Source: Acidobacteriota bacterium
GTDB lineage: Bacteria; Acidobacteriota; Thermoanaerobaculia; Multivoradales; Multivoraceae
Length of the DNA stretch: 64,000 bases
Reading direction: 5' to 3'
NCBI GenBank assembly: GCA_029263415.1
Contig: JAJCXN010000041.1
Coordinates: 267,338-331,337 of the forward strand
A program made the position numbers and the translations under genes. The notes beneath the pieces are model-generated. The model was not told the origin of the DNA. It ran no database searches and worked only from the letters and a program-made list of their open reading frames with translations. This document shows, piece after piece, positions 1 through 64,000 of this stretch. Within the stretch, counting starts at the first letter, position 1. Every line of letters begins with the position of its first letter.

Positions 1-2115
1 GGTCATGAACGCGCCGTAGGAATGGCCACCGATGGCGATGCGATCGCGATCGGCAACCCCTCGACGGACGACTTCATCTACTGCGGCTCGCGCTCCTTGA
101 ACCAGCTGCTGCACATGGGTGTTGTTCGGTTCTTCGTCAGCCTCGCCAACAATGGGGAGGGCGGGATTGTCGAGCACGGCGTAGCCTTTGGTCAGCCAAA
201 GAAGCTGCGACCAATAGTTGATGCGGTCGAAGCGGTAAGGGCTGTCGCGGACCTGACTCGCCGCTTGGGCGCTCTTGAATTCTCGAGGGTAGGCCCACAT
301 CACCATGGGCAGTGGCCCTTGATCCTTGGTCCAGCCGGGAGGTGTGTAGAGCGTGCCAGTGAGTTCAACGCCGTCGGCTCGCTGGTACTTGATCAGTTCC
401 TTGTTGAGACCTGTCAATTGGGGAGTTGGGTGGGCGAAGTGCGTGAGCTGCCGTGGTTCCGCCTGAGGTTTGTTCTTGCTTCGCTTGTTGCCGTCGCCCA
501 GATCACGAAGGAAATAGTTGGGCGGTTCGCTCGGTGACTCGCGGCGAGTCAGCAACCAGCGCACTGCGCCCTTGCCGTCGGGGATGAGTTGGACGGGTTG
601 TTCGTAGTGAGGCGCTGCGGAGTGAAACAGACGTTCGGTGGTCCGGCTTTCAACGTCATAGCGGTCTACAAACGGCCGGTCGCCCTCAGGGGAAGCGCCC
701 GCGCCGAGCAGGTAGAGGGATTGTCCGCCATTGCTGGTGAGTAGCACTCGCCGGCCTGCTTCGTTCGATACGGTTTCGGGGTTGCCCGGATCACTGTAGC
801 GATCCTCGTAGGAGCGGTCGAACATCACTTCCGCGTCGCCGCTTGAAGGCGTGACGCTCCACACTTTGACTTGGCGGGTCTGCCACCAACGCTCGGTGAT
901 CAACGCCTGGTCGTTCTCACCCCAGACTTCGCCTGCGTAGCGAGATCCAAGAGTGGCCAGTTCCTTCGGCTCGGTGTTGAAGGGCGCCGCGTGAGTGAAC
1001 ATGCGATCCCGCTCGTCGGCTGCTGCGCGAGCGTCGCCGCCGTCGAGTGCTTCGACCCAGACCAGCGTTGCCGCCGCGTCCGCTCGCCAGTGGACCGAGC
1101 GCGGTCCAGTGGGCACGCTGCCAAAGGCCATCGGTACGGCGTCATGCAGCGGTAGATCGGCAACCCGGTGAACCTGCTTGCCGGTGCGGTCCAGCACGTC
1201 GATGGCGCGTGGGAAGCGACTTGCTGGAACTTGGTAAGAGAACGGGCGATGGAGCGATTCCACCAAGATCATCTCGCCCGATGGCGAGGGGGTGGCGTCC
1301 CAGACCAGTCCCGGTGAGCCAAGCAGCGTACGGGTACCGTCGAGGCCGAGAAGGGTCAGCTGAGCGCTGAAGTAGTGCTCAAACAGGGCTTCGTCGCGAC
1401 CGTCCTTGAGCAGATCTTGGTAGGTCCGTGCAGGTGCTTTGCGGCCCGCCGTCTCCTCAACGATGGGGCCGGTGGGAATTCGCGGCGCCTGAGGTGTCTC
1501 GGCCCCGCCAGGGATCACCTCGGCGACCACAAGGCCACGACTGTCGGGCATCCACTGTGGAGCCACTCGAGCAGCGAGATTCAGCCTCACCGCGGCCACC
1601 TGACGGGCGACGCCGGTAGCGGCATCCAATACCCATGGTTCGATGCGGTCGCCAGCAAGGAGAGTGAAAGCGACCCGACGGGCATCAGGAGACCAGCGTG
1701 CGTTCTCGATCACCAAGGGGGAAGCGGCGCTTGCTGAGGGTAAGCCGGTGACATTGCGTGCTTCACCTGTGGCCATATCAACGATCGACAATCCGGAAGC
1801 TGGCCGTCCTCGGCTCGGTCCGAAGGTGCGGGGCGAAATACGCATGCCGGCGAGTTTGAGCTCAGGCTCTGCAAGTTCCGAGAGCGGTGGCAAACTCGGT
1901 TGTTCCAGCAGCAAGAGACGCTCGTAGTCAGGGCTCACGCTCACTCTCGGAGTGGTGGCAGCGTCGACAATGTCGGTGATTGGCTGGGAGGGAAGCTGGT
2001 AGTCGATCTGAGCGGCGGCAGGGCTGGCCAGCAAGCCTGCGCCCGCTGTAGCAAGTAGCAGCCTCGCGATTGTGAAGAAACGGAAGCGTCTTTGGCTAGC
2101 GTGCGGAGTGTGCAT
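1..2115 (-). CDS. S9D peptidase, glutamyl endopeptidase-like (3' end outside window)
   Basis: Partial gene: 705 codons run open from the ATG at 2115 to the window edge. The start has a GAAGGA Shine-Dalgarno about 8 bases upstream. Residues 1-36 form a signal peptide (basic n-region, hydrophobic core, cleavage after ASPAAA). The middle is a long beta-propeller-like region, with an early LPPLSELAEPELKLAG stretch that resembles plant chloroplast glutamyl endopeptidases. The last visible residues are GGHSYGAFMT, the nucleophile elbow, with Ser699 as the catalytic serine; the Asp and His of the triad lie off the window. Prolyl-oligopeptidase-fold enzymes of this subfamily cleave after acidic residues. 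It probably acts outside the cytoplasm on peptides. The S9 family is certain; the S9D subfamily is an inference from the two motifs. Confidence 0.9.
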   Translation of the reverse strand, partial: MHTPHASQRRFRFFTIARLLLATAGAGLLASPAAAQIDYQLPSQPITDIVDAATTPRVSVSPDYERLLLLEQPSLPPLSELAEPELKLAGMRISPRTFGPSRGRPASGLSIVDMATGEARNVTGLPSASAASPLVIENARWSPDARRVAFTLLAGDRIEPWVLDAATGVARQVAAVRLNLAARVAPQWMPDSRGLVVAEVIPGGAETPQAPRIPTGPIVEETAGRKAPARTYQDLLKDGRDEALFEHYFSAQLTLLGLDGTRTLLGSPGLVWDATPSPSGEMILVESLHRPFSYQVPASRFPRAIDVLDRTGKQVHRVADLPLHDAVPMAFGSVPTGPRSVHWRADAAATLVWVEALDGGDARAAADERDRMFTHAAPFNTEPKELATLGSRYAGEVWGENDQALITERWWQTRQVKVWSVTPSSGDAEVMFDRSYEDRYSDPGNPETVSNEAGRRVLLTSNGGQSLYLLGAGASPEGDRPFVDRYDVESRTTERLFHSAAPHYEQPVQLIPDGKGAVRWLLTRRESPSEPPNYFLRDLGDGNKRSKNKPQAEPRQLTHFAHPTPQLTGLNKELIKYQRADGVELTGTLYTPPGWTKDQGPLPMVMWAYPREFKSAQAASQVRDSPYRFDRINYWSQLLWLTKGYAVLDNPALPIVGEADEEPNNTHVQQLVQGARAAVDEVVRRGVADRDRIAIGGHSYGAFMT

Positions 2116-2379
2116 GGCAGGGTCCTTCGGGTGTTGCGGGGTGATTTCCCAGTATTACACCTCCGTGGTTGAATCTTACGATCGCCCAGTGGCTCTACGA
2201 TCGTTCTGGTTCTTCGAACGTTCTGGCTATACGAGCGCCCGAGATCGCTCCGCAGTGGCTTTGCCACTATGGCTTGAACCAATGCACCAGTCAGTCTGCC
2301 CTTAGTCAGCGCCTGGCCGCAAACCTGAGGGCAGAGAGCGCACGGGCGGGTGCAAGGATCACGCCCGTTCCGGGGTCTC
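2116..2379. other. intergenic gap with a small hairpin
   Basis: This 264-base gap separates two minus-strand genes. It holds a 7-bp inverted repeat (2342-2348 with 2362-2368, ACGGGCG/CGCCCGT) about 12 bases past the stop of the serine hydrolase, with no T-run after it. It could be a weak terminator. The short direct repeats ACGATCG and CGTTCTGG occur near 2180-2225. I see no gene here. Confidence 0.3.
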
Positions 2380-3876
2380 TTAGGGGTTGGGAAGGGTTGC
2401 GAGCACGTCCGCCAAGAACCGATTCAAGCTGAACGCCGACCGATCTGGAGTTCGACCGAGCCGCACGATCACTGCGTTTCTAGACGGAACGATGGTCACC
2501 GACTGGCCCTCGAAACCAGACATTCCGTAAGCGTCAGTCGGTACGTCCGGCCATCGTCGTTTGGCTGGGTCGCTGGGGTCACCTGCGTTGAGCCAGAACT
2601 GAGCGCCGTAGCTTCCTCGTGGAGCTAGAGGAGTCGGGGTTGCTGAGTACTCGACCCAGCCTTCGGGGAGCAGTCGCTCGCCTTGCCAAACACCGTCCTG
2701 CAAGAACAGTTGGCCTGCGCGGGCTAGATCCCGAGGAGTGCTGTAGGCAAAGGAAGAGCCGACAAAGGTACCTGACTCATCGAGTTCGAGCACGGTATTG
2801 CGCATTCCCAGCGGCTTCAGCAATCGCTCGTGGGGGAGCGCCACGTAGGTCGAAAGATCGTCGGCGAGCGCCCCCTTGATGATTCGAGAGATGATGTTGG
2901 TGGTGCCGCTCGAATAGTGCCAGCGAGTGTCGGGCGCAGCCTCCGGCGGCTGCTCTGCGGCGTACTGTCCGGTGTCGCCAGTTCCGAACAGCATGACGAC
3001 GACATCGATCAGGCCCTGTTCGTAGACTTCTTCGAACTTAAGGCCGCTCGACATTCGCATCAACTGATCCGTGGTGATGAGCGCGCGTGGATCATCCACC
3101 TGCTGATGCCATTCAGTCACGGGAGCCTTCGCGTGAACGCCGAGCCTCCCGTCTTTGACCATCAAACCGACCAACGCGTTGGTGAGACTCTTAGTCATTG
3201 ACCAAATGATCAAAGGTCGATCCCGAGCGAATCCTTGGGCGTAGCGTTCTGCCACGAGCTGACCGCCATAAACCACGGCAACACCGCGGGTCCCCGTCGT
3301 CTTGGTGGCGTCAGGCTCAGCAAAGGCTCGGTCGAGCGCGTCATTGAGCGCTTCTCGCTGCAGGCCGGGAGGACTTGCCAAGTCGGCCGAGCTGCCGGTT
3401 GGCCACGGTGCTGCGGTGTTCAAGGGGTCGGCGGTTGGGCGCCCGGTCGGCTGCGCTCGCAACTCGTTCGGGTTCAGGTTCTTGAGGATGGTGCAGCCGA
3501 GTCCGTTTCTGAACACAGCAGTGCCCTTGGGGTTGCCCGGCATCGAAGGCATCGCCACCGACACGATTCCATGCTCGCGATCAACCATTGTGTGCACCGA
3601 TGAGGGATCAGTGTCATGGTCTTCGATCAGCACCTCTTCTGCACTGCGGCCTGAGAGGAATACGCCCGAACAAACGCGCTTGGCGTGCCGGTTGACGGCG
3701 ATGTCGAGCAGCAGTGCCTGTTCTTGGGCAGACAAAGAGCCTGCATCCTGGGGGTGTGCGGTTGTGGCGCCGAAGAGGAAGAGCGCGCACAGGGAGGAAC
3801 CCAGAAGACCGAGGCGGAAGAAGCGCAGTGAATGCGACGCAGGGCAAGGACCTTGCGAGTCTAGGTGTGCTTTCAA
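2380..3876 (-). CDS. secreted serine hydrolase of the beta-lactamase / penicillin-binding fold
   Basis: 498 aa. A signal sequence covers about residues 18-43. Residues 45-165 are a family-specific N-terminal region without a recognised motif. The catalytic domain (about 175-498) has the SxxK motif SMTK at 226-229 and the second-motif tyrosine in YSSGTTN (Tyr321). A GFEGQ loop at 454-458 stands where class C enzymes have KTG. This arrangement is typical of the 6-aminohexanoate-dimer-hydrolase/esterase-like branch rather than of true beta-lactamases. The likely role is hydrolysis of an amide or ester outside the cytoplasm; the substrate cannot be read from the sequence. It is transcribed in the same direction as the S9D peptidase but is separated from it by 264 bases, so co-transcription is unproven. 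Confidence 0.88.
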   Translation of the reverse strand: MKAHLDSQGPCPASHSLRFFRLGLLGSSLCALFLFGATTAHPQDAGSLSAQEQALLLDIAVNRHAKRVCSGVFLSGRSAEEVLIEDHDTDPSSVHTMVDREHGIVSVAMPSMPGNPKGTAVFRNGLGCTILKNLNPNELRAQPTGRPTADPLNTAAPWPTGSSADLASPPGLQREALNDALDRAFAEPDATKTTGTRGVAVVYGGQLVAERYAQGFARDRPLIIWSMTKSLTNALVGLMVKDGRLGVHAKAPVTEWHQQVDDPRALITTDQLMRMSSGLKFEEVYEQGLIDVVVMLFGTGDTGQYAAEQPPEAAPDTRWHYSSGTTNIISRIIKGALADDLSTYVALPHERLLKPLGMRNTVLELDESGTFVGSSFAYSTPRDLARAGQLFLQDGVWQGERLLPEGWVEYSATPTPLAPRGSYGAQFWLNAGDPSDPAKRRWPDVPTDAYGMSGFEGQSVTIVPSRNAVIVRLGRTPDRSAFSLNRFLADVLATLPNP

Positions 3877-4137
3877 TGTTCGACTAGTCCTTTTCAGGTT
3901 CTCTTGGTGTTGGCTCCGGTGGAGCGCGTTCTGCTATTGCTCAACAGTATCGCGGTGCTAGCCCTAGGCCGATGCCGGGCCTGCCCGCTGGCGCTCAAGC
4001 AGACTGGGTCCAGTCTTGCGAGCAGCCGTTTGAGGGTTGCGGCATCTTTGGTCTTCTAGCCCTAAGAAGGACAACGACCTTGCGTTGAAGCGTGATCGAG
4101 TCCGCGACGACAAGGAGGCTGGAGATTGCTGCCAGCC

Positions 4138-4722
4138 TCAGTCAGCGAGGGTCAGCTCGTACTCGCCTAGCAGGACCCAAACCTCAGGCAGCCCCGGTTC
4201 GGCATTGGACACTCCTTCATCTAGGACCAAGCGGTAGGTGCCCGGCCGGAGGCTCAGCGTGCGGAGGAGAACCGTAAACTCGCCGGAGTGATTGAGCTTC
4301 AGACCGTCTACCCCCAACTCTCGATCGCCTGCCGGGTTGAACACCGTGAGCCTGAAGTTGCTTCCGGTTGGGGGCTTCGGTGGTACCAGAACCAGAGCGC
4401 TCTGGTTGCTGCGAGCGAGGCTTGCAGCCGGTCGGTCGGCCTCTCGGAGCCGGCTGTCGATCGACATCAGAGTGGCGATCGTAATGTCTGTTTCCACGGA
4501 GTTCGAGCTTGAGAACTGCCACAACAATACGCTGCCTAGGAACGCTGCGAGCGTCCCTGCCGCGATCGCCAGCATCCGCCAGCCTTCGAGTCCTATCGTT
4601 CCGGGCTCCGGGCTTCCAGGACTGAAGGTCCGTGCTGGCGGTGCCGTTGAAGCTGTGGTGTCGGCGTGCAGCAGCTGGCGTTCCATCGGTCTATCGCTCT
4701 GACTGTGGTCGGTCTGCGTCAT
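4138..4722 (-). CDS. uncharacterised single-TM protein
   Basis: 194 aa, family not recognised. It has a polar, Ser/Pro/Thr-rich N-terminus (1-45), one strong transmembrane helix (about 48-70) and a C-terminal domain of about 120 aa that would lie outside the cytoplasm. The overall shape (short cytosolic tail, one helix, beta-rich outer domain) is like that of anti-sigma or envelope-sensing proteins, but no zinc-binding anti-sigma motif is present. The tail contains a beta-strand-rich stretch ending ...WVLLGEYELTLAD. No sigma-factor gene is adjacent. The gap to the serine hydrolase (3877-4137) holds nothing I can identify. Confidence 0.6.
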   Translation of the reverse strand: MTQTDHSQSDRPMERQLLHADTTASTAPPARTFSPGSPEPGTIGLEGWRMLAIAAGTLAAFLGSVLLWQFSSSNSVETDITIATLMSIDSRLREADRPAASLARSNQSALVLVPPKPPTGSNFRLTVFNPAGDRELGVDGLKLNHSGEFTVLLRTLSLRPGTYRLVLDEGVSNAEPGLPEVWVLLGEYELTLAD

Positions 4723-4963
4723 TGATTACCTGTTTGGCCGAAGACTGCTGTTGTAGGCGTTGGTCCGCACCACGATGGCCTGGCCGCCGGTAGTGGCGTC
4801 AAGACCAAGCCTGAACTCCCTTGGACCTGCTCTCTTGACCCACCGTGAGGTCACAAGATCTCGAGAATCCGGGGAGCCCCCGCACTATACTCGTGCGCTT
4901 CCCGAAGAGAGCTTGTTAGTTTCTCGACCCGATTAACACCGACTCAACGACCTCGCCAATACC

Positions 4964-6454
4964 GTGTTGCCACGATCGCCTCTGCCTCGCAAGCATTGGG
5001 CCAAACCAAAGCCTCTCCAAACTGTTCCTTCGACGAGGGTATCGAGCGCCGGCGCTGTAGGTGCTGTGGGCGCTGTGGGCGCAACCATGTGGGTATTGCT
5101 GCTCGCGCTTTGCGTGGCCGTGCTCTTGGTGCTTGGCTGCGCACCTAGCTCGGTGGCCGAAGAGCAGGCGAAGAACTTCATCCTCATTTCTCTCGACACT
5201 CTGCGAGCAGACCATCTTGGGCTGTACGGCTATGAGCAGCCGACGTCGCCCTTCCTCGATTCGCTAGCCGAGCGAGCAGTGGTGTTCGATCATGCCTTCG
5301 CTCAGTATCCGAACACGCTCACCTCCCACATGTCGATGCTGACCGGGCTCTACCCGGCGGAGCACAGCGTCTATCCTCCGGCCGGAATTCTCCCGGCCGA
5401 TGTTCCCACTCTCGCTGAATACTTCCGCGACGCCGGCTATCGCACTGCGGGCTTCACCGAAGGCGGCTTCATGCGCGGTCTCTTCGGATTTCGCCGGGGC
5501 TTTGAAGATTTCGGTGCCCGGGATCGAACGGGTAGCGAGCACGCCAGTAAGACCTTTCGGCGCGGCACTCGATTCCTGAAGGGCTTAGGCGACGAGCCTT
5601 TCTTCCTCTTCATTCATACCTATGCAACACACGCGCCCTACGATCCACCGCTCGAGTACCAGCAGCAGTTCTGGCAGGGCAAACCTCCAGCAGATACCTT
5701 CTCGCCGAGTCCGGAGAACCTGGTACGGGCCAATCACGAGCAGATACCGCAGTCCCCAGAAGCCCTCGCCTACTACCGCGCTCTGTACGATGCAGGCATC
5801 CGCTACCTCGACGATGTTCTCCGCGGCTTCTTCGAGGAACTCGACGAATCAGGGCGGGCTGACGACACCATTGTCATCATCACCTCTGACCACGGCGAGG
5901 AGTTCCGTGAGCACGGTCGATTCAACCACGAACAACTTTACAATGAAGTTTTACAAGTGCCGTTGCTGATCGTCGCGCCGGCCTCGAGCGGTGCCAAAGG
6001 TCGTCGAAGCCAGCGCGTGGCAGAGCTTGTCGACATCGCGCCCACGCTCCTGTCTCTAGCCGACATTGAGGGTGGCGAGCAACTCTCCGGAACCAGTCTG
6101 GCGAAAGAGCGCACAGGCACCTCCGACTACCCAAAGCGTACCGCCTACGCGGAAGTAAGCGGCGGGCGTCGATCTCTCTATTCACTGGACGCAGCCCCGG
6201 ACGATGGCTCGCCCGGTGCACTCTTCCATCTACTCAGCTTCCCCGGAGGCACGTCTGGGCAGACCGACGTCGAGCTCTACCGCACCTCGACGGACCGGCA
6301 GGAGCAAATCAACCTCGCGCCCCAAACAGCCAACACGAAGTCGCTCCTTGTGCGACTGAAGAACTACGCTCACAGCGCCCGCGCCACTGCGGAACAGGGA
6401 GACCTCAGCGACGAACTGCGCGAGAGACTAAAGTCCATGGGCTACTTACAGTAG
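4964..6454 (+). CDS. sulfatase-fold lipoprotein with Thr at the nucleophile position
   Basis: 496 aa from a GTG at 4964. An ATG at 5087 would give a lipoprotein signal without any basic residue, so I prefer the upstream start, which supplies Arg/Lys. Hydrophobic segment 43-58 ends in the lipobox LVLGC (Cys59). The alkaline-phosphatase-superfamily domain follows: LDTLRADH (metal ligand Asp78), then NTLTSHMSMLTG, where the usual Cys/Ser of the C-x-P-S-R sulfatase signature is Thr118. Later comes SDHGEEFREHG, with further metal ligands. The C-terminus ends LKSMGYLQ. A formylglycine cannot be made from Thr, so this is either a Thr-nucleophile phosphohydrolase/transferase or an atypical sulfatase. 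It probably faces the periplasm. A 9-bp triplication at 5054-5080 encodes AVG repeats just before the signal segment. Confidence 0.82.
   Translation: MLPRSPLPRKHWAKPKPLQTVPSTRVSSAGAVGAVGAVGATMWVLLLALCVAVLLVLGCAPSSVAEEQAKNFILISLDTLRADHLGLYGYEQPTSPFLDSLAERAVVFDHAFAQYPNTLTSHMSMLTGLYPAEHSVYPPAGILPADVPTLAEYFRDAGYRTAGFTEGGFMRGLFGFRRGFEDFGARDRTGSEHASKTFRRGTRFLKGLGDEPFFLFIHTYATHAPYDPPLEYQQQFWQGKPPADTFSPSPENLVRANHEQIPQSPEALAYYRALYDAGIRYLDDVLRGFFEELDESGRADDTIVIITSDHGEEFREHGRFNHEQLYNEVLQVPLLIVAPASSGAKGRRSQRVAELVDIAPTLLSLADIEGGEQLSGTSLAKERTGTSDYPKRTAYAEVSGGRRSLYSLDAAPDDGSPGALFHLLSFPGGTSGQTDVELYRTSTDRQEQINLAPQTANTKSLLVRLKNYAHSARATAEQGDLSDELRERLKSMGYLQ
5054..5080 (+). repeat. 9-bp tandem repeat x3 inside the sulfatase leader
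   Basis: Units GCTGTAGGT, GCTGTGGGC and GCTGTGGGC follow one another in frame and encode AVGAVGAVG just ahead of the hydrophobic signal segment. If translation begins at 5087 the repeat is untranslated leader. If it begins at 4964 the repeat is part of a long n-region. Confidence 0.75.
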
Positions 6455-6914
6455 CCCTCAGTCCGTTTGTGCCGGTGATGTCGCCGTGAATATCGACTCA
6501 GACGCGGTCTCGACAGACCGACGAGACCCTAGGCTGGCGCTTGCCTCCGTCGTTGTGGTGTTGAACACCCAGCGCTGCGGCTTCGATCGTCGCGTGCGCA
6601 GTTGCCGAACACAGCGATGCCAGCGGTGCCACCAAGCACCTGCGCGTTCTCGATCGATCTAAGTTGCGGCGATGAAGGCACAGGGCTAAGACGTTCTACG
6701 ACAGAGCGTGGCCAATCGGCATCGCTGAACGCCGGCGCCCAAGGGGGTGCGAGTTGTCGGTTTGCGGTGGAGGAAGCGTGCGCTACTGAGCCCTTTGCCA
6801 TGTTCAGGTGGTACTCATCGGATCGTCTTCGGAAGCAGCAGGGAGCCAGATGCGTATGTGGTCTCAAGACACGTTCGCCTCAGTTTCGCGGCGATCGATT
6901 CCGAGGAGGACACG
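6455..6914. other. 460-base gap without a supported gene
   Basis: It lies between the stop of the sulfatase-fold gene and the zinc-ribbon gene. Open frames exist on both strands (for example 6529-6867 minus), but they overlap one another and show no ribosome site or recognisable motif. The only clear signal is the Shine-Dalgarno GAGGAGG at 6903-6909, which belongs to the next gene. Confidence 0.4.
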
Positions 6915-7097
6915 ATGGTTCAACTAACGAAGGTCGGCGAGGACATTGAGCCGGTTTGCCCCCATTGCGAGGCGGCGATCAGCGAGGTTTGGTATCGCGA
7001 ACTAGCGAGCCAGCTCGGGAAGCGGTACGTCTACTTTTGTGCAGGATGCCGCAAGGTGCTCGGCGTATCGCATCGCAAAGGGTTCTGGATGGGCTGA
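6915..7097 (+). CDS. small zinc-ribbon protein
   Basis: 60 aa. The ATG at 6915 is chosen because a near-perfect GAGGAGG lies 5 bases upstream; the longer frame from 6747 has no such site. Two CxxC knuckles, CPHC (residues 15-18) and CAGC (42-45), are 23 residues apart, which is the geometry of a zinc ribbon. Between them lie an acidic and a basic helix-prone segment. Proteins of this size are usually cytosolic adaptors or nucleic-acid binders; the partner is unknown. It is followed after 74 bases by the convergent S9 peptidase gene. Confidence 0.72.
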   Translation: MVQLTKVGEDIEPVCPHCEAAISEVWYRELASQLGKRYVYFCAGCRKVLGVSHRKGFWMG

Positions 7098-7171
7098 TCG
7101 TCACTCGCTTCAGGGTTCTGACTGGTCGAGCTCCTTTCGCTCCAACGGTTGGGTACCAAGTGGCTTGGTCT

Positions 7172-9457
7172 TTAGAGTCCTGGCTTGAGGTGAAGTTCAA
7201 AGTGCTGCACCAATTTGCGGAAGGCGTACCGCGTTTGAGCTAGGCCTTCATTGTCCCAACCGTGGCCTGCGTTGGGCAGTGTCACCAGCTCGACGTCCTT
7301 GTCCATCTGGATCAGCCGCTGGGTGAGGATCACTGAGTCCTTGTAGAGCACGACTCGATCGCGCATGCCGTGGATGATCATCAGCGGTGCTTTGAGACCG
7401 TGGCCGTGAAGGTATGGTGAGGAGTCCGCGTATTCGGCCGGTTGGTCTTCCGGCCGCATCATCACCGCCATCTGACCCATCAACGCGTGTCCGACGTTGG
7501 TCGCTGGCGCGCCGGCGACGCCCGCGGCGTAGAGGTCAGGTTTGCGAAACAGTGACATCGCGGTCATCAACCCGCCGTAGCTCGAGCCCCAGATGCCGAC
7601 CCGATCGAGATCCACGTAGCCCAGCGAACCGAGGAAGCGGACGCCGCTTTCAAGATCGTCGATATCAATGCCGCCGTAGTCAAGACGAATGCCGCGTCGG
7701 TGTTCGCTACCGCGTCCCCAACTGCCGCGCATATCAACGTTAAGCAGTACGTAACCCTCTTGAAGCAAATACTGATCCAGGCCCCAGGTGGGATGGGCGG
7801 TGCGTCCACCCCACTGATTGCGCACACTGTCCGTGTAGACCGAGCCCAAGATCGCGGGATATCTCTTTGAGGAGTCGAAGTCCTTGGGCAGCGTTAGCCG
7901 GCCGTGGAGCGTGCTGCCGTCGACGTGGCTTTCGAACTCGACGTACGTAGGGCTAGCCCAGGTGTAGTTGGTGAATTCCTCGACGGGTGATTGAGTGACT
8001 TGCTGTTCTGTTGCAGTTGCGATCTCGGTCAGCAGCAGTTCTGGCGGACTGTCGTCAGCCGAGTGAGCGACCGCCGCCCACCGGCCGTCCGGCGAGACCA
8101 CCGGTGCATGGGTGCCGCTGCGACTGCTCACCGGCTCGATCTGTGGAGGAGCGCCATCGGCGTCTGGGCTGGTGACTCGAAGCAGCTGGCGCTCTTCGGC
8201 GTTGCCGCGGTTGGCGACCGCTAGGACGCCCGCGTCGATGGGAAAGATCTCGGCCACAGCCCAGTTGCCACTGGTCAACGCACGCGCTTCACCACCCGTC
8301 TTGGAGACTGCCCAGACATGGAAATCCGTGGCGCGGTCGGAAAGAAAGTAGAGGGTGTTGCTGTCGGTCGACCACTCGATCCGCCAGTAGTAGAACGTCT
8401 CGTTCATTGGGTCAGCGTCGCGCGCGACCATTCTGGACGGCGCACCAGGGGGGGACGTGCTGGCAACGAAGATCTGTCGATCCTTGGCATAGAGATCGCT
8501 GGTGTCGATGGCGAGGTGCGCCCCATCTGGCGACCACCGATAGCTGAGCACCATGGCGGGCGCAGGCTTCGCCAGATCGATCCAGCTGATCGCGCCGCCC
8601 GACGCGTCGATCACGCCCAGACGCTGACGCTCGGGTTCTTCGCCCGGGTAGGCGCGGCGAATCTGATGCAGCGTTGTTTCCTCGGTGAGGTAGTCGGGGA
8701 CGCCGCGCACGGTCACCTGAGATCTGTCCGACTCGAACACGGCAATCTGATTGCCATTCGGCGACCAGCGGAAGCTAGCGACTCTGGTGGCCTCCTTGGC
8801 GAGGCGGGTCAGGCGGCGTGCGCCGGACCCGTCGGCACTTGCGGTCCACAGGTCACCGTCTCGCAAGAAGGCGAGCTGCTTGCCAGTGGAGTCAAATGCC
8901 AGTTGGCGTGCGTTCTCGAGGAACTTCTGCGACTCTGCTCCTGGTGCCACTGTTCGCCACTCACTACCGACCGCGACGATGACTCGCTCACCGTCCGGAT
9001 GCCACAGAACCGCTCTCGCCCCCGGGTCACGGTCTCGCGTCTCTTGTGCCACTGCATCGTGGTACTGGGTTTCTGCCAACTTGTCGGTCGAGGCAGGCGA
9101 GGTGGTCCGTTGCAGATCGCTCCAACGCGTTGGTGATAGCTCAGAACCGCCGACCTCTGCTACCCAGACATCGCGATGTGGTTTTCCTTCGTCGTTCCAG
9201 AGGAAAGCGAAGCGCGCACTGTTGGGAGACCAGGCAAAGCCAGACGGTGCGGTGCCGATCAGGGTGGGCAGGGAGTAGAGGCGCTCGAGCGTCAGCCGTT
9301 TGGAGCCGCCGTTTGTGCTGGTCGAGCCAGGGTCAGCGGGCGCGCAGCCGATCGAGATCAGAAGGGACAGGGCGACCATGCAGCCGGCTGCGCTTCGAGT
9401 TGCAGCGCCAACACATAGGGCCGTTTGGCGGTGTGCTCGATGTGACTGGTGCAGCAT
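7172..9457 (-). CDS. S9 family peptidase, dipeptidyl-peptidase-IV-like lipoprotein
   Basis: 761 aa. The ATG at 9457 is preferred to the frame opening at 9496 because AAAGAGGAA sits just upstream of it. The N-terminus is basic, then hydrophobic, ending SIGC, a somewhat atypical lipobox. Residues about 50-500 form a DPP IV-type beta-propeller with repeated SPN/SPDG motifs. The C-terminal alpha/beta-hydrolase domain carries the triad: GSSYGG with Ser626, RDRVV with Asp700 and AGHGWD with His732. The enzyme would release dipeptides or process peptides in the periplasm or at the outer membrane. It complements the S9D peptidase at the left edge and the tricorn and S10 genes further right. Confidence 0.93.
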   Translation of the reverse strand: MLHQSHRAHRQTALCVGAATRSAAGCMVALSLLISIGCAPADPGSTSTNGGSKRLTLERLYSLPTLIGTAPSGFAWSPNSARFAFLWNDEGKPHRDVWVAEVGGSELSPTRWSDLQRTTSPASTDKLAETQYHDAVAQETRDRDPGARAVLWHPDGERVIVAVGSEWRTVAPGAESQKFLENARQLAFDSTGKQLAFLRDGDLWTASADGSGARRLTRLAKEATRVASFRWSPNGNQIAVFESDRSQVTVRGVPDYLTEETTLHQIRRAYPGEEPERQRLGVIDASGGAISWIDLAKPAPAMVLSYRWSPDGAHLAIDTSDLYAKDRQIFVASTSPPGAPSRMVARDADPMNETFYYWRIEWSTDSNTLYFLSDRATDFHVWAVSKTGGEARALTSGNWAVAEIFPIDAGVLAVANRGNAEERQLLRVTSPDADGAPPQIEPVSSRSGTHAPVVSPDGRWAAVAHSADDSPPELLLTEIATATEQQVTQSPVEEFTNYTWASPTYVEFESHVDGSTLHGRLTLPKDFDSSKRYPAILGSVYTDSVRNQWGGRTAHPTWGLDQYLLQEGYVLLNVDMRGSWGRGSEHRRGIRLDYGGIDIDDLESGVRFLGSLGYVDLDRVGIWGSSYGGLMTAMSLFRKPDLYAAGVAGAPATNVGHALMGQMAVMMRPEDQPAEYADSSPYLHGHGLKAPLMIIHGMRDRVVLYKDSVILTQRLIQMDKDVELVTLPNAGHGWDNEGLAQTRYAFRKLVQHFELHLKPGL

Positions 9458-9662
9458 GAGGTTCCTCTTTCGATGTTGTGGCCGGCCGCGATGCATGGCT
9501 TGGGTGAATACGCAGTCTAAGCGCTGGCGCCTCGCAGTTGGGGTGCTGAGGTGCTGAGGGGCTGAGGCTCAAGGGCAGCAGGGATCCAACTAGAATGACG
9601 GCGGAGGCGCGAAGCAGTAGCAGCGCTCAATCGTTCACCCGCAATTCGTTTCTAGGCATGAG

Positions 9663-11510
9663 ATGACTCGCAATCCAACTTGTCTCTTCGTGATGGGGAG
9701 TCGACATCTATTCTTTGGACGTCTTCGTCGACGTGGGCTCGCGAAAGTTCTCCTCATGGTCGTCTCGGCATTCGCGATCGCCTGTGCCGGCCCGACGACG
9801 ACCGATTCTGCGGTCGATGATGGTGAGCTGTTTGTGCCCTTCGGAGAGCGACTCGATTACTTCGTTGAGTTGACTCCCGGGGAAACGCTGAGCATCACGA
9901 ACATTCGGCTTCGCGACGCTGAGGCTGGAACGCTCGATGTCACAGTGCTGCCAGATCTTGAGTTTGAGCGATCGCTGGGCAGGTTGCAGTTGCCACAGGA
10001 TGCGCGTCGTTGGCAGGCATCAGTGCCCGTCAGTGAACGCACGTTTTGTCGTGTATCGATTGCAGCTTCGAGCAACGGCACCAGCACCAGCACCAGTACA
10101 GAGGCGACAGCCGGGGTAGTGATCACAGTGCCTCAAATCGCAGGCCGAGACCTCGCCAATTATGATCTACGGCAAGCGCTTGCTCCTGACGACGAGGACG
10201 TGCAGGTTGCGCGACGCTCACCGCGTGCGCAGCAGCTGAATGAGCCCGCGCCGAACATCATCGTCTATGTGATCGACACCCTGCGCCAAGACGTCGTGGG
10301 CGCGTACGGTGACGAGGGCGACCTGACGCCCCACCTCGACGCACTGGCTCGAGACGGCTGGACATTCGAAGACGCGATCGCGCAGTCCTCGTGGACGCGA
10401 GCGTCAATTGCAAGTGTCTTTACCGGCCTTGAACCAGATCTTCATGGGGTCAACGATCGCCATGACGGTTTGGGAGGCGAGGCCGTAACGCTGGCAGAGC
10501 AGTTGAGTGCGGGCGGCTATCGAGCGACTGGAGTGGTCGCCAACCAAAACGTTGGCGAGCAGTTCGGCTTTGGCCAGGGTTTCGCTTCCTACACCGTGCC
10601 GCGGCGGACAGGCGGAGGGGGCGCCGGCCTCAATCGCCGGTTGTTGCGTTGGCTCGGACGGGTTAGCACCGATAAGCCTTTCTTTCTCTATGTTCACTCC
10701 ATCGGACCCCACGCACCGTACGAGCCACCGGATGAGTACCTAACCCGCTCGGGCTCCACCGAGGTAGACCGGGAGCTAGGAGAAATGGATGTACTCAGAG
10801 CATTTCGGGACAGAGAACGAGAAGCCACGACAGAGGAACGGCAAGACGTCGAGATGCTGTATCGGGCGGAGACAGCTCTTTACGATCAAAAGTTCGGTCG
10901 CTTCATCGCGCGCCTAAAGGAGTTGTCCTTGTATGACTCCGCGCTGATTGTGGTGGTGTCCGATCATGGTGAAGAGTTTTGGGAGCACGAGAATTGGGGC
11001 CATGGCCACACGCTGTTCTCCGAAGTCTTGAAGGTGCCATTGCTGATGAAGCCGCCGTTTTCCAAGGAGGCGAGTCGCTCAAAGGCACTAGTTCAGCACA
11101 CCGATCTCTTTGCCACTGTGCTCGATTTCGCCGGCCTTCAGGCCAAGCACGGTGTGTCCCTTCGTGAGATAGCTGAGAATTCGTCCTCTCGAACGGCAAA
11201 CGATCGCTTTGGCCGAACCGTGTTCTCCAATCTCGACCTGGATACGCGCAAGGCGCGAAGCGTCACCACGCGCGACTGGGAGTACATCGTTCCAGGTTCG
11301 TCGCATCTCGGGGCCGCTCCCATGCTCTTCGATCGCAATGCCGATCCGGATCAACTCGCGAATCTCGCAGCAGATCGACCCGTCATTGCCGGCTACTTCT
11401 CCATGCTCCTGGCAAAGAGAGCGGAAGTGACCGCGCCAGACTTGAGTGAGCCCACCGCGATCCCAGCGGAGCTTGAAGACCAGCTCAAGGCTCTCGGTTA
11501 CCTCAACTAG
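9663..11510 (+). CDS. sulfatase-fold lipoprotein with N-terminal extra domain and Thr nucleophile position
   Basis: 615 aa from the ATG at 9663. A basic region (20-28) precedes a hydrophobic stretch ending AIAC (Cys41, lipobox-like). Residues about 45-190 form an extra beta-rich domain of unknown function, with a Ser/Thr run near 135-145. The alkaline-phosphatase-superfamily domain begins at VIDTLRQD (Asp205). The signature region reads SWTRASIASVFTG; aligned on the terminal TG, the nucleophile position is Thr245. Downstream, SDHGEEFWEHENWGHGHT gives the second metal-site cluster. The end, QLKALGYLN, matches the tails of the other two sulfatase-fold genes in this window. As in those, Thr argues against formylglycine chemistry. 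It is a single gene, with PadR on the same strand 160 bases on. Confidence 0.83.
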   Translation: MTRNPTCLFVMGSRHLFFGRLRRRGLAKVLLMVVSAFAIACAGPTTTDSAVDDGELFVPFGERLDYFVELTPGETLSITNIRLRDAEAGTLDVTVLPDLEFERSLGRLQLPQDARRWQASVPVSERTFCRVSIAASSNGTSTSTSTEATAGVVITVPQIAGRDLANYDLRQALAPDDEDVQVARRSPRAQQLNEPAPNIIVYVIDTLRQDVVGAYGDEGDLTPHLDALARDGWTFEDAIAQSSWTRASIASVFTGLEPDLHGVNDRHDGLGGEAVTLAEQLSAGGYRATGVVANQNVGEQFGFGQGFASYTVPRRTGGGGAGLNRRLLRWLGRVSTDKPFFLYVHSIGPHAPYEPPDEYLTRSGSTEVDRELGEMDVLRAFRDREREATTEERQDVEMLYRAETALYDQKFGRFIARLKELSLYDSALIVVVSDHGEEFWEHENWGHGHTLFSEVLKVPLLMKPPFSKEASRSKALVQHTDLFATVLDFAGLQAKHGVSLREIAENSSSRTANDRFGRTVFSNLDLDTRKARSVTTRDWEYIVPGSSHLGAAPMLFDRNADPDQLANLAADRPVIAGYFSMLLAKRAEVTAPDLSEPTAIPAELEDQLKALGYLN

Positions 11511-11616
11511 CGGATTGGCTAGGGGCGCACAACTCGAGTGCGACTCGCTGGGCGCCTGGTTTGTCTTCGGCGATTTGATCTGGCGATGCCGTGGTGGAAC
11601 TAGAAACGCTGAAACC

Positions 11617-11646
11617 TTGGCTGGTTAAGTCCGTACTCGATATATC
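11617..11646 (+). promoter_or_regulatory. putative sigma-70-type promoter of padR
   Basis: A TTGGCT at 11617-11622 is followed by TATATC at 11641-11646 with an 18-bp spacer. The -10 element lies inside the left arm of the palindromic operator, so a bound repressor would block polymerase. It is an inference from the consensus match only. Confidence 0.45.
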
Positions 11647-11660
11647 GTCCACCGATATAT
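11640..11660 (+). promoter_or_regulatory. palindromic operator, probable PadR binding site
   Basis: Perfect 8-bp arms ATATATCG and CGATATAT are separated by TCCAC. The site lies immediately upstream of padR and overlaps its predicted -10 element. AT-rich palindromes in this position are the usual autoregulatory sites of PadR proteins, so it should control both padR and the coupled permease gene. Confidence 0.72.
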
Positions 11661-11672
11661 ATGAGATCACCG

Positions 11673-12053
11673 ATGTCACAGATCCCTAAGAGCAGCGTCA
11701 ACGAGTTTCTTCCCTTGCGCCCATCCGTGCTGTGCTTGCTCGGAGCCCTCGCCCAAGGGCATCAGCACGGCTACGCGATCATGAAAGCGGTCGAGGAAAC
11801 CTCGCGGGGCTCGGTGCGCATAGGGCCTGGGACCCTGTACGGCGCGCTTCAGCGACTCACTCGTTCAGGCCTGGTCGAGGAATTGGACGAGCGCCCGCAG
11901 ACCGGCGACGATCCAAGACGTCGTTACTACTGCCTGACGGATTTTGGTCAGGCCGTCCTGTCTGCAGAGGCGGCGCGACTGCGCGTTCTGCTTGGCGATC
12001 CTCGATTGTCGGCCGAGGATCTCATCCCGGCCCGTACGGAGTCGGCGTCGTGA
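11673..12053 (+). CDS. PadR family transcriptional regulator
   Basis: 126 aa. A winged-helix domain fills most of the protein: FLPLRPSVLCLLGALAQG begins helix 1, HGYAIMKAVEE is the classic PadR helix, then GPGTLYGALQRL (recognition helix) and RRRYYCLTDFG (wing). There is no large C-terminal effector domain, so it is a small PadR of the s-PadR type. The ATG at 11661 is in frame but abuts the operator, and a transcript from the predicted promoter would start at about 11653; I therefore prefer the ATG at 11673. Its stop overlaps the GTG of the permease gene (GTGA), which implies translational coupling. It most likely represses this two-gene operon in response to a ligand that cannot be read from the sequence. 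Confidence 0.9.
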   Translation: MSQIPKSSVNEFLPLRPSVLCLLGALAQGHQHGYAIMKAVEETSRGSVRIGPGTLYGALQRLTRSGLVEELDERPQTGDDPRRRYYCLTDFGQAVLSAEAARLRVLLGDPRLSAEDLIPARTESAS

Positions 12054-14782
12054 CCGGTCTCGCTTGGTATCGGGTGCTGCTCTACTTGCTGCCTGCCCAG
12101 TTTCGTCGGCAGTTTGGTGACGACATGGTGCGTTTGCAACAGCAACGATTCTTCGAGTGCGGAACCGTGCGCGACCGAATGGGGACGGTTCTGCTGGCGC
12201 TCGGTGATCTGGGCCTAACGCTCTGGCGAGAATGGAGCGCGCAGCTCTTCGGTCGCCCGGATGAAACCCTTCTTCGTGCATCAAAGTTTCGTACATCAAA
12301 GTTCGGCGTCGGCCGCGGTGCAGTGGGCGTCGTTGAAAAGCGGCGTGGTTCTTGGGAAAACTCCGTTGTCGACCGCGCTTCGGTGGTACTCAGACACACC
12401 CTTCGCCGACTCAGAAGACAGTGGGGCACGTCAATTGTCATTGTGGCGACGCTGGGACTAGGAGTTGGCGCGACGGTTGCCATCTATAGCTACGTCCATG
12501 CTGCTCTCGTCCGTCCTCTTCCGTTCGACCATGCTGAGAAGCTGGTGCGAGTGTGGCCTGGTATGACCTTTAGCAAGCAACTGCTCGATCGGTTTCGAAC
12601 GGAAGTCGACTCATACGAGGCGATAGCCGCCTACACCGGCTGGCAAATGTCCATGACCGGCACTGAGCGATCGGAGGAAGTTCAGGCGGTCGCTGCCAGC
12701 CCGGGCTTCTTTACGGTACTCGAGGTCATTCCGACCCTTGGCAGAACCCTCCGAGATAGCGACTCGCTTCCTGGCGCAGAGGCGGTTGTTGTCTTGAGCG
12801 ATGGACTGTGGAGAAGCCGCTTTGGTTCGGATCCCAGGATAGTCGGGCAGCTGATCGACTTTGGAGCTCTCGACGGCGAAGCAAAAGACCGAGACCGTCG
12901 CATGGTCGTGGGTGTGCTGCCAGCTCGACATGAGCCGATTGTGCCCACAGCCAAACTTTGGATTCCGCTGCCCATCGATGTTGCCGATGAGGATGACTAC
13001 ACCGGATCGTGGTACCTAAATGCGATCGGTCGCCTCAGTGCAGATTCGGACGCGGAGACTGCGAGCGCGGAGATTTCCGTTGTAGCGCAACGCTTCAAAG
13101 GAGGTGACTACCCAAACATCAGCGATGACGCAATGGGGTCAGCACGTGTCGTGTCGCTGCGCCACTGGCTCGTCGTCGATGTGCAAGGTCCGTTGTTGCT
13201 CCTGCTAGGTGCGGTAGCACTGGTGTTGCTTATCGCCTGTACCAACGTTGCCAGTTTACTGATCGCTCGAACGGCGGCGCGCGAGGGCGAACTCAGGCTT
13301 CGCGCCGCCCTCGGTGCGAAGCGTGGACGACTCCTCATCGAGCTGTTGACGGAAAGCGCTGTGCTCGCCTTGTTTGGCGGTGGGGTGGGACTAGCTGTGG
13401 CGCTAGGGCTCGAGCGTTTGGCCCTAGGGCACTTGCCGCAAGGCATCCCGCGGCTGAGCCAGGCTGGCCTTCATATGCCGGTTCTGCTGTTTTCGTTGGG
13501 TTTGACTATGCTGGTTGCGTTGGTTTCGGGACTGCCGGCCGCACTGCGTGCCATTGGTGGGAGGAGCTCCATGGTCGTTTCGTTGCGTGCCGGATCGCAG
13601 CGTCTTGATGAGCGCATGCAGCTCGGCATGGTGGTTGTGGAGGTGGCCCTTTCGGTAATGCTGCTGGTCGGGGCCGGCCTGGTCCTCAAGAGTTTCGATC
13701 GTCTGACTAGCGTCGAGCCGGGCTTTGATGGCGACGGTGTTAGCGCGTTGCGGATCGTGCCACCGGCGGCCAAGTACGAAGACGATGATCGTTGGCGGGC
13801 GCTGAACGCAGAACTCGTCGAACGCTTTGGAGCGATTGGCGGAGTCGAGCAGGTTGGCGGCATTCACCTGCTACCGCTGAGTCTGAACAACTGGAACTTC
13901 CCCTACCAGGCCGAAGGGCTGGCCTTGCAAGCTGATCAAGAAACGCCGAGAGCCAATTATCGGGTCGTAACCGGCGATTACTTCCAGGCTTTAGGCGTGC
14001 CGTTGATCGCCGGTCGCCTGTTGGCTGCCACAGATCGATCGGACACGGAGAATGTGGTTGTCGTCAACCAAGCACTAGCTGATGACCTGTGGGGCGCCAC
14101 AGGGTCGGTTGACCGGACCTTGAGGTTGTTCATGAGTCAACCTCACCGGATCGTTGGCGTGGTTGGCAACGTGCGCCAGCACCGACTCGACCTGGAGATT
14201 CAGCCGGAGATGTACTACCCGGTTGATCAGAAGTGGGGGCCTGGGACGATGACCTATGTTGTTCGTTCTTCAGTGCCAACTTCAGCTTTGTTCGGCGACC
14301 TACGTTCTGCGGTTAAGGCGGTCGATCCGGCCATCGCGATCGGTGATTTGATGACGATGGATGAGGCTGTGGGGCGCTCAGTGCAAGAGAAGCGTTCGAT
14401 GAGCCTGCTAGTGCTGGCCTTCGGCACACTCGCTGTGTTGTTGAGCTTGGTCGGGGTCTACGGAGTGATGACCTACCTTGCCGGCAAGCGGACCCGGGAG
14501 GTCGGGATTCGAATGGCGCTGGGTGCCCGTCGAAGCCGAGTCCTAGGAGACGGCCTAAGGTGGGCTGGTGGTTGGATTGGACTAGGCCTCTTGATTGGTG
14601 GTTTTGGGTCGCTTGCTGTTGGTCGACTGGTCGGTGGATTCCTGTTCGAAGTCAGTGCGTACGATGCTTCCGTGTTGGCTTCGGTCGTCTCAGGCGTTGC
14701 GATCAGTGCTGGGTTGGCAACGCTGATCCCACTACGACGTTCGTCAAAGTGCGATCCGGCGACGGTGCTGCGGGCCGAATAG
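12050..14782 (+). CDS. ADOP-type ABC transporter permease (MacB/FtsX family)
   Basis: 910 aa from the GTG at 12050, which overlaps the padR stop. Residues 1-75 are the prefix domain found in acidobacterial duplicated orphan permeases (YRVLLYLLPAQFRRQFGDDM). TM1 is near 127-150, followed by RPLPF and a periplasmic MacB-like domain. A first FtsX core of three helices spans about 382-500 (LIACTNVASLLIAR, then RLRAALGA), a second periplasmic domain follows, and a second FtsX core spans about 783-895 (LVGVYGVMTYLA, then REVGIRMALGA). The duplicated core is diagnostic. No ATPase gene is adjacent, as expected for orphan permeases. The role is probably mechanotransmission or export across the envelope; the substrate is unknown. 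Confidence 0.92.
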   Translation: MTGLAWYRVLLYLLPAQFRRQFGDDMVRLQQQRFFECGTVRDRMGTVLLALGDLGLTLWREWSAQLFGRPDETLLRASKFRTSKFGVGRGAVGVVEKRRGSWENSVVDRASVVLRHTLRRLRRQWGTSIVIVATLGLGVGATVAIYSYVHAALVRPLPFDHAEKLVRVWPGMTFSKQLLDRFRTEVDSYEAIAAYTGWQMSMTGTERSEEVQAVAASPGFFTVLEVIPTLGRTLRDSDSLPGAEAVVVLSDGLWRSRFGSDPRIVGQLIDFGALDGEAKDRDRRMVVGVLPARHEPIVPTAKLWIPLPIDVADEDDYTGSWYLNAIGRLSADSDAETASAEISVVAQRFKGGDYPNISDDAMGSARVVSLRHWLVVDVQGPLLLLLGAVALVLLIACTNVASLLIARTAAREGELRLRAALGAKRGRLLIELLTESAVLALFGGGVGLAVALGLERLALGHLPQGIPRLSQAGLHMPVLLFSLGLTMLVALVSGLPAALRAIGGRSSMVVSLRAGSQRLDERMQLGMVVVEVALSVMLLVGAGLVLKSFDRLTSVEPGFDGDGVSALRIVPPAAKYEDDDRWRALNAELVERFGAIGGVEQVGGIHLLPLSLNNWNFPYQAEGLALQADQETPRANYRVVTGDYFQALGVPLIAGRLLAATDRSDTENVVVVNQALADDLWGATGSVDRTLRLFMSQPHRIVGVVGNVRQHRLDLEIQPEMYYPVDQKWGPGTMTYVVRSSVPTSALFGDLRSAVKAVDPAIAIGDLMTMDEAVGRSVQEKRSMSLLVLAFGTLAVLLSLVGVYGVMTYLAGKRTREVGIRMALGARRSRVLGDGLRWAGGWIGLGLLIGGFGSLAVGRLVGGFLFEVSAYDASVLASVVSGVAISAGLATLIPLRRSSKCDPATVLRAE

Positions 14783-15041
14783 GCCCAAGGGATCCGCTTG
14801 GAGCGTGGGCGCTGACCGAAGGGCTCCCCTGGGTTGCCAGACGGTCGGCTAAGGAATCTTGGTCGCCTGAGGCCTGCGGCGCAGTGGGCCGAGCGATCAA
14901 CGATCCTGCGCGGCCTAGCGGACGGCCGCCTCAGTGGTCTCTCAATGCCGTTCATGGTGGTCCGCGTTCGAGCCGCGATGGTCGTGGTAGCTTGCGCAAT
15001 CCCAAGAGCCCTACAAGCGATTTAGATTGGAGCGACCAGCG

Positions 15042-16370
15042 ATGTTGAAGGCGATCAGTAACTTCTTTGTGCGGTTGGCTGAACGATGGATGCCAGACCC
15101 GCTGGTCATCGCCATTGTGCTAACCATGGTCTGTGCTGGAGCCGCGGTGGCGTTCACTCCGTTCGGGGTGACCGAGACCATCGATGCGTGGGGTGTGGGC
15201 TATTGGAGCCTGCTCACCTTCACTTGCCAGATGATCTTGATCCTCGCTCTGGGCCATGTGGTTGCGCACACACGTCCGGTCAATCGTGCGTTGGTTTGGC
15301 TGGCAAGCCAGGTTCGCTCAGCGCGGTCTGCCTACATCGGCCTCACGGTGCTCGCGGGCGTGTGTGCTCTTATCTCTTGGGGCATCGGCCTGATCGTGCC
15401 CGCGGTCTTGTCACGGATCGTTGCCAAGAACTGCCGCGAGCGAGGCATCAAGATCCACTTCCCGTTGCTCGTGGCCTGTGGTTACTCGGGCGCTGCGGTG
15501 GGGATGCAGGGGCTGTCGGCTTCAATTCCGCTGATTCTCAATACGCCGGACCACTTCCTAGCGGACAAGGTCGGCTTGATTGGCTTGGAGCACACCATCT
15601 TCTCTCCATGGAGCATGGGGATCGTTGTTGCGATCTTGATTCTGCTCCCGCTCGCGTTCTCGATGGCGGCGCCTGACGACAAGGACGTTGTGGAGATGCC
15701 GGTCGAGGCAGAGGTTATTGCGACGGAGGTCCCGATCGCACGAACCCAGATGACCCCGTCGCAAAGGGTGGAGAACTCTCGGTGGTTACCGCTGATTCTG
15801 GGGCTCTTCGGGGGCTTTTATGCAGTCCGATATTTTGTTGTGGGTGGCTCACTCAACCTCAATTCGCTCAACATGAGTTTCGTGGTGCTCGGGCTGTTGT
15901 TTGCCGATTCCACCAAGCACTATGTCGCCTTGCTCTCCAATGCGGCCAAAGTCGCCGGACCGTTTCTCATTCAGTACCCGCTCTACGCGGGGTTGATGGG
16001 CATGATGCAGGCGTCGGGTCTGGGCGAGCTCTTTGTCAGCGGATTCGTTGCGATTTCGAGTGCCGAGACCTTGCCGCTTTACACGTTCTTCTCGGCCGCT
16101 CTGTTGAACGTTTTCATCCCGTCGGCCGGGGGCCAGTGGGCGGTGCAAGGACCGATCATGACTGAGGCAGCTCTTCAGCTCGGAGCTGACGTGCCCCGTA
16201 TTGCAATGGCGGTCACCGTGGGTGAGGTTTGGACCAACGCGATTCAGCCGCTCTATGCCGTTCCGGTGCTGGCGATTGCAGGCCTACACATCCGCGACAT
16301 CATGGGGTATTCGGTGATTGCCTTGATCGTGAACGGGCTGATCTACCTGACCGCGCTCACGCTCTTTTAG
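15042..16370 (+). CDS. short-chain fatty acid transporter, AtoE-like
   Basis: 442 aa. The ATG at 15042 has GGAG 9 bases upstream; an in-frame TTG at 15027 has no such site. The whole protein is membrane-embedded, with about 11-12 helices. The opening FFVRLAERWMPDPLVIAIVLT and the conserved blocks WGVGYWSLLTFTCQMILILALGH and FIPSAGGQWAVQGPI are those of the AtoE/TIGR00366 family, which takes up short-chain fatty acids such as butyrate or acetoacetate. The central loop (about 215-240) is acidic. No acetoacetate-catabolism gene is adjacent, so the substrate remains a family-level inference. It is convergent with the YfcC-like gene. Confidence 0.88.
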   Translation: MLKAISNFFVRLAERWMPDPLVIAIVLTMVCAGAAVAFTPFGVTETIDAWGVGYWSLLTFTCQMILILALGHVVAHTRPVNRALVWLASQVRSARSAYIGLTVLAGVCALISWGIGLIVPAVLSRIVAKNCRERGIKIHFPLLVACGYSGAAVGMQGLSASIPLILNTPDHFLADKVGLIGLEHTIFSPWSMGIVVAILILLPLAFSMAAPDDKDVVEMPVEAEVIATEVPIARTQMTPSQRVENSRWLPLILGLFGGFYAVRYFVVGGSLNLNSLNMSFVVLGLLFADSTKHYVALLSNAAKVAGPFLIQYPLYAGLMGMMQASGLGELFVSGFVAISSAETLPLYTFFSAALLNVFIPSAGGQWAVQGPIMTEAALQLGADVPRIAMAVTVGEVWTNAIQPLYAVPVLAIAGLHIRDIMGYSVIALIVNGLIYLTALTLF

Positions 16371-16446
16371 GTGTCGCGCTCTTACAACGACGGGTCGACA
16401 GGGCTACGTGTCGGGGCGCCGCACTTTTGAATGCGAGTTCTGAGCG

Positions 16447-17853
16447 CTAACCGCCGACGTTGAAGCCCCAACTGTCTCCGTATCGCACGGCGAGCAACAG
16501 CACAACGATCGCCAAGGCGAACAGCTTCACCATGAGCGGCATGATGAACCTGACCCAGCGGGTGTACGGGATCCTGCCCAAAGCCAGAGTGCCCATGACC
16601 AGAGCTGAGGTTGGCACCACCATGTTGGTGAAGCCGTCGCCGAACTGGTAGGCGAGCACTGCGACCTGCTGGGGTACCCCGGTGAGGGTCGCGAGCGGCG
16701 ACATGATTGGCATGGTGACGTAGGCCTGGCCTGAGCCAGACGGGATGAAGAAGTTGCACACCGTTTGCACAGCCAACATGCCCACGGCAGAGACGTAGGC
16801 TCCGCTGCCTTCGAGCGTGTTGGCGATCGAGTGCACGATCGTGTCGATGATCTGGCCACTGCTCAAGACCACCTCGATGGTGCGTGCAAAGCCGATCAAG
16901 AGCGCAGCCGAGGTCATCTCAGCGGCGCCAGTGATGAATGTCTTCGATGCGCTGTTGGGCGACATCCGGGAGATGACGGCCGCGAACAGGCCGATCGCTA
17001 GGAAGACAGCATTGAGCTCGGTGATGTACCAACCCCAGGTCTTCGCTCCGTAGACAAAGCCAATCACGCCAATCGCGAAGATGACCAAAATCAGAACGCG
17101 CTGCCAGGTCATCTTGACGTCGGTGGGCGCCTCGAACCCTTCGCTGTAGTCGATGTCTGCGACCAGGCTCTTAGACGGATCCTTCTGGATCTTGCGTGCA
17201 TAAGCGTAGACGTGTTGGAAGCCAACCGCTAAGAAGACGAAGAACAGCACCCAGCGAGTGGCGAGTCCGGAGGTGATCGGAACGCCGGCGATGTCTTGCG
17301 CGATCACCAGACCGAATGGGTTAGTGCCGGCGCAGGCCCAGCCGATGCCGTAGGGCACCCAGATCATGCCCATGGCAACGATGGCGTCTAACTTCATTGC
17401 CAGTGACATGGTCACCAAGATGGGGATTAACGGAACGTACTCCTCGCCCATGCCAATGGTGAAGGCCCCAAGACCGAAGAGGATCAGGGTGCCAGCGATG
17501 AGAATCCATGGGGCTTTCCCGAGCCGGGCCACAGCGCCGTGCAGTACCGCGTCGATCGCCCCGCTTGCGCGCAGCAAAGCGATCACGCCACCGACCAAGA
17601 ACACCAAGAAGATGATGTCCTGCGCCGCTTCCAAACCAGCTGGTAGTGAGGTCAGAACCGCCCACGGTTGCAGCGTGACCCGCTCATCTTCACCGACCAG
17701 GTGATAGGAGCCATTCTCCACCATCGTGCGGCTCGAGTCTGGCACCGGCACCCGGTTGTACTCACCGTGGGGCAGTACATAGGTCAGTAGTTGCGCGAGG
17801 ATGATGATCGAGAAGATCAGCACCAACGAGTCAGGAAAGCGAGATTCCTTCAT
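16447..17853 (-). CDS. YfcC family ion/amino-acid-type transporter
   Basis: 468 aa. The ATG at 17853 has GGAG about 9 bases upstream and begins MKESRFPDSLVLIF, the usual start of the family; the frame is open to 17964 but without support. It has about 12 TM helices. Typical blocks are ILAQLLTYVLPHGEYNRV, GMGEEYVPLIPI, IWVPYGIGWACAGTNPF and FIPSGSGQAYVTMPIM. YfcC/DcuC/AbgT relatives carry carboxylates, arginine/ornithine or short peptides by secondary transport. It is convergent with the AtoE-like gene after 76 bases, in which I see no clear terminator. The two carriers belong to the same large superfamily and share an S(A/G)GQ-containing hairpin region. Confidence 0.88.
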   Translation of the reverse strand: MKESRFPDSLVLIFSIIILAQLLTYVLPHGEYNRVPVPDSSRTMVENGSYHLVGEDERVTLQPWAVLTSLPAGLEAAQDIIFLVFLVGGVIALLRASGAIDAVLHGAVARLGKAPWILIAGTLILFGLGAFTIGMGEEYVPLIPILVTMSLAMKLDAIVAMGMIWVPYGIGWACAGTNPFGLVIAQDIAGVPITSGLATRWVLFFVFLAVGFQHVYAYARKIQKDPSKSLVADIDYSEGFEAPTDVKMTWQRVLILVIFAIGVIGFVYGAKTWGWYITELNAVFLAIGLFAAVISRMSPNSASKTFITGAAEMTSAALLIGFARTIEVVLSSGQIIDTIVHSIANTLEGSGAYVSAVGMLAVQTVCNFFIPSGSGQAYVTMPIMSPLATLTGVPQQVAVLAYQFGDGFTNMVVPTSALVMGTLALGRIPYTRWVRFIMPLMVKLFALAIVVLLLAVRYGDSWGFNVGG

Positions 17854-18256
17854 GGGGGCTCCTAGTTGTAGCCCCATCTTATAGGGGCAGTTCGAAGGAG
17901 CAGGTGCCCGAAGTCGCGCGCTAACTGGATGTAGAAACAACCCATGCGACATCCCAACCGGCAACGTCCCCGATTTCGCTTGTTGTCATCGTTGCTCAAG
18001 CCGCGCTCACAGACCCCTGTATTGCGGCGCTACCCGATGAAGCAAAATACGCCGCACAGCCGAACTGCGCCATCGCTCCCTCTCCGTTCCCCCTCTACTC
18101 AAGCGGCGCAGACCGCTGTGTTGCTGCGCTACCAGGTGCGGACCTCACAACCAACCCCCTCGCTCCCTCTCCCTCTCCGTCTCCGGTCTCCGTCTTCCCT
18201 CTCCCGCACATTCTCCTTGCGACGCGCCGAAGGCGCTTGGAGCAAGCAGCAAGATA
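17854..18256. other. 403-base gap with repeats and a pyrimidine-rich tract
   Basis: It lies between the 5' end of the YfcC-like gene and the terminator hairpin of the DMT-like gene. It holds the imperfect direct repeat listed separately, a tract rich in CCCTCTCC near 18152-18205, and a GCGCC-GAA-GGCGC hairpin at 18224-18236. I see no credible ORF. The promoter of the YfcC-like gene should lie in its first part (17860-17960). Confidence 0.5.
17995..18185. repeat. two-copy imperfect direct repeat, about 90-100 bp each
   Basis: Copy A runs from 17995 to about 18097 and copy B from 18098 to about 18185. Both begin CTCAAGC(C/G)GCGC, continue with CAGACC-CTGT(A/G)TTGC(G/T)GCGCTACC, and end in (A/C)TCGCTCCCTCTCC. 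The middle differs and copy B is shorter. The copies abut exactly. It is noncoding; this may be one end of a dispersed repeat family. Confidence 0.7.
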
Positions 18257-18294
18257 GGCCAAGGCCTCGTGATACCCATCACGAGGCTTTGGCC
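18257..18294 (-). terminator. 17-bp-stem hairpin over the stop codon of the DMT-like gene
   Basis: Arms 18257-18273 and 18278-18294 pair over 17 bp with one mismatch around a 4-base loop. The hairpin contains the last codons and the TGA of the minus-strand gene. The transcript downstream reads TATCTTGCTGC, so the U-tract is poor. It may act as a terminator or as an mRNA 3'-end stabiliser. Confidence 0.6.
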
Positions 18295-19268
18295 GGCTTG
18301 TTGGTCAGCACCAAGTAACCACCGATGATGATGACAACGATGCCCAGCCAGAACCGAATATCAACCGACCCCCAACCGACGTCGCCGCGGTTGATGACGT
18401 AGAAGCTGTTCACCAAAGGAGCGCCGGCGAAGACCAATGGCATTACAACCGAAGGGCCGCCCGGCACATAGCGGTTGCCAAAGACGATGCCCCAAGCGCC
18501 GAGAGTTGTGATCAGTCCGGCGATTGTTCCGCCCTTGAGCCCCTCGCTGGAGAAGGTGACTGACGAATCGAAGCCTGCGCCGACCCAGACGAGAGCGAGA
18601 AGAGCCACCGCGACGTACGCCGTACTGAGCGAGATCATTGCCCGCATCCCGCTCTTCTTGAAGCCGTCGATCGCGGTGTGCACCTGCATGCCGTACTTGC
18701 CCCAGCAGACCCAAACCAAGGCGACCGCTGGCAAGAACCACCAGTTGATGTGGTCCGGCCCGCTGCCCTGTGACGGTCGGTATACAAGTGTTGCCACCAC
18801 CCCGATGATCAGTAACAGCACGCCGACACCAAACCCGCGTTTGGGCAGACTCTTCAGCTTCAGGCAGCTGAAGATCGTGTTGCCCAATTGAACGCCGCCG
18901 AAGAGCAACGGCATGACAACTTCAGGTCGATGATAGAGGTGCAGGGCAATGATCAAGCCCAAATTGCCGCCCACTCCCAGGAGTCCCGCCAAGAAGCCCT
19001 GCTTGTAGCCCTCGCGTGTCCAGGCTCCGTTGTCTGGCACCAAGCCAGACTTCAGCAAGATCAGTCCGCCGAAGACGCCGAGCAGGAGGTAGCCAAGGCC
19101 GATCAGGGACATGGCCAAGGCTGTGGAACCACCCAGCAGGCCGTTGGCACGGCCGAGGATCGGGCCGTAGGTGCCCCAGCAAACCATGGTGATCAACGGG
19201 AAGATCAGAGCGATCTGAGCGCCAGAAGATGGGCTTGATGCTGCGGCATTTCTTGATTGTTCGTTCAT
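18279..19268 (-). CDS. DMT-superfamily-like multi-TM transporter
   Basis: 329 aa with about 10 TM helices. The ATG at 19268 (MNEQSRN) is the first start that leaves a short hydrophilic N-terminus; the frame is open to 19454 but would overlap the neighbouring gene. There is an internal duplication: CWGTYGP in the first half and CWGKYGM in the second, each at the start of a five-helix repeat, as in drug/metabolite and glucose/ribose-porter carriers. Later blocks are VMPLLFGGVQLGNTIFS and VVMPLVFAGAPLVNSFY, again a repeated pair. The substrate is unknown; a sugar or other small organic molecule is possible. No convincing Shine-Dalgarno precedes the start. Confidence 0.75.
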   Translation of the reverse strand: MNEQSRNAAASSPSSGAQIALIFPLITMVCWGTYGPILGRANGLLGGSTALAMSLIGLGYLLLGVFGGLILLKSGLVPDNGAWTREGYKQGFLAGLLGVGGNLGLIIALHLYHRPEVVMPLLFGGVQLGNTIFSCLKLKSLPKRGFGVGVLLLIIGVVATLVYRPSQGSGPDHINWWFLPAVALVWVCWGKYGMQVHTAIDGFKKSGMRAMISLSTAYVAVALLALVWVGAGFDSSVTFSSEGLKGGTIAGLITTLGAWGIVFGNRYVPGGPSVVMPLVFAGAPLVNSFYVINRGDVGWGSVDIRFWLGIVVIIIGGYLVLTNKPAKAS

Positions 19269-19383
19269 GGGCCATACGGTACCGCGCTCGGGGCGTTTCT
19301 GGGTAGAGGGAACTCCATGCAAAAGCTGCGATCGGAACGGGCAGTTCAGCCGGGTTCGCGAGGGCCAGCTGCGGTGGCGAGGC

Positions 19384-20196
19384 CTAGGCGTCTCCGAAGA
19401 GTTTGCTGAGGGACCGATACGACTTTGCACGCGAGCCGAAGCCGAAGGTGCCATCGTTGGCGAACTCAGCGGCCGCTCGTACTGTCTCGCCGATCGCCGC
19501 GCGAGCGAGACTCGATCCGAGACTGATTCGGCTGACCCCCAGTTGCTCTAGTTGGCCAACGTTCGCTGAAAACCCAGGGCTGCCCATCAGCACGTTGAGG
19601 GGATGATCGATCTCCGCAAGGACCGACGCAACCTGTTCGAGGTTCTCGAGACCTGGCGCGTAGAGCACTTCAGCGCCGGCGTCTTGGAAGGCTTGCAGGC
19701 GACGGACGGAGTTCGAGAGATCGCCACCGTGAAGCATCCCGTCGGCGCGCGCGGTGAGGACGAACGGTCGAGGCAGGCCCGAAACGGCTTCGACCGCAGC
19801 TCTGATGCGATCGACAGCTAGGTCGATCTCGTAGACCTGCGATTCACCGACGTCCTCGATTGAAGCGCCCGCGAGGCCCATCTCCGCGGCGATCTTGATG
19901 CTCTTGGCGACGCTCCGTGGAGAATGTCCCCAGCCGTTCTCGAGGTCGCCACTGACCGGCAGCCGGGTAGCTGCAACGATCTCTTGGATGTTCGCCAGCA
20001 TCGCTTCTGCTGGCAACACCTGTCCATCTTGGAGGCCACGGGAGAATGCGAAGCCCGCACTGGTTGTGCCCAGAGCCTTGAAGCCAGCGGCGTTCAAGAT
20101 CTTCGCCGAGCCGGCGTCCCAAGGATTCGGCATAAGCAGGCAGCCTGGACCCTGGTGAAGATTGCGGAACTCGAGGGCCTTGTCACGTGTGTTCAT
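19384..20196 (-). CDS. isocitrate lyase / phosphoenolpyruvate mutase family enzyme
   Basis: 270 aa, the usual length of the family. The (beta/alpha)8 barrel is visible from CLLMPNPWDAGSAKILNAAGFKAL. GDLENGWG at 83-90 is the Mg-binding loop and IEDV at 113-116 a further active-site strand. FVLTARAD follows near 165. The KKCGH loop of true isocitrate lyases is absent, so the reaction is probably C-C or C-P cleavage on an oxaloacetate- or pyruvate-like substrate (oxaloacetate decarboxylase, 2-methylisocitrate-lyase-like or related). It is cytosolic. It lies 4 bases behind the NIPSNAP gene and is surely co-transcribed with it. Confidence 0.88.
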   Translation of the reverse strand: MNTRDKALEFRNLHQGPGCLLMPNPWDAGSAKILNAAGFKALGTTSAGFAFSRGLQDGQVLPAEAMLANIQEIVAATRLPVSGDLENGWGHSPRSVAKSIKIAAEMGLAGASIEDVGESQVYEIDLAVDRIRAAVEAVSGLPRPFVLTARADGMLHGGDLSNSVRRLQAFQDAGAEVLYAPGLENLEQVASVLAEIDHPLNVLMGSPGFSANVGQLEQLGVSRISLGSSLARAAIGETVRAAAEFANDGTFGFGSRAKSYRSLSKLFGDA

Positions 20197-20200
20197 AGAT

Positions 20201-20557
20201 TCACTCTCGGGTTTGGGTTGCGTCGTCGCCCAGGGAATGCATCAAGAGAGTATTCGGAACGCCCTCGAGGAACGTCCTCTCTTCGCGCAGGATCAAGCGC
20301 TTCGCTTCAGCAAACTCGAAGTTCTTACGGCCCTCTGGGTCCTCGCGCAATCGCTTGCGATAGCCCTCGTAGGCGGCCAGGCTCTCGAATGAGATCAAGC
20401 CAAACGCAACGTTGTTGGTGCCCTCCCACGGCATGAAGTAGCCGAGCAGCTGTGCCCCGCAGCGCGGAATGATGTCGCCCCAATTGTTGGCGTACTGTCG
20501 AAAGGCCTCCTTTTGAAACGGATCGATCTCGTAGCGAATGAAACAGGTAGTGGTCAT
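20201..20557 (-). CDS. NIPSNAP family protein
   Basis: 118 aa, a ferredoxin-like alpha/beta barrel of the NIPSNAP family. The family signature is seen in [19 protein letters not shown], then [18 protein letters not shown] and [19 protein letters not shown]. Members are small dimeric proteins with catabolic or stress-response roles that are poorly defined. It is the first gene of a two-gene operon with the PEP-mutase-family enzyme and is divergent from an ArsR regulator with a 70-base shared promoter region. Its start is preceded by GGAGGAACAA, a strong ribosome site. Confidence 0.86.
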
Positions 20558-20604
20558 TGAGTTGTTCCTCCTTTCGAGAACGATCCTGCAGTAGCCATAA
20601 CCCT

Positions 20605-20630
20605 CATACTTCGCTTATTGTCGAAGTATG
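20605..20630 (+). promoter_or_regulatory. perfect inverted repeat, probable ArsR operator over the start codon
   Basis: Arms CATACTTCG (20605-20613) and CGAAGTATG (20622-20630) are perfect complements with an 8-base spacer. The last three bases are the ATG of the arsR gene. Binding would block both initiation of this gene and, from the other side, the NIPSNAP operon promoter. The geometry (9-8-9) fits a winged-helix dimer site. Confidence 0.75.
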
Positions 20631-21308
20631 AACAACCCTGAGTTGATGGCCTCCATCGCTGCCGCCATCGGTGATCCGGCCCGCTCGAAGATCCTGTTAG
20701 CGCTCATGGGGGGCAGGGCCCTGACGCCGACTGAGCTGTCCCTTGAAGCGGAAGTTGCACCGTCTACCACCAGTGCCCACTTGGCCAAGTTACACAAGGC
20801 AGATCTGGTAACTGTGGTTCGGCAAGGTCGGCACCGATACGTTCAGATTTCCAACGAGCAGGTTGCTGAACTGGTTGAACGCCTGGGGGGGCTCAGCGGA
20901 CCGGTGCCGATCAAGACCGCGTCGGGACCAAAAGATCCTGCGATGCGTACTGCGCGGGTTTGCTACGACCACCTAGCAGGAGAACTCGCTGTTCGACTAT
21001 TCGAGAGCCTGGTTCGCCAGCATTGGCTCGAACTCAAGACAGACGGGATCGCCATCACCGATCGTGGCAGACCGATCCTCGAAGGTTTCGGAATCGACGT
21101 TGCAGCACTTGAGAGATCTCGTCGCCTTACTTGTCGCCAGTGCCTCGACTGGAGCGAGCGACGGCATCACTTGGCGGGTTCGTTGGGTGCTGCTCTTCTT
21201 GACGGTATCCTCTCGAAGCGGTGGGCGGAACGAGATCTGGTCGGGCGAACGGTTCGCTTTTCCGCCAAGGGAGAGAAGCAGCTGAAGCGGGACTTCAGGA
21301 TTCCGTAG
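20628..21308 (+). CDS. ArsR-type winged-helix regulator
   Basis: 226 aa. Residues 1-90 form the ArsR domain: ELMASIAAAIGDPARSKILLAL, LTPTELSLEAEVAPSTTSAHLAKL (recognition helix) and VTVVRQGRHRYVQI (wing). Residues 100-226 are a C-terminal domain that ArsR metal sensors lack, with the sequence CYDHLAGELAVRLFESLV and a CRQCLDW pair. This longer type is widespread and not metal-linked. The start codon sits inside a perfect inverted repeat, so the mRNA is probably leaderless or nearly so. It is divergent from and probably represses the NIPSNAP/PEP-mutase-family operon; that target is an inference from layout. Confidence 0.87.
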   Translation: MNNPELMASIAAAIGDPARSKILLALMGGRALTPTELSLEAEVAPSTTSAHLAKLHKADLVTVVRQGRHRYVQISNEQVAELVERLGGLSGPVPIKTASGPKDPAMRTARVCYDHLAGELAVRLFESLVRQHWLELKTDGIAITDRGRPILEGFGIDVAALERSRRLTCRQCLDWSERRHHLAGSLGAALLDGILSKRWAERDLVGRTVRFSAKGEKQLKRDFRIP

Positions 21309-21634
21309 CCCTAAGCCGAACCTGGGTTGGGGCTCGCGGGCGCTTGCGCGTGAGGGTCTAGAGATGGGCCTGCCGTGGTCGACGTTCCGAGCCGTCTTGC
21401 CTGGCATGGATGTGCTGAGCGCAGCTTTGGAGTTGCCCTTCTTGGTAGATGTTGGTCTCGCTGATGATGGTAGGGCAGCGGCGACGTTTCCTGCTCAGGA
21501 TCCGAACAACAACACACTGCAATCATCGGATTCGAGCCTGTTCCAAGCGAGCAAAGAGCGTGCGGTCGTTGATCGATGTCCCGAGCTTCTCCTTCCGATT
21601 CGTCCCACCGTCCTTGGCTCCGGTCTGGTGGTGA
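21309..21634. other. 326-base convergent gap
   Basis: Two genes end here, one from each strand. A weak imperfect hairpin (CTCGCGGGCGC...GCGCGTGAG) lies near 21334-21355. Open frames on both strands lack starts with a ribosome site and overlap each other. I see nothing else. Confidence 0.35.
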
Positions 21635-24052
21635 TTAGTCCTCGCGCATGGCGGCCAGAGGGTTGACTGCGGCCGCTCGTCTGGCCGGGATCCACGCGGC
21701 GACCATTGCGACAAACAGCATCAGCACCGTCATTGAGACGAACACCGCCGGGTCGTACTCGGACACCTCATGCAGCTGAGAGCGGATTGCCCGGGCTGCG
21801 GCGAGCGACAAGGCTAGTCCTAACAAGAGGCCGAACGCGGCCAACAGCATTCCACGCCCGACCATCATGCGCACGATTTGTCTAGGTAGTGCGCCTAGAG
21901 CTAGTCGTAGCCCGACATTCTTCCGTTCTTGCTCCATGGTGAAAGAGAGCACGCCGTAGATGCCAATTGCTGCCATCAAGGCCGCGATCAAGGAGAAGCC
22001 TGTAAGTAGGGATGTTTGGACTCGCTGAGTAGTACTCGCATCCACCAGCAAGGACGATAGCGGCGCTTCTCCAAAGATGGACTGCAGGGGATCGATCGCC
22101 AGGATGGACCGTCGGATTGCTAGGGCGGCCATCTCATCATCCATCGCTCTTGCCACCAGGATCGCGGTGGCGCCTTGGTTGCCATCGATCTGCTCGAACG
22201 GTAAATAGTAGACGTCTCTGAGTTGCTCGAGAAGATCGCCTTCTTGGGTGTTGGCGACCACACCAACAATCTCAATTGGTTGTGAACCTTCGCCAAGACC
22301 GAAGGAGAATCGCTTGCCAACGACGTCCTGGCCGAGGTAGTGCTTGCGAGCAAACGCAGCATTCACCACTGCCACGCGGTTTGCTCCCTTGCGATCGTTG
22401 CGATGCAGCAGACGACCTGACACAAGTGGGATGTTTAGGGTCTCGAAAATCTCCGGCGAGACCACCCGAATCTGCGGGAACACCGCTGTCTGTGAAGGAG
22501 TGCTATCCGAACCGAGGATATGAATCGAGTTGTCGCTGAGTTGGGTGAGCGGCAGGATCGAGGTGAGCGCCGCGCGGTCGACACCTGGTTCACTGGCAAT
22601 ACGATCGATGATTTCTCGAAATGCAACCTGCTGGCTCTCGAGAGTGGGGTAGCGGCCGCGATCGAGCGACACAGAGGCCATGGCAGCACTCTGTGTACTG
22701 AAACCCAGTTCCGTGCTCAGCAGCCGGTCCAAGCTCCGTAATACCAGGCCTGCACTGATCATCAGAGCCAGTGCAACCGCGAGCTGAGCAACCACTAGGC
22801 TGCGCCGAGTCCTGGCGATGCCTCGATCCTCGGCGCGGCCCCTCAGAGACGTGGTCTGGGCCACTCGGAGGGCGGCGGGGATCGCAATGAGGCCGATCAC
22901 GAAACCGAGCAACAGGCACAAGCAAACAGCGAATCCGATGACGCGCCAATCAGTGCTCAGAGATTGAAGGTTCAACTGTGTTTCGATCAAGGGCAAAAGA
23001 AGGCGTCCGGCGGATGCCGCTAGTGCTGCGCCAAGAACTCCCGCCGCACTACTTAAGACCATCGATTCCATCAGGAGCTGCGCGGTCAACTGGGAACCAC
23101 TTGCGCCGATCGCGGTCCTCACAGAGAGTTCCTGGCGTCGTTCAGAAGTCCGAGACAGGAAGAGATTGGCAACGTTGGTCGCGGCGACCAAGGCAATGAC
23201 TCCCACCGCCACGAGAAGCAGTAGGAGCGTTGGTCGGGTGTCGCGAACGAGTTGGTTGCGAAGGCCGCGCAAGCTGGAGCGCCATCCCATCTCGGCGGAC
23301 GAGTACCAATCGTGGCTTCCTCGCATGAGCGCTTCGTTACCAATGAGTGCTTGTCGGGCTTGCTCAACCGAGACACCGTCGCTGAGTCGCGCATAGGCCG
23401 TCCAGTTCCGCCATCCGCGGTTCGGGGGATTGTTGGTGTCAACACGTAGGGCCGTCCAGATGTCCACCTGTCGGCTAGGAAAATCCAGGTTCGGTGGCAG
23501 GATTCCGACCACTCGATGGCTGGTGCCCGCGATCTCTATGGTGGACTCAACGATCTCCTCGTCGCTGCCGAAACGCGTTCGGAAGAGTCTGTCGGTCAAC
23601 AGCGCAACAGGTTCAGCGCCTTGCTCTCCATCGACTTCGTTGAAGTCGCGTCCTAGTCGCGGTCGGACGCCTAGAGTGCTCGCGAAGTTGGTTGTCGCCT
23701 CCAGGCCCCTCAGTCGAACCGGATCGCCGGCGCCTTGGGTGAAGTTGAATGCGTCTGACCGGTAGCCAGCGACTTGTTCAAAGACCTCTAGTTCACGGTA
23801 GTCGGTCAGTTCCGGGTACGAGAGTGAAGAGTGCTCGTAACCCAGCGCGTCCCACGTGTTACCCAGCGTTACCAGGGACTGCGCGTTGCTAACCGGCAGC
23901 GGGCGCAGCAACACCTCGTTGGCTACCTGAAAGATCAAAACATTGGCGGCCACCGCGAGCGCCAACGTCAGCGTCGCAGTCACGAAGAATCGAGGCTGGC
24001 GCAACATTGAGCGACTGCATTGCTTCAGAAGGTAGCTGATTCTCTCGAACAT
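21635..24052 (-). CDS. ADOP-type ABC transporter permease (second copy, no prefix domain)
   Basis: 805 aa from the ATG at 24052, with GGAG 5 bases upstream. It resembles the permease at 12050-14782 but starts directly at TM1 (about 20-45, ending LLRPLPV) without the 75-residue prefix domain. A periplasmic MacB-like domain is followed by the first FtsX core (VALVAATNVANLFLSRTSERRQELSVRTAIGA) and a second periplasmic domain. The second core has IAALMAAIGIYGVLSFTMEQERKNVGLRLALGA. It ends AAAVNPLAAMRED, typical of the family. No PadR gene is adjacent to this copy, which suggests separate regulation. The substrate is unknown. The 199-base gap to the MscS gene shows no gene. Confidence 0.92.
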   Translation of the reverse strand: MFERISYLLKQCSRSMLRQPRFFVTATLTLALAVAANVLIFQVANEVLLRPLPVSNAQSLVTLGNTWDALGYEHSSLSYPELTDYRELEVFEQVAGYRSDAFNFTQGAGDPVRLRGLEATTNFASTLGVRPRLGRDFNEVDGEQGAEPVALLTDRLFRTRFGSDEEIVESTIEIAGTSHRVVGILPPNLDFPSRQVDIWTALRVDTNNPPNRGWRNWTAYARLSDGVSVEQARQALIGNEALMRGSHDWYSSAEMGWRSSLRGLRNQLVRDTRPTLLLLLVAVGVIALVAATNVANLFLSRTSERRQELSVRTAIGASGSQLTAQLLMESMVLSSAAGVLGAALAASAGRLLLPLIETQLNLQSLSTDWRVIGFAVCLCLLLGFVIGLIAIPAALRVAQTTSLRGRAEDRGIARTRRSLVVAQLAVALALMISAGLVLRSLDRLLSTELGFSTQSAAMASVSLDRGRYPTLESQQVAFREIIDRIASEPGVDRAALTSILPLTQLSDNSIHILGSDSTPSQTAVFPQIRVVSPEIFETLNIPLVSGRLLHRNDRKGANRVAVVNAAFARKHYLGQDVVGKRFSFGLGEGSQPIEIVGVVANTQEGDLLEQLRDVYYLPFEQIDGNQGATAILVARAMDDEMAALAIRRSILAIDPLQSIFGEAPLSSLLVDASTTQRVQTSLLTGFSLIAALMAAIGIYGVLSFTMEQERKNVGLRLALGALPRQIVRMMVGRGMLLAAFGLLLGLALSLAAARAIRSQLHEVSEYDPAVFVSMTVLMLFVAMVAAWIPARRAAAVNPLAAMRED

Positions 24053-24251
24053 CGATTCTCCAGCCCGTCATTCGCGGACGAGGGTTGTTGTGGATTTCCA
24101 ACACTACGCTGCACGACGGGGTGGAGTTGCGCTTGCTGTTTGAATTCCAGGGGGTTGACTTGTGTTTGCCAGACCAACGGGTTGTGCGACTTCGTTCCGC
24201 AGATGGAGTTGTTGAGCAACGCGGTGGCCGGGGCCCATTTGACGGCGTTCG

Positions 24252-25532
24252 CTACGATGAGCCTCGATCAGCCAACCTTTCCAAATCGGTACCGGCAGGC
24301 TGTTGGAAGATGCGGAGATCGAACTCGGATGCGATCGCTAGGAAGTGATCGAAGATATCGCTCTGGATGCCTTCGTATTCTGCCCATTTTGTTGTGGCAG
24401 TGAAAAAGTAAAACTGCATGGGCAACCCGGCTGGTGTCGGGTCCAGCTGCCTCACCAAGATGGTGAGATCACCGTTGACCTGAGGGTGATGGCTCAGGTA
24501 GCTCGCCGCGTAGGCACGAAAGGTTCCGATGTTGGTCAGCCGCCGCGCTTGCGGACTGTGTTCGCTATCGCTGATCGTCGCGTTCGCCTCTTCGAGTTCT
24601 TGGCGCTTAGCGGCGAGGTAATCTTCGAGCAACTGGAAGCGCTTGAGCCGATCGATCTCGGCATCGCTTAAGAAGCGGATCGAGGTCATGTCGAAGTAGA
24701 GCGGTCGTTTGACCCGCCGGCCTCCAGACTCATGCATCGCGCGCCAGTTCTTGAAGGCGTCGGTAATGAAGGCGTAGGTTGGAACGGTGGTGACCGTGTT
24801 GTCAAAGTTCTGTACTTTGACTGTGTGAAGTGCGATGTCGATGACATCGCCGTCGACTCTGTGAGAGGGCATTTCGACCCAATCGCCCACGCGCACCATG
24901 TCATTGCTGTTGAGTTGAACGCTGGCGACAAGGGAAAGGATGGTGTCCTTGAACACGATCAGCAGCACAGCGGTCATGGCGCCGAGGCCGCCCAACAGCA
25001 CTCCGGGTGATTTGCCTATCAGGGTTGCTACAACCAGGACGCCACCAAGAACATAGAGCACGATCTGGGCGACTTGGACGTAGCCCTTGATTGGCTTGTT
25101 CTGTGCGTCAGGTCGCTTCTCGTAGATGTCTTTCACCGCGCTGAGCAGCGCGCTGATCGCTAGCACCACCATCAAGACTGCGTATGCCGCTGCAACCGAT
25201 TTTGCGTTTTGCACGAAACCGTCAAAAGCGGTCGTTGTGTTGGTGTCGCCGAGGGTTAGGTTGATCAGGCCGATGCCGTAGTAGGTCAGAACCGCCGGTA
25301 CCAGGTGGGCAAGGCGGGAAAAGACCTTGCGATCGGCCAAGGCGTCGTCCCAGACGAAGTCAGTCCGCTCGACGGCACGCTTGACCCATCGAGTCAGGAC
25401 GTGGCGTGCAATGCGGCCAGCTAGCCACGCGATGACTGCTAGCAGGGCGATCGCGACGGTTTTCTCAAGCGTCGGATAGCGCTGGAATGCGTCCAGTATG
25501 GGGTTGAGGGAAGCTCGTAGTTCGGTCGGCAT
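24252..25532 (-). CDS. mechanosensitive ion channel, MscS family
   Basis: 426 aa. The start MPTELRASLNP has GAGGAA about 9 bases upstream. There are three or more N-terminal TM helices (about 20-40, 75-95, 110-130), then about 155-195, with the Gly/Ala-rich pore helix GVLLGGLGAMTAVLLIVFKDTILSLVASVQL that is diagnostic of MscS. The beta domain (GDWVEMPSHRVDGDVIDIALHTVKVQNFDNT) and a long C-terminal cytosolic domain follow, the latter with a charged segment near 300-330. The size and the RRVKRPLYFD block match YbdG-like medium-length channels. It releases solutes during hypo-osmotic shock. It is divergent from the hydrolase/sigma operon. Confidence 0.92.
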   Translation of the reverse strand: MPTELRASLNPILDAFQRYPTLEKTVAIALLAVIAWLAGRIARHVLTRWVKRAVERTDFVWDDALADRKVFSRLAHLVPAVLTYYGIGLINLTLGDTNTTTAFDGFVQNAKSVAAAYAVLMVVLAISALLSAVKDIYEKRPDAQNKPIKGYVQVAQIVLYVLGGVLVVATLIGKSPGVLLGGLGAMTAVLLIVFKDTILSLVASVQLNSNDMVRVGDWVEMPSHRVDGDVIDIALHTVKVQNFDNTVTTVPTYAFITDAFKNWRAMHESGGRRVKRPLYFDMTSIRFLSDAEIDRLKRFQLLEDYLAAKRQELEEANATISDSEHSPQARRLTNIGTFRAYAASYLSHHPQVNGDLTILVRQLDPTPAGLPMQFYFFTATTKWAEYEGIQSDIFDHFLAIASEFDLRIFQQPAGTDLERLADRGSS

Positions 25533-25781
25533 GGGTTCCTCGAGGGGCGTTATGTGGCAATACCGTTCTGTCAGCAGGAGCGGGGCACTTTGTCAGGCCG
25601 CCATCCTGCTCGTCTACTTTCACGACCAGTGGGTGTGTGTGATGGATGGTCGTTGCGCAGTGGTGCTGCCAGCCGCGGCGACAGAAGAAAATTCGGTCAC
25701 ACCTAGCTGCTGAGTGCAACCTAGTGGTTGAAGGGCCAACTTAGGACGAGGCCCGAACCGACCGACTAAGGAGATCAGCGA

Positions 25782-26780
25782 ATGTTGAGTGGAACGATGA
25801 TTCGAGCAGGAGCGTGGACTGTGGAAACTCTGATCGGAGGGAGTCGAGGATCGTGGCATGGCTCTTACGGTTGGACCGCGTGTGCCGTTGCAGCGGTTCT
25901 GCGCGCTGCGACCGGGGCCCAGACAGCACTGTTCCTGCTCCTAGCTACGCTCACTTGGACCAACGAGGCCGCCGCCGAAACGCTACTCAAAGTTGAGCGT
26001 AGCGGCGCCGGGCCAGCGATGCTCCTGATTCCAGGGCTCAGCAACGGTGGAGACGTTTGGGACGGGTCCGTCGAGCACTTCAAGGATCAGTACGAGATGC
26101 ACGTGGTCACGTTGCCCGGTTTCGCTGGCACAACGCCCCTTCCAACCGAGCTGCCCTTCCTTGCGACGGTTCGGGACGAAGTGATTCAGTACATTGTGGA
26201 CAACGAGTTATCTCGGCCGATACTCGTGGGCCATAGCCTGGGTGCCCACCTCGCCTACGCGGTCGCCATCAGTGCGCCTCAGAAGATAGGTCCCGTGGTG
26301 GCGGTCGACGGGTTACCGTTCTTGGGTGGCCTGCAGAATCCTGCGGCCACCGTTGAACAGGTCAAAGCGATGGCAGAGCGGATGGCTGTCATGCTCAGTG
26401 AGATGAGCCGCGAGCAGTTCCAGCAGCAGAATGAGATGGCTCTAAGAACGATGATTCGCGACCCGGATGAGATTGCCCGCATTGCTGCGAGCAGTGGGGC
26501 ATCGGACCCTGAGACCGTGGGACGCGCGATCAGCGAGCTGATGCAGTCAGATCTTCGCGATCAGCTGAAGATGATCGAAACACCGATTCTTCAGTTCGGT
26601 GCGTTTGGCGGGTTCCCAACATCTCAACTGCGGGAGTTGATGGTTGAACGCTACTCTCAACAGATCGCTGGGGCACACGACGCTCGTTTGGTGGAAGCGC
26701 CGACGCTGCACTTCGTCATGCTCGACGATCTTGGCTTCTTCGTCGAGACTCTGACCACTTTCTTGGGCGAGGTGAACTGA
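25782..26780 (+). CDS. exported alpha/beta hydrolase
   Basis: 332 aa. AAGGAG lies 8 bases before the ATG at 25782. The N-terminus is unusually long for a signal (hydrophobic segment about 45-64, then NEAAA-E), so it may be anchored or cleaved after residue 65. The hydrolase core has LLIPGLSNGGDVWD (oxyanion loop), GHSLGA with nucleophile Ser152, and a C-terminal TLHFVM with the probable catalytic His. The acid is probably the Asp/Glu near IETPILQFGAFGG. A helical cap with many Met and Gln residues lies at about 190-260. Its stop overlaps the start of the sigma-factor gene (TGATG), so the two are translationally coupled; a functional link is likely but unknown. Confidence 0.87.
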   Translation: MLSGTMIRAGAWTVETLIGGSRGSWHGSYGWTACAVAAVLRAATGAQTALFLLLATLTWTNEAAAETLLKVERSGAGPAMLLIPGLSNGGDVWDGSVEHFKDQYEMHVVTLPGFAGTTPLPTELPFLATVRDEVIQYIVDNELSRPILVGHSLGAHLAYAVAISAPQKIGPVVAVDGLPFLGGLQNPAATVEQVKAMAERMAVMLSEMSREQFQQQNEMALRTMIRDPDEIARIAASSGASDPETVGRAISELMQSDLRDQLKMIETPILQFGAFGGFPTSQLRELMVERYSQQIAGAHDARLVEAPTLHFVMLDDLGFFVETLTTFLGEVN

Positions 26781-27925
26781 TGACCGTCGCGCTAGAACTC
26801 ACCTTGGCGCCGGATGTTGAACGGGCGCAAGGAGGCGACGTCGAGGCTTTTGCGCGACTGGTAGAGGGCACGTCGTCGATGGTCTGCGGTGTTGCATTCG
26901 CCATTGTGCGCGACTTGGCTGCGAGCGAGGACATCGCTCAGGACGTGTTCCTCTCGGTCTGGAAGGGCCTAGGGAAGCTGCAAAGCCCGAAGAGCTTTCT
27001 GCCGTGGCTGCGCCAGATGACGCGCAATCACGCCAACGGTTGGCTCAGGCGCGTGTACTCCCGAAGGGCCCACGATCATGATGACGACATGTTGGCCTTG
27101 GTCGCCGATCCGCAGCCCGGTGCTGACGCCTCGTTCGAGGAGCGAGAGAGCTTGCAGCTTGTAGCAAGTGCTTTGGAGAGCGTTCCGGATGAAGCTCGCG
27201 AAGTCTTGGTGCTGTACTACCGGGAAGGCCAATCAACTGCGCAGGTCGGTCAGTTGCTGGGACTATCGCGGGCTGCGGTGCGCAAGCGCTTGTCTAGGGC
27301 TCGCGAGTTGGTGCGCGACGACGTTGCTGCCAAGCTGAGACGTGGACTGGAGCGCACTGCTCCGGGCGCGGCTTTGGTGACCGCAATTGTCGCTTCGGTT
27401 GCGACCACGACGGGCCCGGCCAGCGCGCTCACAGTGGGTGGCTTGGCGGCTCGAGGTGCGGCTGCGGGTAGCTTCAAGTTTGGTGGCGTGTTGGCGGTTC
27501 TAGCAGCGCTCCCAGGAATTCTGGGTGGGGTTGCTGGAGTGGTCTTGGGCTTGCGCGATGAGTTTTTAGCTGCGATCGATGATCGAGAGATCAAACAGCT
27601 GGAGCGCCTCAGAGCAGTTGCTATCGCGACTGTCGTGTTGACGGCCCTAGGCCTGCTGTGGAGCGCCGGTACTGGAACCTGGGTTGCTCCAACTGTGGTA
27701 TCCATTCTGTTCATCAGTGCGCTTGGCGTGATCTTTCAGGTTTGGCTACCGCGGATCGCTCAGCGCAGGCTCGAGCACGAACTGGCGACTGATCCCGAGG
27801 CGCCTGAGCGACACCGGCAAAGGCGTCGTATCTCAATCCTCGGATTCGCGATCGGGGCGGTACTGAGCGCTGTCGGACTGATGGTCGGGTTATGGGCCAG
27901 CGGACTGGTTGGTTTTCCGTTCTAG
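26780..27925 (+). CDS. ECF-like RNA polymerase sigma factor with C-terminal membrane domain
   Basis: 381 aa, about twice the size of a plain ECF sigma factor. Sigma region 2 spans about 20-90, including DLAASEDIAQDVFLSVWKGL and FLPWLRQMTRNHANGWLRR. Region 4 spans about 130-180 (VPDEAREVLVLYYREGQSTAQVGQLLGLSRAAVRKRLSRAREL). Residues 197-378 then hold four or five hydrophobic segments (about 197-215, 236-258, 279-296, 301-322, 351-378). The sigma domains would therefore be tethered to the inner membrane, with no separate anti-sigma gene next to it. The hydrolase gene upstream is coupled to it. Release by proteolysis or direct activity at the membrane are both possible. Confidence 0.88.
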   Translation: MTVALELTLAPDVERAQGGDVEAFARLVEGTSSMVCGVAFAIVRDLAASEDIAQDVFLSVWKGLGKLQSPKSFLPWLRQMTRNHANGWLRRVYSRRAHDHDDDMLALVADPQPGADASFEERESLQLVASALESVPDEAREVLVLYYREGQSTAQVGQLLGLSRAAVRKRLSRARELVRDDVAAKLRRGLERTAPGAALVTAIVASVATTTGPASALTVGGLAARGAAAGSFKFGGVLAVLAALPGILGGVAGVVLGLRDEFLAAIDDREIKQLERLRAVAIATVVLTALGLLWSAGTGTWVAPTVVSILFISALGVIFQVWLPRIAQRRLEHELATDPEAPERHRQRRRISILGFAIGAVLSAVGLMVGLWASGLVGFPF

Positions 27926-28003
27926 GCTGCTAGTGCTCTCAGGATGCCAATGTGCGGCTCGCGGGGAGCGGTCGAAGACGTAGGACTGCACATCGAGGCA
28001 CCC

Positions 28004-28086
28004 CTATCCTGTTGGTTGTGACGGTGATGAGATCGATCGGAAGGGCAGAGGCGTTGGACTCGGGTCGATTTGACTCAACAGGATAG
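28004..28086. repeat. 11-bp perfect inverted repeat, 61 bases apart
   Basis: CTATCCTGTTG (28004-28014) and CAACAGGATAG (28076-28086) are perfect complements. They lie between the sigma-factor gene and the kinase gene, about 95 bases before the kinase start. They could close a long stem-loop in the transcript or form a two-site operator. The meaning is not known. Confidence 0.6.
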
Positions 28087-28180
28087 TGAGGTAGGCGTGC
28101 AGTTGACTGCCAATTGGACCCCGAGATGCGCGCTGGTCAGAAGGGGCTAAGCTCTGGCAAACGATGTGTAGTGCAACGAC

Positions 28181-30973
28181 ATGGCGATAGGGCCGCAATC
28201 CCCAGAGCAGGCGCCCGGCGGTCAAAGATCTGAGAATCCGCCTGCGAGTTCCGAGCGGGTCGCGGAACTGTTCGCCGAGGCTGTACCACTCGACTCTCGC
28301 GAGCGCGCTGGACTACTCAACGATCGCTGTTCGGGGGATCCAGCACTTCAAGCCGCCGTCGAAGACTTGCTCAAAGCGTACGCCGCGGCATCAGATGATG
28401 CTGATTGGCCGAAGCTGCTGAATCCTGATGAAGCAGCTGGCCTTCTCGAGGACGCGTACGGAGCCGAGTTCCTAGACGATGAGATCGACACATCCGTTCC
28501 GGTGGGTCCGTATCAGCTGCACGAGGTCCTTGGCCGTGGGGGTATGGGAGTGGTCTACCGTGCCACTCGCATTGAGGGCGGATTCGAACAGGAGGTTGCG
28601 CTCAAGGTGGTCCGAAAGGGCATGGACTCGCGAGCCGTGCTGCGGCGCTTTGAGCAGGAACGCCAGGTTCTCGCTCGACTGCACCATCCTAGTATCGCCA
28701 GTCTCCTGGACGGGGGCCTAAGCGCTGACGCACGGCCCTTCTTTGCGATGGAGCTGATTGAAGGCCTTTCGATAACCGAGTACTGCAAGCAGCACTGCCT
28801 CAGTATTGAACAGCGACTCGAACTCTTCTGTACGGTATGCGACGCGGTTCAGCATGCGCACGGAAACTTGATTGTGCATCGCGATCTCAAGCCGTCGAAT
28901 ATTCTGGTCGACGCCAGTGGCCGGTTGAAGTTGCTCGACTTTGGCATTGCGCGCGTCTTGTCCGCAGGATCGGAGGCTAGCTCAAGCATGCTGACCGAGA
29001 CCAACAGCTGGCTGATGACGCCCGAGTACGCAGCGCCCGAACAATTGACCGGCGGCCAGATTACGATTGCCACCGATGTGTACGCTTTGGGAATCCTCCT
29101 CTACGAGCTGTTGTCCGGCAAGCGGCCGCATCAGGATGCAGGGTCCGATCGACAAGCGGTCCTAGCCCGCGCCCTCAGTGACGTCGATCCCAAACCGCCC
29201 TCGAGCACGGTAGCCAACGCTGTTGCTTCGACACCTCACAGTGATTCTGGGTTGCAACGACGCTTGCGGGGTGACCTTGACGCGATCGTTCTCAAGGCAC
29301 TGCGCACGGCGCCGGCCCAGCGGTATGCGACGGCGCTAGCGCTACAGGAGGATGTGCAACGGCATCTGGATGGCCTGCCGGTGAAGGCTCGGCGTGACTC
29401 AGCGCTCTATCGAACCAAGAAGTTCCTACTCAGGCACCGGGTCGCTTGCGGCGCTGTAGCCTTGATCTTCAGTGTCGCTGCAGCGGCTGGAACTGCTCTG
29501 GTTCGCGAGCAAGCACGGACCGCGCGAGAGCGTGACAATGCCAACGAGGTCAAGGAGTTTGTGCTTGGCCTGTTCGATCTGTCGGACCCGAATCAGAGCA
29601 AGGGCCAGCAATTGACCGTGCAAGAGATGCTTGATCTGGGCGCAGAGCGAACCCAGCGCGACTTGAGCGGACAACCCGAAGTGCAGGCCGAGATTGCGAT
29701 GACCTTGGCACGGTTAAGACAGGATCACGGTCAGCTCGATTCTGCCCGGACACTGTTTCAACAAGCCCTGGACCTGCGAACGGAGGCGCTCGGCCCCAAC
29801 CACCCTTCGCTCGCTGAGAGCCTGCGAGGGTTAGCAGGTGTGGCCTACGATGCAGCGCACTATGATCGCGCGGAATCGCTGCATCGCCAGGCTCTCGCTA
29901 TCGCGCGCGCGCATTCGGACGACGAATCGGTGGGCGCCTCGCTCTCCGCGTTGTCCGAATCGATTCGCGCACGCGGCAGGTATCAAGAAGCGGAGACCGT
30001 GGCGCGCGAGGGACTCGACTTCCATCGCCGTCTGCACTCGGGTGATCACCCAATGATCGCGAACAGCTTGGTCGACGTGGGCGTTGCCGTCTATCTCCAA
30101 GGCGACTACACGATGGCCCAGCCGTTGTATTCCGAGGCACTCGCAATGCAACGAAGGTTGTTTGGCGACCAGCATCTCGACATCGCAGAAACGCTCAATC
30201 GCCTCGGTCTCCTATTCAAGCGAGCAGCTAACGAAGCCGCAGCTGGTGAGCATCTCAGTGGTGCGCTCGAGATCTATCGCAGTCTCTTGGGGCCCGATCA
30301 CACCCTAGTGGCCACCGTCACCGATAGCCTGGCCGGGGTCTTGTTTCGGTCCGGTCGCCAGGCCGAAGCGCTAGCTCTTGCAGAAGAGGGGCTAGAAATC
30401 CAGCGACGCGTGTCCGGGCCCGAGCACCCCAACGTTGCCACTGCCGCGATTAACCTCGCGCTCATGTATCACCGGTCAGGCCTTCACGACCAAGCGATTG
30501 AGCTCGACTACGAGGCCCTCGCCATTTATCGAACGGCGCATGGCAACGTGCATCCCTACGTCGGGGTTGCTCTGAAGAACCTCGGGACGAAACTGCGTCG
30601 CGGCGGTCGGCTAGACGAAGCTGCGACAGTGCTCCGAGAGCACTACGAACTCGAAAGACAGCTGGAGTCGCCGCATGGTGCAGCTGTCGCAGATGCGGCG
30701 ATCGGACTTGGGTTGGTGGAGCGTGATCGCCGCCGATTTGCAAAGGCTGAGACACTCTTTTCAGAGGCGCTCCGCTTGTGCCAGTCAAACGAGCCGCAGG
30801 ATTTGGCCTTGGCCGCGATGTCGCTGATTTCCTGGGCGAAGATGCGCGTTGCGGAGAGTCGTTCGGCCGAAGCGCGCACACTTTTGGAGGAGGCCGAACA
30901 AAAGCTCGGTGCTGAAGGTGTGGCTCGAGCCGACTTGGTCGCAGCTCTCGAAAGGGTGCGCGGTTCGTTTTAG
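28181..30973 (+). CDS. serine/threonine protein kinase with TPR sensor region
   Basis: 930 aa. Residues 1-105 are a hydrophilic region seen in acidobacterial kinases. The kinase domain spans about 108-390: glycine loop GRGGMG at 118-123, VALKVV with Lys142, HRDLKPSN with Asp235 and DFG at 253-255, all intact. A single TM helix lies near 425-445. The rest (about 450-920) is a series of 42-residue TPRs of the kinesin-light-chain type, each with a G-x-x-HP or GPDHP motif between repeats. The kinase faces the cytosol and the TPRs the periplasm. It probably transduces a protein-binding signal. It is not coupled to the sigma gene (255-base gap) but lies on the same strand. Confidence 0.93.
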   Translation: MAIGPQSPEQAPGGQRSENPPASSERVAELFAEAVPLDSRERAGLLNDRCSGDPALQAAVEDLLKAYAAASDDADWPKLLNPDEAAGLLEDAYGAEFLDDEIDTSVPVGPYQLHEVLGRGGMGVVYRATRIEGGFEQEVALKVVRKGMDSRAVLRRFEQERQVLARLHHPSIASLLDGGLSADARPFFAMELIEGLSITEYCKQHCLSIEQRLELFCTVCDAVQHAHGNLIVHRDLKPSNILVDASGRLKLLDFGIARVLSAGSEASSSMLTETNSWLMTPEYAAPEQLTGGQITIATDVYALGILLYELLSGKRPHQDAGSDRQAVLARALSDVDPKPPSSTVANAVASTPHSDSGLQRRLRGDLDAIVLKALRTAPAQRYATALALQEDVQRHLDGLPVKARRDSALYRTKKFLLRHRVACGAVALIFSVAAAAGTALVREQARTARERDNANEVKEFVLGLFDLSDPNQSKGQQLTVQEMLDLGAERTQRDLSGQPEVQAEIAMTLARLRQDHGQLDSARTLFQQALDLRTEALGPNHPSLAESLRGLAGVAYDAAHYDRAESLHRQALAIARAHSDDESVGASLSALSESIRARGRYQEAETVAREGLDFHRRLHSGDHPMIANSLVDVGVAVYLQGDYTMAQPLYSEALAMQRRLFGDQHLDIAETLNRLGLLFKRAANEAAAGEHLSGALEIYRSLLGPDHTLVATVTDSLAGVLFRSGRQAEALALAEEGLEIQRRVSGPEHPNVATAAINLALMYHRSGLHDQAIELDYEALAIYRTAHGNVHPYVGVALKNLGTKLRRGGRLDEAATVLREHYELERQLESPHGAAVADAAIGLGLVERDRRRFAKAETLFSEALRLCQSNEPQDLALAAMSLISWAKMRVAESRSAEARTLLEEAEQKLGAEGVARADLVAALERVRGSF

Positions 30974-31193
30974 AGTGACTCAGGCCTGAACCGATCTGGG
31001 CCTGAACCGAAGGGTCAACCGGCGGTTTCACTCGACGCTGTGAAGGCGAGGTTGCCGCTATCTGCCGACGACTTAGAAGGCGGATCGGCTGGAGCGCGCT
31101 CATCCGCGCCGCTCTGAGAACACCTCACAGCGCTGGGTCGGGCGATGGCTCACGCTCTCAGCGCGCGCCGCTACATTGCTCTATCATCGCCCC

Positions 31194-31790
31194 ATGAGAT
31201 TGTCCCAACGCTTGTTCTCGATGATGTGCGTCCTCGGCGCAGTGATCTTGGTACCCCAGGCATCCTTGAGTGCTCAGTGGTTCCCCGACGGCCCCAGATC
31301 CGCGGCGGCGGAGCAGCTGGCTAGTCAACTGCGAGAGCAGAAACTGGCTCCGAATGCCCTCAGCCCGGATGAGTTCACTGCCAGGGTGAGGGCACTGATT
31401 GACGCGATGGCGACCAACATCGAGACGCTCGGGGTCGAGGGCCTCAAGCGCGAGGCTCCGGTCTTTGTCGACATTAAGATGCCGCCGTCAGACCGCCCAC
31501 TGCTGCAGCTGCTAAATACCTATGCCATGTGCACTTTGCCTCTGCACTTGGAACTTGCTGTTGACGATGATCAGCGGCTCTACGTGATGGTGGGGGAGAT
31601 GGCAGTCATGGTAGTGAGTGCGTTTCTTCGCCATGAGTATCTCGAGTCCGGTGGGACGGACCAAGAGATCAAGGTGGCGATGACCAGCGAGCGGATTCTG
31701 GCGCTCTCCAACGATGTGCAAGTCAAGCAAGAACTCCGGGATCACGTGAGCATGACGTGTGCCGGACCACTAGCGCAGATCACTCAATAG
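31194..31790 (+). CDS. small exported protein of unknown function
   Basis: 198 aa. The ATG at 31194 starts a clear signal peptide (MRLSQRLF, hydrophobic core, ASLSA-Q); an in-frame TTG at 31176 would spoil it. The mature part is mostly helical, with no Cys pair or metal motif. It contains a central hydrophobic stretch (VMVGEMAVMVVSAFLRHEYLESGG), so it may associate with a membrane or a partner. I do not recognise the family. It is followed after 118 bases by the tricorn-like gene on the same strand. Confidence 0.68.
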   Translation: MRLSQRLFSMMCVLGAVILVPQASLSAQWFPDGPRSAAAEQLASQLREQKLAPNALSPDEFTARVRALIDAMATNIETLGVEGLKREAPVFVDIKMPPSDRPLLQLLNTYAMCTLPLHLELAVDDDQRLYVMVGEMAVMVVSAFLRHEYLESGGTDQEIKVAMTSERILALSNDVQVKQELRDHVSMTCAGPLAQITQ

Positions 31791-31908
31791 CGCGATTCAG
31801 GGATGGAGTGTCCGGTTGAGGCTGCTGTAGGGTTGGCGGGATGGTGTCGCGCTGCATGACGACCATCTCCATCGTTTCAACCTTCTTCTCTGTTTTGGGG
31901 GGCTTTCC

Positions 31909-34900
31909 GTGCGACTGTCGACTCTGCTAGCGCTGGCCTTTGTGGCCACCACCATCATCCTTCCGCCAGCGACTGCCGAACAGGCTCGCCTGCTCCGTCA
32001 GCCAACGCTCAGCGCTGATCACATCGCTTTTGTCTACGCCTCGGACATCTGGATCGTTGATCGCGCCGGCGGTGCGGCTCGACGCCTCACCAGCACTCAG
32101 GCGGTCGAGACCAATCCACACTTTTCACCCGACGGTAGCCAGGTTGCGTTCAGTTCCAATCGATCTGGGGACCAAGCGGTCTATGTGTTGCCAATTCGCG
32201 GCGGTACGCCCGAGCGACTGACCTGGCATCCGGCCGGCGCAGCCTCGCGCGGTTGGACGCCGGATGGGACGCGAGTGCTGTATGCGTCGAGCCGCGGAAC
32301 TGCTCCATCTGGTTACAACCGCCTGTGGACCGTGAGCGTCAACGGGGGCCCCTCCACCATGCTGCCAGCACCGTGGGGTTACGACGGGTCGCTTGCGCCC
32401 GATGGGTCTTCGCTGATTGTCGATCGGGTCTCTCGCTGGGACCAAGAGTGGCGCCACTATCGAGGCGGGCAGAACACGGCCTTGACGGTGCTGGACCTCG
32501 ATGATCTCAGTGAGACGTTCTTGCCTCATGACCGCACCACCGACATTCAGCCGCTGTGGATTGACGACACGGTCTATTTCCTGTCGGATCGCAGCTGGAC
32601 CATGAATGTGTTCTCGGTTCGACCCGGCGCTGCAGGTGCCGACGTGGCGCAGCTCACCGACTACGACGGGGCGGACATCAAGTGGCTCGATGGTCACGAT
32701 GGCACTCTGGTCTTCGAGCGCGACGGATACCTCCACCTGATGTCAGCGGGTACTGGAAGCGGTCCATCGTCGCCAACTCAAGTCGAGATCACTATTGACG
32801 GCGACTTCCCATGGATGGAACCACAGTGGGAAGACGTCGGCGACAGGGCTCGCTCGGCAGCGATTTCTCCGAGCGGCCAACGCGCCATCTTCGAGGCACG
32901 TGGCGAGATCTTTACGGTACCGGTCGAACATGGTGACACGCGCAATCTGACCAAGTCGTCGGGTGTCGCTGACCGCGCGCCAGTGTGGTCTCCTGATGGA
33001 GATGAGGTGGCCTGGTTCTCCGATCCTGGCGACGGCTACCGACTGCTCTTGGGCAGCCAAGACGGCCTCGGCGATGTGCGTAGTTTCCCCTTGGGCGAAT
33101 CGAAGATGGTGTGGGAACCGACCTGGTCCCCAGATGGCAAGCACATCGCGTTCGTTGACGACGATGTGCGGGTGCGGGTGTTCGCTGTTGAGAGCGGCCA
33201 GATCAAGACGGTCGACATTGGCGGCACCAATCTCGAACGTGGTGGCATGGGGCTGGTGTGGTCGCCAGACTCACAGTGGTTGGCCTACTCCAAGACTCAT
33301 CCCAACAATTTGCGACGCGTCGTCGTTTGGTCGCTCGAAGACGGGCTCAATCGCGTGATCACCGACGCCATGGCAGATGCTGCTGCTCCGGCTTGGGATC
33401 GCGGTGGCAAGTACATCTACTTCCTGGCGAGCACCGAGCTGGCGCTTGGCTCGGGCTGGGCCAACACCAGCTCGATGGAGTCCGATCCGCGCTATGCGCC
33501 CTACCTGGTGTTGCTTGGCAAAGACGCTGCGACACCGTTTGAACCGCGCAGCGATGAAGAGAGCGGGCCCGACTCCGAAGACGATTCCGAAGAAGACGCC
33601 GAAGACAATGGCGAAGACGAATCCGAAGACGATGACACCGATTCTGGTTCTGCCAAGACCGCCAAGAAATCCAAAAAAGGCGATTCGAAGACGGCCGATT
33701 CGCGCGGTGGCAAGAGCGATGACAATGCAGGACCGGACGGGGAAGATGACAAAGAGGTCAAGGTTGCCATCGACTTCGCTGGCATCCAACAGCGCGTCGT
33801 TCCGCTCGGGATGCCCACCAGTCGCTATTTCTCAACCGTCGCAGGCCCCGCCGATTCGGTCTTCATTCTCGAAGGACAACCGGACGGCCCACCCGTGCTT
33901 CACAAGTTCTCGCTCGAAGAGCGCGAAGCATCTGAGTTCGTGGTGGGAGCGCGGCAGGTGTCGGTCTCTGCTGATGGTTCTAAACTGCTCTATCGCGGTG
34001 GTGGCGGATGGAGCGTTGTCGGTACGGCTTCAAAGCCCTCGCCGGGTGGTGGCAAGGGAGGCGCCAAGGGTGGTGGAAGCCTCGACCTTGATCTCCAGAT
34101 GAAGCTCGATCGCACGGCCGAATGGCGCCAACTTTTTGATGAGGCGTGGCGCTATCAGCGCGACTTCTTCTATGACCCCAACATGCACGGTCGAGACTGG
34201 GACGAGGTTAAGACGCGCTATCAACCACTGGTGGAGCACGTGCGCCATCGCAGTGATCTCAACTACCTCTTGGATCAAGTTAACGGCGAACTCTCAGTCG
34301 GTCACAGCTTCGTGTTTGGGGGAGACATGCCAGACGGCCCCAGTTCTCGCGCGGGATTGTTGGGCGCGGATCTGGTGGCTGATGATGGGCGCTGGAAGAT
34401 CTCCCGTATCTATACGTACGAGAGCTGGAACCCTAATCTGAAGGCACCGTTGCAACGGCCGGGACTGAAGGTCGAAGTCGGTGAGTACATCCTGGCGATT
34501 GACGGAGTGGAACTCACCGCCTCCGACGATCCCTACCGTCTTCTGGACGGCACCGCCGGACGCCAGACGGTGCTCCATGTGAGCGATGGCACAACCATGG
34601 AGGGTGCAACCAAGATCATCGTCGAACCGATCCGCAGCGAGAACGGACTGCGTCGACGGGCTTGGGTCGAAGACAATCGACGTCGCGTTGAGGAGCTTTC
34701 GGGCGGGCGACTGGCCTACATCTGGGTGCCGAACACGGGCGGCCAAGGCGTCGGGTCGTTCAATCGATATCTCTTTGCGCAGCAAGACAAAGACGGCGCG
34801 GTGATCGACGAACGATTCAACGGCGGCGGTCTACTTGACGACTACATGGTCGACCTGATGACCCGAAAGCCACGAGCTGGCATTACCAACGAAGTGCCCG

Positions 34901-35325
34901 AAGGGGCGCCCATTAGACTGCCGGCTGGGATCCTCGGTCCGAAGGCGCTTTTGATCAACGAGATGGCTGGCTCTGGTGGCGACTTTTTCCCGTGGGTGTT
35001 TCGCCAACAGAAAGCAGGTCCTCTCATCGGCAAACGCACCTGGGGCGGGCTGGTTAAATCGTCGGTGCACTATCCGATGATCGATGGCGGTGCGCTGACG
35101 GCGCCCGACAACGCAGTGTTCGATCCCGTAAAGGGTGAGTGGGTTGGCGAGAACAAGGGGATTGCTCCTGATATTGAGGTGTATCAGGACGCCAAGTCGA
35201 TCAATGCCGGCGGTGACCCGCAGCTCGAACGGGCGGTTACCGTGCTGCTCGAAGAGCTAGAGGCGAACCCCCCGATGCAGGTGGTGCCACCCAAGTTTCC
35301 GACGCCGGCAATCCCGCCTCAGTAG
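31909..35325 (+). CDS. tricorn-type protease (S41 family) with acidic linker
   Basis: 1138 aa from a GTG at 31909 with GGGG upstream. A signal peptide covers residues 1-23 (PATA-E). Residues 25-540 are a WD40/beta-propeller region with many SPDG and WSPD repeats. Residues about 545-618 form an extreme Asp/Glu/Ser/Lys-rich linker not found in archaeal tricorn. The second propeller part, a PDZ-like domain (about 810-880) and the S41 core follow. The nucleophile is probably Ser1022 in AGSGGD; His in GELSVGHSF and Glu in GEWVGE are the other catalytic candidates. Tricorn relatives degrade peptides of 7-8 residues into smaller units. The signal peptide places this one outside the cytosol, in line with other bacterial homologues. 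Confidence 0.93.
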   Translation: MRLSTLLALAFVATTIILPPATAEQARLLRQPTLSADHIAFVYASDIWIVDRAGGAARRLTSTQAVETNPHFSPDGSQVAFSSNRSGDQAVYVLPIRGGTPERLTWHPAGAASRGWTPDGTRVLYASSRGTAPSGYNRLWTVSVNGGPSTMLPAPWGYDGSLAPDGSSLIVDRVSRWDQEWRHYRGGQNTALTVLDLDDLSETFLPHDRTTDIQPLWIDDTVYFLSDRSWTMNVFSVRPGAAGADVAQLTDYDGADIKWLDGHDGTLVFERDGYLHLMSAGTGSGPSSPTQVEITIDGDFPWMEPQWEDVGDRARSAAISPSGQRAIFEARGEIFTVPVEHGDTRNLTKSSGVADRAPVWSPDGDEVAWFSDPGDGYRLLLGSQDGLGDVRSFPLGESKMVWEPTWSPDGKHIAFVDDDVRVRVFAVESGQIKTVDIGGTNLERGGMGLVWSPDSQWLAYSKTHPNNLRRVVVWSLEDGLNRVITDAMADAAAPAWDRGGKYIYFLASTELALGSGWANTSSMESDPRYAPYLVLLGKDAATPFEPRSDEESGPDSEDDSEEDAEDNGEDESEDDDTDSGSAKTAKKSKKGDSKTADSRGGKSDDNAGPDGEDDKEVKVAIDFAGIQQRVVPLGMPTSRYFSTVAGPADSVFILEGQPDGPPVLHKFSLEEREASEFVVGARQVSVSADGSKLLYRGGGGWSVVGTASKPSPGGGKGGAKGGGSLDLDLQMKLDRTAEWRQLFDEAWRYQRDFFYDPNMHGRDWDEVKTRYQPLVEHVRHRSDLNYLLDQVNGELSVGHSFVFGGDMPDGPSSRAGLLGADLVADDGRWKISRIYTYESWNPNLKAPLQRPGLKVEVGEYILAIDGVELTASDDPYRLLDGTAGRQTVLHVSDGTTMEGATKIIVEPIRSENGLRRRAWVEDNRRRVEELSGGRLAYIWVPNTGGQGVGSFNRYLFAQQDKDGAVIDERFNGGGLLDDYMVDLMTRKPRAGITNEVPEGAPIRLPAGILGPKALLINEMAGSGGDFFPWVFRQQKAGPLIGKRTWGGLVKSSVHYPMIDGGALTAPDNAVFDPVKGEWVGENKGIAPDIEVYQDAKSINAGGDPQLERAVTVLLEELEANPPMQVVPPKFPTPAIPPQ

Positions 35326-35445
35326 GGCGCGAGGCTGCCCGCACCTCAGTTAGGGTGTGAGTTCTTCGTTCGCGGTCGATAGCTGCATCCGATCGCGGCC
35401 TCGGGTCGGGCATGCTCACGGCTGCAGCCTCCTTGCACGATCTTT

Positions 35446-36555
35446 CTACAGCTCGACGATGAGCCCTTGATCTGGCGGTATCCGGCCCGTGCAGACGTCG
35501 TCGAAGATGGCGTCGAGGCCTTGCAAGCCGTCGAGCTTCTTGAGCTTGAGCCAGTCGCCGCTCTTCGACGCGGTCTCGCTCAGGAAGGTCGACGACTTGT
35601 CCGCGAATCCTTGAGGGCCCCAGTCCTTCATGCGCTGCTGTATGTGGCTCGGAGCAAAGAAGAACTCGCTGCGTTCGGCAATGATCTGTGGCGTTGGTCC
35701 CGCTTGGTCCCAGTGGGTGAGACCGACGTTGATGGTCTTGATCATGTGGTCACCTAGGTGGGCGTGCAGGCGTCCAAGCACCTCGCCGTTGCCCGACATG
35801 TCGACGATAACGCTGGGCACATGGTTGTCGATCCGCTCGAGGTCGTCGTAGGTGACGCTGGTGTCATAGAGCCCTAGGCTCTCGACTAACTCTCTGTTGC
35901 GTGGTGAGGTGATGCCGACCACAGGAGGTGAGGTGTTGTCGCCATCGAGTGCGTAGGCGAGACCGATGCTGGTCTTGCTGGAGGCGCTGACAATGATCAC
36001 CTGCTTGGCGTTGTACCAGTCGTTGTCTTGGAGCACATCCCACAGGCAGAACGAGGTCACATGGAGCGGCCACAAGAGCATGCGCAAGGCATCGTTGGCC
36101 TGGTCGTAGCCAGGCTCAGCATTGACTCGGCGGTAGATGTTGTAACCCGCTGGTAGGTGTGAGCGATGGGTGGCGCCATCAAAGAACTGGCCAGCAGAGA
36201 CGTGCACCGGCTTGATCTTGAGATGGGTTGCTGGAGGCCAGTATCCGAACAGTCGCTCACCGACAGGCACGTCTTCGGCCTTCGAAGCGATGACCTCGGC
36301 AAATCCCCAAACCGGCATCAGGCCCCATTCAGCGGTGTCGCCATCGCCTTCGCTTGCAACACTGCTGGCGGGCGGGAAGAACTGCCAGTAGCCGATGCGA
36401 TCGCCAGTTGCCGCGTAGGTGATGTTGTTGGCGGTAACGGCGAAGTGATCGACCTTGGCCAGGACTTCGCCTTCGGCGAGATCGCCGCCAGCGATTGAAG
36501 TTTCAACGATGCGAGTGGTGGAGAAGCGGTCTTTGCGGATCTGAAGTTCGGTCAT
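35446..36555 (-). CDS. DUF2855 family protein
   Basis: 369 aa. The family is recognised by LAEGEVLAKVDHFAVTANNITYAATGD at the N-terminus and by GYDQANDALRMLLWPLHVTSFCLWDVL. The N-terminal half resembles the GroES-like domain of medium-chain dehydrogenases, and IVSASSKTSIGLAYAL resembles a degenerate dinucleotide-binding region, so an NAD(P)H-linked reductase fold is likely. No zinc ligands are seen. Its ATG overlaps the stop of the FAD-dependent gene (ATGA). That coupling makes it a probable partner in one reaction or pathway. Confidence 0.85.
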   Translation of the reverse strand: MTELQIRKDRFSTTRIVETSIAGGDLAEGEVLAKVDHFAVTANNITYAATGDRIGYWQFFPPASSVASEGDGDTAEWGLMPVWGFAEVIASKAEDVPVGERLFGYWPPATHLKIKPVHVSAGQFFDGATHRSHLPAGYNIYRRVNAEPGYDQANDALRMLLWPLHVTSFCLWDVLQDNDWYNAKQVIIVSASSKTSIGLAYALDGDNTSPPVVGITSPRNRELVESLGLYDTSVTYDDLERIDNHVPSVIVDMSGNGEVLGRLHAHLGDHMIKTINVGLTHWDQAGPTPQIIAERSEFFFAPSHIQQRMKDWGPQGFADKSSTFLSETASKSGDWLKLKKLDGLQGLDAIFDDVCTGRIPPDQGLIVEL

Positions 36556-38009
36556 GCGCTGGTCTCCTGTGAGGCGCTGATTTCTTGGAGGAACTGCTGA
36601 AGCTTGCCCATGGCAGGCATTGCGTTGGCGCGCAGGCGTTCGAGTACTGGGCGCTTGGCGGGGTCGTTCTTGGCGTTACGCATGATCTGGCTAAAGCCAT
36701 CAAGACGATTGTTCAAGAGCCACTCGCGCAAGCCCTCTTCTTGCGCCCACATCGCCTGGTTCATCATGGTGGCGGCGACGCCGCGAATCCAGTCAGTGTC
36801 GTGATTGGGCAGTGGAACGACCCCGCAGATGCGGTTCTTGTCTCGGTCGATGTCGTAGGTGGCTTCGATGTGCGCGACGAAAGCGGCGCTAAAGATCGGT
36901 TGGTAGGACCGCACGGTCTGCGGGACGATTGTGTCGCCTTGAAAGATTGGTGCCTGGACGAGATTGCCGGCAGCGCTAGCGGAGCAGTCCACATGCAAGT
37001 GGTCTGGACCGGTTGGGATAGTGCCCTGATCGAGCACGATCTGGTTGAAGCCGAGGTGCTGGACTCGTCCCATACGGATAATGTTCTTGATTCGCCGAAG
37101 CTCGGTGAGTTCGGCTTGGCTAACGGTTGCTCCATGGAACATCTGGGGCCGGACGGCTTGGTCGATGCGGAGCAAGACCCCGGCCGCCTCAAGTCGATCG
37201 AACAGGTCGTAGATGGACTCAGCGCTGGCGATCGCTTCGGTTTGAGCGGCCAGGGTGCCGATGGAAGAATCAAAGAACTCGTCGGTCGGCTGGGTGTTCT
37301 TGCGATCAAGAAGCCAACCGTCGCGCGGCATGATCCAGCGAATGGTATCTGGATCGACGCCCATTTCGAGTAACCAGAGGCAGGCGTCGATGCCGGTTTT
37401 GCCTCCACCGATAACCACGATTCCGGCAGGGACTTTGGTGATCTTCGGTAGCTCGTTGAGCGCGTGAAACCAGGCCTCGGGCGCGATCTCGAAGCCCGGT
37501 GTGTGTGTCGAAGGTACGGTGGTCTTGAGGAAGGTTGCATCGACCGTCTTCTTGTGGACTTTCACCTGATGGGTGCGGCCGGTGGTTATCGACTTGAATT
37601 GGCCGTCGCCCAGGAACTCGCACATGGGAAAGTACTGAACGCGGCCCGAAGGTAGGAACTGATGGCGCATCACCTCATCGAAGTAGGCGCTGACTTCGGC
37701 GCCTGTCGCCAATTCGTAGAGCCCCTGGTTGAGTCCGGTTGGGTCCTTGCGGCCCTTGCTGAGTTCTCTGGAACTCACGCCATAAAAGGCTGACGGCTGG
37801 TGCAGTGTCACGAACGGGTAGGCGTCGTTCCAGTGGCCGCCTGGTTTGTGATGGTTGTCAACAATGATCAGGTTGGCGTCGGTCTCCGCAAGCATCGTGT
37901 CGGCGAAGGCCATGCCGACGGCACCGCACCCGACAATCAAGTAGTCAGTTTCTAGCGATACAGGTGCGAGGCCGTTAAGAGAGTCGAGAGGGCTCAAGTC
38001 AGTATCCAA
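36552..38009 (-). CDS. FAD/NAD(P)-binding oxidoreductase
   Basis: 485 aa from a TTG at 38009; AGGA lies about 10 bases upstream and no earlier ATG exists in frame. The N-terminal Rossmann motif DYLIVGCGAVGMAFADTM (residues about 22-39) binds FAD. HHKPGGHWNDAYPFVTLHQPS follows, as in flavin-containing monooxygenases. A second nucleotide-binding motif, VIVGGGKTGIDACLWL in form, lies at about 196-215. It is probably a flavin-dependent monooxygenase or related oxidase, substrate unknown. It is the middle gene of GST, FAD enzyme, DUF2855: 27 bases behind GST and overlapping DUF2855 by 4. Confidence 0.85.
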   Translation of the reverse strand: MDTDLSPLDSLNGLAPVSLETDYLIVGCGAVGMAFADTMLAETDANLIIVDNHHKPGGHWNDAYPFVTLHQPSAFYGVSSRELSKGRKDPTGLNQGLYELATGAEVSAYFDEVMRHQFLPSGRVQYFPMCEFLGDGQFKSITTGRTHQVKVHKKTVDATFLKTTVPSTHTPGFEIAPEAWFHALNELPKITKVPAGIVVIGGGKTGIDACLWLLEMGVDPDTIRWIMPRDGWLLDRKNTQPTDEFFDSSIGTLAAQTEAIASAESIYDLFDRLEAAGVLLRIDQAVRPQMFHGATVSQAELTELRRIKNIIRMGRVQHLGFNQIVLDQGTIPTGPDHLHVDCSASAAGNLVQAPIFQGDTIVPQTVRSYQPIFSAAFVAHIEATYDIDRDKNRICGVVPLPNHDTDWIRGVAATMMNQAMWAQEEGLREWLLNNRLDGFSQIMRNAKNDPAKRPVLERLRANAMPAMGKLQQFLQEISASQETSA

Positions 38010-38036
38010 TCTGCTGGTTCATCCTGCGGTCTGAGA

Positions 38037-38654
38037 TTAAGCGGACGCACTCGGACGTGCGGTCACTGCGGCGTGCCAGCGCCAAAGGGACGATAGGTCG
38101 TCGTCTGGTCGTAGCTCAACCAAGTTGGTCGCGAAGTCGATCACGCACAGGGCGGTGATGTCGACGATGGTAAACCGATCTGCGGCGAGGAATTCGTCGC
38201 GCGACAGTAGGTCGTTGAGTCGCCGGTAGAAGACTCGGGCGGCCGCCTCACCCTGGAGCTTTGCGGCGGGAATCTGTTCAAGGTCAGGCAAGAGCCCCGC
38301 TACCACTGGACCGTTGCGCCATGCGGCACCGATCGGCCCCAAGAGTTCGAACTCTAGCTGTCGACCAGCCGCCTCGATCAGTCCGAGTTCCTCAGCAGTT
38401 GCGCCCATTAGGTTGGGCTCCGGGTGTACCGCTTCAAGGTATCGGCAGATGGCGACCGATTCAGCAATACAGGTGCCGTTGTCGAGTTCAAGCACCGGTA
38501 TTTTTCCCGACGGGTTCTTGCCTAGGAACTCGGGTGTCTTGTGTTCGCCCGCGAACATGTTGACCTGTTCGAGCACGACGTCGATGCCCTTCTCAGCAAT
38601 GAAGATGCGGACACGCCTGGGGTTAGGGGCGCTGGTAGCGTCATATAGCTTCAT
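38037..38654 (-). CDS. glutathione S-transferase
   Basis: 205 aa. The ATG at 38654 (MKLYDATSAPNPRRVRIF) is the family's normal start; the frame is open upstream without support. The thioredoxin-like N-domain has the active-site region SAPNPRRVR, the cis-proline region GKIPVLEL and the glutathione-binding ESVAICRYLE (Glu-Ser). The all-helical C-domain follows, with FTIVDITALCVID (N-capping box). It is cytosolic. It is the first gene of a minus-strand unit with the FAD oxidoreductase and DUF2855 protein, so it may conjugate or isomerise an intermediate of that unit rather than serve general detoxification. Confidence 0.92.
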   Translation of the reverse strand: MKLYDATSAPNPRRVRIFIAEKGIDVVLEQVNMFAGEHKTPEFLGKNPSGKIPVLELDNGTCIAESVAICRYLEAVHPEPNLMGATAEELGLIEAAGRQLEFELLGPIGAAWRNGPVVAGLLPDLEQIPAAKLQGEAAARVFYRRLNDLLSRDEFLAADRFTIVDITALCVIDFATNLVELRPDDDLSSLWRWHAAVTARPSASA

Positions 38655-38710
38655 CTGGTGATCGTCCGTGTGCGAGGTGGGTGTGACTGCTGTTGAGCCC
38701 AAGACTCTCC

Positions 38711-38760
38711 AGGTTGGAAACTCCCGAGGTTTGGAAACTCCCTCAGTTTGGAAATGCAAT
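38711..38760. repeat. three-copy 16-18-bp tandem repeat
   Basis: Units AGGTTGGAAACTCCCG, AGGTTTGGAAACTCCCTC and AGTTTGGAAATGCAAT lie between the divergent GST and M20 genes. The third copy is degenerate. Such tandem sites in a divergent promoter region could bind a regulator, but no regulator is encoded nearby. Confidence 0.6.
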
Positions 38761-38880
38761 GGAATTCGGTCAGGCGCAGAGGTTAACCTGGCCATCGTCT
38801 CTGCCGGTGATGCGCGATCCTTCGTTTGCCAGACTCTTCAACTCTTCCTACGCTCAGCCTCTTTCATCGGAGCCCATTTC

Positions 38881-40029
38881 GTGAGCTCAGCAATCACCGC
38901 AGCCGTCGAGTTGCGCCACCGACTTCACCAGCACCCAGAACTTTCAGGGTACGAGGTTCAAACTGCTGCTGCGGTCAGCGAGTTCTTCGCAGCATTGACT
39001 CCGGATGAGTCCTGGCACGGTCTCGGCGGGCATGGCGTCGCGTTTGCTTTTGATGGCACAGGCCCCGGCCCCACATTACTCTTGCGCGCCGAACTCGACG
39101 CCCTGCCAATCAGCGAGCCAAATGAGCTCGCCTATCGCTCGCAACGTGCGGGCGTCGCGCACAAGTGTGGACACGATGGCCACATGGCCATTCTCGCGGC
39201 GCTAGCGGTGGAGTTGGCCGAGCGACGACCGAGCCGCGGTCGTGTGGTGTTGCTGTTTCAGCCCGCCGAAGAGACCGGTGCGGGTGCGCGGGCTGTCGTG
39301 CGAGACCCGCGTTTCGCCGAGATCGCGCCAGACTTTGTTTACGCTTTACACAACCTTCCTGGCCTTCCACTTGGCCAGATCGTGGTGCGTGAGCACACCA
39401 TGTGTTGTGCTTCGACCGGCATGATCGTGTCGCTGCATGGTCGCAGCGCCCACGCGGCACAGCCAGAGACCGGAATCAGCCCCGCCAACGCGATGTGTGC
39501 GTTGATCGCCATCGCTCAATCGCTGTCTGACCGTGTGGGTGTTGGCGAGGAACTGGCGTTCGCAACAGTGGTTGGCGCACGACTAGGAGACGCGGTGTTT
39601 GGCACCGCGCCTGATTCAGCCCAGGTCATGCTGACCCTCAGGGCTGAAACCGATGCAACACTAGAGCGCATGCAAGCTGAGCTCGAAGCACAAGCGACGG
39701 CGATCGTGAGAGCAGAAGGGCTCACGCATGACATCGCCTACCACGATGTGTTTCGCGCTACGACCAACTCTAGTGAGGCGGTCTCTCGTCTGCGCCGGGC
39801 AGTTGCCGGGATGCCGATAGTGGAGCTGGACCAACCACTGCGCTGGTCGGAGGACTTCGGTCGGTTCACCGCATTGGCCGAAGGTGCTCTGTTCGGTCTC
39901 GGAGCGGGCGAGCAGACGCCGGCCTTGCACGACGAAAACTATGACTTTCCGGACGCTCTGATCCCAGTTGGCGCGGAGGTATTTTCGAGGCTGGTCGAGT
40001 CGTGTCTTGGGGGAGCCAGAAGGCCGTGA
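38881..40029 (+). CDS. M20 family amidohydrolase (IAA-amino-acid / aminoacylase-like)
   Basis: 382 aa from the GTG at 38881, with GGAG 10 bases upstream; the frame opens at 38668 but homologous sequence begins at LRHRLHQHPELSGYE. The metal-binding motifs are intact: HKCGHDGHMA, QPAEETGAGA, ALHNLPG and the C-terminal HDENYDFPDALIP. The dimerisation domain is inserted at GRSAHAAQPETGISP. The enzyme hydrolyses N-acyl amino acids or related amides and is cytosolic, as no signal is seen. It is divergent from the GST unit and separated from the next gene by 144 bases. Confidence 0.92.
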   Translation: MSSAITAAVELRHRLHQHPELSGYEVQTAAAVSEFFAALTPDESWHGLGGHGVAFAFDGTGPGPTLLLRAELDALPISEPNELAYRSQRAGVAHKCGHDGHMAILAALAVELAERRPSRGRVVLLFQPAEETGAGARAVVRDPRFAEIAPDFVYALHNLPGLPLGQIVVREHTMCCASTGMIVSLHGRSAHAAQPETGISPANAMCALIAIAQSLSDRVGVGEELAFATVVGARLGDAVFGTAPDSAQVMLTLRAETDATLERMQAELEAQATAIVRAEGLTHDIAYHDVFRATTNSSEAVSRLRRAVAGMPIVELDQPLRWSEDFGRFTALAEGALFGLGAGEQTPALHDENYDFPDALIPVGAEVFSRLVESCLGGARRP

Positions 40030-40173
40030 GTGAACCGGTTCCGTGCGTCCTTCTTTTTGCCGGTCGAACGATGAGCAGGCGGCTCAAGTAGCCTCAGCTC
40101 TTTGCAAGCGAGTGCACCTGGTTTTAGGGTGCATTGCGAGGCGGCTCACCTGTCGGCAGGTACACTGGTCACC

Positions 40174-43014
40174 ATGGGTGGACATGATCATCGCGCTGTT
40201 GTCAGAACGTGCGTCGGTGTTCTCGCCCTGCTACTGGCACCGCCCCTGCTGCCCTGTTCGACCATTGCTAGTGACGCCGAGTTCTGGCTGGGCGCAGACG
40301 GTTTGGTGCACTGGTCGAGGGGGTGGGACCCAACGAATGCGGACCGTCCCTTTGGCTACGACTTCTTCGACCTGACGGCATCCAGTGCCGAACTCACGCT
40401 CAGGCCAGTTGCCGCCCCGTCGAGCCTCGGCTACAGCTCAGGGATCGTCGGCCGCACAGCAACGGATCAAACCTGGTGGAACATCTCCTGTGCTCGCAGC
40501 GATGCACGCCAAATCTGTAATCGCTTAGTTCTAACTAGCGCTGTGGGAACGGTGCTGGGGTGGGTGGCCAGCCATCCGCTCGACGACCTCTGGTTCGATG
40601 GAGACCGACTACACGCTCTTGCCACTCAGCCTGACCGAGGTTCGTACTATCGCCGCTCAGATCCCCAAGCGCCGCACACCGTCACATTGCTGAGTGCCAA
40701 GCCTCGCTCGCTCGAAGAGACGCGGGTAGTGCCTACTGATGGTGCCGTGATCCTTGACGGGTGGGAGGTGGCTTGGAGCACCACCCTCGACCTGCCAGAG
40801 CGCTCCTGGAACGACCGGCTTCGGATCATCGTTCGCGAACGCATCATCGGCTTCGTGCATAAGGATGATGAGACCGTGACCGTCGGTGTGTTCGACGCGC
40901 CGAGCGCGACTTCAACAGATGCAGCGGCAGCTCTGCGCTACCGCCGTACGTTTCCGCGCGCTCGTCACGGCCTCGCTACTACCAACTCCGGGGAGGTCGC
41001 CTTAGCGATGCCTCTAAGTCTCGCGCTGAGCAGCGACGGGAGGCTGGCGCTCAGCAACTGGACCTATCATTCAGACTGCTCGCACGATCGTTCTCCCGGC
41101 TTTGTGATCTTCTCACCAGAAGGCCAGGTCACAGCGGACGTACAAACCGAGTGGCGCACGTTCAACGTTGCTTTTGATGCAGCGGAACATCTAGCGGTGG
41201 ATCGCTCCGGGCGAATCGAACTTTACACAGCCACCGGTGAACTCGTTGAGGCTGCGCCATCTCATCCGCCTAAGTGGGACAAGCTCTACGAAGAGCAGGC
41301 CGAAAGAGCGCGGGCGCTAACCGCAGCGTCACCGATCGCCGAGTGGGCCGAGTTCTACAATTTCCTAGAGTCCAAGCAGGTGGCGGCCGACCTGTTGGTT
41401 CGAGAATGGCCGCGAGCCGAACCACTTCTGCAGGATGATCCCTGGTTGGATCTGGGCGCGCTCTTTTGCGCCGAACACGGCAGCGCGGCGCGCACTGCCG
41501 CCTTGACGCGTTTCGATGGAGCGGTGGGCCCGGGGAAACTGGCTTGGCTGTGGGTCATCGGCCAGTGTTTTCAGGAGGGGCCACCCTCGGCCATGGCGTT
41601 CGCCCGAGAACTGCTGGAGATCGAGGGCATGTCCGATGATCGACAGCTGCAACCGTTGCTCGAGAGATGGCTGCCCCGGGAAGCGGCAGGAGACTCCACA
41701 GTTTCCACCGATGCGTGGCAGCAAGCGGTCGCAGCGCGCGCCAGCGCCGATAGAAAGATCTGGGCCGGAGCGCGGGCAGCGAGAGCGCACCTCCTCGCCG
41801 ACTTTGACAACCAACGCGAGGCCCTCGCCAGTCACCTCCAAACCGGCCGTGCTCGAGGCGAGACCGCTCGAGCCATCTTGTTGGAAGCGCTGAGCGTGCA
41901 AGCTCAACCGTTCGGAGACCGGTCGGTCGTCAACTTGCGCCCGGCGTTGGAAGCGGCGGCGGATGCATGGCAGGACGCCGAGACGGAGAGCTTGCGCACC
42001 ACCGGCGACATTCTTCGGCTGGCTACAACTGGGTCGATCGACCCTGTTCGGGGAGTCGAATTGCTGCAGCTCGCAAAAAGCCTAGGGGACCTGCAACTGC
42101 TCACTGCTCTCGCTCTCGCCATCGCGATCCGGTCCCCCAACACCTCGACGGCCCTCTTCTTCGATGACTTCGACTACTCTGGCGTCGAGACTTCTGGGAT
42201 TCCCCGCGAACGGGTTCTCGAGTTCCTTCGCGTGCTTGCGCCGCACCCGGGGAGCGGCGATCCTTTCTTGTCGAGGTCAGTGCGTTCGGCGGCGTCGAAC
42301 GCACGGGTCGCGATCGCCCGCTCCTTGCAAGCTGACGGACGGGACTTCCTGTTTGATCAACTTGTTGCCGCCAATACGGCTGAGGAGCGGCGCGACGCGT
42401 TCAACCCGGTGGTGTTCTGGATGATGGACGCTCCCGGTGATTGGAGTGTGAAGCAACTCGGCACCTTGATCTCTGGTTTGCACTTCAGCGGTCGCTCGGG
42501 CGAGCCGGCCGTTCACCTCTTGAACTCGGTCAGCTTCGAATTCGACGCCGCACACCCCTTGGGGCAACTTGTTCGTAGGCGCTTCCGCGACCTCATCGAC
42601 CAGACCATCCGAGCCAAGTCAGGACAGTCTGATGAGACTGATCAGTCTCCCAATAGGCCCCCTTGGTTTCTCGATCAGCTATTCGGCTCTGGACCGAAGG
42701 AAGAAGATTCCCCCCTGTATGCGGTGCTCCAAGCTGAAGATCTCCGCGCTCTCCTGGGTGCCGAAGAGGACCTGGTTCCATGGCTCGCAGTGCTCTCGAA
42801 GACAGGCCCATGGCCAGCGATCGAGCCACAACTTGAACGCCTGTTGCAAAGCAACGCTTCCCTGATGGCGGCGGTGGTGCTGTCGTGGACTCAGAACGAA
42901 CGAGCTCGAGAGGTTTTGTTGACACTGCGGCAAGCAGAGTCTGTCTACCACCGCAGTCCGGAACTGCTAGAGGGTCTGCGCCGTTTTGGTCTTCTGTCCA
43001 AAAGCGACGGGTGA
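40174..43014 (+). CDS. large exported protein of unknown function
   Basis: 946 aa; the family is not recognised. The ATG at 40174 gives a signal peptide (VGVLALLLAPPLLPCSTIAS-D), possibly a lipoprotein with Cys near residue 27. Residues about 30-370 are beta-rich with no repeat motif strong enough to name. Residues about 375-946 are almost wholly alpha-helical, with Leu/Ala-rich segments about 35-45 residues long, like HEAT or TPR superhelices. There are two Cys pairs in the N-terminal half. No catalytic motif is visible. It has no operon partner: 144 bases upstream is the M20 gene, and the convergent DsbA-like gene lies 36 bases downstream. A scaffold or binding role is the simplest guess. 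Confidence 0.62.
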   Translation: MGGHDHRAVVRTCVGVLALLLAPPLLPCSTIASDAEFWLGADGLVHWSRGWDPTNADRPFGYDFFDLTASSAELTLRPVAAPSSLGYSSGIVGRTATDQTWWNISCARSDARQICNRLVLTSAVGTVLGWVASHPLDDLWFDGDRLHALATQPDRGSYYRRSDPQAPHTVTLLSAKPRSLEETRVVPTDGAVILDGWEVAWSTTLDLPERSWNDRLRIIVRERIIGFVHKDDETVTVGVFDAPSATSTDAAAALRYRRTFPRARHGLATTNSGEVALAMPLSLALSSDGRLALSNWTYHSDCSHDRSPGFVIFSPEGQVTADVQTEWRTFNVAFDAAEHLAVDRSGRIELYTATGELVEAAPSHPPKWDKLYEEQAERARALTAASPIAEWAEFYNFLESKQVAADLLVREWPRAEPLLQDDPWLDLGALFCAEHGSAARTAALTRFDGAVGPGKLAWLWVIGQCFQEGPPSAMAFARELLEIEGMSDDRQLQPLLERWLPREAAGDSTVSTDAWQQAVAARASADRKIWAGARAARAHLLADFDNQREALASHLQTGRARGETARAILLEALSVQAQPFGDRSVVNLRPALEAAADAWQDAETESLRTTGDILRLATTGSIDPVRGVELLQLAKSLGDLQLLTALALAIAIRSPNTSTALFFDDFDYSGVETSGIPRERVLEFLRVLAPHPGSGDPFLSRSVRSAASNARVAIARSLQADGRDFLFDQLVAANTAEERRDAFNPVVFWMMDAPGDWSVKQLGTLISGLHFSGRSGEPAVHLLNSVSFEFDAAHPLGQLVRRRFRDLIDQTIRAKSGQSDETDQSPNRPPWFLDQLFGSGPKEEDSPLYAVLQAEDLRALLGAEEDLVPWLAVLSKTGPWPAIEPQLERLLQSNASLMAAVVLSWTQNERAREVLLTLRQAESVYHRSPELLEGLRRFGLLSKSDG

Positions 43015-43050
43015 GCCACGCACCGGTCTGTATTCTCGAGATTGGGGCCG

Positions 43051-43776
43051 CTAGCTGTCGCGCTGATCTGACGGCGACAGCGATTGCCGCAACGCGTCGA
43101 GCAGCACGGGTATGGGCTGCGCGCCGGGAAGCGCCAACTGTCCGGCGATGAGGAAGAAAGGGACGCCGCTAACTCCCATTTTTTGGGCCGCCATCTCGTC
43201 GCTACGGACCTGGTCCGAGAACTCGTCGCCGCTCAGCACTGCTAAAGCACCGTTGCGATCAAGTCCAACCTCGGCTGCGAGCTTTGCAAGTTGATCGTGA
43301 TCAGAGATGGACAGCCCTTCGTGGAGGTAGGCCGTGAACAGCCGCTCCTTCATCTCGGTGGCACGGCCTGGCATCTCGGTGGCATGGCCTGGCATCTCGG
43401 TGGCATGGCCTGCCATCTCGGTGGCACGGCCTGATTGACCGGCCCACGCGACCAGCCGGTGGGCGTCGAAAGTGTTCGACGGGCGGATGCGATCGAAGCG
43501 AAGTTCGAGACCAGCGTCACGACCGAAGTCGACCATTCGGTCCACCATGGCCTGGCCGCCGTCGTGCGTGGTCCGGTACTTCTTGGCGAGGCGCTCTGCG
43601 TAGTCGATCTGCTCGGGTGCAATCTTGGATGCATGGGGGTTGAGCTCGAACGCGTGCCATCGTACGTGGGTGTGCACGCCGAGTTCCTCAAGAGCCCCTT
43701 CCAGGTTGCGTTTGCCTACCCAGCACCATGGACAGGCGATGTCGGACCAAATGTCGATCGTCAAGGGTTCGCTCAT
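43051..43776 (-). CDS. DsbA family (FrnE-like) thioredoxin-fold oxidoreductase with an inserted repeat
   Basis: 241 aa. SDIACPWCWVGKRNLE carries the redox CPWC (15-18), and the cis-Pro motif is MGVSGVPFFLI near 200. The helical insertion is of the FrnE/HCCA-isomerase type. There is no signal peptide, so it is cytosolic, unlike DsbA. The helical insertion contains four near-identical 7-residue units (AGRATEM, AGHATEM, PGHATEM, PGRATEM; about residues 115-142). They are encoded by a 21-bp minisatellite, so the frame is kept. Homologues of this family usually lack such a repeat. It lies between the 946-aa gene and the haem/copper gene and belongs to neither operon. Confidence 0.9.
   Translation of the reverse strand: MSEPLTIDIWSDIACPWCWVGKRNLEGALEELGVHTHVRWHAFELNPHASKIAPEQIDYAERLAKKYRTTHDGGQAMVDRMVDFGRDAGLELRFDRIRPSNTFDAHRLVAWAGQSGRATEMAGHATEMPGHATEMPGRATEMKERLFTAYLHEGLSISDHDQLAKLAAEVGLDRNGALAVLSGDEFSDQVRSDEMAAQKMGVSGVPFFLIAGQLALPGAQPIPVLLDALRQSLSPSDQRDS
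43351..43434. repeat. 21-bp minisatellite x4 inside the DsbA-like gene
   Basis: Four units of 21 bp at 43351, 43372, 43393 and 43414 differ from each other only at one or two bases per unit (CATCTCGGTGGCA(C/T)GGCCTG-). As 21 is a multiple of 3, expansion or loss keeps the reading frame. It encodes (A/P)G(R/H)ATEM repeats. Confidence 0.95.
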
Positions 43777-44056
43777 TGGTTGACTCTAGCGTCCCGGTCG
43801 CGATATGCGCTGTCGCGATAGAGGAACTCGGGGTTGTTGCTGCTCTTGGCTGGCGCCTGAAAGTGCGAGCTACCTCGCCGTGCATCGAGCCTTAGTTGTG
43901 CCCGATGGCAGCGAGTTGGGGTCAGTGGGCGGCCTTGTGGGTGTGTCTGCCGCTTCTTCAGCTACGGCTCCGAGCCGAGGTGAGGGTAGAATGGGCACAG
44001 ATTCCCCTCAGCTCGAACTGCGCACCGACGCGCAACATTCTCCAAAGGAAAACGCC

Positions 44057-45433
44057 ATGTCAGCTGCTCGCTACCTCGCTGTCCTCGTCGCGCTTTGTTT
44101 CACCGTGCCCGTGTGGTCAGCACCGCCGAGCAACTCGACTGACACCGGTGCGGTCACCTGGTCGGACGACATCGCGCCCTTGGTGTTCGAGAAGTGCGTG
44201 CGCTGTCATCGGCCTGGGCAAACCGCGCCCATGTCATTGCTCAGCTATGACGAGGCTCGTCCTTGGGCCAAGTCGATCAGGAACGTGACCACTGCGCGCA
44301 CGATGCCACCGTGGTTTGCTAATCCGAATCACGGTGCGTTTGTCGAGGATCCGACGCTGACGGACGCCCAGATTGAGATGCTGGGCAAGTGGGTCGAATC
44401 AGGCGCGCCAGCTGGCGACCTGGCCAAGGCTCCGCAGCCGCCGACCTTTACCACTGACTGGCAGATGGGTGACCCCGACGTGATCTTCACCATGGAGCCG
44501 TTCACGGTGACCGACGAAATGGAAGATCACTACCAGTGGGTGCAAGTCGAGAACCACCTGAGTGAGGATCGCTGGATCAAGTCGATGGAGGTGCACGCAA
44601 CGTTTGCTGAAGCCGTACATCACAACTTGACCTATCTCGGTCCTGGCGATGCCACCATTCAGAGCGTCAAGGGTGCCGGCCAGATCGACCTGGACTTCGT
44701 CAGCGGTTGGGGGCCTGGGGTTGAGCCTATGGTCTACCCGGAGGGCTATGGCAAGTTGTTGCCTGCTAACAGCACCGTGTTCTTTCAAATGCACTACCAC
44801 AAGACACCGGGCCCAGGCACTGGCGGCATTGACCAGACGTCGGTCGCTATGTCTTTCTATGATGAGAAGCCTGAGAACGTCATCGCCACGATGTGGATCG
44901 TTGATCCGATTCTCGACATTGCGCCCGGTGAGGCTGCCTATGCGTCGAGTTCATCCTTCACGGTGGAGCATGACGCCAAGCTGTTCAACTTCACACCGCA
45001 CATGCATTTGCGTGGCACGGCGATGCGCTTCACAGCCGAGCATCCGGATGGCAAAGAAGACGTCCTGCTCGATGTTGTCGACTACGACTTCAACTGGCAG
45101 CTGACGTACACGCCCACGGAACCCACGTTGATCCCCGCCGGGACCAAGATCTCAGTCGATGCGTTGTTTGATAACTCTGCTGACAATCCGCTCAATCCAG
45201 ATCCGACCATCCGAGTTCGGTTTGGCGAGAAGACCACCGACGAGATGATGGTGGGCTTCCTTCACTACAGCTATGTGGACCAGGAAGCACAAACGGATAT
45301 GCCGACCTTCTCGGTGCCTGAAGAGATGCGGCAGCAGACCGAGCAGATTCAGCGCATGCGCAAGCAGCAGCGCGAGCAAAAGCAGGCGGCTGAGGCAGAA
45401 GCAGGGGCAGAGGCAGGGGCGAAGCAGAACTGA
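44057..45433 (+). CDS. exported haem c / copper protein with PHM-like monooxygenase domain
   Basis: 458 aa. The ATG at 44057 has AAAGGAAAA upstream and starts a signal peptide (WSA-P, residue 21); the frame is open from 43805 without support. CVRCH at 47-51 is a c-type haem site, with TAPM or TMPPW supplying a distal Met. The rest resembles the copper-dependent ascorbate-type monooxygenases (DBH/PHM fold): paired His in AVHHNLTYL, MHYHKT and PHMHLRG, and a terminal Met-rich segment (DEMMVGFLHY). The tail is a Glu/Gln/Ala-rich low-complexity stretch. It may hydroxylate a periplasmic substrate with electrons passing through its own haem. Which substrate is unknown. Confidence 0.85.
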   Translation: MSAARYLAVLVALCFTVPVWSAPPSNSTDTGAVTWSDDIAPLVFEKCVRCHRPGQTAPMSLLSYDEARPWAKSIRNVTTARTMPPWFANPNHGAFVEDPTLTDAQIEMLGKWVESGAPAGDLAKAPQPPTFTTDWQMGDPDVIFTMEPFTVTDEMEDHYQWVQVENHLSEDRWIKSMEVHATFAEAVHHNLTYLGPGDATIQSVKGAGQIDLDFVSGWGPGVEPMVYPEGYGKLLPANSTVFFQMHYHKTPGPGTGGIDQTSVAMSFYDEKPENVIATMWIVDPILDIAPGEAAYASSSSFTVEHDAKLFNFTPHMHLRGTAMRFTAEHPDGKEDVLLDVVDYDFNWQLTYTPTEPTLIPAGTKISVDALFDNSADNPLNPDPTIRVRFGEKTTDEMMVGFLHYSYVDQEAQTDMPTFSVPEEMRQQTEQIQRMRKQQREQKQAAEAEAGAEAGAKQN

Positions 45434-45789
45434 GCTCAGGCGCGAGCGGTGCAAGTCGCCGCTCGCGATCCGAACTGCAGCTTGAGGTCAACACGGGTCC
45501 TTGCTAATGAGGTCCTTACCTAAAGAGGACCGTGCTCGATGGCGCGCTTGAGGGGTGGTGAGCAGTGACTCTTCACTATCCGGAGTGACCAAGACCTGTT
45601 CCGTGGCGTGTCCAGGGGAGCCGCTTCAATAGCCTTTTGGAGCGTTCAGTCCGAGTAGGGTCGCCTTGGTGACAGGTGTAGTCCAGGACGACAAGTACCG
45701 AATGCGTCGTGTAAGCGTAAACTTTGCCACCGCACCACGGGACCTTCTCAGAAGGTCTTGGCACCCACCCAGCAACATGGCGGCCTCTC
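45434..45789. other. 356-base gap with a hairpin
   Basis: It begins with the hairpin listed separately. The remainder, up to the signal peptide of the S10 gene, contains overlapping open frames on both strands without a ribosome site. I see no credible gene or promoter motif. Confidence 0.4.
45441..45467 (+). terminator. 9-bp-stem hairpin after the haem/copper gene
   Basis: CGCGAGCGG (45441-45449) pairs with CCGCTCGCG (45459-45467) around a 9-base loop, starting 8 bases after the stop. No T-run follows, so it is a hairpin of the Rho-independent kind without its usual tail, or a 3'-end stabiliser. Confidence 0.5.
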
Positions 45790-47418
45790 ATGATCAACCA
45801 TCGGTCTTCCTCCGTCTCGGCGCCCTGCACCTCTCTTCGGTCGACGCGTTTGAGATCATCACTCGTTGCGATCGCATGTGGTCTCGTCGCGTTGCTCTCA
45901 TTGAGCGCCACACTCGGCGCTCAAGCCGAAGCCGACACCACCACAGAATCGGCCTCCTCTGCTAAGAAAGTAAACGCAGCGAAGGCGTCCAGGCCGATTC
46001 CGGCCCCGGTCTCGGTTGAGACGCAGCACAGTGGAACCTTCAACGGCGAACGGATTGCCTACCGAGCCTTGGTCGAAGACGTGCGTCTGAAAAGGGATGA
46101 TGGCAAGCCCTGGGTCAGCGTGTTCACCACCAGCTACCTGCGCGATGGTGATGGTAGATCGAGTGCGCGACCGGTGATGTTTGTATTCAACGGTGGCCCT
46201 GGATCGTCCTCGACCTGGTTGCACATGGGCGTGATCGGCCCGCGCCGGGTGGAAGTGCCCAGCGACGCTGGGCACCCAGGGCTCCCTCCTTATGCCATCA
46301 GCGACAACGTGTTCAGCCCGCTCGACGTTGCTGACCTCGTCTTTGTCGACCCTCCCGGCACCGGGTTCAGTCGACTGGTGGGGGACGGGAAGCCTGAGGA
46401 GGTCTACGGTCTCCGCGAGGACGCACGGACCGTCGCGTCGGTGGTGCGCGAGTGGGTGAGGGCGCATGGCCGTTGGAATTCTCCGATCTACCTCCTGGGC
46501 GAGAGCTTCGGAACCACTCGAGCGGCGGCGATGCTGCCAGAGCTTCAGCGAGGCTCCGAGCCGGTTGCTGTTGCTGGTGTCTTGTTGATCTCGCAGGCAA
46601 TGGACTACACCGGCAGTACTCCTTACGTCGACAACAACTACATCTCAACCGTGACCTACGTGCTCACCATGGCGGCCACTGCGTGGTACCACGGCAAGGT
46701 TGATCGCGCTGGTCGCACACTGGAGGCCTTTCTTGATGAGGTTCGTGCGTTCGCGATCGACGAGTACTTGCCAGCTTTGTTCCGAGGAAGCTCACTGGAC
46801 AAGGCCTCCGAGCAGGCAATAGCGGAGAAGCTCGCTGGCTATCTAGGCCTTGATGTGGGCTACGTTCTACGCTCTCGTCTGCGCGTCAACTCAAACCGCT
46901 TCGTCAAAGAACTCCTGCGAGATGAAGGACTTGCGGTGGGCAGGTTGGATGGCCGCTACACGGCAGATGAGATCGACGACATCTCCGAACGCCCATCGTT
47001 TGATGCTGCGTCGTCTGCGATTTCGACCGCCTTCAGCGTCGCCATTCACCAGCATCTGAGCGAGCAGCTGAAGGTGAAACTCGATCGCCCGTACCATGTC
47101 TCAGGCCCCGAGGTGTCGAAGAACTGGGTTTGGGATCGCACGCTGTCCAAGGGCGGTGAGCCCAACTACGTGAACACAGCCGGTGACCTCGCCGATGCGT
47201 TGAGCTACAACCCGACACTGCGTGTGCTGGTTGCCTCTGGCTACTACGACTACGCAACGCCATTCTTTGATGCGGAGTACACCCTCTACCGTCACGGGAT
47301 CGATATGGACCGAGTGACCATGACCTACTACGAGGCCGGCCACATGATGTACGTTCATGAACCTTCGCTCGCTGCGGTTGCAGATGACATTCGAACTTTC
47401 ATCACCAGCGCTCCATAG
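45790..47418 (+). CDS. S10 family serine carboxypeptidase
   Basis: 542 aa from the ATG at 45790; the frame opens at a TTG at 45724. A signal sequence lies at about 27-46 (LVAIACGLVALLSLSATLGAQA-E). The S10 motifs are VFNGGPGSSSTWLHMGVIGP, DPPGTGFSR, GESFGTT with nucleophile Ser239, SGYYDYATPF with Asp487 and EAGHMMY with His518. It removes C-terminal amino acids from peptides at acidic or neutral pH, outside the cytosol. It is the sixth peptidase in the window. The small gene after it starts 13 bases past its stop, so the two may be co-transcribed. Confidence 0.94.
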   Translation: MINHRSSSVSAPCTSLRSTRLRSSLVAIACGLVALLSLSATLGAQAEADTTTESASSAKKVNAAKASRPIPAPVSVETQHSGTFNGERIAYRALVEDVRLKRDDGKPWVSVFTTSYLRDGDGRSSARPVMFVFNGGPGSSSTWLHMGVIGPRRVEVPSDAGHPGLPPYAISDNVFSPLDVADLVFVDPPGTGFSRLVGDGKPEEVYGLREDARTVASVVREWVRAHGRWNSPIYLLGESFGTTRAAAMLPELQRGSEPVAVAGVLLISQAMDYTGSTPYVDNNYISTVTYVLTMAATAWYHGKVDRAGRTLEAFLDEVRAFAIDEYLPALFRGSSLDKASEQAIAEKLAGYLGLDVGYVLRSRLRVNSNRFVKELLRDEGLAVGRLDGRYTADEIDDISERPSFDAASSAISTAFSVAIHQHLSEQLKVKLDRPYHVSGPEVSKNWVWDRTLSKGGEPNYVNTAGDLADALSYNPTLRVLVASGYYDYATPFFDAEYTLYRHGIDMDRVTMTYYEAGHMMYVHEPSLAAVADDIRTFITSAP

Positions 47419-47431
47419 GGGACGCTCTGCT

Positions 47432-47902
47432 GTGACTGAAGAAGCGCACTCAAGCCCGAACGGATCTGCCAAAAGTATGGCTCAACGGTTGGCCGTGTGG
47501 TGTCTGCTCGGCCTTGCCGGTTGGACAACGGTCTATGTGGTGAGAGCGACTGTGGCAACGCAAGAAGTCCCTGCCGCGTCGCCCGACCTTCCACCATGGG
47601 CTTGGGAGCTCGGTGCTCCAGGTCCAGAACCGTTGCGTGCTCTGCTGCGTGAGGTGCGCGAAGTTTTGCCTCCAGACAGTCGTTTGATGCTTGATTCCTA
47701 CCGGTGGGGCGCCCCGGGGGACATTTTGATCCTGCTGGCTTGGGTTCGCTATGGATTGGTAGAGCAACGCGTCTCGGCACACATCGCACGACCGAAGTCG
47801 GAAGCGTTCTTGTTGGTCTACCCTGCGGGTCCGTCTCGTTTACAAGGTGCCACAGTGGTGCTCGATCATGAGCACGCGACTCTCTACTCGGTGGCGCCGT
47901 GA
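47432..47902 (+). CDS. small membrane-anchored protein of unknown function
   Basis: 156 aa from a GTG at 47432 with AGGGGA about 10 bases upstream; an ATG at 47477 is an alternative. One TM segment (about residues 20-38) precedes a periplasmic domain of about 115 aa. That domain has a conserved-looking SPDLPPWAWELG segment and the block LMLDSYRWGAPGDILILLAWVRYGLVEQRV. I do not recognise the family. Its stop overlaps the start of the next gene (GTGA), so it is coupled to the GT-C-like protein and may be an accessory subunit of it. Confidence 0.68.
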   Translation: MTEEAHSSPNGSAKSMAQRLAVWCLLGLAGWTTVYVVRATVATQEVPAASPDLPPWAWELGAPGPEPLRALLREVREVLPPDSRLMLDSYRWGAPGDILILLAWVRYGLVEQRVSAHIARPKSEAFLLVYPAGPSRLQGATVVLDHEHATLYSVAP

Positions 47903-49191
47903 AGCTTGTCGGGCTACTGATTTGGATCGCTCTTGCGGCACTTGTTGGTCTGCGCTTACCCCTTGGACGCGTGGGTCTCGGAGTTCGGGCGCTTGCGGGC
48001 GTCGTTGCGTTGCACTTCGCGTTGGTGGCGATGGACGCGCTGCGGGTTTCTTGGTCGCGAACCGCCCTCTTGATCCTGGCAGTGGGTGTCGCCTTTGGCG
48101 CTCGCAAAGCGCTAGCTGAAGGGCGCGATCACGTCACGGTTGCGCTTTCTGGGTTCGGTTGGGGGGATGCAGTGGCGTTGGTTTCGATTGCCTGTTTCGG
48201 ATGGGTCACCGTGACTCTGCAGGCAGTGCACTCCGATTTCGTTTACCACTGGGGTGTGAAGGGGCAACGCTTCGCGATGGCGCGAGGGATCGACTGGACC
48301 TTCCTCACGTTTCCCGAGGGTGCGATCTTTCATCCGGACTATCCTCATCTTGTGCCCAACGCTTATGCCGCGATCGCGGTCTTGAGCGGTGTCTGGAGTG
48401 AGCGCGCGATCCTCCTAACCAACGTGGCGTTGGTCGTGATCTTGTGGCTGGTGGTTCGTGAAGGCTTGGCTCGGCTCGGGGTGGAGGGCGTCGAGCATCA
48501 AGCTGGAGTGGCGAGCATCGTTGGGCTAGTTGCGGGGTTTGCCATCTACTACAACCAAGCGGGTGGCGCAGACTTACCCATGGCCATCAGTTTGACCGCC
48601 GCGGGTCTCATGCTGTGTGTGATCGATCGAGCCTCGAGCGAGTCCTCTCCAATGAGTGATTTTCTCGGGCTCGGATTTGTTCTGGCGTTCTTGGCGACCA
48701 GCAAACTCGAGGGACTCGTGGCTGCGGTTTGGCTAGGTCTTGTCTTTTTGCTTTTCATGCGTCGGCAGTGGCTTGCGAAACCTCTACGCTTGCTTGCGGT
48801 CGCGGGGCCTGCGGCCGCTGTTGTTGTACCTTGGTTTGTCGCCATGATGTCGTTGGGTCTACTGCGCGGTACCGGGAGCGCTCACGCGCTGCAAACGGAT
48901 CGTCTGACGACGGTGGCTGGTGCTGTATTCGAGGTGATGACGGCGAGCTATTGGCAAATGCTGCCACTGCTCTTGTTTACGTTGCCTGTGTTGCTGGTGA
49001 TTCGTCGCACTCGGATGCTGGCCTTAGTGGTGCTCGGGCCAATGGTGGTCTACGGTGTGACCTTCCTCACATCGGAGAATGATCCGGTGATGTACATCGC
49101 GATGACGGTGCCGCGCCTCTTGCTTCACTTTCTGCCCACCACTGTTGTTGCGATCGTCGTGGCCTTAGGACTCCGCGAGCGCGCATGCTGA
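47899..49191 (+). CDS. polytopic membrane protein, GT-C / ArnT-like glycosyltransferase candidate
   Basis: 430 aa with about 11 TM helices. The first periplasmic loop carries HSDFVYHWGVKGQRF (residues 111-125, Asp113) and HPDYPHLVPNAYA (from 145). An acidic residue after TM1-2 and an HPDYP loop are marks of lipid-linked-sugar glycosyltransferases of the GT-C fold. The overall length is short for ArnT, with little C-terminal soluble domain. Its GTG overlaps the stop of the small membrane protein, and its end overlaps the spermidine-synthase-like gene by 7 bases. The three form one translational unit. Possible role: envelope glycosylation; the sugar and acceptor are unknown. Confidence 0.68.
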   Translation: MKLVGLLIWIALAALVGLRLPLGRVGLGVRALAGVVALHFALVAMDALRVSWSRTALLILAVGVAFGARKALAEGRDHVTVALSGFGWGDAVALVSIACFGWVTVTLQAVHSDFVYHWGVKGQRFAMARGIDWTFLTFPEGAIFHPDYPHLVPNAYAAIAVLSGVWSERAILLTNVALVVILWLVVREGLARLGVEGVEHQAGVASIVGLVAGFAIYYNQAGGADLPMAISLTAAGLMLCVIDRASSESSPMSDFLGLGFVLAFLATSKLEGLVAAVWLGLVFLLFMRRQWLAKPLRLLAVAGPAAAVVVPWFVAMMSLGLLRGTGSAHALQTDRLTTVAGAVFEVMTASYWQMLPLLLFTLPVLLVIRRTRMLALVVLGPMVVYGVTFLTSENDPVMYIAMTVPRLLLHFLPTTVVAIVVALGLRERAC

Positions 49192-50081
49192 GACGGTCGG
49201 GCGGGGGCTGGCGAGCGCATGGAGCCATCGCGATTGCGATCGCCGCGTGCGCATGCACTGTGCAGGAGCAAGTGGTGTTTCAGGCCACGTCTCCATTCCA
49301 AGAGGTTGTGGTCACCGAGACTAGCGACCGAGTCCGAACACTTCGGTTCGGCGAGGGCGGTGCGGTGCAGAGTCAAGCACGGGTTGGTCGGCCCGATCAG
49401 TTGCTGGTGCCCTACGTGCGTGCTGCCATGGCGGGCCTGGTGTTTAGCCCGGAACCTGAGCGGGTATTGGTGGTCGGATTAGGTGGCGGCTCGATCCCAA
49501 ACTTCATCGCGCACAACTATCCATCGGCTCACGTTGACGCCGTGGAGATCGATCCGGTCGTGGTCGACGTCGCCCGTGACTGGTTTGGCGTTTCAGAGGG
49601 TGATCGCTTACGACTGGTCGTTGAAGACGGGCGACAGTTCGTCGAACGGGTGAGCGAACCCTACGACGTGATCTTTCTGGACGCCTTTGGAGAGTCCTCG
49701 ATTCCTCCCACCTTGACCAGTCGGGAGTTCCTCGAGGCCGTTCGACGTGCCGTTGGTACTGAAGGCGTGGTGATTGCCAACGTGTGGAGTGGTCCGCTGA
49801 ACCCGCTGTACGGCTCTATGGCAACCACCTACCAGACTGTCTTTGACGAGTTCTACTTGTTTGACGTCCCACGTCGAGCCAATCGGATATTCGCTCTCTT
49901 GCCACGCGCAGCGACACTTGAGCCAGCGGCACTTGCACAGCGACTCACCCAGTTGTCTCGTCGCTTGAGTGGCGATCTTGAACTCTCGAGCCTGGTGGAA
50001 AGGCGAGATGTGCGCGTCACCGATCGAGACTTTGGTGGCGAAGTTCTGTCTGACCTGCCATCAGGCCGCGACTTCAACTAG
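49185..50081 (+). CDS. spermidine-synthase-fold lipoprotein
   Basis: 298 aa. The first 22 residues (MLRRSGGGWRAHGAIAIAIAAC) form an n-region, hydrophobic core and lipobox IAAC, so this methyltransferase-like fold appears to be exported and lipidated. The aminopropyltransferase core is clear: VLVVGLGGGSIPNF (dcSAM/SAM binding), AVEIDPVVVDVA and LVVEDGRQFVE, then the substrate loop DAFGESSIPPTLTSREFLEAV. Spermidine synthases are normally cytosolic. Membrane-fused relatives place this domain next to TM helices, so an envelope role is plausible. It is the last gene of the overlapping unit with the GT-C-like protein. Whether it still binds a nucleoside cofactor outside the cytosol is open. Confidence 0.78.
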   Translation: MLRRSGGGWRAHGAIAIAIAACACTVQEQVVFQATSPFQEVVVTETSDRVRTLRFGEGGAVQSQARVGRPDQLLVPYVRAAMAGLVFSPEPERVLVVGLGGGSIPNFIAHNYPSAHVDAVEIDPVVVDVARDWFGVSEGDRLRLVVEDGRQFVERVSEPYDVIFLDAFGESSIPPTLTSREFLEAVRRAVGTEGVVIANVWSGPLNPLYGSMATTYQTVFDEFYLFDVPRRANRIFALLPRAATLEPAALAQRLTQLSRRLSGDLELSSLVERRDVRVTDRDFGGEVLSDLPSGRDFN

Positions 50082-50159
50082 CATCCCGTTGCTGGCGCAG
50101 ACTGTGTGCGCTTGACCCCATTTTCCCAACGTTGATCCCTTGCAGAAAGAGCGGTTTGC

Positions 50160-52688
50160 ATGAACTGGAAGCCTGGCGACCGCCTGACACACCGATACAA
50201 CCCTGAACTTGGACCCGGCATCATCAAGGATGTGGTGGACCGGTCTGTGGTGGTTCAGTTTCCGGAGAGCGGTACCGTCCTAAGACTGGCGGCAACCTCC
50301 GACGCGATTCAGCCGCTGGTGTGGCGTGCCGGTGACCGTGCACTCATGCTCGACACTGAAGAGTCGGTGGTTGTGGCTGAACAACTCGAAGATGGCACGG
50401 TCAAGTTGGACGATGATCGCGAAGTTGATCCTCGCGGCTTGTGGCCGGAGGACGTGGGCGAGTCTTTGTTTGATCGGCTGGCAGTGGGCAAGACCGATTC
50501 TCTTGGGTCGTTCGCCTTGCGCTTAGACAGTCTGCATTTGGCCGCGCTGCGCGAAGCAGACGGGCTGGGCTCGTTCTTGGGCGGTCGCATTCGCCTGTTC
50601 CCGCACCAGTTGTACGCAGCAGAGCGGGCCACGCAAACCAATCCAGTACGCTGGCTGCTGGCCGATGAGGTCGGCTTGGGAAAAACGGTCGAGGCCTTTT
50701 TGATTCTGAGTCATCTGCTGCGCACCGGGCGCGCCGAGCGCGTTCTGGTGGTGGCACCAGACACACTCACCGTGCAGTGGCTCGGCGAGTTGTGGCGCAA
50801 GATTCATCAAGTGTTCGTGCTGTTGGATGAGAAGCGCCTGCAGGATGTAGAGACCGACTTTGGCTCTGGATTTAACCCATTCGAGGCATATCAGCGAGTG
50901 GTGGTGAGCACGGAGCTTCTGGTCGAGCGCCCCGATCTCACTCGGCTTGCAGTGGAGGCGGGCATCGACGTCTTGATTGTCGATGAAGCGCATCATCTGC
51001 GTCGTCCTCCCGGTCATCCGGGCAATGCTGAATATCGAGCCGTTGAGCCGATTGCGGCCCTTGGGCTGCACACCTTGCTCTTGTCAGCCACTCCGCTCGA
51101 AGAAGATGCGCATGGGTTCTTCCGGCTATTGCAGTTGCTGCGGCCAGAAGAGTTCCCCGAGCAGGACTCGTTCGAAGAGCGCCTCACCAGTGGCACGCCG
51201 CTGCCGGCGTGCACCAGTTCCGCTCGCCGTGCTGACATTGGCGGATTGCCGCCGCGCCAGCTCAGCCGAGTGGATCTGCTGGCTGACGACTGGGCCCCGG
51301 TGGCGGCGGTCGAGGCGGCCATGCGTGCGCTACCAGCTACCAACGCGTTGCAGGAGAAGACGAAGTTGCGCAGGATTCGTCGTGCGCTGTGCTCGGGTGC
51401 TGCTCTCGCGGCAGTGCTCAAGCCGAGCGACAAGAAGAATCGCGAACTCGCTACCGCTGCCTCGGAGGCAGACCCGCGCGTAGCCTGGTTGGCTGAACAG
51501 GCTCCTGTCTGGCGCAGCAACGGAGACAAGACCTTGGTTTTCGTTGCGCACCGAGAGTCTCTTGATTTGATCCGCAACGAGATGAAGCGGTCGGCCCGTA
51601 TGCGTGCCGGAGTTTTTCACGAGGACCTTTCGGTGGGCCAGCGCGACATCGAAGTAGCTCAGTTCCGTATCGACGAGGGACCGTCGATGTTGATCTCAAC
51701 CGAGTGCGGTGGCGAGGGACGCAACTTCGAGTTCTGTACTCGCATGGTCTTGTTCGACCTGCCGTGGAATCCCAACTTGGTTGAGCAGCGCATTGGTCGA
51801 TTGGATCGCATTGGTCGTTCTATCCCGGTCGAGATCGTGATGTTCCGGCCGCCTAATGGACTTGGTGCAGCGATCGCTGACCTTTATGAGTCGCTCGGTC
51901 TGTTCCGCGAACCTCTGGGTGGACTCGAGCTGGAACTGAAGCGCGCTCAAGCGGCGATCGAAGAGTTGGCGCTGAGTGATGCGGAGGAGGATGCTGCGGT
52001 GGCTTTTGCGCCGGTCATCGAGACTGCGCGAGAAGCGCGTCATCGAATCAACGATGCTGCCTACCACGAGCTTCATCGAGAGCCTTTCAAAGCCGAGATG
52101 GGAGAGGCGATTCTCGCTCGCATTCCCGAAGACCTCGAGAGCGAGATGGAATCAGTGATCGTTGCTGCATGTGAACAGTTCGGCTTGAAGCTAGAGGCTC
52201 ATCGCGGCGTTGCTCGGTACTCGGTTAAGTTCGGAAGTCGCGCTCGAATCGACGCGCTGCCGGGTGTACCGGATGGAGCGAACTACCTGGGGTCCTTCAG
52301 CCGTGAAGAGGCCGTCGAGAGTGAGAACATCGACTTCTACTCTTCGGGCCACCCACTGATTGAGGGCCTCTTGGCTCATCTTGAAGATAGCGAGCGCGGT
52401 CGCGTTGGCTTGCTAGATGCCAGCGCCGGACCCGATGGCGGCAGGGGTTTTGGAGTGCTCGCGATCTACAAAGACGGACCTCAGTTTGAAGCCGTTGCTT
52501 TCGACTTGAAGGGAAGGGAGCGTCCCGAATGGGCCGAGCACCTTACTCAGGGATCCCTTCGCAGCAAACCTGTGAAACGGGAGCAATGGGTCGAGGCCGC
52601 CGGGTGGCCGGAGATGATCGCCAAGATGGCGGAACTGTTCAGGGATCGTGGTCGACCAGTAGCAGTCGCGGCGTTTCGTCTAACTTAG
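50160..52688 (+). CDS. RapA-like SNF2 family ATPase
   Basis: 842 aa. The N-terminal Tudor-like module opens MNWKPGDRLTHRYNPELGPGIIKDV. The SNF2 core has Walker A in LADEVGLGKTVE (about 168-179), DEAH in IVDEAHHLRR (about 274), LLSATP, and motif VI-type NLVEQRIGRLDRIGR in the second RecA lobe. RapA/HepA binds RNA polymerase and recycles it after termination. This gene is about 125 residues shorter than E. coli RapA and differs in the C-terminal part, so RapA-like is the safe name. It is monocistronic: 78 bases after the previous stop and followed by an isolated small transcription unit. Confidence 0.87.
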   Translation: MNWKPGDRLTHRYNPELGPGIIKDVVDRSVVVQFPESGTVLRLAATSDAIQPLVWRAGDRALMLDTEESVVVAEQLEDGTVKLDDDREVDPRGLWPEDVGESLFDRLAVGKTDSLGSFALRLDSLHLAALREADGLGSFLGGRIRLFPHQLYAAERATQTNPVRWLLADEVGLGKTVEAFLILSHLLRTGRAERVLVVAPDTLTVQWLGELWRKIHQVFVLLDEKRLQDVETDFGSGFNPFEAYQRVVVSTELLVERPDLTRLAVEAGIDVLIVDEAHHLRRPPGHPGNAEYRAVEPIAALGLHTLLLSATPLEEDAHGFFRLLQLLRPEEFPEQDSFEERLTSGTPLPACTSSARRADIGGLPPRQLSRVDLLADDWAPVAAVEAAMRALPATNALQEKTKLRRIRRALCSGAALAAVLKPSDKKNRELATAASEADPRVAWLAEQAPVWRSNGDKTLVFVAHRESLDLIRNEMKRSARMRAGVFHEDLSVGQRDIEVAQFRIDEGPSMLISTECGGEGRNFEFCTRMVLFDLPWNPNLVEQRIGRLDRIGRSIPVEIVMFRPPNGLGAAIADLYESLGLFREPLGGLELELKRAQAAIEELALSDAEEDAAVAFAPVIETAREARHRINDAAYHELHREPFKAEMGEAILARIPEDLESEMESVIVAACEQFGLKLEAHRGVARYSVKFGSRARIDALPGVPDGANYLGSFSREEAVESENIDFYSSGHPLIEGLLAHLEDSERGRVGLLDASAGPDGGRGFGVLAIYKDGPQFEAVAFDLKGRERPEWAEHLTQGSLRSKPVKREQWVEAAGWPEMIAKMAELFRDRGRPVAVAAFRLT

Positions 52689-52739
52689 GACAGCGCTTCG
52701 AGTGGGCGTTTGCGCTTCTATCGGGTGCGAGGTCTGCGC

Positions 52740-52768
52740 TTGACAAGTCTCAACATAGTTCCTATGGT
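52740..52768 (+). promoter_or_regulatory. near-consensus sigma-70 promoter
   Basis: TTGACA at 52740-52745 is a perfect -35 box. After exactly 17 bases, TATGGT at 52763-52768 gives a -10 box with four of six consensus bases. It is the best promoter match in the window. The predicted start, about 52775, lies 3 bases before an ATG. Confidence 0.65.
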
Positions 52769-52777
52769 TTGCGCGTT

Positions 52778-52951
52778 ATGACGGAGCCCATCTCAAACAC
52801 CGCGCGTCCGGTCGCGACTCGTCTGTCGACCGAAGACCGTTTCTCTGCACGAAAGTGTAAGCGGAGCTCGAGACGCCGTGCGCGTTCTGAGAAGTCCTTC
52901 GCGAACTTAGCGCAGTTGTGCAGCCGTCAAGGCGATCACTTTTCCAGCTAG
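52778..52951 (+). CDS. small basic protein or small RNA, function unknown
   Basis: A 57-codon ORF starts 3 bases after the predicted transcription start, so it would be leaderless. The peptide is Arg/Ser/Lys-rich in the middle (RKCKRSSRRRARSEKS, residues about 25-40) with two Cys. The same transcript ends at a strong terminator at 52984-53016, giving an RNA of about 240 nt. A short basic protein or a structured small RNA are both possible. I recognise neither. A short open frame in a GC-rich genome can arise by chance. Confidence 0.4.
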   Translation: MTEPISNTARPVATRLSTEDRFSARKCKRSSRRRARSEKSFANLAQLCSRQGDHFSS

Positions 52952-52983
52952 CGCCTCTCAAGTTCAACGACAAACCCTCTCAG

Positions 52984-53016
52984 ACCCGCAACGGCTTACC
53001 GCCGATTGCGGGTTTT
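52984..53016 (+). terminator. Rho-independent terminator
   Basis: ACCCGCAA (52984-52991) pairs with TTGCGGGT (53006-53013). An inner CGG/CCG pair extends the stem, and TTTCTAG follows. It ends the short unit that starts at the promoter at 52740. It is the only hairpin in the window with a clear T-tail. Confidence 0.8.
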
Positions 53017-53079
53017 CTAGTTTGAATACCGTGCATCGGCGAACAGCCTCGGGTCGAGTTTCCCAAAGGACTCGATCAC

Positions 53080-54345
53080 ATGTTCACGACTGCCGATCTC
53101 GACCGCTCTCGCAATAGTGCCGTTTGCCTGAATCCACGTTCGGGGAATGGCGCGTCTTGGGCGTCGTACGATCACGCGTGGTGCCGCAGAACGCTTGCGG
53201 ATCTTTGTGCCGTCGACAGCACCACGGGCCGCGAAGCTCACCTATCGTCGCGGCTGTTGCGAGAACTAACGCGGCTTGAACCGGACTCGCTGTGCGAACT
53301 GCCAGTGGTTGGTGAGCGCTGCAATCTGTTGGCGACTTGGGGCACACCGCGTCTCTTGTTGTCGACGCACTTGGACGTGGTTCCGGCTGCTGGATGGAAA
53401 GGGGCGTTCACGCCGAGTGTCGATGCTCAGGAGTTGACGGCAAGAGGAGCCTGTGATGCCAAGGGGCAGATCGTGGCTCAACTTGCTGCTATCCGCCGGT
53501 TGATTCGGTTGGGTCTCACGGACTTCGCTTGGCTTGGTGTGGTTGATGAGGAGCGTGACAGTCTGGGAGCTCGTTCTGTGGCCTCGAACCCACCTGCGGT
53601 GCTGAGTGAGGTGGAGGTCGTGATCAATGGTGAACCCACTGGCAATGTCATCGCGAGCGCTCAACAAGGGTTTGAGCGTTGGAGTCTCGAGTGCACCTCC
53701 GAGGTTCGCCACGGCGCGTGCACCGAAAAGCGCGCCGCTGGTGCGGTATCTCAACTGATCGGTTGGCTGCATCGCTTCGAGAGTGCCGGTCAGCAGCAGG
53801 CCGCCCATCATTCGTTCTTTGGCCTTGAGAGCTACAACATCAGCGGCTTGAGCGCTGGTGAGGCGCACAACATTGTTGCCCCGGTGGCTAGATCGGAAGT
53901 CACACTTCGTACAGTCCCAGCTTGCGCTACCACCGACGGAGAGATGCTCGGCGAGAAGTCCCCGGTGGGGCTGGTGGCAGCCTTGGAACAGGCCAGACCC
54001 GCTGGGGCGCACCTCGAACTGCAGCATCGCAGCGCACCGCTTGCGCTCTCGGGCTGGTCAGATCTAGTTGCGGCTCCAGTGGCCTTCGGTTCAGACGCTG
54101 TGCATCTGATTCAGTTGAGTCGACAAGGATTGGTGGTGATGGTCGGTCCTGGTTCGATTGGCAGTGCTCACACTGATCGTGAATCGATCCAATGGACGGC
54201 GTTCGCATCTGGTGTCGATGTGTTGGAGGCGCTGTCGCGTCGCGTGCTGGCGGGCGAACTGCCTTCGCGGTTGCCCGGCGTTCCTCGCGAAGTGAGTGGT
54301 GGGTCGTCCAGGCTCAACAGTCGCAGATTCGGTGCCCGACGATGA
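53080..54345 (+). CDS. dapE: M20 family deacylase, probable succinyl-diaminopimelate desuccinylase
   Basis: 421 aa; AAAGGA precedes the ATG at 53080. It has the M20 metal ligands: STHLDVVP (His97, Asp99), GACDAKGQ (Asp126), VVDEERDS (Glu157/158) and a late GSAHTDRE (His364). The dimerisation domain is present. The first 30 residues are an extension not usual in the family, and the GACDAKG loop has Cys before Asp where most have Asp or Ala/Asp-Met. The gene overlaps dapB (ATGA) and is followed by dapA and dapD, so removal of succinate from N-succinyl-LL-DAP is the natural reading. ArgE-like activity cannot be excluded from sequence alone. Confidence 0.85.
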   Translation: MFTTADLDRSRNSAVCLNPRSGNGASWASYDHAWCRRTLADLCAVDSTTGREAHLSSRLLRELTRLEPDSLCELPVVGERCNLLATWGTPRLLLSTHLDVVPAAGWKGAFTPSVDAQELTARGACDAKGQIVAQLAAIRRLIRLGLTDFAWLGVVDEERDSLGARSVASNPPAVLSEVEVVINGEPTGNVIASAQQGFERWSLECTSEVRHGACTEKRAAGAVSQLIGWLHRFESAGQQQAAHHSFFGLESYNISGLSAGEAHNIVAPVARSEVTLRTVPACATTDGEMLGEKSPVGLVAALEQARPAGAHLELQHRSAPLALSGWSDLVAAPVAFGSDAVHLIQLSRQGLVVMVGPGSIGSAHTDRESIQWTAFASGVDVLEALSRRVLAGELPSRLPGVPREVSGGSSRLNSRRFGARR

Positions 54346-55034
54346 GCGGTGCTGTGTTGCGTGTTGGCATTTTCGGTCGCGGTCGGCTGGGCAGCACCCT
54401 TGCGGAGCATGTCGGGCGGGATCCGTCGACGGAACTCGGCTTCTACGCTGATCGTCGATGCGTTCTCGATCAGCTTGAGCAGGTTGATGTCGCGATCGAC
54501 GCATCGCTGGGAGAGGCGGTGCCGGTGCACGTGGATTGGGCTCTTGCGACGTCGACACCGTTGGTCATCGGGTCGACCGGTTGGTCGAACGAAACGCTGG
54601 CCCGCGATGTGGGCCGGAGGATCGGAGTGATGTTGGCTCCCAACGGCTCGCTTTTGGTTGCGCTGTTTGAACAGTTCGCCGCAGAGTTAGGGAGATTCGT
54701 AGGCGCCGATAGCGATACGGCTGGGTTCCTCGTCGAGCACCATCACGCTGCTAAGCAAGACGCTCCTTCCGGTACCGCGCTGCGTCTGGGACTGGCCTTC
54801 AAAAGCGGAGCCGGCACCTGCTCGGCCGATCTGCCGATTCAGTCGGTGCGCGCTGGGAGTGAGCTTGGGCTTCATCGGTTGGGCGTCGATCTGACCAACG
54901 AGACGCTTGAGATCACCCACCGAGTCCGCGACCGATCGGTGTTCGCAGTAGGCCTCTTGACCGGCGCGCGCTGGTTGGCTCAACCCAACAGAACCGGCCT
55001 GTTCACTCTGGCCGATGTGACGTCCGGCCGCTGA
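54342..55034 (+). CDS. dapB: 4-hydroxy-tetrahydrodipicolinate reductase
   Basis: 230 aa from the ATG overlapping the dapE stop; the frame is open upstream inside dapE only as a shadow. The NAD(P)-binding motif VGIFGRGRLG is at residues 8-17. The signature EHHHAAKQDAPSGTA begins at Glu132, with His133-135 and Lys138 for substrate binding and proton transfer. The protein is shorter than E. coli DapB (273 aa) by about 40 residues, mainly in the N-domain. It reduces the DapA product to tetrahydrodipicolinate in lysine and peptidoglycan precursor synthesis. It is cytosolic and the second gene of the dap operon. Confidence 0.94.
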   Translation: MSGAVLRVGIFGRGRLGSTLAEHVGRDPSTELGFYADRRCVLDQLEQVDVAIDASLGEAVPVHVDWALATSTPLVIGSTGWSNETLARDVGRRIGVMLAPNGSLLVALFEQFAAELGRFVGADSDTAGFLVEHHHAAKQDAPSGTALRLGLAFKSGAGTCSADLPIQSVRAGSELGLHRLGVDLTNETLEITHRVRDRSVFAVGLLTGARWLAQPNRTGLFTLADVTSGR

Positions 55035-55110
55035 TGAGGTTCTCCCTTTTGCCTGGAAGTTCCGTTTCCGACTCACTTCTCATTTCAACTGGCCTTGGAG
55101 GCTTAGTCCG

Positions 55111-56028
55111 ATGATCCCTGAACACCGCGAATCTTTGCTTGTTCAACCCCCGAGCGGCACTTGGGTCGCCCTGCCGACTCCCTTTGATCGAACCGGAGCC
55201 GTGGACCTCTTCGCGCTCAGGAGTGTGGCGAAGCGTTGTGTCGACTGCGGCGTTGACGGGCTGGTTCCACTGGGTACCACCGGTGAGGCGGTGACCCTTA
55301 CCGAATCCGAGCGCGCCGAGGTGGTCGAGGCGTGTGTGGATGTGGCTGGTGATCTGCCAGTGGTGGTGGGAACTGGCTCGAATGCCACACAAACGGCGGT
55401 GCGTTGGACAAAGCAAGCTCGGGCTCTGGGTGCCGACGGAGCGCTTGTGGTGACGCCCTATTACAGCCGACCGAATCGATCGGGGCTTCATGGTCACTAT
55501 GCTGAGATTCAAGAGCGATGTCCTGAGGTTCCTCTGGTCATCTACAACGTTCCGTCGCGAACGGGACTCGATATGGGGGCAGAACTCATGCTCGAGTTGT
55601 TGGAGTTGCCTTCAGTCGTTGCGGTGAAGGAGTCGAGCGGTCGTCTGGATCAGATGGGAGAACTCGCCCGTTGTGCTCCCGAAGGGACCAGCATCTTGGC
55701 TGGAGACGACGGGCTTGCGGTGCCTTCGATTGCTCTTGGAGCCCGTGGTCTGGTTTCGGTAGCGGCGAATGTCAGACCGATTGAGGTGGCCTGCATGGTG
55801 AATGCGGCTCTCAACGTCGAGGGTCCCCGGGCGCTCGAGCTGCATCGGGGACTCGAGCCGTTGGTGCGCGCGCTGTTCCTTGAGACGAATCCGGTACCGC
55901 TCAAAGCGGCGTTGGCGTTGCTGGGCTTGACCGAGAATGTTGTTCGTCTACCACTTTGGCAAGCCTCGAACGAAACTACGGAAGAGCTAGCGATGGTTCT
56001 CGGTCCGCTGGTTCGGGTGGCCTCCTGA
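55111..56028 (+). CDS. dapA: 4-hydroxy-tetrahydrodipicolinate synthase
   Basis: 305 aa; GGAGG lies 9 bases before the ATG at 55111. The (beta/alpha)8 aldolase carries GTTGEAVTL (55-63, pyruvate carboxylate site), YYSRPN, VIYNVPSRTG with Tyr145 and VAVKESSG with the Schiff-base Lys173. It condenses pyruvate and aspartate semialdehyde, the first committed step to DAP and lysine. The 76-base gap from dapB is the largest in the operon; I see no promoter or riboswitch in it. Its stop overlaps the dapD start (TGATG). Confidence 0.95.
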   Translation: MIPEHRESLLVQPPSGTWVALPTPFDRTGAVDLFALRSVAKRCVDCGVDGLVPLGTTGEAVTLTESERAEVVEACVDVAGDLPVVVGTGSNATQTAVRWTKQARALGADGALVVTPYYSRPNRSGLHGHYAEIQERCPEVPLVIYNVPSRTGLDMGAELMLELLELPSVVAVKESSGRLDQMGELARCAPEGTSILAGDDGLAVPSIALGARGLVSVAANVRPIEVACMVNAALNVEGPRALELHRGLEPLVRALFLETNPVPLKAALALLGLTENVVRLPLWQASNETTEELAMVLGPLVRVAS

Positions 56029-56846
56029 TGTCATCGATTCAACACTTGCAGGGGTTCTACAGCCGTCCGGATGATGAGGTGCTGGCCGATCCGCAGTTTG
56101 TTCGGACCCACGCACTACTGTTGGCGGCGCTCGAGGACGGGAGTGTGCGTGCTGCAGTTTGCATTGATGGAGTTTGGCGTGCGGAGGCTTGGGTCAAGCG
56201 TGCAATTCTGTTCGGCTTCCGCAATGCGGAGACTGTCGAAATGCCGAACGGGACAAGTGTTGCTTTCGATCGGAGTACCTATCCGCCTCGCACGTTTCTT
56301 GTGGAGGATCGGGTGCGTTTGGTGCCGGGTGGTTCGGCAGTCCGGCGAGGCGCGCATGTTGCTCCAGGGGTGGTCATCATGCCGCCGTCCTACGTCAATG
56401 TCGGTGCCTATGTTGGCGACGGTTGCATGGTGGACAGTCAAGCACTAGTCGGTTCCTGTGCTCAGATCGGTCGCAACGTTCATCTATCCACCGGCGTCAA
56501 GATTGGTGGCGTTCTGGAACCTATCGGCGCAGCGCCGGTGGTGGTCGAGGATGAATGCTTCATGGGTGCACAAAGCGGTGCCTTCGAGGGTGTTGTGGTT
56601 AGACGCGGTTCGGTGATCGCCCCCGGTGTGTTGCTCACTGCTGCGAGCAGAATCTACGATCTGGTGCGAGATGAGATCGTGCAAGGAGAGGTGCCCGAAC
56701 GGTCCGTGGTGGTGCCTGGATCGCGAGCGCTGAGCGGTCCGTTTGCGACGGAACACGGTCTCTCCGCCTACGCACCACTGATCGTCAAGATCCGAAACCA
56801 TTCAACAGATGCGGCAACGGAGCTGGAGCAAGCACTCAGGTGCTGA
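56028..56846 (+). CDS. dapD: tetrahydrodipicolinate N-succinyltransferase
   Basis: 272 aa from the ATG overlapping the dapA stop. The N-terminal helical part (1-95) has WVKRAILFGFR. The left-handed beta-helix (about 98-220) is shown by hexapeptide repeats such as GAHVAPGVVIMPPSYVNVGA and GSCAQIGRNVHLSTGVKIGG, then DECFMGAQSGAFEGVVVRRG. The C-terminal sheet follows. It transfers succinyl from succinyl-CoA to tetrahydrodipicolinate, so the pathway here is the succinylase branch, in agreement with dapE in the same operon. It is the last gene of the unit; the next gene is convergent after 231 bases with no gene between. Confidence 0.94.
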   Translation: MSSIQHLQGFYSRPDDEVLADPQFVRTHALLLAALEDGSVRAAVCIDGVWRAEAWVKRAILFGFRNAETVEMPNGTSVAFDRSTYPPRTFLVEDRVRLVPGGSAVRRGAHVAPGVVIMPPSYVNVGAYVGDGCMVDSQALVGSCAQIGRNVHLSTGVKIGGVLEPIGAAPVVVEDECFMGAQSGAFEGVVVRRGSVIAPGVLLTAASRIYDLVRDEIVQGEVPERSVVVPGSRALSGPFATEHGLSAYAPLIVKIRNHSTDAATELEQALRC

Positions 56847-57077
56847 TTTGGAACCACAACTCATGACCGGGGACCGAAGTTCAGTTTCGAGGGCGGTATT
56901 CGCAGTTTCGGCGAGCATCTCAGCCGAGCGAAGACGTCGCTGCACCAGCCGCCGATCTATTTGCCCGCGGCTTGCATACGAAGATCGCGCGAAATGGCCG
57001 AGTGAGTTCGGAACTCTCATCAGCACGGTGACGGTCGGTTGGAGGCCCAGATGAAGCTGCAGAGGTCGCAGTGTGAG

Positions 57078-59492
57078 CTAGTTAGCGAGCACCGCGGCGA
57101 CCGCAGCCGTCAACTCCTTTCCGGTCCAAGGCTTTTGAACGAAGCGTGCAACAGGTAGGCCTCGGCATCGCTCCTTCATCTCCTGGGGTGAGTGTCCACT
57201 AATGATGAGGACCGGCGTGGCGGGGTTCAGTTCCTGGATCTCGACAAGCACCTTTTCGCCAGCCATGTCGGGCAAGGTTAAGTCGGTCAAGACGGCAGCG
57301 AAGGATTGATCAGCTCGGAATATCTCTACACCCTGCTCGCCGGTGACAGCGTGCTCTACCTTGTACCCAGCTTTGGTCAAGAGGAGTCTGCACGCTAGGC
57401 CCACCGCCGGGTCATCTTCAACCAGCAGCAGCCGATCCTTACTAACTCGAACCTTCTGGGGGTCCTTTGCAGATTGGCGAGAATGCGGCGATCGTGCGAC
57501 GGAGTCGAACATGGGAAGTACTACTTCAATCGTGGTCCCATGGCCCGGCTCGCTGCAGACCGAAATGCCTCCTTCATGTCCTTTGACAATCCCGATCACC
57601 GCGGCCAGACCTAGGCCACGCCCGACGAACTTGGTGGTGAAGAAGGGATCGAAGATCTTGTCGATCGTGTCCTGAGTCATTCCGAGGCCTTGATCAGAAA
57701 CCCGAAGCGCCGCGTAGCGACCACTGTCCTGTACGGAGCCGAACCGAATGGCTTTGATTTGCTCGCTGGAGAGATCCTCGACCGACGTGGAGACCGTGAT
57801 CTGACCGCCCCTACTTCCTTGCGCCTCGACCGCGTTCTGAATCAGATTCAAGGCAACTTGGTTGATCTGACTCAAGTCGCCAGCCAATGTGACTGGCAGC
57901 ATGGACCAGTCGGTGACGACTTCGTACGGAGCCGCTTGGGGAAAGTCCAGCAGAGTGAGAGTGCGGTCAGCGATCTCGGTTAGGTCAAGGGTGACGATCT
58001 GCTTGTTGCCGCCCCCAGCGAAGGCCGACATCTGACGTGTCAGGCCGCTCGCGTCGACTGCCGCGTTGGCAATGCAGTCGAGGTTCTTGCGCACCGGTGA
58101 GCCCTCGGGCAACGAGAAAGCCGCCAGCTCACTGTGCCCCAGGATGCCTTGCAGCAGGTTGTTGAATTGGTGAGCGAGGCCGCCGGCCATTAGACCAAGG
58201 CTCTCGAGCTTTTGAGCATGTCGGATGGCCAACTCGGCCTGGTGTTGCGCGGTCACGTCCTCCACGACTGCCAGGACAGACTCCATTGCTCCACTAGGGT
58301 CGACCTCTGGTGTGAAGTGGCCGCGGATCCGAGCTTCCGTGCCGAAGCGGGTGATCCAATGTCCGCTACCAACGAAGGGTTTGCCCGTTTCCAAGACGCG
58401 TTGCAGTACTTTCCATAGCTCAGTCTCGCTGAGTGGCGAACCGACAAGGTCGAGTCCGATCATGTCCTGTGGGGAACTGGCGCCGAAGATCTCCTGCGCT
58501 TTCTCATTTGCGGCGGTGATCGTTGAATCCAATGAGATTCGCACCATACCGATTGGCGCGTTCTCGAACAGCTCTCGATAGCGCTTCTCCGAGTGGCGCA
58601 GTACGACTTCAGCTTGCTGGCGAAGACGCCGGTCGAGTACCAACGCGGCCATGTGGGCAACGAGTTCCGCGAGCTCAACGTCCTCTTGTTGCCAGCGCCG
58701 TACTTGGCTGGTCATCTCGTGAGTGATCGCGCCATACACCTGGCCCTCGATGGTGATGGGCACGGCCAGCATCGACCTCGCCTTCTGCGACTCGAGGTAC
58801 AAGCCCTTGAGTTGTTCGGCAATTGAGTCGGCAGAGGTGTCCTCAACCTGTAGTACCTCGCCTGCGAGTAGAACCTCGAAGTGCCTAGGCGAATCTGAAG
58901 CCCTCAGGCGAGGGCCTGATGGCTGGCTGGCAGCGCCGTCCTCGAACAAGCAACGGCGGGCGAGTGTCAATCGATCGTTTGAGAAGGTCCAGACACTGAC
59001 TCGATTCACCTTGATGAGGGTAGCGGCGATCTGCGCAACTAGTCGGAGTGCTTGCGACAGATCATCCGAATCGGCCGATAGGTGCCGGCCCGGCTCCGCC
59101 ATCCTCCCCATCGGTTCTAGGACGGCAGCGACTTCTCGCAGTCTCAGTAGTACCAGGTTGGCTGGCTCGACCGGGATCGACAATGGCGTGGCGCGCAGTT
59201 GATAGGTGCGCTGCTGGCTAATCGCCACAAATACCTTCGCATGGCCGTCTGCCCTTTTGCACAGCGCCGTGACGCCGTCTCCTTGAAGGCCCGTTGATGC
59301 AGTTTCTTGACGAAGGTGGAGGTCGAGTTCACCGATGTCGGCCCCCTGGACGAACAACTCCTCGTCGAAGAAAGTTCTGACTTGTTGGTTTGCGTAGAGC
59401 ACCGCTGACGTGGCGTCGAGCAGGATCAGTCCGTCAGGATCAGTCTCAGCGATCGCCTGGAAGGCTGTGCCGATGGCAGATTGCACGTCCAA
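57078..59492 (-). CDS. hybrid sensor histidine kinase / response regulator
   Basis: 804 aa from a TTG at 59492; AAGGAG is 8 bases upstream and no ATG lies earlier in frame. Order: a PAS-like domain (about 10-115), a GAF domain (about 145-290), a second PAS (about 305-415), the dimerisation/phosphoacceptor helix with LAHQFNNLLQG (His near 441), an HATPase domain (TKFVGRGLGLAAVIGIVKGHEGG) and a C-terminal receiver (LLLVEDDPAVG, VLTDLTLPDM with Asp near 736, KPW). There are no TM helices, so it is a soluble cytosolic sensor. No separate response regulator is adjacent, so the output must be elsewhere. It is divergent from the Gfo/Idh gene. Confidence 0.93.
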   Translation of the reverse strand: MDVQSAIGTAFQAIAETDPDGLILLDATSAVLYANQQVRTFFDEELFVQGADIGELDLHLRQETASTGLQGDGVTALCKRADGHAKVFVAISQQRTYQLRATPLSIPVEPANLVLLRLREVAAVLEPMGRMAEPGRHLSADSDDLSQALRLVAQIAATLIKVNRVSVWTFSNDRLTLARRCLFEDGAASQPSGPRLRASDSPRHFEVLLAGEVLQVEDTSADSIAEQLKGLYLESQKARSMLAVPITIEGQVYGAITHEMTSQVRRWQQEDVELAELVAHMAALVLDRRLRQQAEVVLRHSEKRYRELFENAPIGMVRISLDSTITAANEKAQEIFGASSPQDMIGLDLVGSPLSETELWKVLQRVLETGKPFVGSGHWITRFGTEARIRGHFTPEVDPSGAMESVLAVVEDVTAQHQAELAIRHAQKLESLGLMAGGLAHQFNNLLQGILGHSELAAFSLPEGSPVRKNLDCIANAAVDASGLTRQMSAFAGGGNKQIVTLDLTEIADRTLTLLDFPQAAPYEVVTDWSMLPVTLAGDLSQINQVALNLIQNAVEAQGSRGGQITVSTSVEDLSSEQIKAIRFGSVQDSGRYAALRVSDQGLGMTQDTIDKIFDPFFTTKFVGRGLGLAAVIGIVKGHEGGISVCSEPGHGTTIEVVLPMFDSVARSPHSRQSAKDPQKVRVSKDRLLLVEDDPAVGLACRLLLTKAGYKVEHAVTGEQGVEIFRADQSFAAVLTDLTLPDMAGEKVLVEIQELNPATPVLIISGHSPQEMKERCRGLPVARFVQKPWTGKELTAAVAAVLAN

Positions 59493-59767
59493 CGGGGCGA
59501 CTCCTTGCTACATCATCAGGTGGCTGGCAGGAAGATGGTACTCCACTGTCTCAGACTTTGAGAATTGGTTGTTGCAGAGGGTAGCCAGATGCGAAGCTAA
59601 AAGAGAGCGTACCTACCTCCTACTCAAGTAGCACCTTGAAAGTTTCCGAATTGATGTCCAAGTGTTCAGGTTCAATTCTTCTGAAGATCGGTCAGCCACG
59701 GCTTGAATTCAATCACACGACCGAATTCGCATAGGCTCAGGGCCCCTGCTGTCTACTAGGAACCCAT

Positions 59768-61144
59768 ATGGCGACGCTACACCACATGTCGAGGCGGTCC
59801 ATCCTCAGCGGACTCGGAGCCGCCATCGGCACAATGACGCTTGGTTCGCACCGCGCGGTCAGAGCTCGGAGTGGAGCACTTTTCCTTGAGCCCTCACAAG
59901 AGAAGCGGAAGCCTTCGCGGACGATCACTGCGATCACTTTGGGCGCCGGCAATCGAGGCAACGTATACGGCGACTATGCCGCGGCCTACCCTGACGAGCT
60001 GAACATAGTCGGCGCTGCCGAGCCGATCGAGATCAGGCGACAAAGGTACTCGACGCTGCACTCCATTGCGCCCGGCAACCTGTTCACCACCTGGGAGCAC
60101 GTGTTCGAGCGACCCAAGTTTGCTGACGCCATCATCATCACCACACCCGATGATCTGCACTATGGACCCTGCATGGCGGCACTGGAAATGGGGTACGACG
60201 TCTTGTTGGAGAAGCCGATCTCTCCTTCAGAACAGGAGTGTCGAGAGATCTTGGCCAAGGTTGAAGAGACCGGTCGGATTGTTGCTGTGTGCCACGTTCT
60301 TCGCTACGCGCCGTATTTTCAGAAGTTGAAGGCGATCGCGGCCTCCGGTGTGTTGGGGAAGGTGGTGAGCATGCAGCACTTCGAACCGATCCAGCACCTA
60401 CACATGTCGCACTCGTATGTTCGCGGTAACTGGCACAACTCGAAGGAAACCACTCCCATCCTCTTGGGCAAGTCCTGCCACGACTTGGACATCATCCGGT
60501 GGATCATGGATCAAAGTTGCCGGCGCATCCATGCGTTTGGCGGGCTCGACTGGTTCCATTCTGGCAACGCTCCTGAAGGCAGCACCGCACGGTGCATGGA
60601 TGGCTGCGCGATCGAGGGGAGTTGCACTTATTCGGCGCTCAAGCTGTATCACCGCAGCAGGAACTACACCTATGTGTTTGATCTGCCAGAGGATGAGGCC
60701 GAGCACGGCCCGGCCATCCTCGAGTATTTACGCACCACCAACTACGGACGGTGCGTCTATCGCATGGAGAACGATCAGCCGGATCACTACACGGTCAACA
60801 TGGAGTTCGCAGACGGCGCCACTACCAGTTTCAACATGGAGGCCTTCACCAGCTACCACGGACGACGCACACGAATCATGGGAAGCGAGGGCGACATCGT
60901 CGGTGACATGACCGAGTTCGTACACACTGACTTTGGCTCTGGCGAAGAAACCAAGTGGCGCAGCGAATCCGACGGCCATGGTGGCGGCGACTGGCGGCTG
61001 CTGTCAGATTGGATCCGGGCCATTGATGCGCAAGATCGATCACTTCTGGTGAGTACCATCCAGGAAAGTGTCGAGAGCCACGTGATGGGCTACCGCGCCG
61101 AAAAGAGCAGGCTCAACGGTACCGTCGAAGCGGTCGCCCTTTAG
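59768..61144 (+). CDS. Tat-exported Gfo/Idh/MocA family oxidoreductase
   Basis: 458 aa; AGGAA lies 7 bases before the ATG at 59768. A twin-arginine signal (MSRRSILSGLGAAIGTMTLG, from residue 7) precedes the domain, so it is folded with its cofactor in the cytosol before export. The Rossmann part has ITLGAGNRGNVYG (GAGNRG 59-64), TTPDDLHYGP and EKPIS (148-152), the usual motif with catalytic Lys. The C-domain has KSCHDLDIIRWIM. A Cys cluster (CMDGCAIEGSC) near 280 is typical of the glycoside-linked subset. The likely substrate is a sugar or glycoside. It is divergent from the histidine kinase and followed by a hairpin. Confidence 0.9.
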   Translation: MATLHHMSRRSILSGLGAAIGTMTLGSHRAVRARSGALFLEPSQEKRKPSRTITAITLGAGNRGNVYGDYAAAYPDELNIVGAAEPIEIRRQRYSTLHSIAPGNLFTTWEHVFERPKFADAIIITTPDDLHYGPCMAALEMGYDVLLEKPISPSEQECREILAKVEETGRIVAVCHVLRYAPYFQKLKAIAASGVLGKVVSMQHFEPIQHLHMSHSYVRGNWHNSKETTPILLGKSCHDLDIIRWIMDQSCRRIHAFGGLDWFHSGNAPEGSTARCMDGCAIEGSCTYSALKLYHRSRNYTYVFDLPEDEAEHGPAILEYLRTTNYGRCVYRMENDQPDHYTVNMEFADGATTSFNMEAFTSYHGRRTRIMGSEGDIVGDMTEFVHTDFGSGEETKWRSESDGHGGGDWRLLSDWIRAIDAQDRSLLVSTIQESVESHVMGYRAEKSRLNGTVEAVAL

Positions 61145-61165
61145 GCAACGCCCAGCGTTGTACTC

Positions 61166-61197
61166 TCGCCCACGTTTCGCGAATGCAACGTGGGCGA
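61166..61197 (+). terminator. 11-bp-stem hairpin after the Gfo/Idh gene
   Basis: TCGCCCACGTT (61166-61176) and AACGTGGGCGA (61187-61197) are perfect complements with a 10-base loop, 22 bases past the stop. TGAGCC follows instead of a T-run. It may end this transcript from the left and, read from the right, that of the convergent sulfatase gene. Confidence 0.6.
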
Positions 61198-61305
61198 TGA
61201 GCCGACCGGTTGCCCAGTTGGATGATCACCCAGTCGAGCGAAGGCCCAGTTGGTCGATAGCGCAATCCGGTTGATCGAGCCATCGGTCGATTGAGCGGAC
61301 TACTA

Positions 61306-61329
61306 CACTACTGCACTACTGCACTACTG
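61306..61329. repeat. 8-bp tandem repeat x3 over the sulfatase stop codon
   Basis: Three perfect CACTACTG units (61306-61329), with partial copies on both sides. The minus-strand sulfatase stop (complement of 61324-61326) lies in the third unit. Read in the gene direction the repeat supplies several further stop codons. Confidence 0.85.
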
Positions 61330-63738
61330 CACGTAGCCGAGGCTGCGTAGCCGCTCCAGCTCTGCGCCGTCTAACGCGGCGTTGGCAGCAGAGTCGTCGA
61401 GCCGCGCAGCGGTCGCTTCAGCGCGCCAGTTTTCCATCAGCTTGGCGAGCCGAGTGACGACCTCAGCGTTGTCCGCCGCGACATCGGTGTGGTTGAGGGG
61501 ATCGTTGGTGTGGTCGTAGAGCTCAAAGCTCGGCTCTTCGTCGAGCGGGCCAAGGCGTACGAGCTTCCATCCGTCGGAGATAAGGCTCCAGCCCACCGAC
61601 CCGCGATAGTTCATGGGCATTTCGGTGATTGCTGGTCGACGCCAGGGCGCGGCTTCCGGGTCGTCCCACAGCGGTCGGAGGCTGGCACCTTGGATGTTGG
61701 TCGGCAGGGGCAGTCCTGCTGCCTCGAGCATGGTGGGCATCAGGTCGATGGTCTGCACCGTTTGAGCTACGTCCGCGGCTGGCACGAACGATGGTCCCCA
61801 AAGCAGCATGGGAACCCGGTTCAGCTCGCCGTAGAGGGTGTGGCCGTGAAAGTGCGAATCGTGTTCGAGCAACTCGGTGCCGTGGTCAGCAACTAGGCCG
61901 ATCATCACTTTGTCACGCAGTCCGAGTGCCTCAAGCTTGGCGATGAGCTTCCCGATTTCCATGTCCATGCCTTTGATTGAACCGTCCATGCCGTTCTCTT
62001 CGAGGCGGACGAACTCTGAGGGCTCGATCTTGGCCCCGATGAGCTCGTCCCGTTGTGGCATGCCGAAGCGCTGCATGAGCGGATGCTTGATCAGCGGTCT
62101 GACTTGTTCGGTGTACTCGTCGAGTTGGTCCATGTCGCCGGCCTCAGCGAAGTGCAGCTCGTGTTCCGCGGTTGGCCTGAACGGGCTGTGGGCATCAGCA
62201 ACGTGCAACAGCGCAAAGAACTTGGAATCGCCTCGCTGGTCGAGCCAATCGAGCATCTTAGGCACCAGTTGCAATGAACTCTTGACCGTAGCGCCGTCTT
62301 CGGGATCGCCTTTGTCGGCCATAGCTCCGGTCTCGTGGAGGATCTCGTAGCCTTGGTGGAGGTTGGTCATCCGGCCCACGAAAGGGATGGAGGTCAGGCC
62401 GAAGGTTGCGTAGCCGGCTTCGCGGAAGGCTTCGGCCATGGTGGTGGCCGACGCTGGCAGGCGGTCCGGGAACCATTTGATGGTGTGGGTGGTGGGGTAG
62501 AGCCCGGTTTGAATCGCGGGAACCGAGACTTTGGTCCAGGTCGCTTGGCTGATTGGGTCAGCGAACCGCACGCCTTCGGCAGCGAGTTTGGCGATGTTGG
62601 GTGCCGTGTCGCGGCCGTAGCCGTACGCTTCGAGGTGATCTCGACGCAGAGTATCGGTGATGATCAAGATGACCCCTTGAGGCTGCTCTTGATCGCCCGC
62701 GACGCTTGCTTGCTGATCGCTGGCTGCGGCCTCGCCAGACCTGATTGCCGGAGCGCCCCACAGTCCCAGGGTGCCATCTTCGGCGCCCTGGACCGACATG
62801 GAGATTCGCACGCTCTCGCCGCCTAGCCCGTTCAAGATGTTTTTGCCGGGGTGTTCGTCGAGGTCGAGTTGTGCGGTGTGCCAGACATCGGGTTCAGAGA
62901 CGGGCTGTTCCCAGGTCCGACTGGGTTCACCATCAGCGGAAACTTCAACCCTGAACGTTGTGTCCGCTGACTCAAGTGTGCCCATAGCGAGTTCTAGGAA
63001 CGGGTTGGCTGGTAACTGCACATCGAAGTGCAAGGTCTCGGGTGCTCGAGAAACCAGGGTCTCGCGATAGATCTCAGCGAGTCCCTGCCAGCTTGGCCCA
63101 CTTGGAACGGAGTTCAAGTATTCCTTGCGCAAGATCAACCGAACGCGTTCGATCGCGAACTCGGCGCCCACGGCATCACTCGGGGTTAGGACGAGATGGC
63201 CCGGGCCCTCGCCCATAGAGACGGGATTGGACGGTTTGATGGAGTAGGTCTGCATGTCCTCGCCAGCTTGCAAGGGCGTTTGGAAGATGCCCATCGGATT
63301 GCCAAAGACGGCCGGCAGGATGAGCTTCTCGCCTTGACCGAAGCGCACGGCGAGGTTGGTGCCCGCAGACACGCGTGCCGTCACCTCGATGGACCACAAG
63401 CCGTCTTGTGGTAGCTCAGGGAGCGGCACAACCAATGATGCGCTCGGGCCGAAGCCACCATCGGGCATGGTGACCGTGCCCACGAGTGCATCGTTGTCGA
63501 CCGCTAAGCCGTCGACGCCGATCGGACTCGACCAACCGTTCAGGCCAGCGTCGAAGGTCCAGTTCGCGGCATGGGCGGGCTCTTCGGTTTGCTGTGGTGA
63601 TCCTTCGATGGTCGCATCAGAGATGCGGTCAATCAGGCGGATCGGATCTGTTGATTCGGGCGTTCCCGAGCATGCGCTGAGGCACAAGACGATGCAGCAA
63701 AACGCGAGAACAGGCACGGCAAAGCGGAGGGAGTTCAT
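61324..63738 (-). CDS. sulfatase-fold lipoprotein with large N-terminal domain and Thr nucleophile position
   Basis: 804 aa. The ATG at 63738 has GAGG 8 bases upstream and starts a lipoprotein signal with lipobox LSAC (Cys23); the frame is open to 63846 without support. Residues about 25-370 are beta-rich and carry two jelly-roll-like repeats, as in carbohydrate-binding or dimerisation domains. The alkaline-phosphatase-superfamily domain begins at IITDTLRRDH. The signature region is TWTKVSVPAIQTG, with Thr402 in the nucleophile place. VADHGTELLEHDSHFHGHT gives the metal cluster. The tail RLRSLGYVQ matches the other two sulfatase-fold genes. It is convergent with the Gfo/Idh gene. The substrate is unknown. 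Confidence 0.85.
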   Translation of the reverse strand: MNSLRFAVPVLAFCCIVLCLSACSGTPESTDPIRLIDRISDATIEGSPQQTEEPAHAANWTFDAGLNGWSSPIGVDGLAVDNDALVGTVTMPDGGFGPSASLVVPLPELPQDGLWSIEVTARVSAGTNLAVRFGQGEKLILPAVFGNPMGIFQTPLQAGEDMQTYSIKPSNPVSMGEGPGHLVLTPSDAVGAEFAIERVRLILRKEYLNSVPSGPSWQGLAEIYRETLVSRAPETLHFDVQLPANPFLELAMGTLESADTTFRVEVSADGEPSRTWEQPVSEPDVWHTAQLDLDEHPGKNILNGLGGESVRISMSVQGAEDGTLGLWGAPAIRSGEAAASDQQASVAGDQEQPQGVILIITDTLRRDHLEAYGYGRDTAPNIAKLAAEGVRFADPISQATWTKVSVPAIQTGLYPTTHTIKWFPDRLPASATTMAEAFREAGYATFGLTSIPFVGRMTNLHQGYEILHETGAMADKGDPEDGATVKSSLQLVPKMLDWLDQRGDSKFFALLHVADAHSPFRPTAEHELHFAEAGDMDQLDEYTEQVRPLIKHPLMQRFGMPQRDELIGAKIEPSEFVRLEENGMDGSIKGMDMEIGKLIAKLEALGLRDKVMIGLVADHGTELLEHDSHFHGHTLYGELNRVPMLLWGPSFVPAADVAQTVQTIDLMPTMLEAAGLPLPTNIQGASLRPLWDDPEAAPWRRPAITEMPMNYRGSVGWSLISDGWKLVRLGPLDEEPSFELYDHTNDPLNHTDVAADNAEVVTRLAKLMENWRAEATAARLDDSAANAALDGAELERLRSLGYVQ

Positions 63739-63947
63739 GGTAAGGACCTCGTAAAGAAATGAGCTGGGAAGGATCGGTGCGCTGATTCTACTCGTCAAGA
63801 GCTCGCGCAACAGGCTGGAACTCCTATCCAAACGGCCGCCGTACATCTGGAGCTATCGCTGGAAGTTCGCTGAAGAGTCCCGCTGCGCTCGTATCGTCGC
63901 TCGTTGGGTGGTACATAGGCGTCGACGCGAAGGCGCACAAGGCCTTA

Positions 63948-63998
63948 GATCGCCGACACCGACAGATCGCCGACACCGACAGATCTCCGACACCGACG
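63948..63998. repeat. 17-bp tandem repeat x3 at the right edge
   Basis: Units GATCGCCGACACCGACA at 63948 and 63965 are identical; the third, at 63982, differs at two bases. The window ends 2 bases later, so the array may continue. It lies in an unassigned stretch (63739-64000) upstream of the sulfatase gene with no other feature that I can see. Confidence 0.85.
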
Positions 63999-64000
63999 AT

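Follow-up and report, generated by a model that had tools for sequence, protein, structure and literature searches.

Ribosome-mediated attenuation of an aspartate-family operon is known from thrL-thrA of Escherichia coli, where a leader ORF with codons for the pathway products threonine and isoleucine is coupled to a switch between antiterminator and terminator. Translation of thrL starts from a Shine-Dalgarno site. A leaderless leader peptide has been described for the tryptophan attenuator trpL of the alphaproteobacterium Sinorhizobium meliloti (rnTrpL/peTrpL), where termination releases a small RNA and which acts also in trans, according to PMC10117765. The same source presents SEP5, a candidate leader peptide of S. 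meliloti with six Thr and three Lys codons in front of an aspartate dehydrogenase gene; its passages on SEP5 mention no antiterminator. In other bacteria, lysine genes such as lysC are controlled by the lysine riboswitch or L-box, as outlined in PMC1262725 and PMC2659441. Leader peptides are known to take the place of T-boxes, and in 2010 almost none of the attenuators in Acidobacteria had associated functions, according to the relevant parts of PMC2965389. In the open-access literature, a scope outside which most subscription papers lie, we found no description of a lysine-specific leader-peptide attenuator.

The window analysed here comprises 64,000 nucleotides of an Acidobacteriota genome of 6.9 Mb (GCA_029263415.1, contig JAJCXN010000041.1, positions 267,338 to 331,337). 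Its segment 52740-53018 is probably the promoter and 5' leader of a dap operon, acting as a lysine-specific, ribosome-mediated attenuator with a leaderless leader peptide (Table 1). What is read from the sequence is the architecture of the segment, its homology with two other leaders, the position of the Lys codons, the complementarity between leader and terminator and the compensatory changes in the terminator; transcription start, stalling, coupling and the response to lysine are the parts that we infer. With thrL-thrA the locus shares a leader ORF with pathway-product codons, a predicted antiterminator/terminator switch and an aspartate-family operon as target, but the control codons would be Lys instead of Thr and Ile. 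The leaderless leader peptide and the small terminated RNA would be common to this locus and trpL of S. meliloti, and Lys codons in a proposed leader peptide to this locus and SEP5, which differs by its mixed Thr and Lys codons and its origin from another phylum. The mechanism would be that of classical leader-peptide attenuators, and leaderless leader peptides are already known.

RNA polymerase would start at about 52775, and the leaderless AUG would receive ribosomes directly. Under a shortage of charged Lys-tRNA, a ribosome would wait at AAG-UGU-AAG, and GCCGUGCG, situated just past its footprint, could pair with the emerging 5' arm of the terminator. Through this pairing the terminator would be prevented and dapE-dapB-dapA-dapD transcribed. 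With plentiful lysine, the ribosome would advance over GCCGUGCG, the terminator would form and transcription would end after about 240 nt.

Table 1. Features of the putative attenuator and of the dap operon following it (positions in the window).
Feature	Position	Strand	Basis
Promoter of sigma-70 type, TTGACA-17-TATGGT	52740..52768	+	Promoter scan, sequence distances
Putative leaderless leader-peptide ORF, 57 codons, MTEPISNTARPVATRLSTEDRFSARKCKRSSRRRARSEKSFANLAQLCSRQGDHFSS	52778..52951	+	ORF list; peptide similarity among three leaders
Conserved 35-nt block, codons RKCKR...RAR, in frame with the G057 and G036 leaders	52850..52884	+	Leader alignments
Candidate control codons AAG-TGT-AAG (Lys-Cys-Lys)	52853..52861	+	Leader comparison, ribosome-position folding scans
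Putative antiterminator strand GCCGTGCG, complementary to terminator 5' arm (CGC-n-ACGGC)	52875..52882	+	Duplex search, folding scans
Intrinsic terminator (putative attenuator), hairpin 52984-53013 and U tract	52984..53018	+	Hairpin folding; relatives' terminators
Shine-Dalgarno-like AAAGGA, separated by 9 nt from the ATG of dapE	53065..53070	+	Sequence inspection
dapE-like M20 peptidase (ArgE/DapE family), leading the operon presumed to be controlled	53080..54345	+	Profile/homology searches
dapB, overlapping dapE	54342..55034	+	Profile/homology searches
dapA	55111..56028	+	Profile/homology searches
dapD (tetrahydrodipicolinate N-succinyltransferase)	56028..56846	+	Profile/homology searches

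The preliminary description of this DNA had pointed to a perfect -35 box (52740-52745), a 17-nt spacer and a fair -10 box (52763-52768), and the promoter indeed matches the consensus at 10 of 12 positions. It was the only sigma-70-like site found by the promoter scanner in 45001-64000; shuffling of this sequence gave a mean of 3.7 such sites with the same scanner, so that the promoter alone is not above chance. The leader as a whole is above chance because it is conserved, a related leader preceding the same kind of operon in two relatives. Also borne out was the near-leaderless, Arg-rich ORF, which starts nine bases behind the -10 hexamer (ATG at 52778) and ends with TAG (52949-52951), with no other evident gene inside the unit. 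Since its frame is open over 153 codons, the openness alone says little. Profile searches found no protein family for the 57-aa peptide, and a plain protein search of 60 genomes with it gave matches at chance level only (best E value outside its own genome 0.005).

Between the leader ORF and the first gene lies an intrinsic terminator, a bulged, GC-rich hairpin (ACCCGCAACGGC-uuacc-GCCG-a-UUGCGGGU, followed by UUUCU) of -20.3 kcal/mol. A simple terminator scanner had no entry for it, presumably because of the bulge. It had been put forward as the only T-tailed terminator in the window, which is nearly right: it is a strong one and ranks third in energy of 224 candidates collected from both strands under a loose definition, surpassed only by a palindrome at 18257-18297, counted once per strand, whose T tails are poorer. 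This palindrome is long and nearly perfect, reaches -27.9 kcal/mol as minus-strand RNA, has weak T tails on both strands and is possibly a two-way terminator.

Leader and dapE are co-directional; the U tract and dapE are about 60 nt apart, and the ribosome-binding site follows the terminator after about 50 nt. As far as the letters alone can tell, a promoter thus stands before a short ORF and this before the first structural gene, and the order of promoter, short ORF, terminator, ribosome-binding site and biosynthetic operon is the arrangement of an attenuator and not of an isolated unit. The dap operon of the window lacks lysC; an aspartokinase match was found on another contig of the same genome, and no leader was recognisable by eye at this gene.

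A dapD match was detected in 7 of 60 genomes, and the leader motif RK[CS]KR...RAR in three of these seven. G057 and G036, two genomes from another family of the same order, exhibit the gene order lysC-dapE-dapB-dapA-dapD and upstream of lysC a TTGACA promoter, a near-leaderless in-frame ORF with RK[CS]KRKAxGRAR and a terminator, whose hairpin is followed by lysC after 52 nt (G057) and 58 nt (G036). The distance from the -35 start to the ATG is 38 nt in the window, 37 nt in G057 and 38 nt in G036. The genes upstream of the leaders differ, with a rapA-like gene in the window and PQQ/esterase-like and TMEM175-like genes in G057 and G036. The preliminary description had made its unit depend on the conservation of promoter, ORF and terminator in relatives; all three are conserved in these two genomes, as part of a dap operon.

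The three leaders have a gapless block of 35 bases in common (RKCKRSSRRRAR, RKCKRKAHGRAR, RKSKRKATGRAR), which is conserved at the RNA level, some synonymous sites included. In local alignments of the intergenic DNA, shuffled sequences scored as well in 2 of 2000 cases for window and G036 (score 32), in 50 of 2000 for window and G057 (score 25) and in none of 2000 for G057 and G036 (score 59); the reverse-complement controls scored 23, 20 and 26. The similarity of the leader peptides was not reached by any of 2000 shuffles in each of the three pairs. Furthermore, the terminators share ACCCGCnACGG...GCGGGU with compensatory changes. Pair 7 is A-U in the window, U-A in G057 and G-C in G036, and the innermost pair is C-G in the window and U-A in both relatives; these changes were read from the folded hairpins and carry no count by a tool, the tool alignment having misplaced the hairpin loop. 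Homologous leaders number three in all, and those of G057 and G036 are much closer to each other.

Lysine accounts for 3 of 57 residues in the leader peptide of the window, 3 of 53 in G057 and 3 of 28 in G036, and for 1.5% of the residues of six neighbouring genes. The codons are clustered, as AAG-n-AAG in the window and as three AAG within five codons in G057 and G036, a cluster that is weak beside that of E. coli thrL. In the window one of the three Lys codons sits 3' of the antiterminator element, Arg is commoner than Lys, and the ORF continues for about 20 codons beyond the conserved motif.

GCCGTGCG is invariant and in all three leaders begins 16 nt behind the first base of the second AAG. 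When the 5' arm of the terminator is paired with the whole upstream leader, the best duplex in each case involves this homologous GCCGTGCG. The duplex amounts to -12.9 kcal/mol in the window, -15.2 in G057 and -16.9 in G036, and as 141, 82 and 74 of 1000 shuffles, respectively, were as good, it is weak taken singly. An initial candidate for the antiterminator strand, 52912-52920, was dropped in favour of this best duplex. The A of ACGG is invariant, unpaired in the terminators of G057 and G036 and a partner of the U in GCCGU, and is explained most easily by the alternative pairing.

For the folding scans the leader was folded with the 5' arm just emerged and a ribosome footprint on each codon in turn. 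With the upstream RNA free, G057 showed 7.1-9.6 pairs between element and arm while the A site was within CGA-AAG-TGC-AAG-CGC and no more than 3.9 at other codons; in G036 the count was 6.1-9.5 within TCG-AAG-CGC and did not exceed 0.6 at other codons. For the window leader the value was 8.8-8.9 at all positions up to CGG (nucleotide 85), 0 from 97 to 118 and 8.9 again, with dips, from nucleotide 130, or 0 to the end if following ribosomes cover the leader. Accordingly, when the second AAG occupies the A site, the pairing is at its maximum in G057 and G036 and on a plateau in the window, and it falls afterwards. When any upstream partner of the arm was counted, the second AAG gave 10.6 (G057) and 10.7 (G036), compared to at most 8.7 and 8.4 elsewhere off the lysine codons; in the window 9.9 fell to 4.3-7.7. 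By this count the contrasts are smaller in all three leaders than with the element-only count. Of 300 shuffled leaders each, 3 for the window and none for G057 and for G036 matched the observed values of both the pairing at this second AAG and the subsequent drop, this codon and the codon range having been picked after earlier scans had been seen. Singly, the pairing was reached by 11 and the drop by 7 of 300 shuffles of the window leader. E. coli thrL (NC_000913), the positive control, exhibited a similar scan profile, and none of its 300 shuffled leaders reached both values. By folding, G057 and G036 thus show a clear ribosome-position-dependent antiterminator, and the window copy a weaker one.

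A protector (1:2) hairpin is usual in leader-peptide attenuators, though not strictly required. Such a hairpin, GGCCnnnGGCC, is present in G057 and G036 and absent from the window copy, for which pairing of element and arm, and hence read-through, is predicted as the default state: with no ribosome present the value is already at the plateau, and in G057 and G036 it is low. Repression would thus be leakier than in G057 and G036, or the copy may be decaying. The window copy is the weakest of the three and may be a looser or decaying version.

It is unlikely, in our view, that the segment attenuates the dap operon in response to another signal than stalling for Lys-tRNA, be it arginine, the general translation rate, a metabolite acting on a riboswitch or a protein. 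Such a signal would suit the window copy, whose antiterminator is predicted to arise even in the absence of a ribosome, as well as the conservation of the block in the RNA including synonymous sites. It would also suit the invariant Arg residues that accompany Lys in the peptide motif; these codons following the lysines, however, coincide with the antiterminator strand and are explained by its base pairing. The frame is kept although the distance from the ATG to the first AAG is 75 nt in the window, 105 nt in G057 and 30 nt in G036, the antiterminator peaks at AAG codons in the latter two, and the searches for an Rfam riboswitch or T-box were negative, all of which argues against such another signal.

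It is also unlikely that the conserved peptide does more than count Lys codons, in that the nascent chain RK[CS]KRKAxGRAR arrests the ribosome in a lysine-dependent manner, or that the terminated 240-nt leader and the peptide act in trans like rnTrpL/peTrpL. If so, this would be a new type of lysine-sensing leader peptide that replaces feedback control in these operons.

In the two relatives, the aspartokinases at the head of the dap operons (G057:C196, L069:4559-5719, minus; G036:C107, L070:4294-5286, minus) match the Pfam domain AA_kinase only, and TIGR00657 merely over its positions 5-287 (G057) and 5-286 (G036) of 442. The ACT regulatory part appears to be absent, so that these enzymes may lack ACT-mediated feedback by lysine.

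The attenuator reading also competes with that of the preliminary description, which had seen a stand-alone unit. A small RNA or small-protein gene with its own terminator, dapE being transcribed from another promoter, is improbable. The promoter, ORF and terminator do make up a complete unit of about 240 nt, and a leader ended at this terminator would in any case amount to a small RNA of that kind. Both related copies, however, precede a lysC-dapE-dapB-dapA-dapD operon, the promoter scanner found no second promoter-like site between 53018 and 53080, and a plain DNA search gave no second match in the own genome; most likely, the unit is the 5' leader of the dap operon. That ORF and promoter arose by chance in the gap and the terminator merely ends the rapA-like transcript is highly improbable, for although the rapA-like stop (52688) lies only 52 nt 5' of the -35 box, the open frame is little informative and the peptide has neither a family nor an above-chance relative in the plain search, terminator, ORF block and promoter recur jointly in two genomes where the preceding genes are unrelated, the terminators differ by compensatory changes and the peptide similarity goes beyond 2000 shuffles.

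The gene upstream of the leader (50160-52688, same strand) encodes a RapA-like SNF2 helicase with a RapA_C domain. A tie of the unit to this gene, suggested earlier, was not upheld in the relatives. Among 18 relatives' loci with rapA-like matches, some of them the same gene twice, the 450 nt downstream contained no TTGAC[AG], CCCGCnACGG or peptide motif; at least 450 nt of downstream sequence were available in 14 loci, 219 nt in one and none in 3. In tblastn searches none of the 18 loci had a match to dapE, dapB, dapA, dapD or lysC, and a conserved link between leader and rapA-like gene was rejected on these loci. The helicase also scores for the DpdE and DISARM DrmD models, below their cut-offs, and has matches in 13 of 60 genomes including its own (E<=1e-60).

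No Rfam covariance model matched the unit at E<=10, neither a T-box nor any other known leader, and a riboswitch, T-box or other known RNA was rejected on this ground. The lysine riboswitch (RF00168), which has the same kind of target, was found neither at the unit nor in any of 148 genomes of the class including the own one, in a search whose strict filters may lose weak matches and which was positive in 4 of 14 control genomes. An identity with 6S RNA was rejected, too, as the only 6S match of the genome is on another contig and none is at the unit. A plain DNA search of 60 genomes with the unit returned only the unit itself, and a plasmid search gave no match.

Allowing up to 3 mismatches, a pattern of the conserved block matched in 4 of 72 genomes of the order and 5 of 148 of the class, three of these being the source loci (0 mismatches by construction) and the two others having 3 mismatches; the backwards control of the class search gave 4 matches. 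With at most 2 mismatches, 396 genomes of the phylum without G057 yielded the own locus, G036 and one match with 2 mismatches, compared to 17 for the backwards control. The three extra matches sit in long open frames, with no TTGAC[AG] in the 250 bases upstream and no GC run followed by T's downstream.

G024 has dap genes, with no such leader and no strong terminator close upstream of dapE, and in G042 the sequence upstream of dapE offers no more than a hairpin whose T tail is poor. Five loci of G024, G042, G048 and G027 lack the peptide motif. In a scan of 30 lysC-like loci for the motif and a TTT-tailed hairpin, the motif occurred only in G057 and G036; TTT-tailed hairpins were found at other lysC-like loci, too, such as those of G058, G100 and G027.

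If the lysine-specific attenuator is real, codon-counting attenuation can replace the lysine riboswitch, much like the known replacement of T-boxes by leader peptides, and an attenuator of Acidobacteria would gain an associated function. Its leaderless start would moreover offer a convenient test case for the coupling of leaderless ORFs to transcription.

Two further leaders, in G100 and G058 of the same class, resemble those described here in having a TTGACA or TTGACG promoter and a terminator just before an aspartokinase gene (37 nt in G100 and 39 nt in G058 from the -35 start to the ATG), but contain Thr codons. In G100 (G100:C151, L101, minus) a short near-leaderless ORF, MNIDITTHHPRRALVAATATTRPDG, with several Thr codons is followed by a GC-rich, T-tailed terminator; the ribosome scan does not fit this leader and is weak for G058. 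The latter (G058:C390, L097, minus) carries the near-leaderless, Thr-rich leader MSSHSQSGNACSMSTTTTTHRASGGTGIA (TTTTT) and a strong T-tailed terminator before an aspartokinase that is fused to homoserine kinase, and is likely a thr attenuator.
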